The notes under the pieces are model-generated. The model saw only the letters and a program-made list of their open reading frames with translations, was not told the DNA's origin and searched no databases. A stretch of DNA of 64,000 nt from Meghimatium bilineatum (Eukaryota; Mollusca; Gastropoda; Stylommatophora; Philomycidae): contig CM067298.1 of assembly GCA_034231615.1 (NCBI GenBank), positions 26,058,528 through 26,122,527 of the forward strand, read 5' to 3'. Shown here one piece after another: positions 1 to 64,000 of the stretch (positions within the stretch are counted from its first letter, which is position 1; every line of letters starts with the position of its first letter). The translations under genes were made by a program, and so were the position numbers.

Positions 1-162
1 TCTGCATGTGGAGCGTATAATAATGGTGTCTGCATATTCAATAACGTAAATAACTATATTTTATACATATAACCTACTTTATAGCTCTGTATACAGGATC
101 ACAAGGTGTAATTGCTTAATATCACTCTTTGTCATCATTCCCAAAGCCGCGATTGCTTCGCG

Positions 163-305
163 GAATTGAGCTTCTTATTTTGCGCTCGCTCTCAAACTCC
201 TACTGGTTCGCGTTGTAGCTCACTGAAAAGAGTGCGTTTTCACGGATTACAGCTTGACTGTGATATCTGAGTAGTTTGATATACAGCATGGCTTTGGGCA
301 CTACG
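163..305 (-). mobile_element. SINE A fragment, diverged
   Basis: The order GCTCGCTCTCAAACTCCT, then TGATATCTGAG, then CAGCATGGCTTTGGGCA matches the 3' half of SINE A reversed. Confidence 0.55.
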
Positions 306-821
306 GCATGTGATTTGTGACATGACGAAATGTGTCAGTCGTATAGATAAGCAGCAGTTAAAGTTATATTACATTCCTGTAAGTTTTCTTTAAATGTGTG
401 TGTTATACTGGTGAAAATTATATACAGAAAGATAATTATTATTGTTATACTAAAATTCAGATAATGGAAAGAACATATATTATCAAAGTAGTGTTCATTT
501 ACCCTACGATATGATATGGCCTGGACACAGCGATGGTTGGAGTATGGCTGATTACCTCAGGATCTCTATTACGATTTAGGCCCTACACTTGATGTACATA
601 TTTCAGGAGCAACTTATACTTCGGTACCGGAAACAAGAATGTGCGAACGCGGAATATGAATACAGACAAGGAAATGGGGTCACGGGTACAAGATGCCATG
701 AACCATAGTGTATGCCCATGGATGAGAACGATCCTACTTATAATAAAGACAATGAAACAATGATTGCAAATAGAATAGCGATAATATTATTAAGAAAATA
801 CAGCACAGTGCACAGGGATGT
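306..821. other. no gene recognised
   Basis: AT-rich sequence without a convincing coding frame or repeat match in the window. Confidence 0.5.
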
Positions 822-825
822 CCAT

Positions 826-1020
826 CATCATCATCAAGTACCGTCTCCGCAACGAAGGTAGACTGCAATAGATTTCCAACATCCCCTGTCTCTTGTTTTG
901 GTGGTGCACTCTAAACCTATAATCTGTTCATCTTGTGATGTTACTCTCCCACTTGTATCTCTGCATACTTCTTGCTCGCATCCCTTGGACTTTACTCTCA
1001 AGTAAGGTCTTCAATGGGTG
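826..1020 (-). pseudogene. LINE 3' end (family with GATGATGA tail)
   Basis: Reverse complement of the 3' end at 5476-5655: the same GGACTTTACTCTCAAGTAAGG, GTCTCTTGTTTTGGTGGTGC and CGTCTCCGCAACGAAGG blocks, ending in a TCATCATCATCA tail. Confidence 0.75.
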
Positions 1021-1415
1021 CGAGTTTTAGACAATAAACAAACTGGAAAGTGGGAAATTAGAGGCAACAGAGATGTGGTTCTACAGAAGAATGCTGAGAA
1101 TACCATGGGCTGCCAGAAAAACTAATGTAGAGGTGTTGAAAGAGTCAAATGCGAAACGGACCTTAATCAACAATATAAGAAAAAGACAATCGTTTTTTTT
1201 GCCACTTCATGAGACAAGCAGGTTTAGAGAACATAGTCACAACATGCAAAATTAAAGGCAACAGAGACAGAGGGCGACAACGTGAGAAAATATTAGACAG
1301 CTTGACAACCTGGCACGGCAAGGAAACAACAACGACTTTGATAAATAATACTGTGGACAGAGAGCTGTGGAGAGCCATGACCGCCTACGCCAGCCGGCAT
1401 GGCACCTGATGATGA
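1021..1415 (+). pseudogene. LINE 3' end (family with RHGT terminus)
   Basis: Frames with [35 protein letters not shown] and MTAYASRHGT, then GATGATGATGA. It is the post-reverse-transcriptase C terminus of a LINE. One frameshift near 1200. The same family recurs at 19757-20165 (-), 34205-34690 (+) and inside foldback copy 1. Confidence 0.8.
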
Positions 1416-1810
1416 TGAAGGTATTCAATAAGGTGTCATGTCTTTTAATATTTCCAAAATATTTTGTGTGCTTGATTTAAAAAAATAAAATAATTCTTTC
1501 TTCATATTAAGTGTTGTTAGTACCACTTTCTTAGTTTTCTTCTCTTTCCATGATGTTCTCCCTATTCTTCTGTATATCCACATGTCAAAGGCATTAATTA
1601 TGTCTTCCAATGTTTGTTTATTGTCCATGTTTCAGGGCTATACATTAATATAGAATAGATGTAGCCTTTTATAATTCTAATTTTTAGCTTGTTTGCAATT
1701 TGCTTAGATTTTAATATTTTCCCCATGTCATTGAAAGTAATTGTAGCCATTCCCATTCTCCTTTTTAAGCCCAGGTCTGTGGATATAGTTTTAAAGACAT
1801 AATATAGAAA
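1416..1810 (-). pseudogene. LINE C-terminal fragment
   Basis: Minus-strand frames YSILMYSPETWTINK, FDMWIYRRIGRTSWKEKK and TTLNMKKEL match 5221-5655 (YGSETWRLNKQLEDKIDAFE). Decayed. Confidence 0.75.
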
Positions 1811-2665
1811 AATACGTTTGATGGGCCATATAACCAAAATACTACTCAAGGCAAAACATGGCAGAATTAAAAATAAGATACACACTGATGTCAGTGATCA
1901 ACAACTCGGGTTTAGGAAAAACAAAGGAACCAGAGAAACTATAATTAGTATCCGACTATTGATATATAAATATGTAGAAGTTAAAAATCTATATTTGCTT
2001 CATAGACTACAGTAAGGTCTTTGATAGAGTCCAACATGAAAAATTAATATAATTTCTTCAAGAAATAGGCATAGATGGAAAATACATCAGATTGATTAGA
2101 AATATATATTGGGAACAGACTGCATCAATAAGGAATGAAAACAGCTACCAACCATAGGCCCCTACATAGAAATAAGAAGAGGGTTAAATGAATGATGTAT
2201 TTGATCACCAAGCCTATTTAATATCTACATAGAGAATATCTTTAAACATATAGAAGGAATGTCAGGACTCAAGATCAGTGGAAAAATAGCAACCTGAGAT
2301 ATACAAGTGATACTGTTCTTTTAGCAGAAAGTGAACAAGAACTACAAAAACTAATAGATCAAGTCAATAAATATGGACTAAAAATATGAATAAGCATCCA
2401 AAAAACAAAAACCATGATAATCATCAAAGTCACAAAAGAACAGGTGCTAAACATAAAAATACATGGAGAGAAACTGCAACAAGTAAAACTTTATTAATAT
2501 CTTGGACACATAATCACAAATAATGGCAGATGTGAAACATAAGTTCAAAGGAGAATAGGAATGACTAAATGTACTTTCAATGACATATGGAATATATTAA
2601 CATCTAAACAAATTACAAACACGCCAAAAATGAGAATTATAAAATGCTACTATATATCTATCTTT
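1811..2665 (+). pseudogene. LINE reverse-transcriptase domain, heavily broken
   Basis: Frames with QQLGFRKNKGTRETI, DYSKVFDRVQHEKLI, LFNIYIENIF and TKCTFNDIWNILTSKQ: reverse-transcriptase blocks 2 to 6 and the following region. Many stops. Same family as 5221-5655. Confidence 0.8.
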
Positions 2666-2979
2666 TCGCTAAACCCTTTGTTGCCTTTTAGCATCACGGG
2701 TAGGAGTGTTAGAAATGGCGAAGTGACAGCTGTGTTATTTCTTATGACCAGAAATGGAAGTCCAGTTCAATGTTTTAGGATTATTCGCATGGAATATGTG
2801 GTTTATTTCTGTATGTGTTAATTAGAGATCGAGGAGTAGCTATGTGAATTTCCTGATACAAAACTGAGACAGGATTAGCAAACTGTCAGTGAGAGCACAA
2901 TGGCTCGTAATAAAATTGAGAATTTTCTGAAATTGCTACATCTATTCTATATTTAGTAATTCTATATTTACTTACGAAA

Positions 2980-4590
2980 TAAAAAATGCAGCAAAAACCA
3001 CTCAAGACGAGGAACAAAACAGACTCATCTACGCACTTTTAGACAAAGAAGTTTAAACAAGCACTAGAAAGTACATACACAATAATATAAACAACTTAAC
3101 ATTGGAAGCTGAATCGGCATCAAAATACGACAACAGCAAGATACTCCACCACAAAACCAAACAACTGTGCGACCAGCCACAAACGCCTCTATTAAAGACA
3201 AAAATGGCAAAGTTCTAACAACTGAATAACAAAAGCAAAGATGGGCCTAACATTTTCAAGATCTTCTTAACAGAGCACCATCCCAATCTACTTCTAATCT
3301 AGAGGAAGAGGAGACAATGCCACAATTAGAAGCTTCGATAAGAAATTTCACCCTTGAAGAGGTAATACAAATCATGAAGAAATTACAAAACAATAAAGCA
3401 GCAGGTCAAGATGACATCACAAGTGAAACGTTAAAAGCAGCAAATGATATTACCTTATCCTTTTTAATGGATATTTTCAATATGATTTGGAAAAACGAAT
3501 GCCACCCCAAAAATAGAAAAATGGTATCATTATCAAACTACCAAATTAAAAGGAGACCTAACAAACTGTGATAACTTGAGGCGAATCACACTGCTATCTG
3601 CACCTGGTAAAATTCTTTGTAATATGATGCTTGCAAGAGTAAAGTAAAGACATCATTAGACAAAAGACTTAGAGAAGAGCAGGCAGGCTTTAGACCAGGA
3701 CGCTCCTGACTCAATCATTTATTCACTCTTAGAACAATAATTGAAGAGTGTTTAGAATTTAGATATAATCTCATAATAAACGTTGTTGATTTTCAAAAAA
3801 GCCTTCGACAACACACATCAACCATCGCTTTGGGCAATTGAAAAAATACATGGATTTCAAAACAAATATATAAATGTGATAAAACGATTATATACAAACT
3901 CAAAATGCTGTGTTAGAACAGAAAAAGGCAATTCAGAATGGTTCCCTGTGATTACTGGTATTAAACAAGGCTGCCCTATGTCACCATCATAGCTATTTAA
4001 TATCGCAATTGATTGGGTTATGATAAAAAGCACATCTAAAGTAAATTTAGGAATTAAATGGATAAATAAAACAACATTAGAAGACCTTAAATTTGGCGAT
4101 GATCTTGTACTATTAAGTGAAAACCATCAAGATGCACAAACAAAAACTGAAAAAAATTGTTTAAATAGCCAACAACTTGAAAAAGTACACAAATTTCCCT
4201 ATCTAGGAAAAAACAAGTTTCGAGAACAAATGTCTTCGTTGGATAACTAACACCCATTGGAGTGAATTCAAATCAAATGATAAAATCAGAGAAGAGACAC
4301 ACCAAACTTTCATCACAAATGTCATCAGAAAATGCCGTTGGTCCTACATCGGGCATGTCCTACGCGCAGACATCAACATAATACACCACCAATCTCTTGA
4401 ATGGATACCCACAGGCAAAAGAGACAGGCTAGACCAAAAGAAATACTCAGAAGAACAATACCTGGGAAAAATAAAACAATCAATAAAATAGACCTACTAT
4501 TCAAGAACTGCACGAAATAGCTTTAAGCAGACAGAATTAGAGAGATCTGACCTCTGCCCTAACTTTAGCGCTAAAGGAAAATGAATAAAT
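2980..4590 (+). pseudogene. LINE (second family), reverse transcriptase to 3' end, broken
   Basis: Blocks EVIQIMKKLQNNKAAGQDDI, KAFDNTHQPSLWAIEKIHGF, VITGIKQGCPMSPS, LFNIAIDWVM and LKFGDDLVLLSE. The catalytic motif reads GDD instead of FADD. Downstream, WSYIGHVLR and LEWIPTGKRDR are the C-terminal module. Several stops and frameshifts. Confidence 0.82.
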
Positions 4591-4765
4591 GACATTCTAT
4601 ATTAATGTATGGCTGAGAAACATGGACAATAAACAAACAATTGGAGGACAGAATTGATACCTTTGAGAAGTGGATATAGGCCTATAGAAGAATAGTGAGT
4701 TCATAGAAAGAGAAGAAAACAAACAAACTGGTTTTAACAACACTTAATATCAGAAGAACCATTCT
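4591..4765 (+). pseudogene. short LINE C-terminal fragment
   Basis: Repeats the start of 5221-5655 (CTATATTAATGTATGGCT, AACATGGACAATAAACAA, AGAAGAATAG) and stops abruptly. Confidence 0.65.
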
Positions 4766-5220
4766 CATTTCTGGAAGTGATTTATTCTTCTGTTGTAGCA
4801 TATCCACGTAAAAACAGAATCCCTTGTTCTGCTATATCGAGATAGTATTAGCTGTCTTTTGGGTTGTTGACTTTTTAAATAGTTTGATAAGGGTCCTATT
4901 TTCATGGTAGATGATTTGTTGGTCTGTGCAATGTAATTTCTTGGTCGGTGTAACCCATAACAACATGTGTTGCTTTATCTTTTGCTAGGTAATCTGCCTT
5001 TCCATTTCATGTAGGCCTATATAATAACCAAAGATTAAGAGGATATCTTACAAAAAAAAAACTAACAAAAAAAAACCAAACAATTACAGCAGTAACACAA
5101 ATGGGAAGTGATATGACTTAAGGTTAAGATAAAACTTAGTGTTTGCACTTATTTATTAGCATTTTAGTATAGCCTATGCGAAAGTAACATTTTATTATTT
5201 AAACCTTAAGTACGAGTATT

Positions 5221-5655
5221 AAAATGCTACATCTATTCCATATTAATGTATGGCTCAGAAACATGGAGACTAAATAAACAATTAGAAGACAAAATTGATG
5301 CCTTTGAGATGTGGGTATATAGAAGAATAGGGAGAACGTCATGGAAAGAGAAGAAAACAAATAAAGAGGTGCTAAAGACACTTAATATGAAGAAAGAACT
5401 ACTAAGAGAAATAAAGATCAGGCAAATAAAATACTTTGGACACATTAAAAGACATGACACCCTATTGAAGACCTTACTTGAGGGTAAAGTCAAAGGGAAG
5501 CGAGCAAGAGGTAGGCAGAAATACAAGTGGGAGAGTAACATTACACGATGGACAGGTTACAGTCTAGCAGAGTGCACCACCAAGACAAGAGACAGGAGAT
5601 GTTGGAGATACGTTGCAGCCAACCTTCGTTGCGGAGACGGCACTTGATGATGATG
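5221..5655 (+). pseudogene. LINE C-terminal region and 3' tail, open frame
   Basis: A 133-codon open frame: MYGSETWRLNKQLEDKIDAF, VYRRIGRTSWKEKKTN, KYFGHIKRHDTLLKTLLEGK, CWRYVAANLRCGDGT, then TGATGATGATGA. 5'-truncated insertion, the least decayed copy of its family here. The tail style is that of RTE-like LINEs. Confidence 0.85.
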
Positions 5656-6238
5656 ATAAGTATTATACTTTTTTCGAGGTATTGCACAGTAGGATGATAT
5701 CAACTGAAGCACTACCGTTTTTGAATTCTCACTTCTTGTCGGACTTCTTTCAAGTCTCGTACTTTATTGCTTTCAATGGGCTGTAGGATTAAACATTGCA
5801 TCACTATTTGTTGATTTGTTACAATTTGTTCAAATTGGCGTGTTTTTATTTTAGAGCCGATGCTAATGACAAGTTATTCACTGATCTTTTTATGAAACAA
5901 TTAAATAAGTCAAGAATAAGGGGGAAAAATTTCATTTTTTGATGTCGAAAAATCCCAGATCTGGGGGAAAAAACAAATAAACGTTATAAGACTGGGGTAG
6001 TGTATGGAAAAATAATACGAAGTATGAAGTTGCAAAGTTCACAAAACAAGCTCAATCACACACAAATATAGTTGCCAAAAGTCTTTATAAATAACAATAC
6101 AAGACGGTGTAGGACAAACAATAAAACGAATCCACGTTTCATTAAACAAAGTAATCGAGTTAAAAAAAATTGCTTTCTGTTTCAAAGTTTACATTTTGTC
6201 AGCCAGGTTACAGCTTTTAAAGTACACAATTAAACAAT
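5656..6238. other. region upstream of PMS1 start, no gene
   Basis: This should hold the PMS1 promoter and 5' UTR. I see no diagnostic TATA box or initiator and cannot place the transcription start. Confidence 0.5.
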
Positions 6239-6385
6239 ATGGCGGGACCGTCGCTAGTAGAACTCCCACCTTCTACTGTTAGATTGATTGGAAGTGGCCA
6301 AGTTATCACCAGTGTTTATAGTGTTGTAAAAGAGCTTGTCGAGAACTCGTTTGATGCTGGATGCACATCACTTGATATTAAACTG
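6239..6385 (+). CDS. PMS1: PMS1 exon 1 (start codon, ATPase motif I)
   Basis: Encodes residues 1-49. It contains [11 protein letters not shown], the GHKL motif I whose Glu activates water and whose Asn binds Mg. The ATG context is favourable (A at -3, G at +4). The exon ends in phase 0 before GTATTT. Confidence 0.95.
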
Positions 6386-9300
6386 GTATTTTAACATAAA
6401 TAAACTATCTATCAATTCTATATGCTGTTTTTCCTAGTTTGCCTTGCTCTATAAATATAAATAACCAAATGGTCGGAGGGTGTCCGACAAAGTGGAGGGT
6501 GCCGCAGTAACCGAATGAACAAATAGTAAAGCAAAATTAATTAAACAGGTTACTAAAAACACTTACCTTGCCTATGAATAAAAATATATAAAAAAGTATA
6601 TATAAAAAACATACAATAAAACTAAACAGGACAATTCTCCACGTATCGGCTCAAATGGAACTTTTTTCAAGAGACAAACAACACTCAGTAAACAAAATAT
6701 TAAACAAAATAGATCACTTAGATTTCATAAAGCCACGTCTCCATGACGCAGGAATAAAAACGCATCCAGTAAAGAGAAAATGCGTGCATTCATTATAAAC
6801 AAACTGGAAAGTGGGAAACTAGAGGCAATATAGAAGTGGTTGGGGTGTTTATAATGAATGCAAGAATAATATAAGAAAAAGACCCCTTTTGTCACTTTAT
6901 TAGACAGGTAGGTTTTAAGAACATAGTCACAACAGGCAAGACTGAAGGGAACAGAGACAGATGGGGACAACGTGAGAAAATATTAGTTTGACAACCTAGC
7001 TAGGCATGGAAACAACAACGATCCTGATAACAATACTGTGGACAGAGAGCCATGGTCGCCTACGCCAACCAGAATGGCATATGATAATTATTGATGAGTA
7101 ATGATGAGGTGGTGTGGTGGTGAGGTGAGTGGGTTTGGGGAAGGAAGGATACAAGAAGAATCATCATTTGAAAACGCATGGAATGAATGTGAAACCAAAT
7201 ATAGACATAAACATATATATATATATATACAACTACACCTAAACATACATATAAATGTATACACACACCAAGAGTTAATAAATTATACAATTACTTTGGG
7301 CCACACATTTGTATGTATACATATGCAGTTGTTATAGCATTATCTTTATGTGAACGAACGTTTATATTTTCATTAATATATGTGTATGTTTTTATGTGTG
7401 CGAATGTTCATGTTATTGTTTATATTTATGTGAGAAAGTGTTTATGTGGATGCATGTTCAAGAAATAAATATATAACAAAATGGATACAGATGTGTGAAG
7501 GATATCCACACAAAATGCACAGGCATGTAAATGTATCCACACATAGGAAAGGGCTCATACCAGAATAGGCATACATATTGACACAGAATGGAGATACGTG
7601 CATTAACATAAACAAGCGCTCACATAAATACATATATATATATATACATAAATATGAAAATGCATCCACATAAACACTTTCTTACATAAATAAAAACAAT
7701 AACATGAACATTCGCACACATAGAAACATATACATATATTGATATAAATATAAATGTTCGTTCACATAAAAATAATGCTATAACAACTGCATATGTATAC
7801 ATACAAATGTGTGGCCCAAAGTAATTGTGTAATTTATTAACTTGTGGTGTGTTATATGTATGTTTAGGTGTGGTTGTATATATATGTTTATGTCTATATT
7901 TGATTTCACATTCATTCCAAGCGTTTTCAAATGATGATTCTTCTTGTATCCTTCCTTCCTTCCCCAAACCCACTCACCACACAACCTCATCATTACTCAT
8001 CAATAATTATCATATGCCATTCTGGTTGGCGTATGCGACCATGGCTCTCTGTCCACAGTATTGTTATCAGGATCGTTATTGTTTCCATGCCTAGCTAGGT
8101 TATCAAACTAATATTTTCTCACGTTGTCCCCATCTGTCTCTGTTCCCTTCAGTCTTACCTGTTGTGACTATGTTCTTAAAACCTACCTGTCTGATAAAGT
8201 GACAAAAGGGGTCTTTTTCTTATATTATTATTGCATTCATTATAAACACCCCAACCACTTCTATATTGCCTCTAGTTTCCCACTTTCCAGTTTGTTTATA
8301 ATGAATGCACATATTTTCTCTTTTACTGGATGCGTTTTTATTCCTGCGTTGTGGAGACGTGGCTTTATGAAATCTAAGTGATCTATTTTGTTTATTATTT
8401 TGTTTACTGTTGTTTGTCTCTTGAAAAAGGTTCCATTTGAGCCGATACATGGAGAATTGTCCTGTTTAGTTTTATTGTATGTTTTTTTATATATACTTTT
8501 TAATATATTTTTTATTCATAGGCAAGGTAAGTGTTTTTAGTAACCTGTTTAATTAATTTTGCTTTACTATTTGCCTTGTTCTAGTCTTGCCCTTGCGGCG
8601 AAAGGGCTGGATGAGTTCTCTGAAGATGGCCTTCTTGTGTGCTGTTTGTAAGCTTATTCCTGTGACTTCTTTGATTTCTGTGATCCATATTTAATTTATT
8701 TTACATGGTCTGCCTCTGGATTTATATCCGTGATGACTATGAGTCATGGCCATTTGTGGCATGCTACCAGTTGGTAGTCTGGAACTGAGTGGAAGTGTGT
8801 GAAAACCACTTGATCTGTTGTCTTTTGATATGTTCCAATAACTGGTATTATTTTGGTTATCTGTCTAATCATTAGACTAATGTTATAGTTTCTAATTATA
8901 TCTCTGAATGACCCTCCAAGTATTCTTTGTAGACATGTCATTTCTGCTGTCACTATTTTTCTTTTATCTTGTGCTGTGGATCTTTTATCTTGTACAATGG
9001 ATGTGGTCCAGGTTTGGCACTGGTAGCACAGTGATGGAATAATAGTTGTCTTGTATAATGCAACTTTAGTGTCTATGTTTACATTATTGTTCTTGAAAAT
9101 ACATGTCATCTGTCCTAGGATCTGGTATGTTTTGTTGCATCTATTTTGTATCTCTTTACTGTTTTTCCCTTCACCTGATATAATGCTTCCTAAGTAAGTG
9201 AACTCATTTACCTGTTTAACCTTAGGCACACTGTGTTTACAATTACACAATTTCTCTGTGCCGCGGAATTAGTTTTTGGAAATGTTATGCAATCGTCGGT

Positions 9301-12300
9301 CTCTGTTTTGAAATCGCGATAACTTTTTTGTTGTTACAGATATTTAAATAATATTGCACATATAAATAATTAAATTCTGCATATATTAGTGTAAGTTTTG
9401 TTTGTGTGTGTGTGATACGAGACGTGTGAGATAGTGATAAAGACAGATTTAGACCTATCTAGATCTAGGCGTACCATATTTTTGATCGATCGACAGCCGT
9501 GAAATTTGTTGACTGTTATATATTTTACATAATGGAAGTCTCATGGTATATTTTAAATAATGAATTTGAAGAACTTATCTCTCAAGTTTTTCACTTTTCC
9601 ATTTGAATAAATGATTTTTTGGACACTTTTGCACCTGTTCTTACTTTACTTTGGCTATTAGCATAAATGCCCTTGCATATATTGATTAAATGTTCTGGTA
9701 CTCCGTACATTGATAGTGTTTTCCATAGTTGTTGTCTGTGTCTGCTCTGTCGAAAGCCTTTTTGTTATAAAAAGTAGAGGGGATAGAACACACGATATAG
9801 AACAAATAAACACTGGAAAGTGGAATTTTAAATTGATGTAGATTAAATTAAATCATCTGAAGACAAGTAGTGAATAGTCAGAGTAGTAGTAGTAATAGTC
9901 TAGTAGTAGATAGGACCCATAATTCCTAAGTTAGAGTAAGACCTTCTTTAACTCTAGTCTAATGAAGCTGTCGTGTACTTCAATTCAAGTATTTAAGAAC
10001 TGACGTCATTGCAGACCTATAGTTCTCAGTCTCAGCAGCCTACATTTGATCCCAAATTCCTTCAGTCTCTAATTACAATGTTACACTGCAGTGTAATTAA
10101 AACTGTTTGATCAGTCCAGTGAATTCTCATTATCCCTTGGGCAATCCAGTATTTCTTTCAAGATCTCACCTCTGTCCATATTCAAAGTGCTCGCCACAAT
10201 GGGATGTGTTATGTGTATCTTCAGTGATTAGCAAAACTTTATTACCATGTTTCTGGATTTACCTGCTGATTTCAGTTGTTCATTTTTGTGTTTCTAGATG
10301 TTTTCTACCTATGGCTAATGTCTTTTCATTAAAATGTCAGTTTTGTTGTTTTTAGTGATTTATAAAACTTAATTTCTCAGTGTCTTTACTGTTAGCCCAC
10401 TGTATGATGAATGGCAGACTGGAATCTTATCACTGTAATCGTTTTCTTGTCCTGTTGTAATATATTTAAAAGTATCTAAAAAGTTGAGGTTTTATGTGTT
10501 TATTGTCACGGTGGGTGGGTTTAAGTTATGGTTTTGGCTACCCTCCAGAGAAAAACAATTAATTTGTATTTTTAATTATGTTTTATTTCATTTTTAACTA
10601 TCAAATATATGTTTTTTTCTTACAACATTTTTCAATTTATACTTTAAATGTCTTTACTTTAAAACAAGAAAAATAATTATTAAACACATTTTAAAAATGT
10701 GAAAACAAAAAGTATCTTGAAGTGTGTCACAGTTATCAAGATATTTTTTGACAACAACTGTTCTGATACTTTCCATGATCCACTACAATTGTGGACTGCA
10801 AATTATGCAAAATCATGGATATTTGTTTAAGCATACCGGGTATATTTTGTTTATACATGTAACATTTCATTTAATTCAACAAGGAAGACTATGGTCTACA
10901 AAAGATAGAAGTATGTGACAATGGATGTGGTATTAAAATGATGGATGTCCCATATGTGGCCAAAAGACACTACACTTCTAAGTTGGTTACTACTGATGAT
11001 TTACAGTCTTTGGAAACATATGGTTTTAGGGGTGAAGCACTTGGTATGTATAGTTGTTTTTCCAGATTAGTATCTTTTCTTATAAACCTGAGGCAAATAT
11101 TACTGTTTAAAAATATTATATCTATTCTATTGATTGAATAATATTAAAATACACATTTATATGAACCAGTTAGTTAGTTAATCATCTGATCATCATCATT
11201 GCACTCCGGACAAATTCATAGGTGCTCTGATCTCTCCCTGAATGTATCCGCCATTACACCTCTGCTGACAGTTCTGGTTCTATGTTGATTGACCATCATT
11301 CTTCTGTTCCCCTCTGGCGACCCCACTTTTCAAACTCTGTTCCTTAACTCTAGCCATTGAATAAGAATCAACATCAATGTCAAGTTCACTTTCACATTTT
11401 GTCTCCTGTAGGGAATTAAACACATCTGCCCAGTCCATTGCTGCTCCCAGGGTTTAACAACAGCTCCTAACGCCAGCAAATCAGCTCTCTCATTGTCCCG
11501 AACGCCAACATGCCCAGGCACGAAAATTACAGCTAAGAGAAGAACAGGCTGGTTTGCTACATAATAGAACCTGTACAGACCATAGTAATTCTATGTATAA
11601 TAGAACATAGTTTAGAACAGAATCCACCTTTGTATATAGGTTTTGTGGACTACGAAAAGACATTTGAGTTTCCACAGATAGATTCACTGTGGAAGCTATT
11701 AAAGTTGTTGTCGCCAAGTTTGCAAATCTGATAGAAAAAAAAAAATACACAAGAATGAAATGTAGTTCTCCATTCAGGATTTATTGCATACCATATTTAT
11801 ATAAGAATCAGGTATGACATGAATGTCTCTTGTCACCATTTGTTTTTTGTTAGCTATAGATTATTTTATGAAATCAACAATAGCGAATAACAGATTTGAA
11901 ATCCAATGGACTGTGATGATATTACTAGAGTACCTGGATTTCGCAGACAACTTTACTTTACTTCTCCACAACTACACTCAGATGAAAGAAAAGATTAACA
12001 TTTTAAATGATATTTCACATTAAATATGCCAGAATATACAGTATGACACCATATGCCTTTATTTTCTGAGATTATTTATCTGGTGTCTTTTTTTTCTGAG
12101 GTTGGACTGACCTAGGAGCTGTAGTGGAAAAAAAGACAGTAATGGAATGCAAACCGTAAACCACTTGGTTATAAAACCAGTGCAATGGCTGCTCCCATTT
12201 ATGCCAGATGTTACATATAAAATATCTTCTTCTTCTTCAGCGTTCATTCTCAAACTCCCACTGGATATCTCTTGTATCAGGACCATGGTCCTATTAGATT

Positions 12301-15300
12301 TCCAGAAGAATGTAGTCCAGAGAATGGAAATGCGTTGTGTCACCGTTTTATTTGCGCCAATGGCCCGACACATCCGTCTTCGGCAAATATAAAATATCTG
12401 ACCTAGGACATAGTTTGAGACTACTCAGTTCTTAGATTTGGTAGTTCATGAGAGTATCCTGTAGCAGAAACTGGGGACTAGGATAAGGAAAAATATAAGG
12501 TTATTAGTGAGTCATAAGTAGTGTGATTGCATGATTTTCATCTTCTGTTGTTATTTTTGCCTAATTTCTACGACAATTTCAATTTTTTTCCAACTTCACA
12601 GCTTCCCTTAGTGCTGTCTCATACACTACTATTATCACAAAAACAGCGGATGATGATGTTAGTTACATTTATGACATAGATTTTGAAGGAAATATTAATG
12701 GAAAAAAGCCATCCCATCTTGGGACAGGTTTGTAAAATTATTTTTGAATATAGATCATATAATATTGGTAACCATTCATGTTGAATTTAATAAATTTTAT
12801 CATAAAGTTCTAAGATTCGAAATTTTGCAGTTTAATTAAAAATATTGTTGTAATACAATATTTAATTTCTTGCTTTTATATATTTACATTTTAATTGAAT
12901 ATTACCCGCCAAAGATGGATGTGTCAGTCCATTGATGGCAAAAAAATGGCAACACAACACATTTCTCTTCTCTGTACTGCATCCTGCTGGATTTCTTGCT
13001 ACAAGAGAGATCCAGCGGGAGTTTGAGAATGAATGCTGAAGAAGAAGATTGAATATTATATAATTTTATTTGTTTTGCCTGTTTGCATTACTTGAAGTAT
13101 TTGAATTTATTCTACATTATTTAATATTAATTACTTGTGTATATGTCGTTTTGTGTGCTCAATGTGGTATTTTATTTTATTATAAGGGACTGTAGTGACA
13201 GCTCGCAACCTCTTTTTCAATCTGCCTGTAAGGAAACAGTTTTACAGAAGTTCTCAGCGCAGAAAAGATGATCTAAAAAGAATTGAGGATCTTCTGATTG
13301 TGTACAGCATTATCAAACCTCAGATGAGAGTCAGCCTGAAGCATGGTCGAGATACTTTATGGCAAAAAATTCAGGCAAATGACATAAAAGGAGCACTTAA
13401 GTCTGTCCTAAGCAGAGAAGTTTTTAATCAGCTTCTTTTTATAGAGAATCACATGGAAAACTCACAGGTAGATTATTGTTGCTGTTTATAAGATATACTG
13501 AATTAATGTAAACACGTTCAATGTTGTTAAAGGTTAGATTAATGTATGATTTTGTGTAGGTTTTATTGAGAAACAACAGAAAATAATGCCAAGAAAACAT
13601 ATACATAATTGTTACTTGGAATATATAGAACAATAGATGATCTTTGCTTTTGTGTCTTTCCAGTATGAAATAAAATATACAGATAAAGGTTAGATGTGTT
13701 TAATATTACTTTATCAGTAACATTTGACCAAGCTGTAAAAAGTGAAGTTTGGAAAATATTTTTTCTCAAATGATTAATGTTTATGTTTAGTAGCATAATT
13801 TAAAAAAAAAAAGGGCTTAAATTGCTAAAAGGATTGATTTCATTGTACTTTAAGTTTCCCATATGTACTCTATAGCTCTTAACAGAAGAACAAGCTGCTT
13901 GCTGAGAGTATCGTTCAGATAATGTAACTAAGTAGTTCAAGCAATAGTTCTCATAGATCTGAGAGAATAATCATGGAGCTGCATGAACACAAGGCATATG
14001 GCTCTACGACTTAGTCACTGAATTCTACTAATATTGTGTCACAATAAATTTTTCATTTAACTCATTCAAGATAATGATTTTAAAATTGAAAATTTGATTT
14101 GTTCTGCAGGGAACAGTGTCTGCTTATTTGCCAAAACCTGGTTCAGACTTGAAGTTAATGTCTAGGTCAACAGGAGATAGGACATTTATTGTTGTCAATG
14201 ACCGGCCTGTTCACATTAAAGAAATAGTGAGAGTGAGTTACATGTATGTGGTTTCATCTTTTAGCAGTCCATGGGTTATCACTTGTTGGAAGATTGCATG
14301 AAAATATTGCAACAGTGATTGTTTCGACAAAGATTTATACGTAAACACTTAATATTATAAATGTTGCATGCAACTAATCAATTACAATAACTATCAACAA
14401 CAGACAACTAGAAAATGTCAAAAACTGAATGTCTTGGATCAATCATTAACAACACAAGAGACTGTTCAGCAGAGATAATCTTCTGCAGCATTTAGTCGTG
14501 TGAGCATGCTAAATTATCAAACTTGTCACTAGGACAAGTCCACTACCTTTTCCATGTCAAAATAGCTTTTGCCTCAGCTCTGTATCCTCTTGTCAGATTC
14601 ACCATCTTTGCTCTTTGCATGTTGGTCAGTCCTGAATAAATAGCAAGAGACAAATACTAATTTTAACAAAAACAGTGTGTATGTAAAATCTATAAATCTA
14701 TGGAAAAGGACATAGAGGAAATCAAAGTTGTAACTAATAAGAAACTATTTTACTGTTGGAACATATGATTGTGAAACTTAGGCAATGACATCCATATTGT
14801 AAAATAAAATATCAGCATTTGAAATGAAATTCTATAGAAAGATCATAATAATATGAGCAGAGAGACTATCCAACAGACCAAAGTCATGCAAAAAGAAAAG
14901 GTTAGCTCCTCAAAACCATCATAAAATCCAAGCTAACATAATTTGGAAATATAAATAAGAAACAATGGGTTAGAAAGATTAGTCATGGAGAGAAAAGTTC
15001 AGAGAAAGAGGCCACCCGACATTAATGGACACATGATATCGGAGATCTTTTGAATGTGATACTCGATGAAGCAGGACAGCTTGCACAGAATGAGAGGCGT
15101 AACTCATTTCGGACAGATCACCGATATATTGGCTATTTAACCTTTAGCAAGCCGGATTAAAATATACAAAAACTCTTCCTGCCCTGGATTCTTTTTTGAG
15201 AATTTTCATCTTTTCTGGTTGGTGTTACGAAAACGCAATAACTTTTTTGCTATTCTAGATATAAAATTATTTTTTTTCGCATGCAAATGCAGAATTGAAT

Positions 15301-18300
15301 ACCGCAAATTTATGTATATTTTTTTTAGTGTAACCTACCCGGGGTTTGCGCAAGAAGTAAAGACCTTTTTTTCGCAAAAAACCAACAAAAACAACAAGAC
15401 ATGGGTGTTCGGAAAACTCAATAACATTTTTGTTATTAGAGCTTTTAAAATAATTTCAACAGATTTAAATGCAGAATTGAATACTGCAAATGGGTGTGCA
15501 ATTGGTGTTTTTTTTATGTATGATACCCGAGGTTTGCGCAAGAGGTGAAGACAATTTTTATTATAAATTACATAAAAACAAACAACACAAATGACTTACC
15601 CACTGGCCGTGCAGCTCTGGAGTACAACTACAGGCTGTGCTGTTCTCCTACTTGCTGTGCAGCTCAGACGTACAATCAATTTTGAAATTTACCAATGTAT
15701 GGTATCTATGGAAGCAGGGGTATGGGCACAGAGTGACCTGACATGCTGTACACACGTACTGAGTCTGGTGGCACTTCTTTGACCGATCTGAACAGACTAC
15801 ACAGTCAGGAAGCGCAGGCTTGCCACTGGACAACCGTTTAGGATTTATAGCAATGTGGTGTGTTGGTGCTATTGTCATCCTATCCGGTGGTGGCTTGTTC
15901 TTCTTCCGGCACTGGAAGAAGAAGGCCTAGTGTAGCAACTCTCAAGAAGCCCATGAACTATCTGCAAGCAACATTTTTCTGCCTTGACTCGGCCAGGATG
16001 TTTGGCCTGCCACAGGACAATTGCATTTACAAAGCAAGCTTCCAACAAGTAAAATAAAATTTTCTTCCACCACTTGCAGGACCTGTGGCCTAACATATAA
16101 TATGTTAGCTGCTTGTCAACACGATCAACGCCTCCCATATGAAGGGTATAGGCCTGTATTGCACATGGTTTTACCACATCCCTCACATTGCCACCATGAT
16201 GTTTAGAACGGACCTTTCTATTGAAGGTCTGCGCATCGTGTACAGATATCATCAAATTTACTTGCCTCTTGTCATACCATGACATGTAAACAATGTTGTC
16301 AGCACTATCATTACGAAGTGGATCACCAGCCTTTAGTTTTAGACCCTTCAACGCATGGGGGACCCCTTTGCAATTCAATTGTAGTGTGCCACAGGCGCCT
16401 ATCTGGTTCTCAGCAAGCTCCTTGAAAAGGGCTGGAGAGGAAAAGAAGTTGTCCATGTAGACAATATGGCCCTTACCGTGCATTGTGTCCAACAAATTAC
16501 TCCCAACACAGTGAGCCAATCCCTTCTTTTTGTCATAGATGTCCTTCTTCCCAAGATACAGCTTCCAGTTCCAGAGATAACTAGTCTTCGAGTCAGCCAG
16601 TGCCCAAGACTTTATACCCCACTTTGAGGGTTTCTTGGGCATCTACTGCATAAGACTAGTCCTACCCTTGAAAGCAATCATGCTTTCATCGATACTGATT
16701 TCTTTGGAGAGGCCATAATATTGTTGGAACAGAGGAATAAGTTTGTCAACAAACCCTTGTATCTTGAACGCATTGCTGTGACCGGGTTGCCCTCGTGCAA
16801 CAGCTGTTGTGTTGTCTACAAGGTGCAGGAATGAAAGAATAGCTAAAAATCTATTCCTACTCATGACATTCCTGAACCCAGGCATCTCGATGAGACCATC
16901 ATTAAATCAATACAATTCATAGGAGGAATGTTTGGTCAGTCCCATCAAGAGCACCAAAGCAACAAAAGTTGTCATCTCATCAGCTGTGACTTCCTTCCAC
17001 AGCTTCACACGAGATGCATTGCCGGCGTCCTGTCCCATCGAATCACTAACCTGCTTAGCGTAACGATTAGTTTCAGTTACCAACATGTTCACAATATCAT
17101 CTGTAATAAACAGACAAAACACATCTACCTCACTAATGTTATCAGCTACGCCTATAGGTCCAAAAACTTCATCGAAGTTGCTAAGCCAATCATGGCTATA
17201 CCCCAAAGGAACACTAGAATTTTCAACAATTTCATCTTCCAAGATGTCATCGGCCACGCTGCCAACTGAATCAGTATCACTATTATTATCTCTATCTAAC
17301 AACACATCATCTATTGGAGCGATATCTGCATCTGTTAGCAGCACACTTTCCTCCTGATCCGAATCGGGATCCATTACAAACTCAAAGTAAATTGCATCCA
17401 TTGTAGGCCTAGGTTGCTCTCGGAAAATACGATGTAAAAACATCTTGTCGCTACAGAAAATTCTGTCAGATAGCCAGGGCGGACGTGAAGTGGTGCTGGC
17501 TTCGTTTGCGCATGCTCCGAACTAAATACACGCTGTGATCAGGCTGTGGTATGCCTATTTAGCACGATATATCATTGAGCAGACTGCATCCGACAGCCGC
17601 CATTGAAATTTTTGTCGATGACACTTAACCAAAGCGCGGTGAAGGTTAAAGAAACTTTACGGGACCAAATAACCGATATATCAGTTTTGTTTTGGTTTCC
17701 ATAAGTCTTAATTTGATAAGTTTATACTTCGTGGTTTGTTAATATGGATTTTTATGTTTGCCCAATTCTTTACTGCTATATGCGAGAATACTTTCACTTC
17801 TATTTTCACTAAAACAAATGTCTTTTCACATTATTAAACTGATTGTTTTTACCTTAAAATTTGTTTTATTTAAAAAAAATAATGAAAAGTCCAATTATTT
17901 CTGGACATTGTGTGGAGCAAGCTATTGTTCTAATTTATAGCATGTTCAGACAGAAGAGTGAAGTAGCAATTATAATTATAGTTGCAATCATCTCAATAAA
18001 AAAAATGATCAAAGAAGCTTAGATTAGGTTTACATACTTTTAAATGCTGGTCGCTTCTACAGTTGTCAATACATTTGAAACATCAAAGATCAGTGATGAC
18101 ATCAATCAATCAATAAACCTGTAACCTTTCAGTGTCGTAGGGGTACCACATTGGATGCCTCAGCACACAGAGTCCTCCAGCGAATTCTATCCTCAGCGAT
18201 GTGGATGAGTGTGGAAATATCTTGCCCTGTCCATTCCCTGATGTTATCTGTCCATGCCTTTATTTTCCCTCCTCTACTTCTTCCACCCTCGACAGTTCCC

Positions 18301-21300
18301 TGCAGTATTTGTTTTTGACAAGGAATTGTGCCTGCATACATGTCCGAACCATGCTAGTTTTCGGCATTTCACTATTGAAAGCAATGGCTCCTGAACACCT
18401 GCACACATCTCATACTTTATTTCTTACGTACACAATGGTCTTATGTTCCCTATAGGAAATTCATAGAATTCGTCTGTAGAGTAGAGTTCTGCTTTGCATT
18501 TACCATTGCTGCATATACTGGATCTGAGGTATTTCAAGGTATTCACCTCCTCAAGCTTATGTCTATTCATCACGATATTAGTCTGGTTTTCTGTGTCTCT
18601 GCTGTTTACCAAGATTTTGCTCTTATCTGTATTGATTTCCATTCCGTACTTGCTGGTAACTTTTTCCAACTTAACTGTTAATTCTTGCAATGATGGTTCT
18701 GACCCAGATATAAGATCAAACTATGATGACATAACTGTGTTTAGAAGAGAATACTTAGTTCATTTCAAACTAGTGAAAGTGATAAATCTTCATCAGCAGG
18801 TTGTAGAAATTATGCAAAGTCTGTAAATAATGACATTTTAATAATGTATATTTTTATAATGTTTTTTTTTCTTCAGATGCCATGAATAAAAATATGAATA
18901 AGGAAAACATTTTTGGTTATAATTCATCAAATAAACACGAATGCTGTTGCATCTGTGGGTCTCACCAATGGCTCACTAGACAAACCATCCATACAACAGA
19001 AAATCTTAGTAGATGACATGCCATTATATTGAGGCTCTCTTATGGAACATGTGTAGCATGTCATCTATACAATTATAGACCTGCTCTGAGTAGCTCTTTC
19101 AATAGACATTGCATTAAGACGAAGGCTGAAGTCTCCTGAGTAAGAAAGATAGCTCAGAAAAACCATCCCACTGCATATGGGAAATAAGAGCTAATCACTC
19201 ACAACTCCTTGAATTCTCAATCAATCAATCATCAAATAAATTGTGTATTGACTACAACTAATGCCCTATCATAAAATACCAGAAAACATGATAGGAAAAT
19301 TTCACGTCATTAACAAATTAGGTCAGTTGTAGTATTTTAATTAACAAAATTATAAGCTACTAATAATTTTCGATTTTATAAATTGTAATTATACTTTTCA
19401 AAACAATTTTTCAACACTTTACTGATATGCCGATTTTCTGTAAGAATTTTCCTTTCTGATGATATACAATATGCACACCATTTATCAATATTATGGTAAA
19501 ACATGATCAAATTAAACAAACGCGATGATATTTTTCTGTTAATGAAAATTAATTTGGTCCAAACCTAAAAAAAAATCAAGTCCTCATAGAGTGGCAATGA
19601 GGACAACGTTCTGTAAAGTACTTGTTACTTAGAAGTTGTCCATAAAGTGGTGGTGAGGACAATGTTCTGTAACATACATATCACATAGAAATCACCCATA
19701 AAGTGGCAGTGAGGACAACGTTCAATAAAGTACATGTCACATTGAAGTTGCCTATATGTTCAATCAATCAATCAATCAAGTGCCTTGCCGAATGGCGTAG
19801 GCGATCATGTATCTCCATGACTCTCTGTCTCTTGTGTTGTTAATAAGCTCGGGTACCACAGTACTAGTCCATCTAGCAACTTTTCTCTTTGTCGTCCCCT
19901 ATCTCTTCTCCCCATGATCTTTCCAGTGGTTATTAAGTGTTCATGCTGTGTTCTTCTCAGCACATGCCCTAGAAACCGTGACTGTCTGCCCCTAATGTTT
20001 GATATGATTGATCTTTTTACACCAGCATCAATGACAACCCCTGCATTAGTTATCTTAGCTGTCCATGGTATTTTCATCATTCTACTCAGAAACCACATCT
20101 TTGTAGTCTCTAATTTGCTTTGAATTTTTTTGTTTACAGTCCATGCTTCACATCCATAAAAAAGAATTAGTTTGATATAATATAAATAACCAAATGGTCA
20201 GAGGGTGTCCGACAAAGTGGATGGTGCCGCAGTAACCTAATGAACAAATAGTAACGCAAAATGAGGTAAACAGGTTACTAAAACACTTACCTAGCCTATT
20301 AATAAAAATATATTTAAAAAAAACATACAATAAAACTAAACAGGACAATTCTCCACGTATCGGCTCAAATTGAACCTTTTTCAAGAGACAAACAACAGAT
20401 AACGACAAAATAAAAAACAAAATAGATGTCTATATTTCATCAAGCCCCGTCTCCATAATGCGTTTTCTTCGAATCCCTGCGCTATTATGGAGACGGGGCT
20501 TGATGAAATATAGACATCTATTTTGTTTTTTATTTTGTCGTTATCTGTTGTTTGTCTCTTGAAAAAGGTTCAATTTGAGCCGATACGTGGAGAATTATCC
20601 TGTTTAGTTTTATTGTATGTTTTTTTAAATATATTTTTATTAATAGGCTAGGTAAGTGTTTTAGTAACCTGTTTACCTCATTTTGCGTTACTATTAGTTT
20701 GATATAACATCTCTGTACTCGAATTCAGGTCTGTATTGATAGTCTTCCATTGCACAAAATGGTTTTCATTTTTTGGAATGCTGATTTGGCTTGTGTTGTT
20801 CGGCTCTTTATCTCACTTGAGCATCTACCTTCTGATGTTAACAGGGTGCAAAGATATTTCACTTTTTCATCTTGTGTTAATTTTGTGTCATTAATTATTA
20901 TGTTGCATCTTGGTGGTGTATGTCTCTTCAAGGCCTTTGTTTTCACTTTCTTTCACTACTGTATCTAAGAGGGCTTGTAGTTCCTGTTTGCTTCCTGTGA
21001 TCAATACTGTATCGTCAACATATCTACAGTTATTTATATTGCATCCTCCCACTTATATTCCTGGCATATCTTCTATATTTCGCATTATGTATTCTGTATA
21101 CAGGGAAAAAAGATCTGGTGACATTACACAAACCTACCTGACACCCATTTCTATCTTTTGAAATCTACCTATAGTGTTGTTAACTCTCATTGCAGCCGTT
21201 TGTTTTCAATACATATTTCTTACTATTCTTAGATCTTTCCCATCAACGTTAAGATTTTTTAGCAGTTTTATAATCTCTGAATGCTTCACCTTGTCAAGTG

Positions 21301-24300
21301 CTTTGCTGTAATCTAGGAAGCACAAATAAAGGTCCTGTTGTACTTCTATGCCCTCTCCATTAATGTTCTTACTATATATAGGGCATTTCTTGTGCATTTT
21401 CCTTCTACGAATCCGCATTGTTCTTATGCTATCTCTGGTTTTATTTTTCCTCTTACACGCCTCATAATTATGTGCAGTAGAATCTTGGTCATCTGACTCA
21501 TAAGTCTGATTAATCTGTGGTCTTCGCAATCGACTGAACCAGGTTTCTTTGGTAGGGCTATGAAAATTGATTGTAACTAATCAAATAGAATATTGCCACT
21601 GTTGTAGATGTCATTTAACATTTTGGTGATAAGTTCAATGCCATAATCTCCCAGGGCTTCTAATTCTTCTTTAGTAATCTTATCCGGACTTGATGATTTG
21701 TTGTTTTTAAAGTGTTGAATAGCTTCCTTATGTTGCTGAGACCCAAAAGGGGAGTAAAGAACAGCAATATTGTTATCTGCCATGCATGTTATACATGGCG
21801 ACTAATAAGGTTTGGTGATGAAGTTGGTTGTCACCATTCCAAGGAAGAGCAAAGTGACCCAGAAACCATACTGAAATTGGATGTGTCAGCCTGAAAGACG
21901 TGATATTGCAGTCAAGATGTAAACCATGGCATAAATCATTCAGTTATCTGAACTGAATCTTGTTAATCTGCAGGAGTTTGAGAATGAAGGCAGAAGAAAT
22001 TAATAATGCATATTTTAACTTTTTATTTTAAGGAAAAAATATGTTTAAAAAGGCTCAATTTGATAAATGAAAACTATCTTAGAAATATTGAACAAGAGAG
22101 AAAGCTTACTACGTGTGAAATGAGATGTCTAAGAAAAGCAGCAAACAGAACACAAGAAGAGATCATGTGAGAAATAAGGAGATTACAAGAACTGTTGGAA
22201 CAACATCTGTGAAAAATAATTTATCAGAAAAAAACAGTACCGGTATATTGAAAAATAGAGATTGAAGTGGTTCGGCCACCCAATGAGAATGAACCCTTAT
22301 TGGCCAACGGCAAGAGCATACAACATAAAAAAAATGGAAACAGCAAGATACAGAGAAAGATCAAGAAGTAGATGGATTGAAGGAGTTACCAACATTCTGA
22401 AATGGCACAGTATTACTGCGTACCAAATAACCAAGCAAACAATAGCCCGAAAACCGATCATCATTAAATCCTGCGACGTCTTACAGCATAAGCAGAGAAA
22501 AGATAATAGATAGATCTTAGAAATATTAAACTATTCTGTAAATGTAATATAGAAATTTAAGCAAGATGTATTTTGAGATCCTTTCATAGTTAGCCTTTGT
22601 ACATAAAAACTTTCCTAATGTTGAAGATATTTTCTTTTATACTTTTCTTAAACAGGTTTTAAAACAGTACTACAGCCATTGTCATGCCAGTGATAGCACA
22701 CACTTTCCAATATGCTATGTGTATATTAAACTGCCAGCTTCAGATGTAGATGTCAATGTAGACCCTAACAAAACAACTGTTTTTCTGAAACATTTGGTAA
22801 CAGCTTTATAACTAGTGCATTTAAGAGAGTACAGATCTAGGACAATTGTTAAAGTTGTGTAGAAAATAATGATTCCATATTAATAATATACTGATGTGTT
22901 TATATAACCAAAATTTTAGAGAATGTCCGACAAATTCGGGAGTGCTGCAGTAACAAAACAAATAAGTGATAACGATTATATTAAGCTAATAATGTTACTG
23001 TAATACTAACTATCAAAATTTAAAAAAACATTGTAGAAACTAAATAACAATAAACACAGTAACAGTCATTGTTGTTGTGTTTATTGTTATTTAGTTGTTA
23101 CATTAAAAAAAATGTTGATAGTTTTACAGTAACATTATCAACTTAATATAATGGTTATCGCTGATGTGTTTAAAACTGTTTACTTTTTTACTGTTATTAT
23201 TTTAACACTATTTTTTTTTACTTTTACTATCTTAATACTCTTTAACTCTAATGTAATATCCTTATTAACATTTGGTTGCAAAAATTTGAAAATAAAAGCG
23301 CTGGAGAAGAAAGCATTAGAAAATAAATGTCTTAGAAAAATGTACTTTCATCTTCTTATAAAACTTGTCACAAATTCTTGGTTTGTTGTTTCTTTCCTGA
23401 GTGAATCATTAACCCATGTGTTTCCAGGACATAAAATTGGAACAAATAATAGCAACACTGTTTACCTTCCAAGCTTGTCATAAGAAGTGACTTAGTAGGT
23501 GTGGGGTGGAGTTGGCTGTCCCATCCCCCATTGGGTTAAACTGACCCAGAAAGCATGCTAAGACGAATGTATAAGGTGCAGATATTGCAATAAAGTTGTA
23601 AACTATGATACAACGAATTTTGGTCTTCTGACTATATCCTGCTAATCTATAGGAGTTTGAAAATGAACACAGAAGAAGAAGAACAGTGAAGCACTTGTTT
23701 TTAAAATGTCTTTTAGATCTATTAGATATTGAAATTACCTTTTAATAACTAAATAAGATTGTTAATTTTATATATTTAAAAAAAAAAGAGTTAATTAAAA
23801 TTGGAAGGTTATTTCAATAAATTTAATTGCAGAATGAAGTGTGCATGAGTTTAGAGGAGCTCCTGTTAAAGATATATGGCCCTTTAGACTATGTGCCAAA
23901 CTGGCATTACAGGGATGCAATTACAAATACACAGGAACAGAAAAATAGTGAGAGTTCCAGTAGTGTGAGTTCAAAGGTGAGATTACTCTGGATTTTGTCA
24001 TCATATTCTTGTGTGTTTGTGATGATATTTATGAAGGAAACAGTCTGTTCAATTGATCCTTGGTTCTTCTTTAATGATTGTTCTCAAACAAATGCAGATT
24101 AGTAGAATGTAGTTCATTTTTTTTTATAGCAGGAGATATACTGCAGCTAGATGTCATCTGAGGATCTCTATGGCATAGTGGTTAAGCTAATTTGACATGT
24201 TTATGTGTTCAATACTTGATGTTTTGCTTATATTATTCACAGATCTAGTAGAATTATCACTTGAAACTACTGGGTTATGAGTAGTAATCTCGGAAAACAG

Positions 24301-27300
24301 CTTGCTGTTCTGTTTGAGAAAGGAAGAGTACATAATGAGGAGTCAGAGTAAAATTAAATTAATCCTATATGAGTTTTGATTTCTTTTTTTTTTTGGTAAT
24401 GAATTCCTTCCTACTTCATTATTTCTCTCATACTGCTGTGATGTCATGGAAAATTATTGATTACAAATTTAAATGACATTACATCTACCAATATAAGTAT
24501 ACATAACTAAACTGTCAGAGGATATCCAACAAGGTGGAGAATGCTGCAGTAACAAAAATAAGAAGTTATAACTATTATAATGTGTTATTGTTTCTGGTAA
24601 CTAATATAACTAATAAATAATAAAACTAATGTCAATAATAAATAACAAAAAAAACAACAAAGAAACAGGGACTTATGTATGTTACGGTCCAATTGGGACC
24701 TTTTTGAACAACGAAATAAACACATGATATTATTTATGCATTTTTTTCTGGCTTGATCTAGGCTATTATGATTTCTTGGCATAGATTCCATCTCCCTGCA
24801 TTGAAAATAATAAAAGACGCAATTATGTTTAATTATGGGCAACTTAGTGCTCACCTGGACTTTACACACTAATGATAGAACAAATTGATAATAGCATGAG
24901 GTAAGAGAAGGAATCATGAGTGTCAAACCTGACCAAGTGAATGTCTCATGTCAATTTAAAAATTGATGAAAACAAAACAGTTGATATATATATTTTCACA
25001 TATATGTCAAAATTACACATACATACAAACAAACATACCGGTACATATTCAAATATATGTACGTATGTGCGGGCATATGTATGTATTCAATCATTCGTAT
25101 TCTGTGGGGGTACTGTGTTCTATTGGAGGGGGACCCCACCCTATTTTAAGCTGTATGTAGTTCAACCCGTTAGCCAAAGCTATTTCATAAGGTATGGTGC
25201 TGCCTTACACAAGCAGACATGAGGAGCAATATGTGAGATGGAATGGAGTGAAGGAGGAACCAAATAGGACCAAGGCATTCCTCAATAAATATAAAAAATT
25301 AATATAAATATTATACATGACTGGTGCAATAAAACAAATTTTTTGTTAGCCTGCACATAACAAGTCTAATTCTATGGTCATAAGTTATGATAATTCACAG
25401 AAAAAAGGATTTTTTTTGTGTGAAACAAAATGCTATAAATACCATGGACTAGAAATATCACAAACAATGAGATACTGAAAGATTAATGTCAGGAAAGATT
25501 GGTTATACAACACATTTTTCTGCAAAGAAACATGATAATGTATAGAAAAAAATACTCTAGAAAATCTTGAGAAGGGTATCTTTTTCAACAATGGACACAA
25601 ATCACAAGATCATCTAAAAATGACTCTTGTACAGGTAATAAGACAGATTTTTAGGGAAGTTGTGATAGCTACACTCATTCATATATATTATATCAGTACT
25701 GTCTTTTACTGTATTATGTTCTTGATGAAGGCTTTTTCATCGAAATGTTAATTTGTGTGTAGTTTTCTGTTTCCAGTTATACATAGCAAAACTTCATTAT
25801 GCTTTGTTTCCACTTTTGCCTATCGGATTACAGTATTCCTGCAGTTGTAATCTATTATCTATGAAGATGATGATGAGTGTTATAGAAGAAATTGAGTTTC
25901 CATAGTATTTTAATATTAATAATCATGAACTTGACCTATCTAAGGTGATGTTTACTATGATAAAAGGTACTCTGCCTCTTATATGTGCACACATGTTCTG
26001 GAATACTATCTTCTATAGAAAATGGCTCAATGGATGGAGACTGTTTCAGTACAGAGTTGATGCACAGATGCTGCCTTTTACACAGATTTCAAGACTCATG
26101 TGATAAGGAATACAAACTCTTACAAAGTGCATGATAAAAGGATGTGATTAGTCAAAAGACACATATATTTTGACTGTGCTTACAACTAGTAGCACAACGT
26201 GCTTGTGCCCAAGATACAAAGGGAAACATAGATAGTTTTACTCAAGTAAACTAAGAGTCAGGAGTATTTTTAACAAAATTGTCATGATAGCTATCAGCAT
26301 GCATTCACATCAACATCTGCTGGAGGTGATTGAGCACTATGGGTTTGTTTGGGGGTGTTTTGACAAGTTAATAATCAATAACCTTCTGCGTTCATTATCA
26401 AACTTCTGCTCATTAAAATGATGTAATCTGAAGATCAGAATGGGATGTGGCATAGTTTACATATTGTCTGTGACACCTGCATATTTCAGCCTAACATTTG
26501 ATTTCAGCATGGCTTTTTGGTCATTAATAGGATGGGACAGCCAACCCCCATCCCTAGGGCTTCCTGTAACCTTTTACAATATCCATGGCAGGATACAGTG
26601 TTTCTCATAGCTGTCAGCTTATTTTTCCATAAATCTGTATTTTTAACAATTTATTTCCATATTTCAATAAAAATGTCAGTATTTAGCAAAAAAATACAGC
26701 AAAATACTCATGCAAAATTATTGTTTTGTTTTGGCCCATAAATATTTTCAATACGTGTAAAACGCCGGCATCAGTAGTAATTACTGAAGATGTAACACCA
26801 AATTACCCTTTAAAAAATAAAACCACAAAATGTTCTTTTGTTGTGGGGTTTTTTAATAGCCCAAAATCCGTATCAGTGCGGAAAATCTGTACTAGTTGAC
26901 ACCTATGGTGTTGCTATTCTTTGCTCTCCTTTCATGTGCTAGAAACACATGTGACCAATAATCAATAACTAGAGTAAACACAGAATTGACCTGAGTACAT
27001 AGGAAGTTTGAAGATATCATTTGACCAGTTAACCAAATAATATATTGCTATTTTTGTTTTATTGAATGTTGTATTTTAATGTGTTACTCAAGTTTTTGAA
27101 TGGCTTAGTTTATTCTTATCAATGCTTTTGGTTTCTGAAATTTTCATTCAGGCTTTACTGGATTATGGACTGAGAAAGTCTTCTGAAAATGTAGTCAGCA
27201 TTGATGACATGAGCAGCCATAAGATATCTGACACATGCAAGAACAGCTCTGCAAGTAATGAAAAAAAGGAAAGTGCTGTCAACAAGTGCAATTCTGCACC

Positions 27301-30300
27301 GAATGCCCCACTGACATTGCTTGAAATCGACAATTCTGTCATGTGCAATGAGATTATTTCAGATTCTAAATACCAAGAACATAAAAACACAGATAATGCA
27401 TGTTTAAATATAATATCAGAACAGGCAGATAAGAAAGCTGTTAATGACACCAGGCTAACTGAGAATGGTAGGCAAGATCCCATTGGCTCACAGCATTCAG
27501 TTGAACTTTCAAATTCTTGTGAATTTTCCAAGAATTTAATAAACAACAATTCTGTGACGAAAACAATAAACAGTGGCACAAGTTCTGATAGTATTCTTCA
27601 GATTAGTGTTTGCAATGAACAACTAGGTGTAATAGAGCAGACCTCCAGTTTAGATACTTCTTCTGTAGAAATAATATCACAAAGTGAACCCCAGAGTCTT
27701 GACATAGGTAAGAATTCAGATGTTGACAGTGCAAACAGTATCCAAGTTAATGCAGCAAGTGAAAAGTCATTGATGACTTATAAGAGCTGGAATATGGGTC
27801 ATGGTGTGATGAGTCCTACTGGCAAAGAGCTGCAGGTTTGTACATGTATAGCTGTGTGTGTCACATTTGAACTGATTCAATATTTAGTTTATTTCATCTC
27901 TATTGAATAATGTTTTAGCCCCTAAAATTGCAAATGCATCAGTTTAGTTAAACTAAAATATTATATTTAAATATGATTAAAATAGATTATAAAATTGAAA
28001 AAAAAATACTTCAACAGAAATAATTAAGATGATACATTTGGTCTTGTAATTAATTATTTAATACATAAAATTGAAGAAAATTGTGATTAGGCACATGATT
28101 TGTTAATTGCTTAAAAATTAGGAAAATTAATATTGGTGAAGATATTCCAATAAAAAAATTGGAATATAAAAATAAACAAGATCAGACAAAAAAGAATTTT
28201 TCATGGATTAAATAAATGAATTAGAGAAAGAAGCATTACATGAAGTGGAATAATTTATAATACATATACCTTAGCAGAAATATTAGCAGAGGAACATGTT
28301 TGAACATCAAGATAAGAATATTAAAAAAAAAATCAAAATTTAACTATCATAATTATTAAATCAAATGCAAGATTAAGAATATTTGACTTAGATCTTAAAT
28401 CAGTTTTGTGCTGTGTGTTGCCGGTGCCCGAGAGGGAAGCAAAGAATAGCAACAATGTTTACCTTCCATGCATGTCGTAAGAGGTGACTACGGACGTTAT
28501 GGGATGGAGTTTGCTGTCCCATCGCATATAGGGTCATTGACCGAAAGCCATACTGAAGTTGGATGTGTCAGGCAGAAAGGTGCAGATATCGCAGCAATGC
28601 TGTAAACCATGACACAGCACATTCCATTCTTTGAACTACTTCCTGCTAATCTGCAAGAATTTGAGAATGAACGCAGAAGAAGAAGAAATCAGTTTGTTGT
28701 ATGATTCAGGAACATGGAGAGCAGCAAAAGGGACATCTGAATATAAACTTCCATAAAGTGGTGAATGCAGACTAGAAAGTTTAAAATAGCATGATAGGAC
28801 TATCAATAAAGAACACAACTTGTTAGACAACTGAACACTTATGGGTAAAACTGCAGCATTCTGTTATGCAGATCAATAACTAAACATACCTTTACTTTCA
28901 CTGGTTATCATGTTACTATCATGATAACCATTGTTACTATGAGTTCAGCATTATTTGGGTTTTGGAATTTTATCACCAAAGTATTAAAAGCTGCTAATGA
29001 ATAACATGGATAGAAACATGGATAATGAACAAGCAACTCAAAGACAATAGTAATAATAGGTAGTAATGTACTAATTTCACATAAAGCAACAAAATAATAA
29101 TGATTTTTTGCAAAGATGCTTATGGAATCAGTAATTTTCACAAGCTGACAAATTAAAGATCTAAATAAGCATTTTAAAAATGCAAAGAGAATAGTTATGA
29201 ATAAGATTTCTCAGTTGATTATATATGCTGAATAGAACTATTTCATTAAATTTAATATAACATTTATCTGTTGTAAAAGCAGAAGAATTCAAGATGTTGA
29301 AAAAATATAGCTTGTATTTGGAATCAATTGTGTCATGTGTCAAAATTTTGTGTTAAAATTATGCATAAGTGTTGTTTTTTTGTGAATATTTTAAATATGT
29401 CAGCAATCATGAGAAAATAAATGTATTTATTGTCTCTTGTCAGGGTCACACATTCGAGTGATAAGGAACAAAATATTAGAAAGAGAAGGATCCTATTTAG
29501 CAAATTGCATTCACATATTCAGATCTATTCTTTTATGAGTGTAATGGATTAGATGAAAATGTTGACATTACTCTGTGATGTGAGAAGCTGGTGTGAATGA
29601 TCTATCAAAATATTTCAACAGCCTGTCAAACTCTTGACTGTGTCAACTTTAAGCACTCCAGGAAAACGGTCATTGCCTCCTGCAAGTAGCTTATCATCTG
29701 GGTGTCCACTAAAGCTTAGAAAAGTGTCTGCTGATGTAAGTAGACTATTATGTTCTTTAGTCTTAATTAGGAACTAGCATCACAACACATCTGGGAGCTG
29801 TGGTAGTTTAATATTAAGTCATTCTCCTGCTGATCAGCAAACCTGTATCTCTCGAAGACTGATGTGTTGTGCCATTGGCGCAAATAAAATGGCAACACAA
29901 CCCATTTCCATTCTCTGGACTACATTCAACTGGAAATCTTATAGGACCATTGTCCTGTTAGAAGAGAAATGAAACGGGAATTTGAGAATGTACTCTGAAG
30001 AAGAAGAATGCATTTGTTACTGGTGGTTTGAAATAAAAACTACTTCCGTGGTTCACCCAGCCAACAGTAAGTAGGGTATCAGGTCTCATGTTCTGGGAAG
30101 GTCGAGGAATGGCACCATCACTGCTGAGCAACGCTAGTGCTAGTGCAACGGTAGGCGACGCTAGTGCTTTCTAGTCAACCACTGATTAGGCAGATACGCA
30201 CTTAAGGGAAATTGTGTGCTGTGATGCTGGTTAATAACTCATGTTACCTTTACCAATCCATCAACCATCTAAGATGTATAGCTCAGTGTACCAGTTAGTT

Positions 30301-33300
30301 ATTGGTTGTGCGTTCTTCTGATCTTTACAGAAAGAAGATGTTTTTGTCCCTCTTCCTTAGTCAATTCCATTTCTATCATTCTCTAAACATGAGCATTGTC
30401 TCTTTCAGCATTCATCACTTTGTAGTGCATCCGTAACTTTCCTAATCTTCGTTCTTCAGTCAGTTATCTGCCTGTGTAACAACATGGACTTTTAGTTTAG
30501 GATGTAAAGAATAGGGCCACTGTCTTCTTTCCAGCATGTTATAGGAGGTGACTGAGAAAAGTTGAGGGATAAGCTGACAACCAGTCATCTGGGGAAAAAA
30601 TAATTGTCACTGCATATCCTGTCTTAATTTTTTTCTATCACATGATCCTCATGGACGATGAAGAGATGCATGACAGTAGACATTGCACCTTTTTTGTTGT
30701 GTGGAAGATACCTGGGTGGCAAGGAATGTACCACAATGTACTTATCACAGGCATCACCAAGGCAAGAAACAGGATGCTGAAGGTCAGTTGCAGCCAACCT
30801 TTGATGAGAAGACACAACTTGATAATGAGTTTAAAAAAAAATAGTAAATTAAGTTGTATAAGTTTTTTTAAAGAGAATAATGTCAGATTATTTTGTGTTG
30901 TAATTTTCAGAATCTGGCTCCTGGTCAGTCAACATTGAATGATTGTTTTACAGATCAGTCTGTCAGAGCAGCAGCTTTTGAACTCTTCTGTAAAGAGAGA
31001 AGATCTGTCAGTAAGTTATGCAGACAGGAAGTTATTTTTTTTTAAATTAGAAGAATGTTAATACTCTTGACATAATGACCTAAGAAAAAAAAAGGCATGA
31101 ACTGTATTTTTCCTGAATTATGAAGCAATTCAGGAAAAAGTTGCACCATTTTGTTGGCAAATGATCATAAGAGAACTGTATTAAGTACAATGCAAAAGCA
31201 AGATTATTTTATGAAAAGACAAGAAATGACAAATGTCAACTAAACTGAATAGCTAAAATCTTCACAGAAAATCACAACATAAAATGACATTCAGTTAGTA
31301 AATAAAGTAATCTGCAAATCATTGTGCAAAGCAAATTGAAAGAACACTAGCAGTTAATCTTGGGTTGGTTGGTTGCTGATCTGTGGCCTCTGGCTGGCCC
31401 AGCTTTAACTTTGGATAATTTTTGAATGATAAATAGACCAATGACATCATGACTCAAAATTCTTGGAAAACCAGACATACTGGAGACCCAAAATGAAAAA
31501 CCAGAGAGTAACACAGCAACTTCGCCCATGCACTGTGTGGAATAATATAAGTTAAGATGACCTAGCAGTGTTTGTTACATTTCTTCTCTTCTTCAACGTA
31601 CATTCTCAAACTCTCACTGAATCTCTCTTATAGCAGAACCACTGCCCTTTTCCACTAGATTTCCAACGGGATGTAGTTCAGAGAACAGAAATGCGCTGTG
31701 TCACCATTTTATTTGTGCCAGTGTCCTGAAACATCCATCTTCAGTGGTATTTGTTACATGTAAAAAATGGATATTAATATTTTTTTAATGTGTTCATTGA
31801 TTTCTGCTTTCATATTTAAAAAAAAGGTATTTAATCTTTTGGAATGCTGAATCAACTTTCGGAGAGCTAAATGAATCTAAAACATATGAGTTGCAAACAT
31901 CATCATCATCTCTGTGACTGAACAATATATGACAGGATAAGTCCAATGTCAAGACCATGTTGATCGCATTCTTAGACATTGAGGGTTTGGTTCATCACAA
32001 ATAAGTCCCTAGCCTCTGTGATGCTGTGCTTAGACAGCACACTCAGAAGTGATGCACAGGCAATTGTATTGTGCATCATGACAATGTCCCTGCACACAGG
32101 TCTGTCACCACAAATGCATTTTTTATGAAATATAACATTCCATTGCTCCCTCAACATTCATACTCGCATTCTTGTTTCGTGTGACTTCTTGTACCCACAG
32201 CTTAAGCGAGTGATGAAAGATAGAGATTCAATGAAATTTAGGCGATTCAAGCCAACAAATGTGGGCTATTCCGAATATTGCCTACATTGGCTTAAAGGAA
32301 ATGTGGCAAGTGACTCTTACATACAGTATATGAGAAGTGTTTGCTTCAGTGGCAGGATCATTGGAACAAGTGTATACATCCACAAGGGAACGACTGTAAA
32401 TGAGATAGAATAAATGAGTTTTTATCTTTAACATCTTTCACTGTTGTAAATATTTTTTTGTAGTATTGGAGTCAAACAATGATACAACTGAAGAGCTAGT
32501 TGATGAAAGGTCGGAAGAAGCTTGGAAGAACTTGAGCTGTTCTGAAAAAGACAAGTTCAGAGATAAATGCTTGGAGGATACTAGGAGGTAATTATTTTCA
32601 TGCTGTGATTTCCTCTTTGTGCAATTTGTTCTATTGAATCCATCCTGCACATGGAAGTTAGCACAAGTTCTTTTCATAGATTTTGATTTTCAAAGATTCA
32701 ATGAACTAGTTTCATTGCACTAGTTGTCCACCTTTGCATAGCTGCTGTCTGAAAAGAGACAAAGAATAGTGACACAGTGACCTACCATGCATGCCTAATA
32801 GTTGAGTGAGGAAGTTTTGGAAGAGGAGTTGGCTGTCCCATCCTGTAGAGGGTTATGGACCCAGGAATCATGTTATTCAAGGGTTAGTGACCCAGGAGTC
32901 ATGTTATTCAAGGGTTAGTAACCCAGGATGTTAGTCTTTTGTGCTAGACCAAAATGTGCATATATCGTAGTCAAACTTCTTTAAACCATGGCACAATGCA
33001 TTCCGTTCTCAAACTACATCTTGCTAATATTTAGGAATTTGAGAATGAATGACTGTTTAATTTCCTAATTATGCCTGTTTTGTTTCATAATTATGCCCTG
33101 TCTTTAGTTAATCATTCATTTTAGGGTTTCAGAGAAATGTGAAACCTCATTGATCATTGTTTTTTTTTTTTTACTTAATGTTCCACTTTATTCATGTTTA
33201 TATTTCTGTTCCATAAATTGCTAGTTTGTATCACTGTAGTTCTACTGTATGTGGTTGCACGTAATGTATGCCAGAAGAGGCTGATTTGCTTGATGTATCC

Positions 33301-36300
33301 TATTGTATTATTTATAGTTTCTGTGTAAAAATATCATATTTTTATCAAATTATGCTTTATTTTTTGTGTGTGGATAGAGTGGGACTGTAGTAAAACTATA
33401 CTATTGGTAGGAACAAATATCTAAGAGTACCAGTATGTGTTTTACAGTTCACAAAACAGATTAAATCACCCAAAAAAATATATATATTTAACAGTGTACA
33501 AAGCTGCAGTTTTGTATTGTTTCTGCTATATTTGTCTTGATAAATGCAGCATAGAAATGTCTGTTCATAGAACTAATTTTTGAATTTGTATGTTGTTAGC
33601 TAACTATAATAATTTAACATTACATGTTGTTAATGAATCTTATTGTATGTTTAGCATAATAATTTTGTTATTACAGACAGGAAAATAAAGCACCACTTAA
33701 GGAATGCAAAAGCAGTGACAAGATAGGTGATTCTATGCAGGTAAAAATATAGAGTGAAAATGAACTTTTCTATAATGAATTGCTTCCTTGAAATGTAACT
33801 CCTGGTGATGTTATAGTAACTAGTTTTGCTCCCCAATTTCTTAGCAGGGCTGAAAGGGAAACAAAGAATTGTAACAGTAGTGGCAAATATTACAGTTTTG
33901 TCTGTCCATGTTTTTCTTTGGTACCCTCTGCTTTTTCCACCTTCAACTTTTTCCTGCAGGGTAGTTTTTGACATGGATTCAGTCTGCTTACATGTCCAAA
34001 CCACTCTAACACTGATGTTGCTTTTCCACATTAAATTTAGCCTTCATATAGTAGTTGCCATCTCCAGCCTTATCTTTAAATCTGTTGTGGATTTTCTATC
34101 ATTGCATATTCTAGGTATTGAAAGTGTTCACTTCTTTAAATTTATGCCCCATTCATCATGATGTTGGTCCGTGCCTGTTTTTCTGCTGCTAACAAAGTTC
34201 TTTAAGCCAAATCAGCATTCCAAAAAATGAGAACTTTTTGTGCAATGGAAAACTAACAATGCAGACCCAAATTCGAGTGCTGAGATATTATATCGAACCA
34301 ATTTTTGTTTATGGATGTAAAGCAGGGACTATAAACAAAAAAATTCAAAGCGAATTAGAAACTACAAAAATGTGGTTTCTGAGAAGAATGATGAAAATAC
34401 CAGGGACAGCTAAGAAAACTAATGCAGATGTTCTCATTGATGCTGGCGTAAAAAGATCAATCATATCAAACATTAGGGGCAGACAGTCAAGGTTTCTAGG
34501 GAATGTGATGAAAAGAACACAGCTTGAACACTTAATAACCACTGGAAAGATCAAGGGGAGAAGAGATGCTAGATGGACTAGTATTGTTGCATGATAGAAG
34601 TTCCTCAACTAAACTTATTAACAACACAAGAGACAGAGAGGCATGGAGAAACATGATCGCCTACGCCATTCGGCATGGCACTTGATGGATTGCACAAAGT
34701 TCTAGCTCTTTCCGGTGCTGATTTACATTCTGTACTTGCTGGTAACTTTTTATACTATAGTGAATGCAGGAAAAGAAGAATATGGTTATATTATAGTAGA
34801 ACTACTTGGCAGTAATTGGATATTGACAACAAGTAAAAAAAGTACCCTGGTACTATGTTGAGTTTATGTGAATGACAAACATAATCGAGCACTATAATCA
34901 TATATATTACAAGTGTATGTGTTTGTAATTGGATATATACACAGTGATGCCACTACAAACATTTTTTTTTTTGCTCTGAGAGTTTGGTAAGTACAAGATG
35001 CAATTTTTCTGATATACAATACAATCAATTTTTAAAAATATTCAATTATTAAACTATCTGCTAACATGATTAAAATAGTTGTGTTCTCCTTTCTTTCATC
35101 TTTTAAAAATATATAGTATATTAGGAGAGGTCAGATAGTAATACACCACATTTTTTTTCTCAGGAAATGTTTATTCACAATGCAAAACAATGTACATGAT
35201 TATGTCATGTAAACATATCTATCACACAACATTGTTCTCATTTACTTGTATGGCTATACGGCAGTACTAACAGGTGCAACTTGTTTGTGCCTAGTTATAT
35301 TCCGATCATGTAGCCATTTATTCACTGCTTGAATAACATCATCATCATCTTCAAAACACAGTGCACAAACTGTTTGTGAATATTCACAACAGAAACTGTG
35401 TTGTGTTTCTCCACAACAAGAAATTCTATCACAATTTGTTGTTTGTGACGTAAGTTGTTGAGCCATTATAACGGTTTGTTGCAGCTGTACAAATTTTTTG
35501 GTTGGGGTGTAAATTCATTCAGATAAACAAAATAGCCCAAATTTGAAGAGTACAAAATTTTATGTTTTTATCTCCATTATTAGCTGAAAAGATTAATGCA
35601 CTGCATTACTTTCAGGCTTTCCATTGAAATATAATTTAAATATATTTAGAAGTACTATTTCTTGCTCCTCTGATGGATGTATTAAACAATATTGTTAATG
35701 AATTTATATGGCAGGCGACAAATAAAATGTACGGAAACAGTTGATGCTAGCAGCTCATTGGTTTTACAGAGTTAAATTGTTTCTCTCTCATTGGCTTAAA
35801 GGGAATGTTGCAAGTGAATCCTTACATACAGTATAGTTTTAGGTTTCATAAAAAAGTCTAGCACACATGGTGCAGGCTGTGTATTCATGTGACAGTGACA
35901 GGTCTTTTCAACATTTTCAGTTTAAAAATAAAAATGAAACTACTGCTAAGGTCTCAAAGAAGAAAAGTCTGAAAAGAAGATTGTATCATTTTGAGAGAAA
36001 AATGGAATGTGATGTCACAGATTTGAGAACTGCTGTAATGAAAAAAGAAGCAGAAACTTGCAGGTATTTTCTGTATGTTTTTGTTGATGAAGACATTTAA
36101 CAGATGACTGCTACATCCTGTTCAACATATGCTACCTGATGATGATGAATATTAGTTTATGTCTGAAGGATATACTAAGTTTATATCTGATGGATATTGG
36201 TGTGTCTGATGGATATTAGTTTGTCTAATGGATACATTCAGTTTATGACTATTCTTCTTCTTCTGCGTTCGTTCTCAAACTCCTGCATATTAGCAGGATA

Positions 36301-39300
36301 TAGTCCGGAGATGGAATGCGTTGTGTCATGGTTTGCAGCATTGCTGCGATATCTGCGCCTTTCGGCCTGACACATCCGATTTCAGCATGGCTTTGGGTTC
36401 TGACTCTATATGGGATGAGACAGCCAACTCCATCCCATAACATCCTTGGTCGCCTTTTACGACATGCGTGGAAGGTAAACAGTCAGTGGTGCTATTCTTT
36501 GCTCCCCTTTCGGACCCCTGCAACACACAGGCGTTTATGACTATTAAGCACATTCTGTTTTTGTCTCATAGATATTAGTTTATGTCTGATGAATATTCTT
36601 CTTCTTCTGCGTTCGTTCTCAAACTCCTGCAGATTAGCAGGATGTAGTCCGGAGAACGGAATGTGTTGTGTCATGGTTTACAGCATTGCTGCGATATCTG
36701 CGCCTTTCTGCCTGACACATCCGACTTCAGCATGATGATGAATATTAGTTTATGTCTCATGAAAACTAATAGGTCTGTTAGTCGATGTCTGATAAATATA
36801 AGTTTATGTCTGATGATTATTAATTTATGTTTGATGGATACATTAAGATTATGTATGATGAATATTAGTTTATGTATGATATATATTAGTTTATGTCTGA
36901 TGGATACATTTAGTATTTGTCTGGATATTGGTTTGTCTGATGAATACATTCTGTTTATGTCCGATGGATATTAGTTGATGTCTAATGGATATTAATGTCC
37001 GATGGGTATATTCAGTTTATGTCTGATGAATATTAGCTTTGCCTGATGAATAAGTTCTCAGGGGATCTATGTAGTGTAGACGTTAAGCTGTTTGTCTTGT
37101 GTTCAAAAGGTAATGAGTTCAAATCTGACTCATGATGTCTTGGATTTCTATACGGAAATCCCTGGGAATTATTGCTTGCATCTACAGAGTTATGTCTGTA
37201 TATAAAGGCTTGAAAAGGCGTAGAGAATTGACTTCATTGTAGTCAGGTTACCCTATATGTACTCCGTCTACCTCAGTGAAATGGCATGCTGCGAAATTAT
37301 CACTCATAGCATGTAACTCCATAGCATCAAAGAAATGATCCCTAGGGATCTTAGAAAAATTCACTTTGTAAACAAGATGTCACACACGAGATTCGAAACT
37401 GCAACTTTTTTAGTACAAACTGAAAGGCTGAGCCACTGTGCCTCCGATATTCCTAAATCTTGGATCTGTATACTGTATATTTCCAAATATAAGTCAATCC
37501 ATATATATACAAAGGGTGATGTTATTTTAATGTCCCAAATGTGATCAAAATAGGAAACCTGCGATTATACTGAAGTATACCAAAAATAATACTGGTAATA
37601 ATACTGTGGAATCCGTTATTATAAGAATGAAGGAACAAGCTAAATATTGCTAAAAGGAAAATAACACAAACTTTATCAATGGTAATATCCAAAGTTATTT
37701 CTTCAATTTTCTCCACCCTGCTGAAACTCACATAAAATACATCAGGGATAATATAGGGAGACCGTGCCAGCCTCATTAAATCTGCCACCAGCCAAAAGAG
37801 TGTTCTGTGATATTGGATTAATTCATTAATTCAGTGCTGTCTCAGCAACAAAGTTTGGCTGCAATTAAACATTGTAATCACCCATTACAGTAAATTCAAA
37901 GCCTATTCACTGAATGGATCAGGTCAACTTTTAGCTTGATATTTAGAGTTCCTTTTAAATTGTGTGGTGGAACGATAGGGTGTGAAGGCATTTTTTTGTA
38001 AAGACAACTGGACATGAGAAGACGAGTTTCACTATTGTTTAAGGTTGCATGGAAGATGGGGTACATTTTCACCCCTCCCCCTTGATTAAAAAAAACGCAA
38101 GACTGCCTAAAGGGGGTGAAATTTCCAAGAGGTAATGTTTGTACATGCTTACATGAAAGGTTGGATGGATGACAGTGGCACTCTTGAATGGCTAGATAAA
38201 ATGTGGAGACAGAAGGGGGTCATTGGTCATTAATAAAAACCATCCATGCTAGTCTGGGACACGTTCTGAGGACATCTCACCAACAAATTGGAAAAATGAT
38301 GCCATGAGATGGGGGTTGTCTGTATCTGTAATTTTTGGGTTGGGGGGAGGGGGCCTTACTTTCCTTCTACAGCCAATAGATGTCTAAAACTATTTAAGGA
38401 CAGACTTCAGGAAAAATAGAATGAATGATGTCATCGGATTTAGTTGGGATTAAGAGTGGCAACATAAAAAAAGCAGACATCATCAAAATCGCTAATTGGG
38501 TTAAAGAATCAAGGTTGGATGTTCTGCCCTCGAAATGATCATTCAATATTTCAATAAGTGTCTTATCAGTAATGCAATGAGTAGAAGTGATGATGATGAT
38601 GTCATCTTTGAGGATGATGCTGACAATGTACTAGTAGACAGTGAAATAGAAGCCAATGAAATCCATCCTGATGTAGGATGAAATTCATGAACTGTTTCAG
38701 AATTGAGACTGAATCCTACTTGGAAGGATTTTAATGACTTTTCATACCAGTAAGTTTGTTCTTATTGCCAGTATTCTGTGTTATCATTTGTGTTTCTATC
38801 ATTAATTGTTTTCAAAGTTTGCCAAAACCCTACATCAATAGTGGAAAATTTCTTTTTTTTAACTGCTTTTATTTATAAATATATGTTATGTTTTTGAAGA
38901 TTGACATATTTGTCTGTACCTTCATTTCAAATACTACAGAATAATATGTGTGTTTATTAATGTGAATATATTTGTAGATGTGTGGTCTCAGTATGTAACT
39001 CAGATATTTATCTAACTGTTCTTAGATGTTGAAGAATTGTATTTGAGATATTTGTTATTATTTAATGCTAGCTTTTGTATTGAAATACTATTTCTAATAT
39101 TAAGTCTACACTTACAATTTTTAGGATTTTCTTTGAAACCCCAACTGTGATTGGTCAGACCAAATCATGTGATGTCTGGTTATGTGGTCAAGCTGACAAA
39201 CTGTGTTTAGTCAATGTGTGTAGACTAGGGGAAGCAGTCTTGTACAAAAACTTGAGAGATAAGCACAAACTACTCGCCAAACCATGGCAATCACCAGTCA

Positions 39301-42300
39301 ATGTCAACTCAGTGTGAGTTTATCATTTTTCCTATAGTTATGTTGTGAAATTTATATATGGAGACATAGATTTATAAACAGATCCAAGTCTCATAGACAC
39401 AAAATATAATCAGCAAAAATATTGGATATACATAAACTGAAGTCAACTTTTTTAAAGCGTTTATTCTCAAACTCCTGTTCAAACTTTATTTTAGCAGGAC
39501 AATTGTTATTGATTTTCTAGCAGGAGTTAGTCCAGAGAACGGATATAGGCTATTTTGATGTTTTATTTTTGTGAATGGTTCGTTGAAGTCTACTAAAAAT
39601 ACCTATCAAATTACATTTGTCATTCAGATAAAATTTGGTTTTATTATTTTGACAGGAACTTTGCATTTCATGATGTTACAATCAAAAGTTTATGGACGAG
39701 ACAAGAATGAATAATTCTTGATCAGCAACAAGCATCACTGCACAAGGGGCATTCATATAAATGCTGTACTTGCCATTGTGTCAGCCATCTAAACGTATAT
39801 AAACTCAGTGTCCCAGTCGGCTGTTAGTTCTTCTGGTCTTTCCAGTCCAGTGAGAACACACTTCCTACCCTCTCACCTGGTCATTCCCATTTCTATCAAT
39901 CTATGAAAATGTACCATGTCTCTTTTAGCATCCACTTCATCATTTTGTGTTGTTGTTCATTCGTCATAATTGACAATGACCATTCAGCTCAACTGGAGTG
40001 ATGATGATGGCTGTTGTGTGCCAGGCTCTAACTAATGTTTCCTATGTGTACCTGGAATTTTCTACTAACTCTGAGAATGTGTGGGATATTGTGTAGCTCT
40101 TGCCTTTCCAATAGTGTGTTTTTGGTGCTCAGCATCATGTCTGAGATTATCTGCATCTATTGCACCACTCTTGATTCTGCAATGCCAGTCGGATCTGTCT
40201 TGTGCTAGACTCTCCCATGAATTTGTGTCTTTGTTGAGATGAGTCAGTGTTGTCTTAAGAGTATCTTTAAAACCAGCCTTGGCTGAGCCAGACTGGAGTT
40301 CTCCATGTAAAAATCATCTTTCATGTGGACAATGTGTCTTACAATGTGGATAGTGTGTCTGTTCTTAATAAACTTTGTGTGTATACTTACAGATTTAGAT
40401 TTCATCAGTTTTTCACTGTCTGATATGTGATCTCAGATGAATAAATGTATTGGAATGATTTTGTAATCATCCTGTGCCACGCAGTATATTCAGTAAATTA
40501 ATTTCCACAACATTGTATCTATAGTATTGTAGATCACTCCCACTGCTGATACACAGTGCTATGTCTCTACCATACAGTGATGTAAAACTACTATCCTCTC
40601 TCTTTGAAACTTTTTTCTCTCTCAGTTTTGCTTGTTGTTACATTGTATTTAAACTTCTTATTCTCATGGTAAAGGTTCATGTCAGCAACTTGCCATCGTG
40701 GATGAAGATAACTCTTTATGTGCTAAGCTGCAGCAACTATTAGATGGTGTGGCCAGTTTCTACATAACTCATGCGTCAGGTATTCTCATGATGTGGCCAA
40801 TACATGTGGTCTCTTTGTTTGGTAATCACTGGAATATAATGAGGAATAGTACAAAGTGAAAGTGGTTTTCATGGTAGGTAAACTAATAACAAAAATGAGT
40901 TATAGGCTGCAATATTTTTACCAGAAATAAATGAGAATGATGTCATTAGCTGAACAGCAGAAAAGTATTGTGTAAAGTAAAGTATTGCAGGAGATAACCT
41001 AAGTATGTGGCTACTGCAGAAGATATAGCTGACTTTTAGTTTGGTTAAACTGAATCCATTGTTCTAGTTATTGAACATTATTAAATTTATTGAACATATT
41101 GTTTTAGTTAGTTTTGATCTGGAGTATTTAAAAACTAGAATTGTCAAGGTTGAAGAAGCAAATCATAGTTTTACATTTTTCAATATTAATTAATCTTTCT
41201 CTACAGACTGTCTAAAGGAAATTTATGGCCAACTCTAGAAGAGTTAGCAAGAATCAGTCAAACAGAAGATACCTACTTTCATATCAATGATGAGAGGCTG
41301 ATCACAAATGGTTTTGACATCCTGTGTCATAGAGGTAAAGTGAAGCATTGAAGTCTTGCAATTTGAATGTTACAGTAACAGCATGAATGCATTATCTTTT
41401 TAGCACTCGGAAATTAGGAACTTCTGATGATTGTGTTTTGGTAAGATGACATGCTGAGAGTAGCAACCTCTAATGATTGTATTTTGGTAAGATGACATGC
41501 TAAGAATAGGAACCTCTGATGATTGTGTTCTTGTAAGATGACATGAAAAGAAAAGGAATCTCTGATGATTGTGTTTTGGTAAGATAATGAATCTCTGATG
41601 ATTGTGTTCTTATAAGATGACATGCTGAGAGTAGGAACCTCTGATGATTGTGTTTTGGTAAGATAATGTGCTAAGAAAAGGAACCTCTGATGATTGTGTT
41701 CATGTATGATGACATGCTAAGAATAGGAACCTCTGATGTTCATGTAAGATGACATGCTAAGAAAAGGAATCTCTGATGATTGTGTTTTGGTAAGATAATG
41801 TGCTAAGAAAAGGAATCTCTGATGATTGTGTTTTGGTAAGATAATGTGCTAAGAAAAGGAATCTCTGATGATTGTGTTCATGTAAGATGACATGCTAAGA
41901 AAAGGAATCTCTGATGATTGTGTTTTGGTAAGATAATGTGCTAAGAAAAGGAATCTCTGATGATTGTATTCATGTAAGATGACATGAAAAGAAAAGGAAT
42001 CTCTGATGATTGTGTTTTGGTAAGATGACATGAAAAGAAAAGGAATCTCTGATGATTGTGTTTTGGTAAGATAATGTGCTAAGAAAAGGAATCTCTGATG
42101 ATTGTGTTTTGGTAAGATAATGTGCTAAGAAAAGGAATCTCTGATGATTGTGTTTTGGTAAGATAATGTGCTAAGAAAAGGAATCTCTGTTGATTGTGTT
42201 TTGGTAAGATTACATGCTAAGAATAGGAATCTCTGATGATTGTGACCATGTTTTGATAAGATGAAATGTTGAGCAACTTCTGCAGAGGTTTCAAGAATAT

Positions 42301-45300
42301 GATTTAGCAGAGAGGCCTGATGTCCTTTATATATTTTACACTCATGCAGTCTCAGACTTAGCAGTGATGTTTTCTCTGTAGTTTGAAATAACTCTCTCAA
42401 TGAGGACTAACCCATGTTTAATGAAGGAAGCATCAAGACTATTACTTTAATATCTAACCAAAGGTAAAAAAATAAACCTGTTGCCTTGCAGGCATCATCA
42501 GAGGATAGGAAGGATACGAGAGGCAATGCAGACACAAGTAAAACTAATTATGTAGGAGTCATATTGTTAGCAACAGAGCAGAGAGGAGGACACAAATTTA
42601 AAGGAATATTGACATGTAAAAATCTGTTTATCATGTTATAGTGCTTATCATCTACAACCATATTTAGGAGTTTGTAATTGATGAAGAAGAGAAGGTACTT
42701 GTTCTGAACTCAAGAAAGAGAACTACAATTAGGAATGTGGTCATCAGACTATACGAATATGCCTGGGACTACCACAAGGTTCTCCCTTATCACCCGTAGT
42801 GTTTAACATCCATATAGAGAAGATAGCCAAGGGCTCAAACCCACAGGCAGGGACAGACAGTAACCTTTGCAGATGAGATCCTAACTCCAAGGAATGGTAC
42901 AGACAGATACAAAATAACTCAAAATATCTTGACTGTGATCTCTAATTCTCAGCCACAGAGCTAAATATCAACATATTTGATTAAAAATATGATTTACAGT
43001 TTAAGTTTGCACTTGTTAAATTTATTATAATGATTTTTTTCTTCCATCATTTGCTGTATTTGATAAATGTATACACATAAATTCCTATTTTCATTAGTTT
43101 TTAAAAAAATACCTCACAGAGAATATTCAACTAAAATTTGTTGAAAGAACTTGATTATAGATGAGTTAATAATAATATCAGCTCTAGTATCTCAATCATT
43201 CACCCTTTTCATAACCTCTGATATTTACCTCTTCGTATTGAAATAGATTCTGAAGGAAGGTTACAGGCAGAACTTGTTGGACTATGTGACCTTATTCCTA
43301 CATACAACATCAGCGATTTAAGTGAAGTTTTGGAAGCGATCAGCAGAAATCCACATGTCAAACTGGGGGAAGCTAGACCTACTAAAGTTCTTTATTATTT
43401 GCAGGTATGAAAGCATATTTCTTGAAATGTACCAGTTTGAACATTATATTGTAAGCTAAAGATTATGTTGTTATTCATCCATCACAAGTGATGATGACTA
43501 TTTGTTACATTCACTTTCTGAAAATAAGTTTAGAGGTCAGTTTCTAATGGTACAAAAATAATGTTAAACGGGATGAAGCACGAAAAGAAAAAATGAAACT
43601 TTCCTAGAACTCAGGTCCAACTAATTTAACGAAACTATAATGGACACAAGTGATGTTTACTTTGTAGCAGACAGTGTATGCTTCATTGTAATATATGTTA
43701 TGACTACTGCCGGTGGAATGCGTCCAACGAATTCTCCCACCAATGTAGAAATTCACAACACTGTTTTCTGCATCATTTTTTGTCTGTGGGAGGTTTGATA
43801 TATTTGAGAAACCCATCTTTATTTTCTTGAAATAACTGGAAAGTCTAACCAAATAGACAGTGTTGCCAGGTAGCTGACAAAACCCACAGCACAGATGCCC
43901 AATAATAGTTAAAACTAGTGGATCGATTTTCCAAAAGCTGCCCAAACAGTAATCAAATTAGTCCACATAAATTATTGTTTTACTAATTTGACACATCTCT
44001 TTCGAGACAACAGCTGAATGCTGTAAAATATTACAGCAGTTGTCCGTATAAGAATGATCTAACATCCACCATGGAGGTGGTTCTCCATATTTTTAACAAA
44101 TTTAATAAGTTTAAGCAATTTCATTGGACTCACTGCATCCATTCCAAAGAGCTTATTGACTGTTTATATCTTGCACTATTAGAAAGAGGACACATAATTC
44201 AACTGTGTAATTACTGCTCAGTCCAAAGATCAAGAGGAAAGTCAATAAACAGATGATAAACAGTATTTTTATAACAACACTTTGCTATCAAGTAACAAAA
44301 AGAGATAAAATAAACAAGGACACTATAAAAAATCTGATGAAAACAATATTGTGCAAAGAATACATAGACAACACAAAAGATCAAATGGTTCGGCCACCTA
44401 ATCAGAATTGAACCAGATCGCATTCCATTGATAGCCTTCAATAAAAGATCACCTGAAAAGAGAAATATGGGAAGACTCAGATGAAGATAGATAGATGACA
44501 TCAGGGAAATACTAGAACACCAAGGCTGCACTATGGCAGCAGCATCAGTTAGCTAAAGAAAGAAGACTTCGGCTCCCCATGACACCTAATGGCACACATG
44601 GATAGGACAAGACTTTGCTATCAATGCCAGACATGGGCGCTGACAGTAGCCCAGCAAAGAAAACACAACATGTGAGATGAAATGCATGAGAAATGCTGCA
44701 AGAGTGACAAAACTAAACATAAGAAATGATAAAATCAGGAAAAGAATTGATATAATACATGCTCATAATACACAGAGAAATAAAAAAAAAATGGTTTGGA
44801 CACCTCACGAGAATGAACCATAACCAACTAAGAACATATAACATGAGAAGATTTGGATACAAGGCAAGAGGAAGACCTAGAAAAAGATGGATATATAATA
44901 TCAAGACAACCCTGAACAAAAATCAAACTCTTACTGGATCTCTCTTGCAGCAGAACAATGGTCCTGATAGATTTTCAGAAGGGTGTATTCCAGAGAATTG
45001 AAATGAGTTGACTCGCTGTTTTACTTGCGCCAATGGTCTGATACATTCATCTTCGGCGGAAATATGGATTCAACATAGCCATGACAACACATCTGGCCTT
45101 GGATAGACAACTAAAGCTCCCAGTCACCACCCCTATGCTTAACGGCAAGTGTGGATATTCTGACCATCATCCACCTGGGGATAGACAATTGCATCTCTGC
45201 ATCTTTGGCTAGTTGAAAGTGAAGTTTCCATTCATTAAATTGATAACACCCACTGAACACATTGTGCAATTGACAGCTAATGAGTATTTGCCATTTAAAA

Positions 45301-47577
45301 AATTTTAAGTGGATCTTCTACATTTATGCATTTGTACAAATTGTTGCATTTTTGCTGCTGGTACGCACTGTGAGAAAACAAGTTGTAAGTTTCTGATATC
45401 ATTAACTCTACATTTCTAGCAACCACTTATTGCTATTTTAAATGTTCAATCAAGGATGAAACTGCGACAGATCCAGCAAACCGGTAGGTGATTTGAGTGT
45501 TCATAAAAATCTAGTTATTATGCAAGAACTCAAGAAAATTAGAAATCTATCTGACATGATTGGAAATTACACCAATTTTGAAACACACATCTATCCCGAT
45601 GGATACCAAAAAAGAAAACCATATATTCAATATTCATCCCCATATTGCGTTATCAGATTACAAGAACTGCAGGAACAATCTCCATAGTCAAAACAGACTG
45701 AAATGGTTTGGCTACCTAATAAGAATGAACCCTTATTGGCCAGTGGCACGATCATTCAACAGGAAAAATTTAAACAGCAAGATATAGAGGAAGACCAAGA
45801 AGAAGGTGAATTGAAGGAGTTCTCAACATTCTTACACGACACAGTATTACTGCATATAAAGCGACAAAACATGCCATAGCCCATAAATCGATCGCCATTC
45901 AATACTGCTACTCCTCACATCAAAAGCCGAGAAAAGACAATAGATAGAGACTATCATTGTGACTGATGAGCACAACTGTTAATGAATGACAGATGCAACT
46001 ACTGAAAGAGAAATTCACAAACTAGTTTAATTTACTTCACTAGGTTCTTTACTCAAATATGCTGCATATGCTACTTGCAGCATTTCAATGTTTTCACTAT
46101 TAATGTAGTTGGTGCATCAGTCAGTCATTAAAAAAAAAATATATTTCGAGAAACCAGTACTTCAGATTACGCTTACATTTTGGTCATGTTTACATCTTGC
46201 AGTATATGTCTAATGTTTATATTTTGCCACCCTCGTGGATTGCACATTTTTTCATACAGCTAAGGTCTAAACCCAGCTCAGTTGGGTGGAAAATTGCTGA
46301 ATTGGCAACTGGTTGCTGAAACATTAAAAACTAGAAACCGGAATATAAATTATTAAAAACACAAACTCTGTATATTGAAAAGTGTGACTTCTGGGACTCG
46401 CGCTCTAGAAAAGAACCGAAAAAACATACACAGCCATGAAGTAAAATAAGAAAACATATATTACAAGATTGAGTAAAGAGAACAGATATATTACAAGATT
46501 TAGTAAAGAGAACATATATTACAAGATTGAGTAAAGAGAACAGAAATGTTGCAAGATTGAGTTAAGAGAACATAAATATTATAAGAATGAGTAAAGAGAA
46601 CAGAAATATTACAAGATTGAATAAAGAGGACATAAATATTTATTACAAGATTGAGTAAAGAGAACGGAAATATTACAAGATCCAGTAAAGAGAGAAATAT
46701 TACAAGTGAGTAAAGCGAACAGTAATATTACAAGATTGAGTAAAGAGAACAGTAATATTACAAGATCAGGTTGTACAATAAGAGAACAGAAATATTAGTC
46801 ACGTGGCACAGTAAGAAAACATAAGTATTATAAGATCAAGTTGCAGAATAACACTTCACGGATGAATTTCAGCAGTCTTTGAATTTACGTTACAAATCCA
46901 TGGTGACCAATTTGACGATTGTCAAAACCATTATGATACTTAAAAATTGTGCCAATCGTAGCAATAGTTTTACTAAAAATATTTTGTCTGAAATACTATG
47001 TTATTCCAAAATGGTGGTCACAATGAAATATAGTCTATAGACGTCTTTTATGAGCATTAATCATGATGAAATCAGTTTTTTCTAAGGTGTGATTTTGTGA
47101 TATATAAAAAAGTAACACTTGGTGTTCAAATCCTGGAATATTCAAGACATCCTGATAAATATTGATACCTAGAACAAATTTAGAATTATCTCATAAGTGC
47201 TCTCCATCAGACACTTTTAGCTATGCTAAAACAGAGTGACTTGGGGGGGGGGGGGGGGGAGCTGGGTGTTTTGAATGTATTTTTATAATTCATTTTTTAA
47301 AAACTATTTACATGGGGAAAAAATGCTATAGATTTCATGAGATCTTAACAATTCTCATCCTTTTATCAATGTTTTCCAGGGTGAGGTGTGTCGCATTTTA
47401 CAGAAAAGTCTCAGCAGGAAATCAGTCAAGGATGTTCAAGAAATGATAAATCAACTTGCGGATATCACAGGCCAACCATCTTGTATCCATCAGAGACCTG
47501 TGTTTCATGAGTTATTTGATCTCAGTGAGATTATGATCAACACTCTACCAGATGTGAATGAGCTGGAACATTGTTGA
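6239..47577 (+). CDS. PMS1: PMS1-type MutL homologue, complete gene, 18 coding exons
   Basis: DNA mismatch-repair protein of the MutL family, nuclear; in animals PMS1 pairs with MLH1 (MutL-beta). Eighteen exons join in frame through GT-AG introns to 3066 nt (1021 residues and stop; human PMS1 is about 930). Residues 1-330 are the GHKL ATPase and transducer: [11 protein letters not shown] (31-41, with the catalytic Glu and Mg-binding Asn), DNGCG (61-65), TYGFRGEAL (94-102) and [12 protein letters not shown] long polar linker follows (exons 7-9), then an HMG-box-like segment (about 650-718), a basic stretch, and the C-terminal domain with [17 protein letters not shown] and the end motif RPVFHELF. 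The PMS2-type DQHA endonuclease motif is absent, as expected for PMS1. The start ATG has A at -3 and G at +4. Exon 14 is the least certain junction. Introns make up over 90 percent of the gene and are full of transposons. Confidence 0.95.
6524..7455 (+). repeat. left arm of foldback copy 1
   Basis: Inverted counterpart of 7660-8569. Near its outer end it has GGTTACTAAAAACACTTACC, mirrored at the right end. Small indels separate the arms, but long stretches are identical. Confidence 0.8.
7660..8569 (-). repeat. right arm of foldback copy 1
   Basis: Reverse complement of 6524-7455. It ends at the right target duplication and has no equivalent of the left leader. Confidence 0.8.
8420..8452 (+). 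other. hammerhead-like hairpin motif in foldback copy 1
   Basis: CTTGAAAAA, then stem GGTTC with loop CATTT and GAGCC, then GATAC. The layout resembles the CUGAUGA - stem II - GAAAC core of hammerhead motifs in Penelope-like elements, but the core bases are not intact. A mirrored copy lies at about 6637-6671 in the left arm. Confidence 0.4.
8583..9250 (-). pseudogene. LINE reverse-transcriptase C-terminal fragment
   Basis: A 168-codon minus frame: [54 protein letters not shown]. It lies right after foldback copy 1 in PMS1 intron 1. Confidence 0.8.
9275..9395 (+). repeat. fragment related to the piggyBac 3' repeat
   Basis: Shares the order GATAACTTTTTTGTTGTTACAGATAT, then an A/T stretch with ATTCTGCATATATTAGTGTAAG, with the piggyBac 3' region at 15235-15335. 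It may be a non-autonomous piggyBac relative. No ends were found. Confidence 0.3.
9640..9775 (-). pseudogene. LINE reverse-transcriptase fragment
   Basis: Reversed, it reads [29 protein letters not shown] and IYANS with breaks: the AFD-block of a reverse transcriptase. Confidence 0.6.
9776..10883. other. PMS1 intron 1, unannotated part
   Basis: Simple AGT-rich run at about 9865-9915. Otherwise nothing recognisable. Confidence 0.5.
10884..11043 (+). CDS. PMS1: PMS1 exon 2 (ATPase motifs II and III)
   Basis: 160 nt after a CAACAAG acceptor, ending in phase 1 before GTATGT. Encodes the DNGCG nucleotide-binding loop and TYGFRGEAL, the ATP-lid motif that defines MutL proteins. Confidence 0.95.
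11195..11525 (-). pseudogene. LINE RNase H fragment
   Basis: Minus frame [19 protein letters not shown] is the C-terminal block of an RNase H domain carried by I-like LINEs. Related pieces lie at 47855-48660 and 57893-58345. It abuts a plus-strand LINE, so the junction is head to head. Confidence 0.7.
11526..12040 (+). pseudogene. LINE reverse-transcriptase fragment
   Basis: Plus frames with breaks: [52 protein letters not shown]. In place of FADD the last block reads FADN. Confidence 0.7.
12223..12392 (-). mobile_element. SINE B copy
   Basis: Reversed: GCCGAAGACGGATGTGTCGG, CATTGGCGCAAATAAAACGG, CCATTCTCTGGACTACATTC, GGGAGTTTGAGAATGAACGC, GAAGAAGAAGA tail. It shares its 3' half with SINE A but has a different, shorter head. 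Confidence 0.8.
12602..12727 (+). CDS. PMS1: PMS1 exon 3
   Basis: 126 nt, phase 1 to phase 1, acceptor CTTCACAG. Joined to exon 2 it reads GEALASLSAVS, which restores the usual MutL sequence after GFRGEAL. It ends in PSHLGTG before GTTTGT. Confidence 0.92.
12903..13053 (+). mobile_element. SINE B copy
   Basis: GCCAAAGATGGATGTGTCAG, GGCAACACAACACATTTC, GGGAGTTTGAGAATGAATGC, GAAGAAGAAG. Confidence 0.8.
13187..13467 (+). CDS. PMS1: PMS1 exon 4 (motif IV and transducer start)
   Basis: 281 nt from a TATAAG acceptor to a GTAGAT donor. Encodes [18 protein letters not shown], the conserved N-P-R-KF motif of MutL ATPases, then the start of the transducer domain. Confidence 0.95.
14110..14232 (+). 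CDS. PMS1: PMS1 exon 5 (transducer domain)
   Basis: 123 nt, phase 0 at both ends, acceptor TTCTGCAG, donor GTGAGT. Encodes [11 protein letters not shown], matching the FINSRPV core of the MutL transducer domain. The next intron is 8.4 kb and is packed with transposons. Confidence 0.95.
14420..15136 (+). pseudogene. LINE C-terminal fragment interrupted by piggyBac
   Basis: Starts [15 protein letters not shown]. Later blocks: [30 protein letters not shown], then a decayed DSLHRM. Related to 58860-59220. The piggyBac TTAA target lies at its end. Confidence 0.65.
15219..15555 (-). repeat. diverged direct repeat in the piggyBac 3' region
   Basis: Two related segments of about 150 bp (15219-15366 and 15400-15555) share CAATAAC-TTTTTG, ATGCAGAATTGAATACNGCAA and GGTTTGCGCAAGA. 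They lie between the transposase stop and the left end. Confidence 0.65.
15648..17443 (-). pseudogene. piggyBac transposase (PGBD4-like), broken
   Basis: Minus-strand frame from ATG at 17443. An acidic N terminus is followed by the DDE core. All three catalytic Asp are visible: [15 protein letters not shown] and GGVDRVDKQ. Two in-frame stops (16909-16907, probably from Trp; 16645-16643, probably from Tyr) and one frameshift near 15880-15900 break it. The shifted frame 15878-15648 encodes the C-terminal cysteine-rich domain ([16 protein letters not shown]). The rest of the core is well preserved, so the copy seems fairly young. Confidence 0.92.
18090..18705 (-). pseudogene. LINE C terminus and 3' tail (TTGA-tail family)
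   Basis: Minus frames [63 protein letters not shown], then a TTGATTGATTGATG tail. Same family as 52465-52960. Confidence 0.82.
18706..19586. other. PMS1 intron 5, unannotated part
   Basis: No clear gene. 18950-19210 has weak protein-like spacing of Cys and His but no frame I can defend. Confidence 0.4.
19587..19757 (+). repeat. three tandem copies of a 57-bp LINE-tail unit
   Basis: Each unit has AAAGTGGCAGTGAGGACAAC, GTTCTGTAAAGTAC and TCACATAGAAGTTG. One such unit ends the LINE fragment at 59180-59225, so this looks like a LINE 3' tail. Confidence 0.75.
19757..20165 (-). pseudogene. LINE 3' end, split by foldback copy 2
   Basis: Minus frame [54 protein letters not shown], with a TTGATTGATTGA tail at 19757-19780. 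The sequence continues at 20708 beyond the inserted foldback element. Confidence 0.85.
20181..20692 (-). mobile_element. foldback element copy 2, 512 bp, nearly perfect arms
   Basis: Leader of about 68 bp (20181-20248), then arms of about 214 bp (20249-20462 and 20479-20692) around a loop of about 16 bp. By eye the arms differ by about one substitution, one indel and the loop edge. An exact 15-bp target duplication, attagtttgatataa, lies at 20166-20180 and 20693-20707. It is inserted into a minus-strand LINE, whose reading resumes on both sides. Confidence 0.85.
20558..20590 (+). other. hammerhead-like hairpin motif in foldback copy 2
   Basis: Same layout as in copy 1: CTTGAAAAA, GGTTC, loop AATTT, GAGCC, GATACG. 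A mirror copy lies in the left arm. Confidence 0.4.
20708..21735 (-). pseudogene. LINE reverse-transcriptase domain, upstream part of the split LINE
   Basis: Minus frames [47 protein letters not shown]-like block, [20 protein letters not shown]. Several breaks. It is truncated at 21735, where a SINE begins. Confidence 0.82.
21736..22005 (+). mobile_element. SINE A, diverged full-length copy
   Basis: Blocks AAAGAACAGCAATATTGTTA, CCATGCATGTTATACATGG, GGATGTGTCAGCCTGAAAG, GGAGTTTGAGAATGAAGGC. Its start truncates the minus-strand LINE. Confidence 0.75.
22077..22520 (+). pseudogene. LINE 3' fragment (MNPYWP family)
   Basis: Plus frame [20 protein letters not shown]-like, with [18 protein letters not shown]. 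The same block is at 45690-45960. Confidence 0.7.
22656..22796 (+). CDS. PMS1: PMS1 exon 6 (transducer end)
   Basis: 141 nt after TTAAACAG, ending before GTAACA. Encodes [17 protein letters not shown], the DVNV-P-K motif whose Lys contacts ATP in MutL proteins. Confidence 0.95.
22903..23160 (-). mobile_element. foldback element copy 3, 258 bp
   Basis: Diverged leader (TGTCCGACAAATTCGGGAG and TGCTGCAGTAAC), then arms of about 100 bp meeting near 23070. The target duplication ctgatgtgttta (12 bp, exact) lies at 22891-22902 and 23161-23172. It sits 95 bp after PMS1 exon 6. Confidence 0.75.
23440..23686 (+). mobile_element. SINE A copy
   Basis: AATAGCAACACTGTTTACCT, GAGTTGGCTGTCCCATC, GGTGCAGATATTGCAA, GGAGTTTGAAAATGAACA, then GAAGAAGAAG. 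Confidence 0.8.
23833..23976 (+). CDS. PMS1: PMS1 exon 7
   Basis: 144 nt, phase 0, acceptor TTAATTGCAG, donor GTGAGA. Encodes [17 protein letters not shown], aligning with the YGPL stretch at the end of the human PMS1 N-terminal domain. The serine-rich end begins the linker. Confidence 0.92.
24160..24330 (+). mobile_element. tRNA-derived SINE candidate
   Basis: A-box-like TGGCATAGTGGTTAAGC at 24171-24187 and B-box-like GTGTTCAATAC at 24205-24215 with normal spacing. The body is not matched elsewhere in the window. Confidence 0.45.
24496..24760 (-). mobile_element. foldback family copy 4, one arm only
   Basis: Leader with GTCAGAGGATATCCAAC and TGCTGCAGTAAC, then one arm ending in a region with the family hairpin (24681-24710). 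No mirrored second arm follows. If the leader is the 3' end of an RNA, this is a 5'-truncated copy. The right boundary and target duplication were not found. Confidence 0.5.
24681..24710 (-). other. hammerhead-like hairpin motif in copy 4, covarying stem
   Basis: On the minus strand: TTCAAAAA, stem GGTCC, loop CAATT, GGACC, then GTAAC. Compared with copies 1 and 2 (GGTTC and GAGCC) the stem has changed on both sides while still pairing. Confidence 0.4.
24761..26384. other. PMS1 intron 7, mostly unannotated
   Basis: Apart from the possible Penelope-like piece at 25715-25860 I see only AT-rich sequence and short open frames without family signatures. Confidence 0.45.
25715..25860 (+). other. 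possible Penelope-like terminal fragment
   Basis: CTTGATGAAGGC, then TTTTTCATCGAAATGTTAAT, followed by GTTTTCTGTTTCCAGTTATA and CAAAACTTCATTATGCTTTG. The order (CTTGATGAAGG, hairpin, CGAAA) resembles the hammerhead-motif region of Penelope-like elements. Boundaries unknown. Confidence 0.3.
26385..26935 (-). mobile_element. SINE A copy interrupted by a 300-bp insertion
   Basis: CTTCTGCGTTCATTATCAAA to GGGACAGCCAACCCCCATCC (26385-26600) and GGTGTTGCTATTCTTTGCTC (26909-26928) are two parts of one reversed SINE A. A MITE-like segment separates them. Confidence 0.65.
26603..26905. mobile_element. MITE candidate nested in a SINE
   Basis: About 300 bp interrupts a minus-strand SINE A copy. Its edges share TGTCARC and then ATTTTTCC-TCTG-AT-like blocks in inverted order. 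No clear target duplication was seen, so the superfamily is open. Confidence 0.35.
27152..27835 (+). CDS. PMS1: PMS1 exon 8 (long divergent linker)
   Basis: 684 nt (228 residues), the largest exon, acceptor CATTCAG, donor GTTTGT. The sequence is rich in Ser, Asn, Asp and Glu and looks disordered. Only the end, [17 protein letters not shown], resembles the conserved pre-PVK motif of PMS1 proteins. Confidence 0.9.
27836..28396. other. PMS1 intron 8 start, AT-rich, no gene
   Basis: Very AT-rich, no repeat or coding match. Confidence 0.5.
28407..28685 (+). mobile_element. SINE A, full length
   Basis: About 279 bp from TGTGTTGCCGGTGCCC to a GAAGAAGAAGAA tail. The 10-bp duplication aaatcagttt lies at 28397-28406 and 28686-28695. 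PMS1 intron 8. Confidence 0.85.
28696..29621. other. PMS1 intron 8 end, no gene
   Basis: Short open frames only, no recognisable repeat. Confidence 0.5.
29622..29735 (+). CDS. PMS1: PMS1 exon 9
   Basis: 114 nt, phase 0, acceptor TTCAACAG, donor GTAAGT. Starts [10 protein letters not shown], matching the PVKIL block of human PMS1, then a basic, proline-rich linker. Confidence 0.88.
29860..30007 (+). mobile_element. SINE B copy
   Basis: GAAGACTGATGTGTTGTGCC, ATTGGCGCAAATAAAATGGC, TCTCTGGACTACATTC, GGGAATTTGAGAATG, GAAGAAGAA. Confidence 0.8.
30270..30440 (-). pseudogene. decayed end of an RNase H LINE
   Basis: Matches 39770-39960 block by block (CAGTGTACCAGTTAG, GTTCTTCTGATCTTTACAG, CCATTTCTATCATTCTCT). 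Confidence 0.45.
30700..30832 (+). pseudogene. LINE 3' end fragment
   Basis: Shares CACCAAGGCAAGAAACAGGA, GTTGCAGCCAACCTT and ACAACTTGATAATGA with the 3' end at 5570-5655. Confidence 0.55.
30911..31010 (+). CDS. PMS1: PMS1 exon 10 (HMG-box-like, first part)
   Basis: 100 nt, phase 0 to phase 1, acceptor TTTTCAG, donor GTAAGT. Encodes [17 protein letters not shown], aligning with MSASALFVQDHR at the start of the HMG box in human PMS1. Confidence 0.9.
31587..31752 (-). mobile_element. SINE B copy
   Basis: Reversed SINE B: CTTCTTCAACGTACATTCTC, CAGAACCACTGCCC, ATGCGCTGTGTCACCATTTT, ACATCCATCTTCAG. Confidence 0.8.
31840..32420 (+). pseudogene. mariner (SETMAR-like) transposase fossil
   Basis: Broken plus-strand frames give [38 protein letters not shown] and WNKCIHPQG. 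These are the second and third catalytic Asp blocks and the C terminus of DD34D mariners. It lies in PMS1 intron 10, ending about 45 bp before exon 11. Confidence 0.8.
32464..32587 (+). CDS. PMS1: PMS1 exon 11 (HMG-box-like, second part)
   Basis: 124 nt, phase 1 to phase 2, acceptor TTTTTTTGTAG, donor GTAATT. Encodes [18 protein letters not shown], corresponding to the IEELWKTLSEEEKLKYEEK helix of the human HMG box. Confidence 0.92.
32735..33048 (+). mobile_element. SINE A with internal tandem duplication
   Basis: Blocks ACAAAGAATAGTGACACAGT, GAGTTGGCTGTCCCATCC, GGAATTTGAGAATGAATG. A unit of about 31 bp (GACCCAGGAATCATGTTATT and eleven more) is repeated 2.3 times at 32869-32931. Confidence 0.75.
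33049..33676. other. PMS1 intron 11 end, no gene
   Basis: AT-rich with a T12 run. Nothing else seen. Confidence 0.5.
33677..33740 (+). CDS. PMS1: PMS1 exon 12
   Basis: Short exon of 64 nt, phase 2 to phase 0, acceptor TTATTACAG, donor GTAAAA. Encodes [17 protein letters not shown], a charged tail after the HMG-like segment. The call rests on exact phase fit and good splice sites more than on sequence conservation. Confidence 0.78.
33835..34200 (-). pseudogene. LINE C-terminal fragment
   Basis: Reversed: [36 protein letters not shown], preceded by a decayed block corresponding to the KFLGS-type region. Same family as 52465-52960. Confidence 0.7.
34205..34690 (+). pseudogene. LINE C terminus, RHGT family
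   Basis: Plus frame [60 protein letters not shown], then a shifted end with [10 protein letters not shown]. The same family as 19757-20165. Confidence 0.82.
35115..35480 (-). pseudogene. possible mariner-like C-terminal fragment
   Basis: Minus-strand frame with [20 protein letters not shown], followed by broken sequence with [10 protein letters not shown], similar in order to mariner C-terminal ends. The N-terminal part (from MAQQLTSQ) is not recognised. Weak call. Confidence 0.3.
35793..35840 (+). repeat. short mariner fragment
   Basis: Nearly repeats 32288-32332 (TTGGCTTAAAGG and CTTACATACAGTATA), a piece of the mariner transposase in intron 10. Confidence 0.5.
35921..36063 (+). CDS. PMS1: PMS1 exon 13 (basic stretch)
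   Basis: 143 nt, phase 0 to phase 2, acceptor CATTTTCAG, donor GTATTT. Encodes a lysine- and arginine-rich segment ([15 protein letters not shown]) in the place of the human FSMKNLKINFKKQ stretch. Confidence 0.78.
36254..36532 (-). mobile_element. SINE A, full-length reference copy with 13-bp target duplication
   Basis: 279 bp on the minus strand, from GCCTGTGTGTTGCAGGGG to GAACGCAGAAGAAGAAG. Exact duplication gtttatgactatt at 36241-36253 and 36533-36545. No convincing tRNA A and B boxes in its head. It is inserted in a 21-bp minisatellite. Confidence 0.9.
36598..36735 (-). mobile_element. SINE A, 5'-truncated
   Basis: 138 bp covering the 3' half, minus strand, with tgatgaatatt at both edges (36587-36597 and 36736-36746). 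The duplication could also be minisatellite sequence. Confidence 0.8.
37060..37390 (+). mobile_element. tRNA-derived SINE candidate
   Basis: A-box-like TGTAGTGTAGACGTTAAGC (37070-37088) and B-box-like GAGTTCAAATCTG (37115-37127). Right boundary uncertain. Confidence 0.4.
37945..38690 (+). pseudogene. pogo/Tigger-like transposase fossil
   Basis: Plus-strand frames with breaks read [48 protein letters not shown] and [18 protein letters not shown]. These are successive blocks of DDE_1 (pogo, Tigger, jerky) transposases from the catalytic core to the acidic C terminus. It has several stops and frameshifts. It ends about 15-20 bp before PMS1 exon 14. Confidence 0.75.
38708..38749 (+). CDS. PMS1: PMS1 exon 14 (short; acceptor uncertain)
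   Basis: 42 nt giving [15 protein letters not shown], with a good GTAAGT donor at 38750. The start at 38708 (after GAG) is the one that keeps frame with exon 13. A better-looking acceptor, TTTCAG at 38700, lies 7 nt upstream but would need an unseen phase-1 exon before it. The exon lies immediately downstream of a pogo transposase fossil. Confidence 0.6.
39125..39313 (+). CDS. PMS1: PMS1 exon 15 (C-terminal domain)
   Basis: 189 nt, phase 2 to phase 2, acceptor AATTTTTAG, donor GTGAGT at 39314. Encodes [17 protein letters not shown], matching the DAWLMTSKTEVMLLNPYRV region of the human MLH1-binding C-terminal domain. Confidence 0.93.
39455..39560 (-). mobile_element. SINE B fragment
   Basis: GCGTTTATTCTCAAACTCCT, then TAGCAGGACAATTG and AGTCCAGAGAACGGA, the 3' half reversed. 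Confidence 0.55.
39770..39960 (-). pseudogene. decayed end of an RNase H LINE
   Basis: Shares the order CAGTGTCCCAGTCGGCTGTT, TTCTGGTCTTTCCAG, CCATTTCTATCA, ACCATGTCTC with 57970-58110 and 30270-30440, the region downstream of RNase H. Confidence 0.5.
39960..40430 (-). pseudogene. LINE C-terminal fragment (KDTLK family)
   Basis: Reversed: [52 protein letters not shown]. This C-terminal module is common in one group of animal LINEs. Confidence 0.7.
41207..41334 (+). CDS. PMS1: PMS1 exon 16
   Basis: 128 nt, phase 2 to phase 1, acceptor TCTCTACAG, donor GTAAAG. Encodes [13 protein letters not shown] and DERLITNGF, matching LFNGSHYLDVLYKM and DPRLTANGF in human PMS1. A 46-bp minisatellite begins about 70 nt downstream. 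Confidence 0.93.
41405..42245 (+). repeat. 46-bp minisatellite, about 18-19 units
   Basis: The unit begins AGGAATCTCTGATGATTGTG and continues TTTTGGTAAGATAATGTGCT AAGAAA. Two units are shortened. Most units contain GGTAAGAT, a good 5' splice-site match. It starts about 70 nt after the PMS1 exon 16 donor. Confidence 0.95.
42660..42970 (+). pseudogene. LINE reverse-transcriptase fragment (I-like)
   Basis: Frames with [28 protein letters not shown] and a decayed TFADEIL block. Plausibly the reverse-transcriptase partner of the RNase H fragments. Confidence 0.65.
43247..43404 (+). CDS. PMS1: PMS1 exon 17
   Basis: 158 nt, phase 1 to phase 0, acceptor TTGAAATAG, donor GTATGA. Encodes [11 protein letters not shown] and [11 protein letters not shown], matching VADLKEILNAI and CRPRKVISYLE of human PMS1. 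Confidence 0.93.
43604..43945 (-). other. unrecognised 113-aa open frame in PMS1 intron 17
   Basis: An open frame on the minus strand starting with ATG. It has a hydrophobic stretch near the N terminus ([15 protein letters not shown]) and a polar C-terminal half with [20 protein letters not shown] do not recognise a family. It has no obvious splice sites and lies in an intron of another gene, so it may be a repeat fragment, a processed copy or chance. Confidence 0.2.
44350..44605 (+). pseudogene. LINE 3' fragment
   Basis: [47 protein letters not shown]. Near-copy of 56830-57130. Confidence 0.65.
44606..44925 (+). pseudogene. LINE 3' fragment
   Basis: [19 protein letters not shown] then [20 protein letters not shown] and [17 protein letters not shown], with a break in between. 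Confidence 0.65.
44926..45060 (-). mobile_element. SINE B fragment
   Basis: ACTGGATCTCTCTTGCAGCA, GTCCTGATAGATTTTCAGAA, CTTGCGCCAATGGTCTGATA, CATTCATCTTCGGC: reversed SINE B without its GAA tail. Confidence 0.65.
45690..45960 (+). pseudogene. LINE 3' fragment (MNPYWP family)
   Basis: [20 protein letters not shown], then broken sequence aligning with 22260-22510 to the CCGAGAAAAGACAATAGATA end. Confidence 0.65.
46430..46860 (+). repeat. 30-bp minisatellite, about 12-13 units
   Basis: Units near AACAGAAATATTACAAGATT GAGTAAAGAG, with point changes and small indels. PMS1 intron 17. Confidence 0.9.
46885..47055 (+). repeat. unclassified dispersed repeat, copy 1
   Basis: Shares TGGTGACCAATTT, GACGATTGTCAAAAC, GTTTTACTAAAAATA, AAAATGGTGGTCACAATGAA with 53785-53955. 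Confidence 0.7.
47243..47259 (+). repeat. G17 homopolymer
   Basis: Seventeen consecutive G in intron 17 of PMS1, 120 bp before the last exon. The length may be miscalled in any assembly. Confidence 0.9.
47380..47577 (+). CDS. PMS1: PMS1 exon 18 (last exon, stop TGA)
   Basis: 198 nt after GTTTTCCAG, read to TGA at 47575-47577. Encodes [17 protein letters not shown] and the final [12 protein letters not shown], matching HGRPFFHHLTYL at the human C terminus. No AATAAA lies in the next few hundred bases, so the 3' end of the transcript is not placed. Confidence 0.95.
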   Translation, partial: GEVCRILQKSLSRKSVKDVQEMINQLADITGQPSCIHQRPVFHELFDLSEIMINTLPDVNELEHC

Positions 47578-47661
47578 CTACAAATTCATTTGTAATTGAT
47601 TGTGAATGTATGAAAACAAGTTGAAAATGAATGATAAATTCAAAAGTTGAGATATATTTGC

Positions 47662-47754
47662 TAAAAATAGACATTCTTGATGAGTTGTGTAAAATATTTT
47701 GTGTCTTTTGTGTAAAACGAAACTTATCCAACTCATTAAGAATGTCTATTTTTA
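47662..47754 (+). other. 26-bp hairpin in the PMS1 3' region
   Basis: 47662-47687 and 47729-47754 are inverted copies with one G-T wobble, loop 41 nt. It lies 85 nt after the PMS1 stop and so is likely in the 3' UTR. Confidence 0.75.
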
Positions 47755-47854
47755 TCTGTCTACTTTCTATTAATAATCTTCTTCAGCATTTACTTGCGAA
47801 CTCCCATAGTTACATTACTTGATGAGGGATACTTAATCGATAACATTAATATTT

Positions 47855-48660
47855 TATTAGGTATTCATTTTTAGGTTATCCTCCTCATTCACTGGACATG
47901 TCCATAGATGCTCAGATCTCCGCTTCAGTAAATCTCTTAGGGTATAACGGCTGATGGTTCCGGTTGTAAGTTGGTTCACTGCTCTATTTGGAATCTTTGT
48001 TAGATGTTTGTGCAGACTATACCTATCCTCACTCCCAATTCGCACATTCTTGATATTCAATCATGCCCATTTATCTCAAATTCATCTGATCGTGTGGACT
48101 CTTCGGTCCATTGTTATGGTGGCGAGGCTAGCTAATTAATCAGCCTGTTTTTTCCCTCCACATCCGCATGTCTGGGGACAAAGATAAGAGTGATGTTTCA
48201 CAGTGAGGCCCCCATTTTAGCTCTCTCTAATGATTCCACCCATCCCCTATGTACATCCACCTGTTTTGACTTTCTGAATCATATTCATTGAGTCACTTAG
48301 TATGTACACATGGGAATAGACTTGCCATTCCAGCCAGTTAAGTGCCTGCGTTACAGAAAATACTTCTATTGTTAGACTGCCTGTTGTTGTGGTAAAGACT
48401 CCACTGGCTTTATGTACTGTTCTTCCTTATGATCTGGCACTAAAGGCCCATGCACATCACTGGTGGTGAATAACTACCTGTTTGTGTAAATCACATCTGT
48501 GTTGTCGGCATGTTCACAGATGAGAGTCTTGACCTCAGCATCCATGCTCACAGGGCTATTTCCCTACACTCTCTATTAAGTGCAATGATGGTCGTGGCTT
48601 CCTCCTGAAAGACTGTAGGAATAGGTATCTATTCCTTGCCAGGAGTTATGCCATCTGGAA
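47855..48660 (-). pseudogene. LINE RNase H domain and tail, decayed
   Basis: Reversed: KASGVFTTTTGSLTIEVFSV, TQALNWLEWQVYSHVYILSD, CGCGGKKQADLLASLA-like block, KIPNRAVNQLTTGTISRYTL, RRSEHLWTCP. The end matches 57893-58345 (HLTGTMSLHTL, RRAEHLWECP). Confidence 0.7.
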
Positions 48661-48737
48661 CATAAATCTGTTCAGTACTATCCTCTGCACGACCCATCTA
48701 CAATTTACCACATTTTATATACGCTTCAAGTGGTCAA

Positions 48738-48915
48738 ATGGTTAATATAATGGAATCCTTCTATTGCACAACATTTCATAAAAAATGTCCCTTTTCAACA
48801 AAATTTTTCAAAATCCCCAATTATATTTATTCTATTTCTGTACTGTATATAGCGAATTTCTGTTATTATATACATACTTCATCGATCCGGACCATGTTGT
48901 TATGAGATTTTACTA
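48738..48915. mobile_element. pogo/Tigger-like MITE candidate
   Basis: The left end (ATATAATGGAATCCTTCTAT) and reversed right end (GTATAGTAAAATCTCATAAC) match loosely over about 25 bp. The interior is AT-rich and non-coding. The ends resemble pogo/Tigger termini. Confidence 0.4.
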
Positions 48916-49901
48916 TACAATGATTTCTCTAAAATTAAACTATTTCCAAGCCATGCCAATACAAATCAAAATACTCTTTTTACAGTGATGGCAGCTCTAT
49001 ATGTCACATGTTAATTTGAAAACAAAATAAAGTGCAGGATTTCCTGAAGAAATTTTACACATGAATATTTACTCAAATTTTCTTATGTAGTTTATTGTAA
49101 TTCACATTTAATGAGCTATAGCAGCTGAAACATTGTAATAAAGGATGTGTAGCATAGTGACTTATGTGATGCCACATCGTACATGTAATTTACAGAAAGT
49201 ATGTTTTGAGGATTTGTTCAACAGATTTCTTATGTTTAATGATTCATGTCACATTTTGCAGCAGAGATGGTTACTTGATATGATCACACATGAAAATTAA
49301 CCTGGAGACTGGATTAAAGACAACAAAATTTGAGTGACATACATGGAAAACAGAATTTGAACTAGAAACAGGTGACAAGAAGTTATAGGGTGAAGCATAC
49401 TGTTTATTCTAAAATTTGAGATGGAGGAATCATTTTCATTGGAGGTGACAAATGTGAAACATGAACACAACCTTGGCACAATAATACATTCTTAACAGCC
49501 AATAACACTGAAATATTTTAGTTGATAATTATTAATTCTAATTTCACCTTGGAAACAAGTAGATTTTAATTCCTCAAAACCCTGTGCAAATTGATCTATC
49601 TATTGTCATTTCAACGTGAGCTGTTTAGTGTCTTGAGGGGTTAACGTTGGAGTTGTGCTTGTGACAATTTAGGTCACAATGACCAATGTCAGCCTGTCTC
49701 TTTAAGGTGTCGTTGATTGTCTCCACTATCTAGTTCTTGATCTTCCTCATACTTTGTAACCTAATCTTCTGTTGTATGCAGGAAGGGCTAGTTGTTTGGT
49801 TCCATACTCAGTAGATGGCCAAACCAGCAGCTTTGCTGTCTCATTGTAGACTGGCAAATTGATTGTGTCCCATAAGTCTACTGGCAAGACATCTATTACT
49901 A
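48916..49901. other. intergenic, left of the mariner-type element
   Basis: AATAAA at 49026-49031 is too far from PMS1 to assign safely. 49600-49890 has a repeat-like look but no match in the window. Confidence 0.4.
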
Positions 49902-50393
49902 TAGTCCGTTCAGAATCGTTTGCCGAGATGTTAAATTATTTTTATCAAAAACGTATTGTTCATTTGGATTGATCATTTGAAGTTAGGTTTAGAATAATAA
50001 TGTCGCTATAGAAATATTTTTTTATCAAAGAAATGTGATCCAGTATCAAAGATACCTTATTTAACCTATATTAAAAAAAAGTTAATCTAAATTATAAACA
50101 ACCGCTGGATTATGTAGATGCTTACATCTCACATCTGATTATTAAATATAAAGGCATGACCCTCACGGTAGAATGTGCACCGTTCTAAAAGTAGTTGTTT
50201 CCACTGTACATTTGTATAAAGCAATGTTACATATGGAAATTCCCGTTTAGCACCAAATATTATTTTTCCTGAACTTAGAATTATGTGAAATCAAAAACGG
50301 ATATTGACTCGATTTCAAGTCACAAGTCAGAGGCACGTCTCAATATTTACAGAATGTAGGCGGCACTAAGCATATTACCTTCTGCAAGTCTAT

Positions 50394-51672
50394 GTGAGAA
50401 TGAATCTGAAAGCGAAATATTTTACTGAGCATAACATTGCTATAAAGATTTATCAATACTTCTGCAGAGAGCGTAAAAAGGGACATCTTTATTGTTCTTT
50501 ATCAAATCCTGAGAAGAGAACAATGCATATTTTAGGTTTGTGTAAACGTTCATTTGATCGAATAGTGGAAGCAAGCGGATATTTATTGCCAACAAATTCA
50601 CGAAAGCAAGGAAGGAAAGAAAAGATAGACAGTTTCGATAAGGACCTAGTAAAAAGAGAAATATGTAGAATGTTTGATAAAAACGAAGAAGTGACACTTA
50701 GAAAGTTGAAGATTTGGCTGAAAACTTATAACGACATTGAAATATCAAAAACTTTATTATGGAAAACTGTAAGAAATGCAGGCTTCACCTTTAGAAAGTA
50801 TGCTGGTGGAAAAAACATTATTTGTGAAAAGCCACATCTGGTAGCTCTTAGAAGCAAGTATTTACGTGAAGGGAATACGCGAGAATGGTTATGATATTGT
50901 GTATTTAGATGAAACTTGGATCAACGCTCATCATACAAATGAAAAGGAATGGCAGTTAGCAGATGGAAGTATTAAAAGATCAGTACCAAGTAGTAAAGGG
51001 CAACGTTTGATAGTTGCACATGCAGGTAGCAGACATAATGGGTTGTTGCAGAATGCTCATCTAATTTTCATTTCAAAATCCATTGACAATAGAGACTACC
51101 ACTCCGAAATGAATGGGCACATATTCGAAGACTGGATCGAAAAAAGTATTCTTCCAATATTAGATAGACCTTCTTGTCTGATAATGGACAATGCTTCATA
51201 CCATAACGTAGTGAACGTAGAAGATAGAATCCCAACATCATCAAGTACAAAAGATGCAATCAAAACGTGGCTCATAAAAGAACACATACCATTTACCGAC
51301 AGGTACTTGAAACCCGAATTGCTTAACCTTGTAAAACAGACACAACGAACAAAGATATTTAAAATAGACAAGTTAATTGAAGAACATGGTCATAGATGTT
51401 TGAGACTACCTCCATATCATGCACACTTAAATCCTATAGAGCTAATTTGGGCAAAAGTTAAAGGACACGTAGCATCTACAAATACAACTTTCAAATTATG
51501 TGATATTGAGACTCTTACAAATCAGGCTCTATCAAATATACATAAAGACTACTGGGTGAAATGTGAGGATCATGTGTTACGCCAAGAAGAGGAATATTGG
51601 AAAAAGGAAGGTTTGTTGTTTGTTCAGCCGAAAACAGTAATCGACCTATTTGACTCGTCTGATTATGAATGA
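50394..51672 (+). pseudogene. Tc1/mariner-type transposase, DD83E, one frameshift
   Basis: The first frame (50394-50894) holds the helix-turn-helix DNA-binding half. The second (from about 50866 to TGA at 51670-51672) holds the catalytic half. The break lies at about 50865-50880, where a few extra bases shift the frame before IRENGYDIVYLDETW. Catalytic residues are visible: YLDETW (D), LIMDNASYH (D) and LNPIELIW (E). 83 residues separate the second D from E. The RLPPYHAHLNPIELIW block is the standard signature of this superfamily. Apart from the frameshift both halves are open. Confidence 0.9.
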
Positions 51673-51717
51673 TCATTACTCTGATTAAGTCTACACTAAA
51701 AAAAGTTTGATTTGCAA

Positions 51718-51994
51718 AATTTACAAGTTGATTTGTAAAACATTTCATTGCTCAATACCACCCAAGCAATTCAAAAAAATGTTATATGCAAACCATCAAC
51801 CATTACTTATAAAAATTAGCCCGCTTGATTCAATACAGAAGTTCAGATATCTTGGATCAACTATTACAGACAAAATTTCCTTACATGAAGAAATATATGT
51901 ACTTATTTCAAAGGCAGCGACAACATTTGTGAAACTCACACCAAGAGCATGGAACAATATCAAATTGACTCTACGAACAAAAGATATATTTTAA
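51718..51994 (+). pseudogene. LINE reverse-transcriptase segment inside the mariner-type element
   Basis: Open frame with FHCSIPPKQF, FRYLGSTITD, EEIYVLISKAATTF and RAWNNIKLTLRTK. This matches the region after the reverse-transcriptase core of one LINE family (KYLGSTIS then EI-RI-KA). It is an internal piece with neither LINE end, and lies between the transposase stop and the right inverted repeat. Confidence 0.75.
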
Positions 51995-52464
51995 ATTTTT
52001 TTTACACCTGCCACCATGTAAAATTTTGTGGACACGCCTATGGGTCATCATTGCACTAGATTACTGTAAAATATTTTGTTTATGGTCGAAATAATATTTA
52101 CATGGGCAAACATCAAAAGAATTCGCCGCTTTCAAATAACCGTTACAGCTAGACATCAAGTAACACATATGTTTTCGCGACATGGACATTTTAACAACGT
52201 ATGCCAAAATTCATGTGAAATCATCAAGAACTTTTTGAATTATAAATCATAACATCTCGGCAAACGATTCTGAACGGACTATAATAGACGTTCATTACTT
52301 AAAGTTAATGACATTAATTACTCTCAACATGTAATAAAATGTTTTTGCATTAATTGAAAAATGCTGCTATGTTCCTGCATTTGGTCCCTCATCTAACATA
52401 TTGTCAATCTCTAGTTCTATCATGAGTCACATTACACTCTAGTTCTATCATGGATGAAATTACA

Positions 52465-52960
52465 CTATCAATCAATCAATAAACCCATAACCCTTCAGGG
52501 TCGTAGGGGTACCACATTGGATGCTTCAGCACACAGAGTCCTCCAGCGAATTCTATCCTCAGCGATGCGGATGAGTGTGGAAATATCTAGCCCTGTCCAT
52601 TCCTTGATGTTGTCTGTCCATGTCTTTATTTGTCCTCCTCTGCTTCTTCCACCCTCGACAGTTCCCTGCAGTATTGTTTTTGACAAGGAATCGTGCCTGC
52701 ATACATGTCCGAACCATGCTAGTTTTCGTCGTTTCACTATTGAAAGCAATGGCTCCTGGACACCTGCACACATCTCTACTTTATTTCTTACGTACACATT
52801 GGTCTTATGTTCCCTATAGGAAATTCGTAGAATTCTTCTGTAGCATTTATACTCGAAAGCCTGTAATCTTCTCTCCATGTCCGCAGTGAGTGTCCAACTC
52901 TCACAACCATACAACACAACAGAAAGCACCAGCGAATCACTATATTCTATATTCACTATA
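52465..52960 (-). pseudogene. LINE C terminus and TTGA tail, open frame
   Basis: A 153-codon minus frame: [85 protein letters not shown], with TTGATTGATTGAT at 52470-52482. It starts 180 bp after the mariner-type element. Confidence 0.85.
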
Positions 52961-53784
52961 TTCTATCATGAGTGAAATTACTCTCTTGTTCTATCATCCA
53001 TTCCATTACTCTCTAATTTCATCATGAGTTTCATTACTATCAAATTCTAAAAGAAATACTGTCTACCACTGATTGCACAAGTAAGAATGGTTATGATCTA
53101 TTCTTGGTTCAATCAATATTGGCAAGACCCATACATACTGTCTCTCTTCCTCTCCCAGATTATATTGAAGGGCATGTGTGTTGCTGGTCTTTAGCTCACC
53201 GGTCACACTGTTTACTCTGCACACAGGTTCCATGTCCTAATTGTTTCACATTAAATTCTTAATTCACAATGTTAACATAGATGCATCATCAATCGCAATG
53301 ATTCAGCAAGAGATTGTTATACAACTTCACCATGGACCATTCTCCTCCCCCTAAATAAAAAATTGTAGGTCAACCCAGATACCTTGGATGAAAGTCTGTC
53401 TACTTTTTTAATTGCAGCAAATGTCAGCATAATACAACGAATGAATCTGTGGTTATAGATGTCATTCATTGGCCATTTTGAATTGTTGAGAGCATGGAGT
53501 TTGACATGAGAGCTTGTATAAGGGATCTTTAAGTTGTATTGCCCATGAGTAAGAGGAACTCATAAATTGTCATCTCTAAATGTTTCTTAATTAGAAGCAG
53601 CTCAATTTTATGGAGTTTTTATATTCACAAATGGGTTCTGAAAAACTAACACTATAGTTGTGTTATCCATAGCTTCTGGTATGAATGTTAAACAGATTTT
53701 GATGCCCGTGATGTAGTCAGCTTAATTGTTTTCCAATATTTTGTACATTAACATTTTACTGACCATTGATCGCCAAATTTCCAT
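52961..53784. other. intergenic, no gene
   Basis: Short recurrences of TCTATCATGAGT-like phrases near 52400-53030. No coding signal. Confidence 0.4.
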
Positions 53785-53955
53785 TATAGAACCTTGGTGA
53801 CCAATTTTGACGATCGTCAAAACGCTCTGATCCATCAGAAAAACAGCAATACCTGTTGTGATAGAGTTACTAAAAATAGCTTGTCCAGGGAAGTACGCTG
53901 TGTAAAAATGGCAGCGCGTGTGAAATACAGATATAGACATCATGGATGAGTTTTT
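53785..53955 (+). repeat. unclassified dispersed repeat, copy 2
   Basis: Same order of blocks as 46885-47055, with the perfect palindrome TTTTGACGATCGTCAAAA at 53805-53822. Confidence 0.7.
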
Positions 53956-54562
53956 AAATCATTAAATATCGGATTAGCGATTTTGAAGGTAATATTGTAT
54001 AGAGTACATAGAAATTAATGTAAATCTAGGCCTAGCACTGAACATTTTGCACTTGAAATAACTCTGGGGCTTTCAAATTCATTCAAGTGCACACATTCAT
54101 TACGACACATATAGAAAGTTTCATGGCACTCTTGTGCTAGATAAATTTTATACAGATTTTTAAAGACGGCAATGCCAATATATAAATTTTTGCGCTGACC
54201 CTCGGTAATGGTGGATAAATACGCTCTGGATTGCTAGTCAGCTCACTAAAGTGTTAAGCACAATGAGAAATATACAGTAGTTCTAATGATCTAATGACTA
54301 GCCTTTAGTCTTGTTTGATAGACTAGGCTGCCTCCAAGCCATAACCCTTTTTCTTCGCAAGGGAACTTCTGCCCTGCCATAATATATTTGGAAGTAACTA
54401 TAAAAATAGAGATCTCAGCTGCTTAGCGACAGAAGGAGTTTGCTTAACTGGCTATCTTAGCAGCCTGCCGGAGATAAGTAGTTAATATATTAACATATAA
54501 TCAGACATCAGTTACATATATGGAATGTTATGACCAATAATATTTGTGTGTGTATGTATGTA

Positions 54563-54600
<38 letters not shown>
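54563..54600. repeat. AT microsatellite
   Basis: A GTGTGTATATA then TA-repeat run ending TATACACACC, itself a near-palindrome. Confidence 0.9.
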
Positions 54601-54601
<1 letters not shown>

Positions 54602-54897
54602 CCACACACTATAAAGCTTCTTTAGGTCTGTGAATTCATATATTATTAGCCCTGAGGGCAGCATTAAAATTATTCTATTCTACTTTGACATTAACCAATT
54701 TATGAATGGTACCCAGACTGTGGTTTATATTCTTCAGTTCTCATTCTGGGTCATGCACGTTTAAGCCTTCCTTCAGATTTGGGCAGTTTTTCTGGATATA
54801 GTTAGTTTCCATGTGTGCAAGATTTTGTTTTAAAAGTTGGTACTCCACTTGTTAAACATGTTTCCATAAATACTAAAAGTATAGAATTTACTCATTT

Positions 54898-54903
54898 TTT
54901 ATT
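54898..54903 (-). promoter_or_regulatory. poly(A) signal AATAAA for SNX13-like gene
   Basis: TTTATT on the plus strand reads AATAAA on the minus strand, 116 nt downstream of the SNX13-like stop, a normal position for a short 3' UTR. No cDNA evidence is available. Confidence 0.5.
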
Positions 54904-55018
54904 AGGTAATTCTATACAATAAGATACAAATACAGGTCTCAAAACAGAATCAGCGAATTCTCAGGGTTATTTGAGCTTTCTCAAGTACGATAACAGCATT
55001 TTAGTTCTCATCTTGCAG

Positions 55019-55284
55019 TCACCTCTTCATATTCCATTTCTTTTGCTGAGCATCCTGTTGGTTTGCAGATTTCTGCGGCTCTTGTATCTTCTCTGACCTT
55101 GTGGATCTGGAATGCAGTTTACGGAATAAGGGCTCAAATTTGTTGTCAGGAAACAGCGTGACCAGCACACCCTCCAATACCACATATAAGATACGCTTGT
55201 TTAATGCCTTGTACTGGAACATGTGGAACACTCTTGCAACTCCTTTGCGTACAGCATCAGTGCCTATCAAAGTGCGAACCTCAT
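55019..55284 (-). CDS. SNX13: SNX13-like last exon
   Basis: 266 nt on the minus strand, acceptor ATATACAG, ending in TGA at 55021-55019. Encodes the second half of the nexin C domain and a charged, glutamine-rich tail of about 30 residues. Confidence 0.88.
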
Positions 55285-58200
55285 CTGTATATTGAATAGC
55301 ATAAATTCAAAGTGTTGTAAATATCCATCAACAAAACACTTTTGTGGCTTCTGAAATAAATTTTTCCAACATGAACAATGACAAATTTAACTGATTCATC
55401 TGTGAAACCATTTTCTTGAACTGAAATAAAGCCAATGCTCTATAAATAACAGCTGCATCCATTGACCAAAAAGCCAGGTGTGAGTTATTTTACAGTATAT
55501 AATAATTGAAGCATATTCTGTCATTTAAACATTGCTATCCAACTATTGTTGAATTTTTGGGCACCACTAATACATCTGATTTTATTACCAGTACACTATG
55601 AGCAATCAGCTTTTGAACCAAGAGCTAATTCAACTGAGATGGATTTGTGGAGCAAGCTCCCTTTCCTCTCTACCAATGAATTAAAATTACAGTATATACA
55701 AATATTATAAAAACACTCATCTGTAAAAACTTTAAAGCACAATTAGCACATGAGAATGTGGGGAATTATATAGGGTAGAGCCACTTATTTGAAACACTAT
55801 ATTCCTTATATTGGGTGAATCACTTAGTAGAACCACTATTAATATAAACTCATGTAAACATACAACAATGGAGACAATTTGTGTTGGGATAAGTGAGAGA
55901 GAAGAAAGAGAAACTACATGAATTAAACCAGACTGTAAACTCACATAATATATATACATACCAGTAGATGAGTTATTTGTGCAGCAGCCCTGCTATTAAA
56001 ATATTTCATGTTACAGCATCATATTCAAATGTCTGGAATCATATGATGTTCATATGGACAGAGAAGGATATAATGGTTATGAACCTTTATTATTGTACTC
56101 TGGGCAGACCTATAGATACTCGGTTCCCTGCAGCACATTTTTGAAGAGTAGGCACACTGTTTTGTCCCTGTGATGTGGCTCACTGGTTAAACACACTCCT
56201 GACTGTCCCCAGTTTCATATTCAATATAGTGGAATCCCATTACAATGAATTCATTTTTAATGAATTTAATGCCACTTTTAAAAATCCCTATTATTTTTAC
56301 CTCTTTGTCTTAATAAAAAAAACAACATATAATGCATGTATCTAAAAACATATCCCATATAATGCACTATTAAAAAAAATTGTCTCAGTTAAAAAGATGC
56401 GATTTTGCAAACTGTGCACTCAAGTCACTGAGAATGGACCAATCGAGACGAGGACTATTACAACAACAACAAACATCCTGTACAAGTATTGAAGTATCCT
56501 CAGGACTATAACATCTGTATTCATACTATAAGGGCCAATAGGCCTTGTAAACATAAATTATATAGAGACAAGACAATGTTGCTTAAAATAATAACATATA
56601 CAAGTAAATTCAAGTAGGAATGAAAAATTCTTGACATTAAATTAAATTATGCTGCCATATTTGTAATTTATCCTCATACTTCCTATCTGAATTTAGATTT
56701 GTTGAAGAATAAGATTGACAGTGCTTGAAAGTGAGATGATGTAAGAGAGAAAATGATAAATCACAAGTCAGGGAAGATCAAAGCACTGAAAATCATGGAG
56801 TAGGCAGGATGTGTGTTTTTTTTTAGGCGGATGGCATTGGTGTTATTCTTAAGAAATCATAAGAAATACAATGAAAACAGTACTGTGCAAAGAATACATG
56901 GATAAAATGACCTGGCCACCTGAACAGAATGGAACCAGATCGCATTCTATCGATAGTCTTCAATAGAAGATCATCTGAAAAAAGAGAAACAGTGGAAGAC
57001 CCAGACGAAGAAAGATAGATGACACAGAGAAATACTGGAACACAAGGCGGAACTATCTCAGCCACATCACAGCAAAATTAAAAAAAAAATTTGGTTCACG
57101 CCTAGCCACATCCACGGATAAGACAAGACAAAATGGTGTTATTCTAAAGAGACCCAATTTGACATTTCCAGCAATTTTCATTGGCTGTTGGCACAATGAC
57201 CAATGGAAATCGCAGGAAAAGTAAAATTGCGTTATTTTAGAAAGATGTATCCTGATGACTATTGTTGATAGACAAGAATCAGTGCATCTTAAGAGAATTC
57301 TTCTCAGTGAAGAGGGTAGGGGAGGATCCAGGGACTCGCTTTAACTGATGACCATTGACATTATAAAGCACATTGGGAATCATCTTTTTAAAGTGATGAA
57401 TTTGACTTTTCCCTTGATTTTCATTGGTCACTTTGTGTATAATTTGTCAGCAGCCCAATGAAAATCACCCAAAAAAGTCAAATGCTGTGCTTCAGAAAGA
57501 TGAATCAGTAGGTCTATTTGTGGATGGTGACTTAAGTATCTCCTGAAAACCAAATATCTATAGTATAACCGCATGTCAACACCTCCCTCTCCCAACACTA
57601 AAAAGAAGCCATGAGCAAAGTCAGATAACAAAACCATACATACCTCTCCATTCCCATCACTAATGTTGAAAAGGTGAGAATTTAACTAAAAACTACAGTG
57701 AAGGTCAAAGGTGCCTTAACAATACCTTTCCCCTTCCCACAAGGAACTGGTACACCATTCTCTAGTACTTGAAACCCAATGATTACATCATGTGAAACAT
57801 TGTAGAAGGGTACATGTGAATTGCAAGGGCATAACTTATGGGAATATCCATAATTGTATATAACAAAACTGGGTTGATTCTTCTTGATTCTTGATTAGAA
57901 ACTGGCCTCACAGCACGCGGGACATTCCCATAAGTGCTCCGCCCTCCGCTCCAGCAGCCATCCCAGTGTATGTAGACTCATAGTTCCGGTCAGGTGTTGA
58001 TTGTGTGATCTTCGGGACTTTCCAAAAAATTTACTTTTCCTCCCCTCACCTCTGAATACTCCCATTTCTAACATTCTCTGTATGTGTACGTTCTCAACCT
58101 CATTGACATCATCTGCATCTCGAAATGAATTTATTACTGCCTTTATTAAATCTGCTTTATCTCTTCTCAGCAATGTGCCATCTATCGCCGCATTGCCTGC

Positions 58201-60653
58201 CAGTAAGTCGGCTCTCTCGTTTCCTCTGACCCCAGCATGACCAGGGCAGAATTTCCATGTAATGCTTTGGACAACTGAGTTGTTCAATAAATCCCACCAT
58301 TCTTTTCTTAGCATGAACTTTTCTATCTTGCGCAAAAACTGGGTTATTACACACATAGTCAGTCCCGATCAATTCATTATAATGAGATTTTACTGTACTA
58401 ATTCCTTCAATCGCAACATAGTCAGGTAATTTAAATGCTGTGTCCACATTCAGCAAATTCAAGGCATCTCTCTTATTTCCATTACCTCATCAAATATAGA
58501 TAGATGTCTGCAAGCCAAGTTAACCATTTAGTGTGGTAATCTAGATGATAGTGAACTTGCTTGCTATACTGGGTTACTGCATGTCAGATTCGAAACTACT
58601 GCTGGACACAAAAAATCAGGGTCGTGATATCTTGCCTGACATAACCACTCCTCCAGTCAACCCAGCTGTAAATGGGTACCTATGAATGCGTTGGGGAAGG
58701 TAAACACAGCAAGGAAAGGAACTGGCCACCCCACCTAATAGCTGCTCCTTAGTACATGAGTTATCTTCATCCTCGACGGAAAGTTGCTGCCAGAAAACAT
58801 TCCTTTACCTTCAAATCAATCTGCTATCACACAACATCAATTGTCACCATGTCCAGGACAGTAGATAATATGATACTCAAGAGATTGGAAATAGCTATAG
58901 ATGTCAGAAGTTCATATTGACAACAGTGGTGTTGAACCAACGCAGATGTCCACAAAGATCTGAAGATAGAAGACCGGATCCTCAAAACTATTTTAAAAAC
59001 CCTGCAAACTTACATATTTCAGATATATAACAAGACACAATGGTTTAAAAAGATTAATCATGAAGGAAAAAGTTCCAGGAAAAAGAGACAAACCAAGGCT
59101 ACAATGGACAAATGATATCGAAGACCTTCAGAATGTGACAATGGAAGAAGTTGGGCAGCTTGCACAGAACCAAGAGACTTACAGAGTGGCAGTGAGGACA
59201 ATGTTCTGTAAAGGATAAGTCACATAGAGATGTTGAATCTTTTGAGATAACCTAAAACTTGGGCATGTTAACTGCCTTAGTAAATGGAGTCTCAGAGAGT
59301 TATTGGAGGGCTGCAAGTAAGTACCTCAACTTCAGCAATCACATGTGTCAGGCTAAAGGTGCAGATATCACTGCCAATCTGTAAACCAAAATATATTTTA
59401 TTTGAACTATGTTAGCTAATCTACGGAAGTTGAGAATGAACAATCTGCACAGTTTAATTTAAATACAGATTGACAAATTATTGCTCATGAAGGTAATGTA
59501 TACAAGGAGTTGTTTAAAGTTCATGACAGTAATGTCAACAAGAAGGACATATTATAACCCAAGAAAGTTAATCTACACAATATGACAGCTTATAGCCCAA
59601 AAAGTAAAGTAGGCAAAGAACAAGGCATAGTCAAATAAGATGAAGGTTATTGAATTTGTAGACAAAGCGGGGCATATTGTAATCAATTAACTTAAGTCTA
59701 CCTGGCACACTGCCCAACATTTTGGCTTTGCACAAAACTCTTGTCCTCATTTTAGTAGCTTCATCACGAGGAGTACGGGGCTCTGCTAGCACACCATTTG
59801 GCCAAAATGAGTTTCTGCATGTAAATAAACAGATGAACTTACTGACCAAGAATTGTAATATTCATGAAGCAATATGAAAGTATGTGACTAATAATATGAT
59901 GATAGTGTTTTCTGAACAGACTATCAATACAGCGTAATACTGCAGTGAAACGTAACACCAATAGTACTTACGTAGATTACAGGTTTTTTATTTTTCACTG
60001 GAACACAACAGATGGAATATCACTAAGACTAAGGGTTATGAGGTTTAAAAACGAAAACACATGTCATGTCAAAATTACAACACACAAGACATTTTCGTTT
60101 CAAACCGTTAAGTCTTTCACAAGAATACATAAAACAAACAGTTAAAAACAATGAAAACAGTAAAAACAATGTTACCACCACAGAGGTTTTGTTAAAATTT
60201 GGATGAGATATGATAACAGGTATAACAAATTATTACCCAATACAACATGGATAGCAATTACAATAAAGACCACATCAACACAAATTTAAACAAATGAATG
60301 TTCAGAGTTAAGTCCAAAAGGCTTGAGGGTGCCAAACTAAAAAATAAATCGATTGTCAAGAGCGTACCTAGATCTGTCATCCGTGGTGCATGATCTGAGG
60401 GCAGTGACCTGGATATCAAGGGCAGCATGATGATCATCACCATTGAAATGAATGAAGCTAATAGAAACTAATAGCTAACATGTACAAACAAAATTGTGTG
60501 ACTAAACAAGATTGGTAGTATTAGCTACTAGGATCAAGGATAAGAAAGAAATTATGTTAATAGACTACAGATGAAAGAACTTACCTAAAGGCTGCCACAT
60601 ACTCTGCCATTTGCTCTGAAGATGTCATGAAGTCCACATGTTCGACAATTTTT
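55019..60653 (-). CDS. SNX13: sorting nexin, probably SNX13, last three exons (partial gene)
   Basis: Three exons (60653-60585, 59814-59702, 55284-55019) join in frame on the minus strand and encode the nexin C-terminal domain: KIVEHVDFMTSSEQMAEYV, then FWPNGVLAEPRTPRDEATK, then RKGVARVFHMFQYKALNKR, VLEGVLVTLFPDN and FRKLHSRS. This order and the LHSRS ending are those of the SNX13, SNX14, SNX19 and SNX25 family of endosome, ER and lipid-contact proteins, and the tail fits SNX13 best. The upstream TM, PXA, RGS and PX exons were not found in the window. A reverse-complement AATAAA (54898-54903) lies 116 nt past the stop. The gene converges on PMS1. Confidence 0.85.
55285..56154. other. SNX13-like last intron, 5' portion
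   Basis: No exon or repeat recognised. Confidence 0.45.
56155..56227 (+). mobile_element. decayed tRNA-like SINE head
   Basis: TGGCTCACTGGTTAAAC resembles an A box and AGTTTCATATTC a weak B box. Nothing else supports it. Confidence 0.3.
56228..56300 (+). repeat. pogo/Tigger-like terminal fragment
   Basis: ATATAGTGGAATCCCATTAC followed by AATGAATTC resembles the Tigger-style end at 58360-58402. No partner end was found. Confidence 0.3.
56830..57130 (+). pseudogene. LINE 3' fragment
   Basis: Shares AGAATACATGGATAAA, GGCCACCTGAACAGAATGGA, ACCAGATCGCATTC and AAAGATAGATGACA with 44350-44605. Confidence 0.65.
57893..58345 (-). pseudogene. LINE RNase H domain and C terminus, open frame
   Basis: Minus frame with [57 protein letters not shown] and HLWECPACC. 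The order is RNase H, then a Cys/His-containing tail, as in RNase H-bearing LINEs. It is the best-preserved copy of this family here. Confidence 0.78.
58360..58402 (-). repeat. pogo/Tigger-like terminal repeat fragment
   Basis: Reversed, it reads TACAGTAAAATCTCATTATA then ATGAATTGATCGGGACTG, the style of a Tigger end. Only one end is seen, at the edge of an RNase H LINE remnant. Confidence 0.4.
58531..58765 (+). mobile_element. tRNA-derived SINE
   Basis: A-box-like start (TGGTAATCTAGATGATAGTG), B-box-like AGATTCGAAAC (58586-58596), then the body AATGGGTACCTATGAATGCG, GGGGAAGGTAAA and GGAACTGGCCACCCCACCT. I recall this body from molluscan SINEs. Confidence 0.6.
58860..59220 (+). pseudogene. 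LINE 3' end
   Basis: YISDI-like block, NGLKRLIMKEKVPGKRDKPR, LQWTNDIEDLQNVTMEEV, QLAQNQETYRVAVRTMFC. The terminal AGTGGCAGTGAGGACAATGT recurs as a tandem tail at 19587-19757. Confidence 0.75.
59335..59445 (+). mobile_element. SINE A fragment
   Basis: CACATGTGTCAGGCTAAAGG, TGCAGATATCACTGCCAA, AGTTGAGAATGAACAA. 3' half only. Confidence 0.6.
59702..59814 (-). CDS. SNX13: SNX13-like penultimate exon
   Basis: 113 nt on the minus strand, acceptor ACATGCAG, donor GTAGAC. Encodes NSFWPNGVLAEPRTPRDEA and KMLGSVP, the signature start of the nexin C-terminal domain (Pfam Nexin_C). Confidence 0.88.
59815..60584. other. SNX13-like intron, no other feature
   Basis: No repeat or exon recognised between the two nexin C-domain exons. 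Confidence 0.45.
60585..60653 (-). CDS. SNX13: SNX13-like antepenultimate exon
   Basis: 69 nt on the minus strand, acceptor TCTCTCAG, donor GTAAGT, phase 2 at both ends. Encodes KIVEHVDFMTSSEQMAEYV, the helix leading into the nexin C domain. Confidence 0.82.
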   Translation of the reverse strand, partial: KNCRTCGLHDIFRANGRVCGSL

Positions 60654-61234
60654 CTGAGAGATGACAAATTTTATATTAGTGCTAATAAAACAAAGTGATA
60701 CTTAACAGTTTAAAAACAGTTGGTTGCATATCTTATTCCAGGCATAGAGATTGAAACAGTATTTGTGCTGCAATTATTTTCTAAGTAAAACATTGAGCAT
60801 GTTGTCATTAAGGTTGATGGTAATGGGAAACGACAGACCAAGATGATGATGATGGACAAAGATATTTCAGAGTTTTTAAACATGTCCTTGGCTACGGCAG
60901 GTCAACTCGCCAAAATTGTGAGTAGTTCAGATCGTCCATAAAGGAGACTATATTTTTGAGAGAATGCTACCTGAATAAAAATAGGTTGCCATTGTACGGC
61001 AGACCAACTGCATGTTGAAAATTTAGAAACCAGTACAAGAACTAGTCTGATGATTGTGAGAAGTTCTCACTACTTCTCTGCTGCAGCACTGGACACATTT
61101 ACAATAAAATAGCATCAAACTAGGAGGCACTATATTTCAAAACTAGGATACAAAAAAACAAGAGGGGAAGTCAATAAGTAAGTAGGAAATAACTGGAAAA
61201 AAATTAATAGAATACAAATATGAAAACTATATAA

Positions 61235-61770
61235 TTTTAGACTGAATTCCTTTTTTATTTCTTCACATAATTTCCACCAGCATTGGTGCACTTATCCCAT
61301 CGATTTATCAGTGTGGATAAAAATCTTTATACATTCATTTATACTTGCAAACTCAAGTACTTATTTTTGTACCTGAGTTCAACCTCTATGTTATTCCCAA
61401 AACAATGTCCACTAAAGTGGGTTTTGAGTGGATCAAACAGGTGGCAGGCAGTCACTTGGGGATTATTCAGGGCTGGAAGGTGGACGTTCCAGTAATTGAT
61501 ATTTTATTTGGGCAATTATTTCTTGGGTTAATTGGATACATTTTCTTCTAATTTCATTCTGAAGCAGCAACAGAACTTAACAGTATAATATAGTATTCAT
61601 ATGGTGCCCTCTCTTCTGGAAATTGGTTAACAGCACTCCTTGAGAATCACAAAACATTGCGAGAATAACTTTTTTTTGCTGATGACAAAATGTAACAAAT
61701 TTCTTGACAGAAAGTGAAGAAGAATGCTTCCACTTCATTGAAGCACACTTTGATTCTAGTTGATAGTTAT
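61235..61770 (-). pseudogene. mariner-like transposase fossil
   Basis: Minus-strand frames give KKFVTFCHQQKKVILAMFCD, SQGVLLTNFQKRG and, at the far end, LINRWDKCTNAGGNYVKK. These are the D-block and the C terminus of DD34D mariner transposases. About 170 bp in between is not recognisable. Several breaks. Confidence 0.65.
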
Positions 61771-61774
61771 GTTA

Positions 61775-62242
61775 TGTTTCTCCAGGGCCATAGGCGGCGC
61801 ATAGGGCAGAAACCATAGCTTTCCATTTCTCTCTTTGTGTTGCCAGGTCTTTCAATTGTTGCGTGTTGTTTAGGTTCATTGACATGCATTCTCTATTAAT
61901 GATTCTTCATAGAGTTTCTCTAGGTCTCCCTCTTCTTCTTACTCCAGGTGGCACCCAATATAGTGACTGCTGGGGAATTCTTAGGCTGTTCATTCTGAGA
62001 GCATGAACGATGTAAGTCCAACACCTTTGTCTAATGAAGGAAGATATATAGGTTTGTTTGCTTTTCTCTCTTATAGTAGTGTTATATTTAAAGTCATTCC
62101 ACTTAACATTCAGAATGGTACGTAGGCATTTGTATTCAAAGGAGTCTAGTCTCTTATCTGTGGCTTTCCAACTTTTGCATCCATATGATAGAATAGGGAT
62201 GATGTTGGAGTTAAACATGAAGTTGATAGTGTCATCTGTCAT
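61775..62242 (-). pseudogene. LINE C-terminal fragment
   Basis: Minus frame IIPILSYGCKSWKATDKRLD, SFEYKCLRTILNVKWNDFKY, PGVRRRGRPRETL, then a broken end with REKWKAMVSALCAAYGP. A different family from the adjacent 62239-62901. Confidence 0.78.
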
Positions 62243-62901
62243 GTGACGTATTCCTTCCAGAACGTTGTCTTCCCAATGAACTCTCTGAACCTCTCTCTGT
62301 CTTGGGCGATGTGGCTTGCATTTTCTAGCGATGTATTCATGTTATCTTTAATGTTGTCAGTCCATCGTCTTCTTGGTCTGCCCTTTCTCCTCTTCCCAGG
62401 TACTCTTCCCTCCATTATTTGTCTTTCTAAACAGTTATGTCTCTTTATATGACCAAACAGGCGTAGTTTTCTTTTTGTTATTGTGTTTAGTAACCAACAC
62501 TCTGGAATATTCAATGTGTTTATAATATCTGAGTTTCTTATTTTATCCTTCCATAATATTCTAAGTATCTTCCTGTAGCATTTCAGCTCGAAGGAGTTGA
62601 TCCTCTTTGCCGCTGTTTTACTTAGAGTCCATGTTTCACAGCCGTATGTTGCAACCGGAAAAATAAAAGTTTGTAACATTAGCACTTTCGTTTCTATGTT
62701 GTTATTTTTCCATATGTTTTTCAGCTGTGTTATTTTGCAATATGCCATTGCCAATCTCTTCCTTATTTCTGCCATGCAGTCTCCTGCACCGTTGATGTTT
62801 GCTCCTAAGTATTTAAATTTATCCACACATTCTATCTCGGTATTGTCTAGTTGATAGTGATGCACCCATAATTCATTTCCAGTGACAATACATTTCAGCA
62901 T
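62239..62901 (-). pseudogene. LINE C-terminal region, 220-codon open frame
   Basis: Minus frame FKYLGANINGAGDCMAEIRK, FIFPVATYGCETWTLSKTAA, ELKCYRKILRILWKD, KLRLFGHIKRHNCLERQIME, RRKGRPRRRWTDNIKDN, RFREFIGKTT. 5'-truncated, otherwise uninterrupted. Confidence 0.85.
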
Positions 62902-62909
62902 GTCATCTT

Positions 62910-63260
62910 CATCGTCGGCATATTACCAAAGATACTGTAAAGACATGCCCATTCTCATAATTTTGTTTTTATCAGTCTGGATACTCATGTTGAGCAGATT
63001 TTTCAGAATTTCAAATGGTCGTGCATTATGATGTAGACAAAAAAGGCCATACATATATAAATGGATATTGTGGGAGTAGTCTTGAAAGGACACTTGTCTA
63101 ACTTGATGTTCTTGTCTTTCTTGATGTAGTCCTATACACTCAAATAAGACATGTGGCATTGTTTCATATGGGTGACTGCAATTTCTAGTTAGGTGGGCAA
63201 GGAGATTTTATTCTGTTCAGAAGGTATTTAGAGCAATATGTCTTATGGAAAAAGCTGCTT
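62910..63260 (-). pseudogene. LINE C-terminal zinc-knuckle fragment
   Basis: Minus frame NCSHPYETMPHVLFECIGLH then QERQEHQVRQVSFQDYSHN. The C-H-C spacing and HVLFEC are typical of the tail after RNase H in I-like LINEs. Confidence 0.6.
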
Positions 63261-63281
63261 TTATCATTTCTTCGATTGTGT

Positions 63282-63545
63282 GTTACTAGGGCCAAAGGGA
63301 AGCAAAGAATAGCAACACTGTTTACCTTCCCTGCATGTCATAAGAGGTTACTAAGGAGTTTATGAGGTGGAGCTGGCTGTTCCACTACATATAGAGTCAA
63401 GTGATCTAGAAGCCATGCTGAAGTCAGATGTGTCAGGCCAAAATGTGCCGATATCACAGCAAAGCTGTAAGACAAGACACATGCACTACATTCTCTGGAC
63501 TAAATTCTGCTACTCTGTAGGAGTTTGAGAATGAATGCAGATGAA
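63282..63545 (+). mobile_element. SINE A copy
   Basis: GGGAAGCAAAGAATAGCAAC, GGAGCTGGCTGTTCCA, GATGTGTCAGGCCAAAAT, GGAGTTTGAGAATGAATGC. Nearly full length, without the GAA-rich tail. Confidence 0.8.
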
Positions 63546-64000
63546 TATTTTTCTTTGAAGTAAGTTTATTTTGTCCTTTAGTCTAGGCCAGTTTATTTCA
63601 GAATACATTGCACTTCCAGTTGTTCTTGTAGCCCAGCTGTTCAACTAATCCTCTCTAGTATTATTTATTACTACCAGGTATCTATTTTACTGTATGATTG
63701 CTAACTGTTTTGTTTACTTGATAATAGGTAATAACTGCAGAAAAATTGAAATCCAACAAGCAAAATTAGGAAGCAGGGTGATGTAGTTTTGCTAATCACT
63801 GGAAACGCACATGACAATACAGTAAAATTGATGTTCAATCAAAAGGTCTTAATCAAGAACACATTAACAATATAATACAAAGAGTAAGAATAGCACTGTC
63901 AATGTTCACTAGACAGAGCTACATTTATTTAGTTGCAATTGAAATGAGTCTTCTTTGGCCAGTTGGTCTTTCTGCTCTTTCATTCCCCGTGAATGTCTGA
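63546..64000. other. window end, no gene
   Basis: The last 100 bases (AGCTACATTTATTTAGTTGC, TTGGCCAGTTGGTCTTTCTG) resemble the decayed RNase H LINE ends at 39770-39960, but the match is weak. Confidence 0.35.

Follow-up and report, generated by a model that had tools for sequence, protein, structure and literature searches.

Inverted-arm elements with a one-sided leader in Meghimatium bilineatum, probably a family of short non-autonomous retroposons

How does an element with two large inverted arms come to carry a leader at only one of its ends, and how does such an element move? The question is raised by a 64,000-nucleotide stretch of the Meghimatium bilineatum genome (the window), in which five copies of a leader, all within 20 kb, lie within or next to a gene that resembles an animal DNA-repair gene. 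The reading that we favor, with a probability of roughly 0.6, is that these are short non-autonomous retroposons, that the leader is the 3' end of their RNA, and that one arm serves as template for the other. The features of the five copies are given below in window coordinates, with arm identity expressed as identical over aligned bases, gap columns excluded.

5020-5098, plus strand: leader of copy 5 (profile match), degenerate and carrying an A-rich insertion; the first exon of the gene lies downstream
5116-5211, unstranded: decayed palindrome of copy 5, 28/45 aligned arm bases identical; weak, equaled by 6/100 shuffles
6438-6451, unstranded: left target duplication of copy 1, 14 bp, one mismatch against the right copy
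6452-6511, plus strand: leader of copy 1 (motif and profile), the 3' end of the putative minus-strand RNA
6520-7460, plus strand: left arm of copy 1, containing an internally deleted LINE fragment (about 6794-7115)
7655-8573, minus strand: right arm of copy 1, matching the left arm at 876/916 aligned bases; also carries the LINE fragment, with the deletions seen in the left arm
8570-8583, unstranded: right target duplication of copy 1, 4-bp overlap with the arm end
20166-20180, unstranded: left target duplication of copy 2, 15 bp, exact
20181-20236, plus strand: leader of copy 2 (motif and profile)
20245-20459, plus strand: left arm of copy 2 (inverted-arm alignment)
20484-20697, minus strand: right arm of copy 2, matching the left arm at 212/214 aligned bases
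20693-20707, unstranded: right target duplication of copy 2, in a minus-strand LINE reading frame; 3-bp overlap with the arm end
22891-22902, unstranded: left target duplication of copy 3, 12 bp, exact
22903-22954, plus strand: leader of copy 3 (motif and profile)
22956-23064, plus strand: left arm of copy 3 (inverted-arm alignment)
23070-23171, minus strand: right arm of copy 3, matching the left arm at 82/102 aligned bases; outer end enters the duplication
23161-23172, unstranded: right target duplication of copy 3, 12 bp
24500-24553, plus strand: leader of copy 4 (motif and profile)
24554-24719, plus strand: single arm of copy 4, about 57-60% identical to the arms of copies 1 and 2; no significant second arm

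The leader motif matches the window four times (0, 0, 2 and 3 mismatches, with up to 3 allowed), where 0.02 matches are expected by chance, and a profile search scores these four copies with E-values of 5e-17 to 8e-21, bearing out the claim of the first-pass annotation that four elements share a leader. The fifth, degenerate copy was not listed there, nor was the common history of the arms described below. It matches at 5021-5113 with an E-value of 5e-10 when it is itself part of the profile; under a profile built from the other four leaders it is the top of the remaining matches (5024-5053), with an E-value of 0.035 that lies just outside the inclusion threshold. No other above-threshold match to the profile occurs in the window. 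Inspection of the sequence together with the profile matches finds no second leader at the arm-only end of copies 1, 2 and 3, just as had been described for these three. The leader has the same orientation in all four copies for which this was claimed and in the fifth as well, an agreement that is not significant at n = 5. Exact leader and arm patterns have no match in viral and microbial contig collections, where little is to be expected, and a literature search with leader 14-mers returned no match.

Immediately beyond the leader on one side and the arm end on the other, copies 1, 2 and 3 carry target duplications of 14 bp (one mismatch), 15 bp (exact) and 12 bp (exact); these lengths had been given correctly for copies 2 and 3, and the single mismatch for copy 1, whose duplication had been called 13 bp. 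Among 2000 random position pairs allowed the same freedom, only 2, 0 and 1 score as well as the duplications of copies 1, 2 and 3, respectively. A cruder control, accepting an exact match anywhere nearby in 500 shuffled flanks, is reached by 15, 0 and 1. Comparison of flanks against such random and shuffled controls yields no convincing duplication for copies 4 and 5 (420/500 shuffles reach the value for copy 4). Copy 4 had been taken for a truncated copy; with no target duplication, truncation at insertion cannot be shown. For copy 2 an empty site is available, a LINE paralogue at about 34.2 kb that is uninterrupted and to which the emptied copy 2 site aligns with no gap at the joint, confirming a clean insertion of copy 2 into a LINE. 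The arm end overlaps the duplication by 4, 3 and 2 bp in copies 1, 2 and 3 as read by eye (Fisher p about 0.013 under a simple model).

Arm length differs from copy to copy, from about 100 to 940 bp. In copies 1, 2 and 3 the arms end at nearly one and the same position, with only a few bases of variation. The arms are 99.1% identical in copy 2, 95.6% in copy 1, 80.4% in copy 3 and 62.2% in copy 5 (with 1, 28 and 7 gap columns in copies 2, 1 and 3), and along this series the lower-scoring leader goes with the less similar arms. The palindrome of copy 3 is reached by 0/100 shuffles; that of copy 5, weak in this control, is probably real. It adjoins a 5'-truncated LINE starting at about 5210. An inverted match of 16/19 in copy 4 (24568-24586 with 24719-24737) looked right by eye as a palindrome, but 45/100 simple shuffles are as good, and copy 4 is therefore counted as single-armed. 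No direct repeat copy of an arm was seen.

Both arms of one element have one common history. Between copies 1 and 2, 19 informative sites group by element, with 0 by arm side and 0 crosswise; in the comparisons against copy 3 the corresponding counts are 38:1:0 and 30:0:1. Both arms of copy 1, moreover, hold the LINE fragment with identical internal deletions. The arm histories are consistent with self-priming without amounting to proof of it. The duplication of copy 3 is exact (12/12) despite arms that differ at about 20% of sites, a result with a chance of about 7% if the arms were identical at insertion and all sites drift alike; the arms of copy 3 may therefore have been unlike already when it inserted. 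The exact duplication also speaks somewhat against great age for this copy. Copies 3 and 5 are probably the older ones, as judged, undated, by their diverged leaders.

As minus-strand RNA, the leader can fold into a hairpin of 6 bp, after which comes an AU-rich tail. Standard pairs fill 27/30 cells of the hairpin on the minus strand and 24/30 on the plus strand; the copy 3 leader makes only 4/6 of the pairs, and the loop is AC-rich in copies 1 and 2. Comparison with slid controls is suggestive (90% of cells paired, against 30-60%). Covariation is not significant, 101/500 shuffles pairing as well, and CpG decay could account for part of the changes.

We infer an RNA intermediate, its strand, a self-priming step and an enzyme, and their action may be sketched as follows. 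The RNA would be the minus strand, ending in the leader with its hairpin and AU-rich tail. An enzyme acting in trans would nick the target, and target-primed reverse transcription would begin at the leader tail. The second arm would then be copied from the first, either by fold-back of the growing cDNA, which primes on itself, or by a template switch in which the enzyme leaves a palindromic RNA for the strand that it has just made. Copying would halt near the leader, perhaps because RNA and enzyme still occupy the leader stretch, and for that reason the leader would remain one-sided. The free end would finally join the target through a few matching bases, giving the 12-15 bp duplication. Target-primed retroposition with the leader as 3' end had been suggested already, and it fits the variable duplications, the arm-end overlaps, the hairpin and the empty site of copy 2, the RNA itself being presumptive. 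Self-priming is not singled out, because the near-constant arm ends would also fit a fixed RNA 5' end combined with an inherited palindrome. No enzyme or coding relative of the elements was seen in the 64-kb window. The sample comprises five copies, two of them (4 and 5) without a convincing duplication. Spread through RNA with one half of the hairpin rewritten from the other may represent one form of a mode of movement that is already known, though little understood. Lying inside a gene, a family of this kind would be a natural origin for long double-stranded RNA.

A stronger form of the retroposon reading, which we regard as unlikely, makes these elements a separate class, in which heredity consists of the leader and one arm, and the second arm is resynthesized on the nascent cDNA at each jump, up to a stop at the enzyme-covered leader. 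If the palindrome is rebuilt at every jump, a new copy would be born with identical arms regardless of its parent's second arm, and captured foreign DNA would be present in duplicate, as in copy 1. The exact duplication of copy 3 beside its unlike arms weakens this form.

Two alternatives specify the engine that drives the movement; each can hold together with the retroposon reading, so that their odds overlap with it. A LINE-dependent retroposon is possible, if short of probable: the leader would be the 3' end of some stringent LINE, with no relation to Penelope, and the palindrome, born by fold-back, would be inherited and its arms evened during reverse transcription. Duplications of the length seen here are LINE-like, and the window is rich in LINE fragments. 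A 3' stem-loop is known as the recognition site of stringent LINEs, as stated in a passage of PMC5135761. However, none of the four LINE 3' ends read in the window (about 1406, 5645, 19780 and 34690) enters the leader, 3/4 entering TGA or TTGA repeats instead, and the profile has no above-threshold match beyond the five copies; no partner LINE is seen in the window. The five elements contain no pol III A- or B-box patterns on either strand (standard consensus) and 0 tRNAs by ARAGORN with the bacterial code, and Rfam at gathering threshold gives no match to 5S- or 7SL-like heads.

The second engine, hardly less likely than the first, would make these elements true Penelope-like derivatives, with head-to-head inverted pseudo-LTRs (pLTRs) and a one-sided tail; they would be mobilized by a Penelope reverse transcriptase that has a GIY-YIG endonuclease and is encoded elsewhere in the genome. 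Canonical Penelope-like elements encode a telomerase-like reverse transcriptase and a GIY-YIG endonuclease. A Pfam scan (E-values up to 0.01) of all 41 window frames of at least 100 aa, with shorter or broken frames covered in part, found no GIY-YIG; the 41 frames match DDE, HTH_Tnp, RNase_H and one weak Integrin_beta, and the only RVT_1 matches are two pieces of the copy 2 host LINE. The layout resembles that of Penelope copies described in passages of PMC3846280, which have inverted pLTRs, one of them optionally extended at its 3' end by a 31-bp tail, and in which unrelated DNA has been trapped between the pLTRs. At inverted junctions the palindromes are ascribed to self-priming in those passages, and the 5' junction shows microhomology; the authors infer self-priming from the palindromes and call in the Discussion for further experiments. 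Inverted structures and variable duplications are found here as well, along with arms of a single history. For an Anolis element, reverse transcription initiates within an AC-rich stem loop, on targets that are AT-rich, an arrangement that accounts for the tail (PMC11167929), and the AC-rich loops of copies 1 and 2 may be compared to it. The inserts here, however, end about 15-20 bases beyond the hairpin and not inside it, and their targets are not clearly AT-rich: G+C in the 16 bases before the leader is 7, 2, 4, 4 and 6 for copies 1 to 5, against a window mean of about 5.6, so that a choice of AT-rich targets is not borne out and this alternative is lowered slightly. Duplications of 12-15 bp exceed the 8, 9 and 10 bp given in the passages of PMC3846280, and neither a direct pLTR nor a coding part was seen. 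A minimal type I hammerhead is conserved in Penelope-like elements (PMC7761336). Here there was no hammerhead by Rfam at gathering threshold in the whole window (0 matches), by relaxed Rfam on copies 1, 2, 3 with 4, and 5, or by a loose core pattern of the general motif in the five elements (0 matches). The Penelope link drawn in the first-pass annotation serves well as an analogy, since inverted pLTRs, a one-sided tail and self-priming are all described for Penelope elements; actual membership is no more than possible, with no hammerhead in the five elements, no GIY-YIG in the frames scanned and longer duplications.

No known RNA is found in the window by Rfam at gathering threshold. Relaxed searches give only sub-gathering matches, mostly microRNA- or sRNA-like, and none for copy 5. 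Some of them have low E-values, among them MIR8562 on copy 2 (E 2e-24, 124 bits against 211 required), as expected of a long hairpin.

It is improbable that these are DNA foldback transposons with an asymmetric end, in which gene conversion maintains the likeness of the arms. Foldback elements can have long inverted repeats that evolve together, as the arms of one element do here, but DNA foldback transposons have the same sequence at both termini and a fixed-length duplication, whereas the leader is one-sided in 3/3 copies with both ends (copies 1 to 3) and the duplications are 14, 15 and 12 bp. Since the arms are unlike in copies with diverged leaders, constant conversion in place is argued against. 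Helitrons and Helentrons, which make no target duplication and insert between A-T or T-T, are at odds with the 12-15 bp duplications in 3/5 copies.

Among known systems, the foldback transposons FB, Galileo and Tetris have large inverted arms of varying length, alike within an element, as here; the elements described here differ from them in the one-sided leader and the variable 12-15 bp duplications. SINEs of stringent LINEs are likewise short and non-coding, with one 3' end, a possible hairpin, an AT-rich tail and LINE-length duplications. Their 3' tail has a stem-loop in common with a partner LINE, none of which was seen in the window, and they differ from the present family in its palindromic body and in the tRNA-like head, not found here. 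In the literature searched, with most subscription journals outside it, foldback or palindromic retroposons appear only in the Penelope study PMC3846280 and in a general curation-guide passage on Penelope structure. Compared with Penelope-like elements as described in the passages cited, those here have no coding part, direct pLTR or hammerhead, their arms vary from about 100 to 940 bp, and their duplications are longer. For the origin of inverted structures in Penelope-like and related elements, arm histories that can be counted site by site offer a direct test. With the Pen families of Adineta vaga, Penelope of D. virilis and Poseidon of Anolis, as portrayed in passages of PMC3846280 and in PMC11167929, the family shares an inverted repeat pair, a one-sided extension, flanking duplications and the capture of unrelated DNA, together with palindromic junctions that are there ascribed to self-priming.

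All inferences on the family rest on five copies (c1 to c5) in the single 64-kb window, whose G+C content is 35%. The leader motif, about 60 bp marking one end of each element, has four matches at no more than three mismatches, against 0.02 expected. A fifth site is the top remaining match to the four-leader profile (E = 0.035, or 5e-10 when rescored with itself in the profile), and by eye it keeps the tail, the hairpin and the GCAGTAAC blocks in order. The orientation common to four copies, as claimed in the first-pass annotation, is borne out and extends to the fifth. Leaders start as follows:

5020: c5, upstream of the first recognised exon of a MutL-type mismatch-repair gene (plus strand)
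6452: c1, intron of that gene
20181: c2, intron of that gene
22903: c3, intron of that gene
24500: c4, intron of that gene

The first recognised exon of the gene (about 6240-6385) resembles PMS2/MutL structures (best E = 4e-7), and the DNA_mis_repair domain is recognised in a later exon (E = 8e-9); from its own sequence we take the gene to be PMS1. Broken LINEs are common across the window, and other repeats also occur:

12215-12282, 12994-13061 and 23652-23683, both orientations: occurrences of a short dispersed repeat around GGAGTTTGAGAATGAANGCTGAAGAAGAAG, resembling the end of a SINE
15875-16642 and 16907-17521, minus strand: DDE_Tnp_1_7 matches in two open frames (E = 3e-41 and 7e-11), a piggyBac-type transposase apparently split between them
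50370-51672, plus strand: overlapping long open frames matching DDE_3 (E = 7e-16) and, below the family cut-off, HTH_Tnp_Tc3_2 (E = 0.003); we take this for a Tc1/mariner-like transposon
57895-58368, minus strand: frame matching RNase_H (E = 3e-6), likely the terminal part of a retrotransposon polyprotein

In elements c1, c2 and c3 the leader is followed by inverted arms and these by a target duplication, with no second leader, confirming the earlier claim of a leader at one end only. The duplications of c2 (15 bp) and c3 (12 bp) are exact, as had been described; that of c1 has the single mismatch reported and measures 14 bp rather than 13. Random position pairs given equal freedom did as well in 2, 0 and 1 of 2000 trials for c1, c2 and c3, and a cruder control (shuffled flanks, exact matches only) in 15, 0 and 1 of 500. 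Convincing target duplications were not found for c4, where 420 of 500 shuffled flanks do as well, or for c5. A 5'-truncated LINE (5210-5647, plus strand; open 145-aa frame, TGATGATGATGA-type tail) begins at about the end of the c5 palindrome; it may have inserted into c5, hiding its duplication. Element c2 lies within a minus-strand LINE frame, and its empty site was rebuilt by a script that removed the element and one copy of the duplication. Because the rebuilt flanks align to an uninterrupted copy of the same LINE at about 34.2 kb with no gap at the joint, and the protein reading (tblastn) is continuous through the site, the c2 insertion with its 15-bp duplication is well supported.

Simple inheritance of the palindrome would leave the left arm of c1 closer to that of c2 than to the right arm of c1. 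Across the stretch that c1 and c2 have in common, the arms are grouped by element at 19 informative sites and at none by side or crosswise; of the other columns, 183 are constant, 12 have a change in a single arm and 2 are of other kinds (gap columns excluded). The same counts are 38:1:0 for c1 and c3 (35:0:0 in a seven-sequence alignment) and 30:0:1 for c2 and c3, in alignments less certain owing to the large distance between elements. The same LINE fragment is also present in both arms of c1, and its internal deletions, judged against the LINE copy at 1034-1435, are the same in each. From this site grouping and these identical deletions it follows that one arm was copied from the other, separately within each element's history. 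This common history of the arms is a new result and the firmest of the analysis.

At 6786-6861 and at the mirror place 8233-8308, c1 has an inverted 16-base pair around about 44 bases of the deleted LINE fragment, so that a small palindrome is nested in the large one, once per arm.

Arm identity (gaps excluded) is 212/214 in c2, 876/916 in c1, 82/102 in c3 and 28/45 in c5, and leader scores, from a profile of which the scored copies are themselves members, rank alike (69, 68, 59 and 34 bits). If low leader scores reflect age, arm copying ceases after insertion and is most likely a step of transposition. Speaking against this, the duplication of c3 is exact although about 20% of sites differ between its arms; had the arms been identical at insertion, an unchanged 12-mer would have a chance of about 7%. 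The c3 arms may therefore have been unlike already at insertion. Such a difference would point to a palindrome passed on from the parent, with copying from time to time, rather than one rebuilt at each jump.

On the minus strand the leader has a possible small hairpin (in c1 GTCGGA, a five-base loop and TCCGAC), beyond which a tail (for example TTTGGTTATTTATA) adjoins the duplication. Standard pairs fill 27 of 30 cells on this strand versus 24 of 30 for the plus strand, with 4 of 6 pairs formed in c3. Slid controls of the stem have 30-60% of their cells paired, against 90% for the stem itself; since 101 of 500 shuffles reach 90%, covariation is not established, and whole-leader folds of c2, c3 and c4 did not show the small hairpin. 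Leader G+C in c1 to c4 is 50, 46, 38 and 40%, against 21, 24, 18 and 15% in the following 100 bases; the c5 leader is not enriched (24% against 27%).

At the junction opposite the leader, the right arms of c1, c2 and c3 stop within a few bases of a common position near the leader; their overlap with the duplication is 4, 3 and 2 bp (by eye; Fisher p about 0.013 in a simple chance model, n = 3). Such overlap would be expected from microhomology joining at a retroposon 5' end, three cases being few. We favour a mechanism in which target-primed reverse transcription would begin at the leader's tail and one arm would then be copied from the other, either by the new strand self-priming on itself or by a template switch from palindromic RNA to the new strand. 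Both versions fit the data. A nearly constant end of the arm would result if copying halts at a leader that is still under RNA and enzyme, and just as well if a palindromic RNA has a fixed 5' end.

A Pfam scan of all 41 window frames of at least 100 aa gave no match of any kind inside the elements and no GIY-YIG; RVT_1 was limited to two pieces of the LINE hosting c2. A LINE is as possible a partner for the family as a Penelope element, since stringent LINEs recognise a 3' stem-loop (PMC5135761).

Penelope elements of A. vaga have inverted pLTRs, one of which may carry a 31-bp tail at its 3' end, unrelated sequence between pLTRs, reported target duplications of 8, 9 and 10 bp (some insertions having none) and a 5' junction formed by microhomology; their palindromes are best read as self-priming (PMC3846280). 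A study of an Anolis element assigns initiation to an AC-rich stem loop internal to the RNA, which explains its tail, and to AT-rich targets (PMC11167929), whereas target sites of the leader family are not clearly AT-rich. Minimal hammerheads are reported as conserved in Penelope elements (PMC7761336), whereas a search of the five elements found none. The interpretation first proposed, retroposition with a Penelope parallel, is partly supported: the family resembles an inverted-pLTR insertion, but the five elements gave no hammerhead and the scanned frames no GIY-YIG. A curation guide lists inverted pLTRs, together with short extensions at the 3' end, among Penelope peculiarities (PMC8969392). 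The leader family works like a Penelope inverted-pLTR insertion, of which it is a candidate case, and Penelope elements, a precedent already published, are the closest known system.
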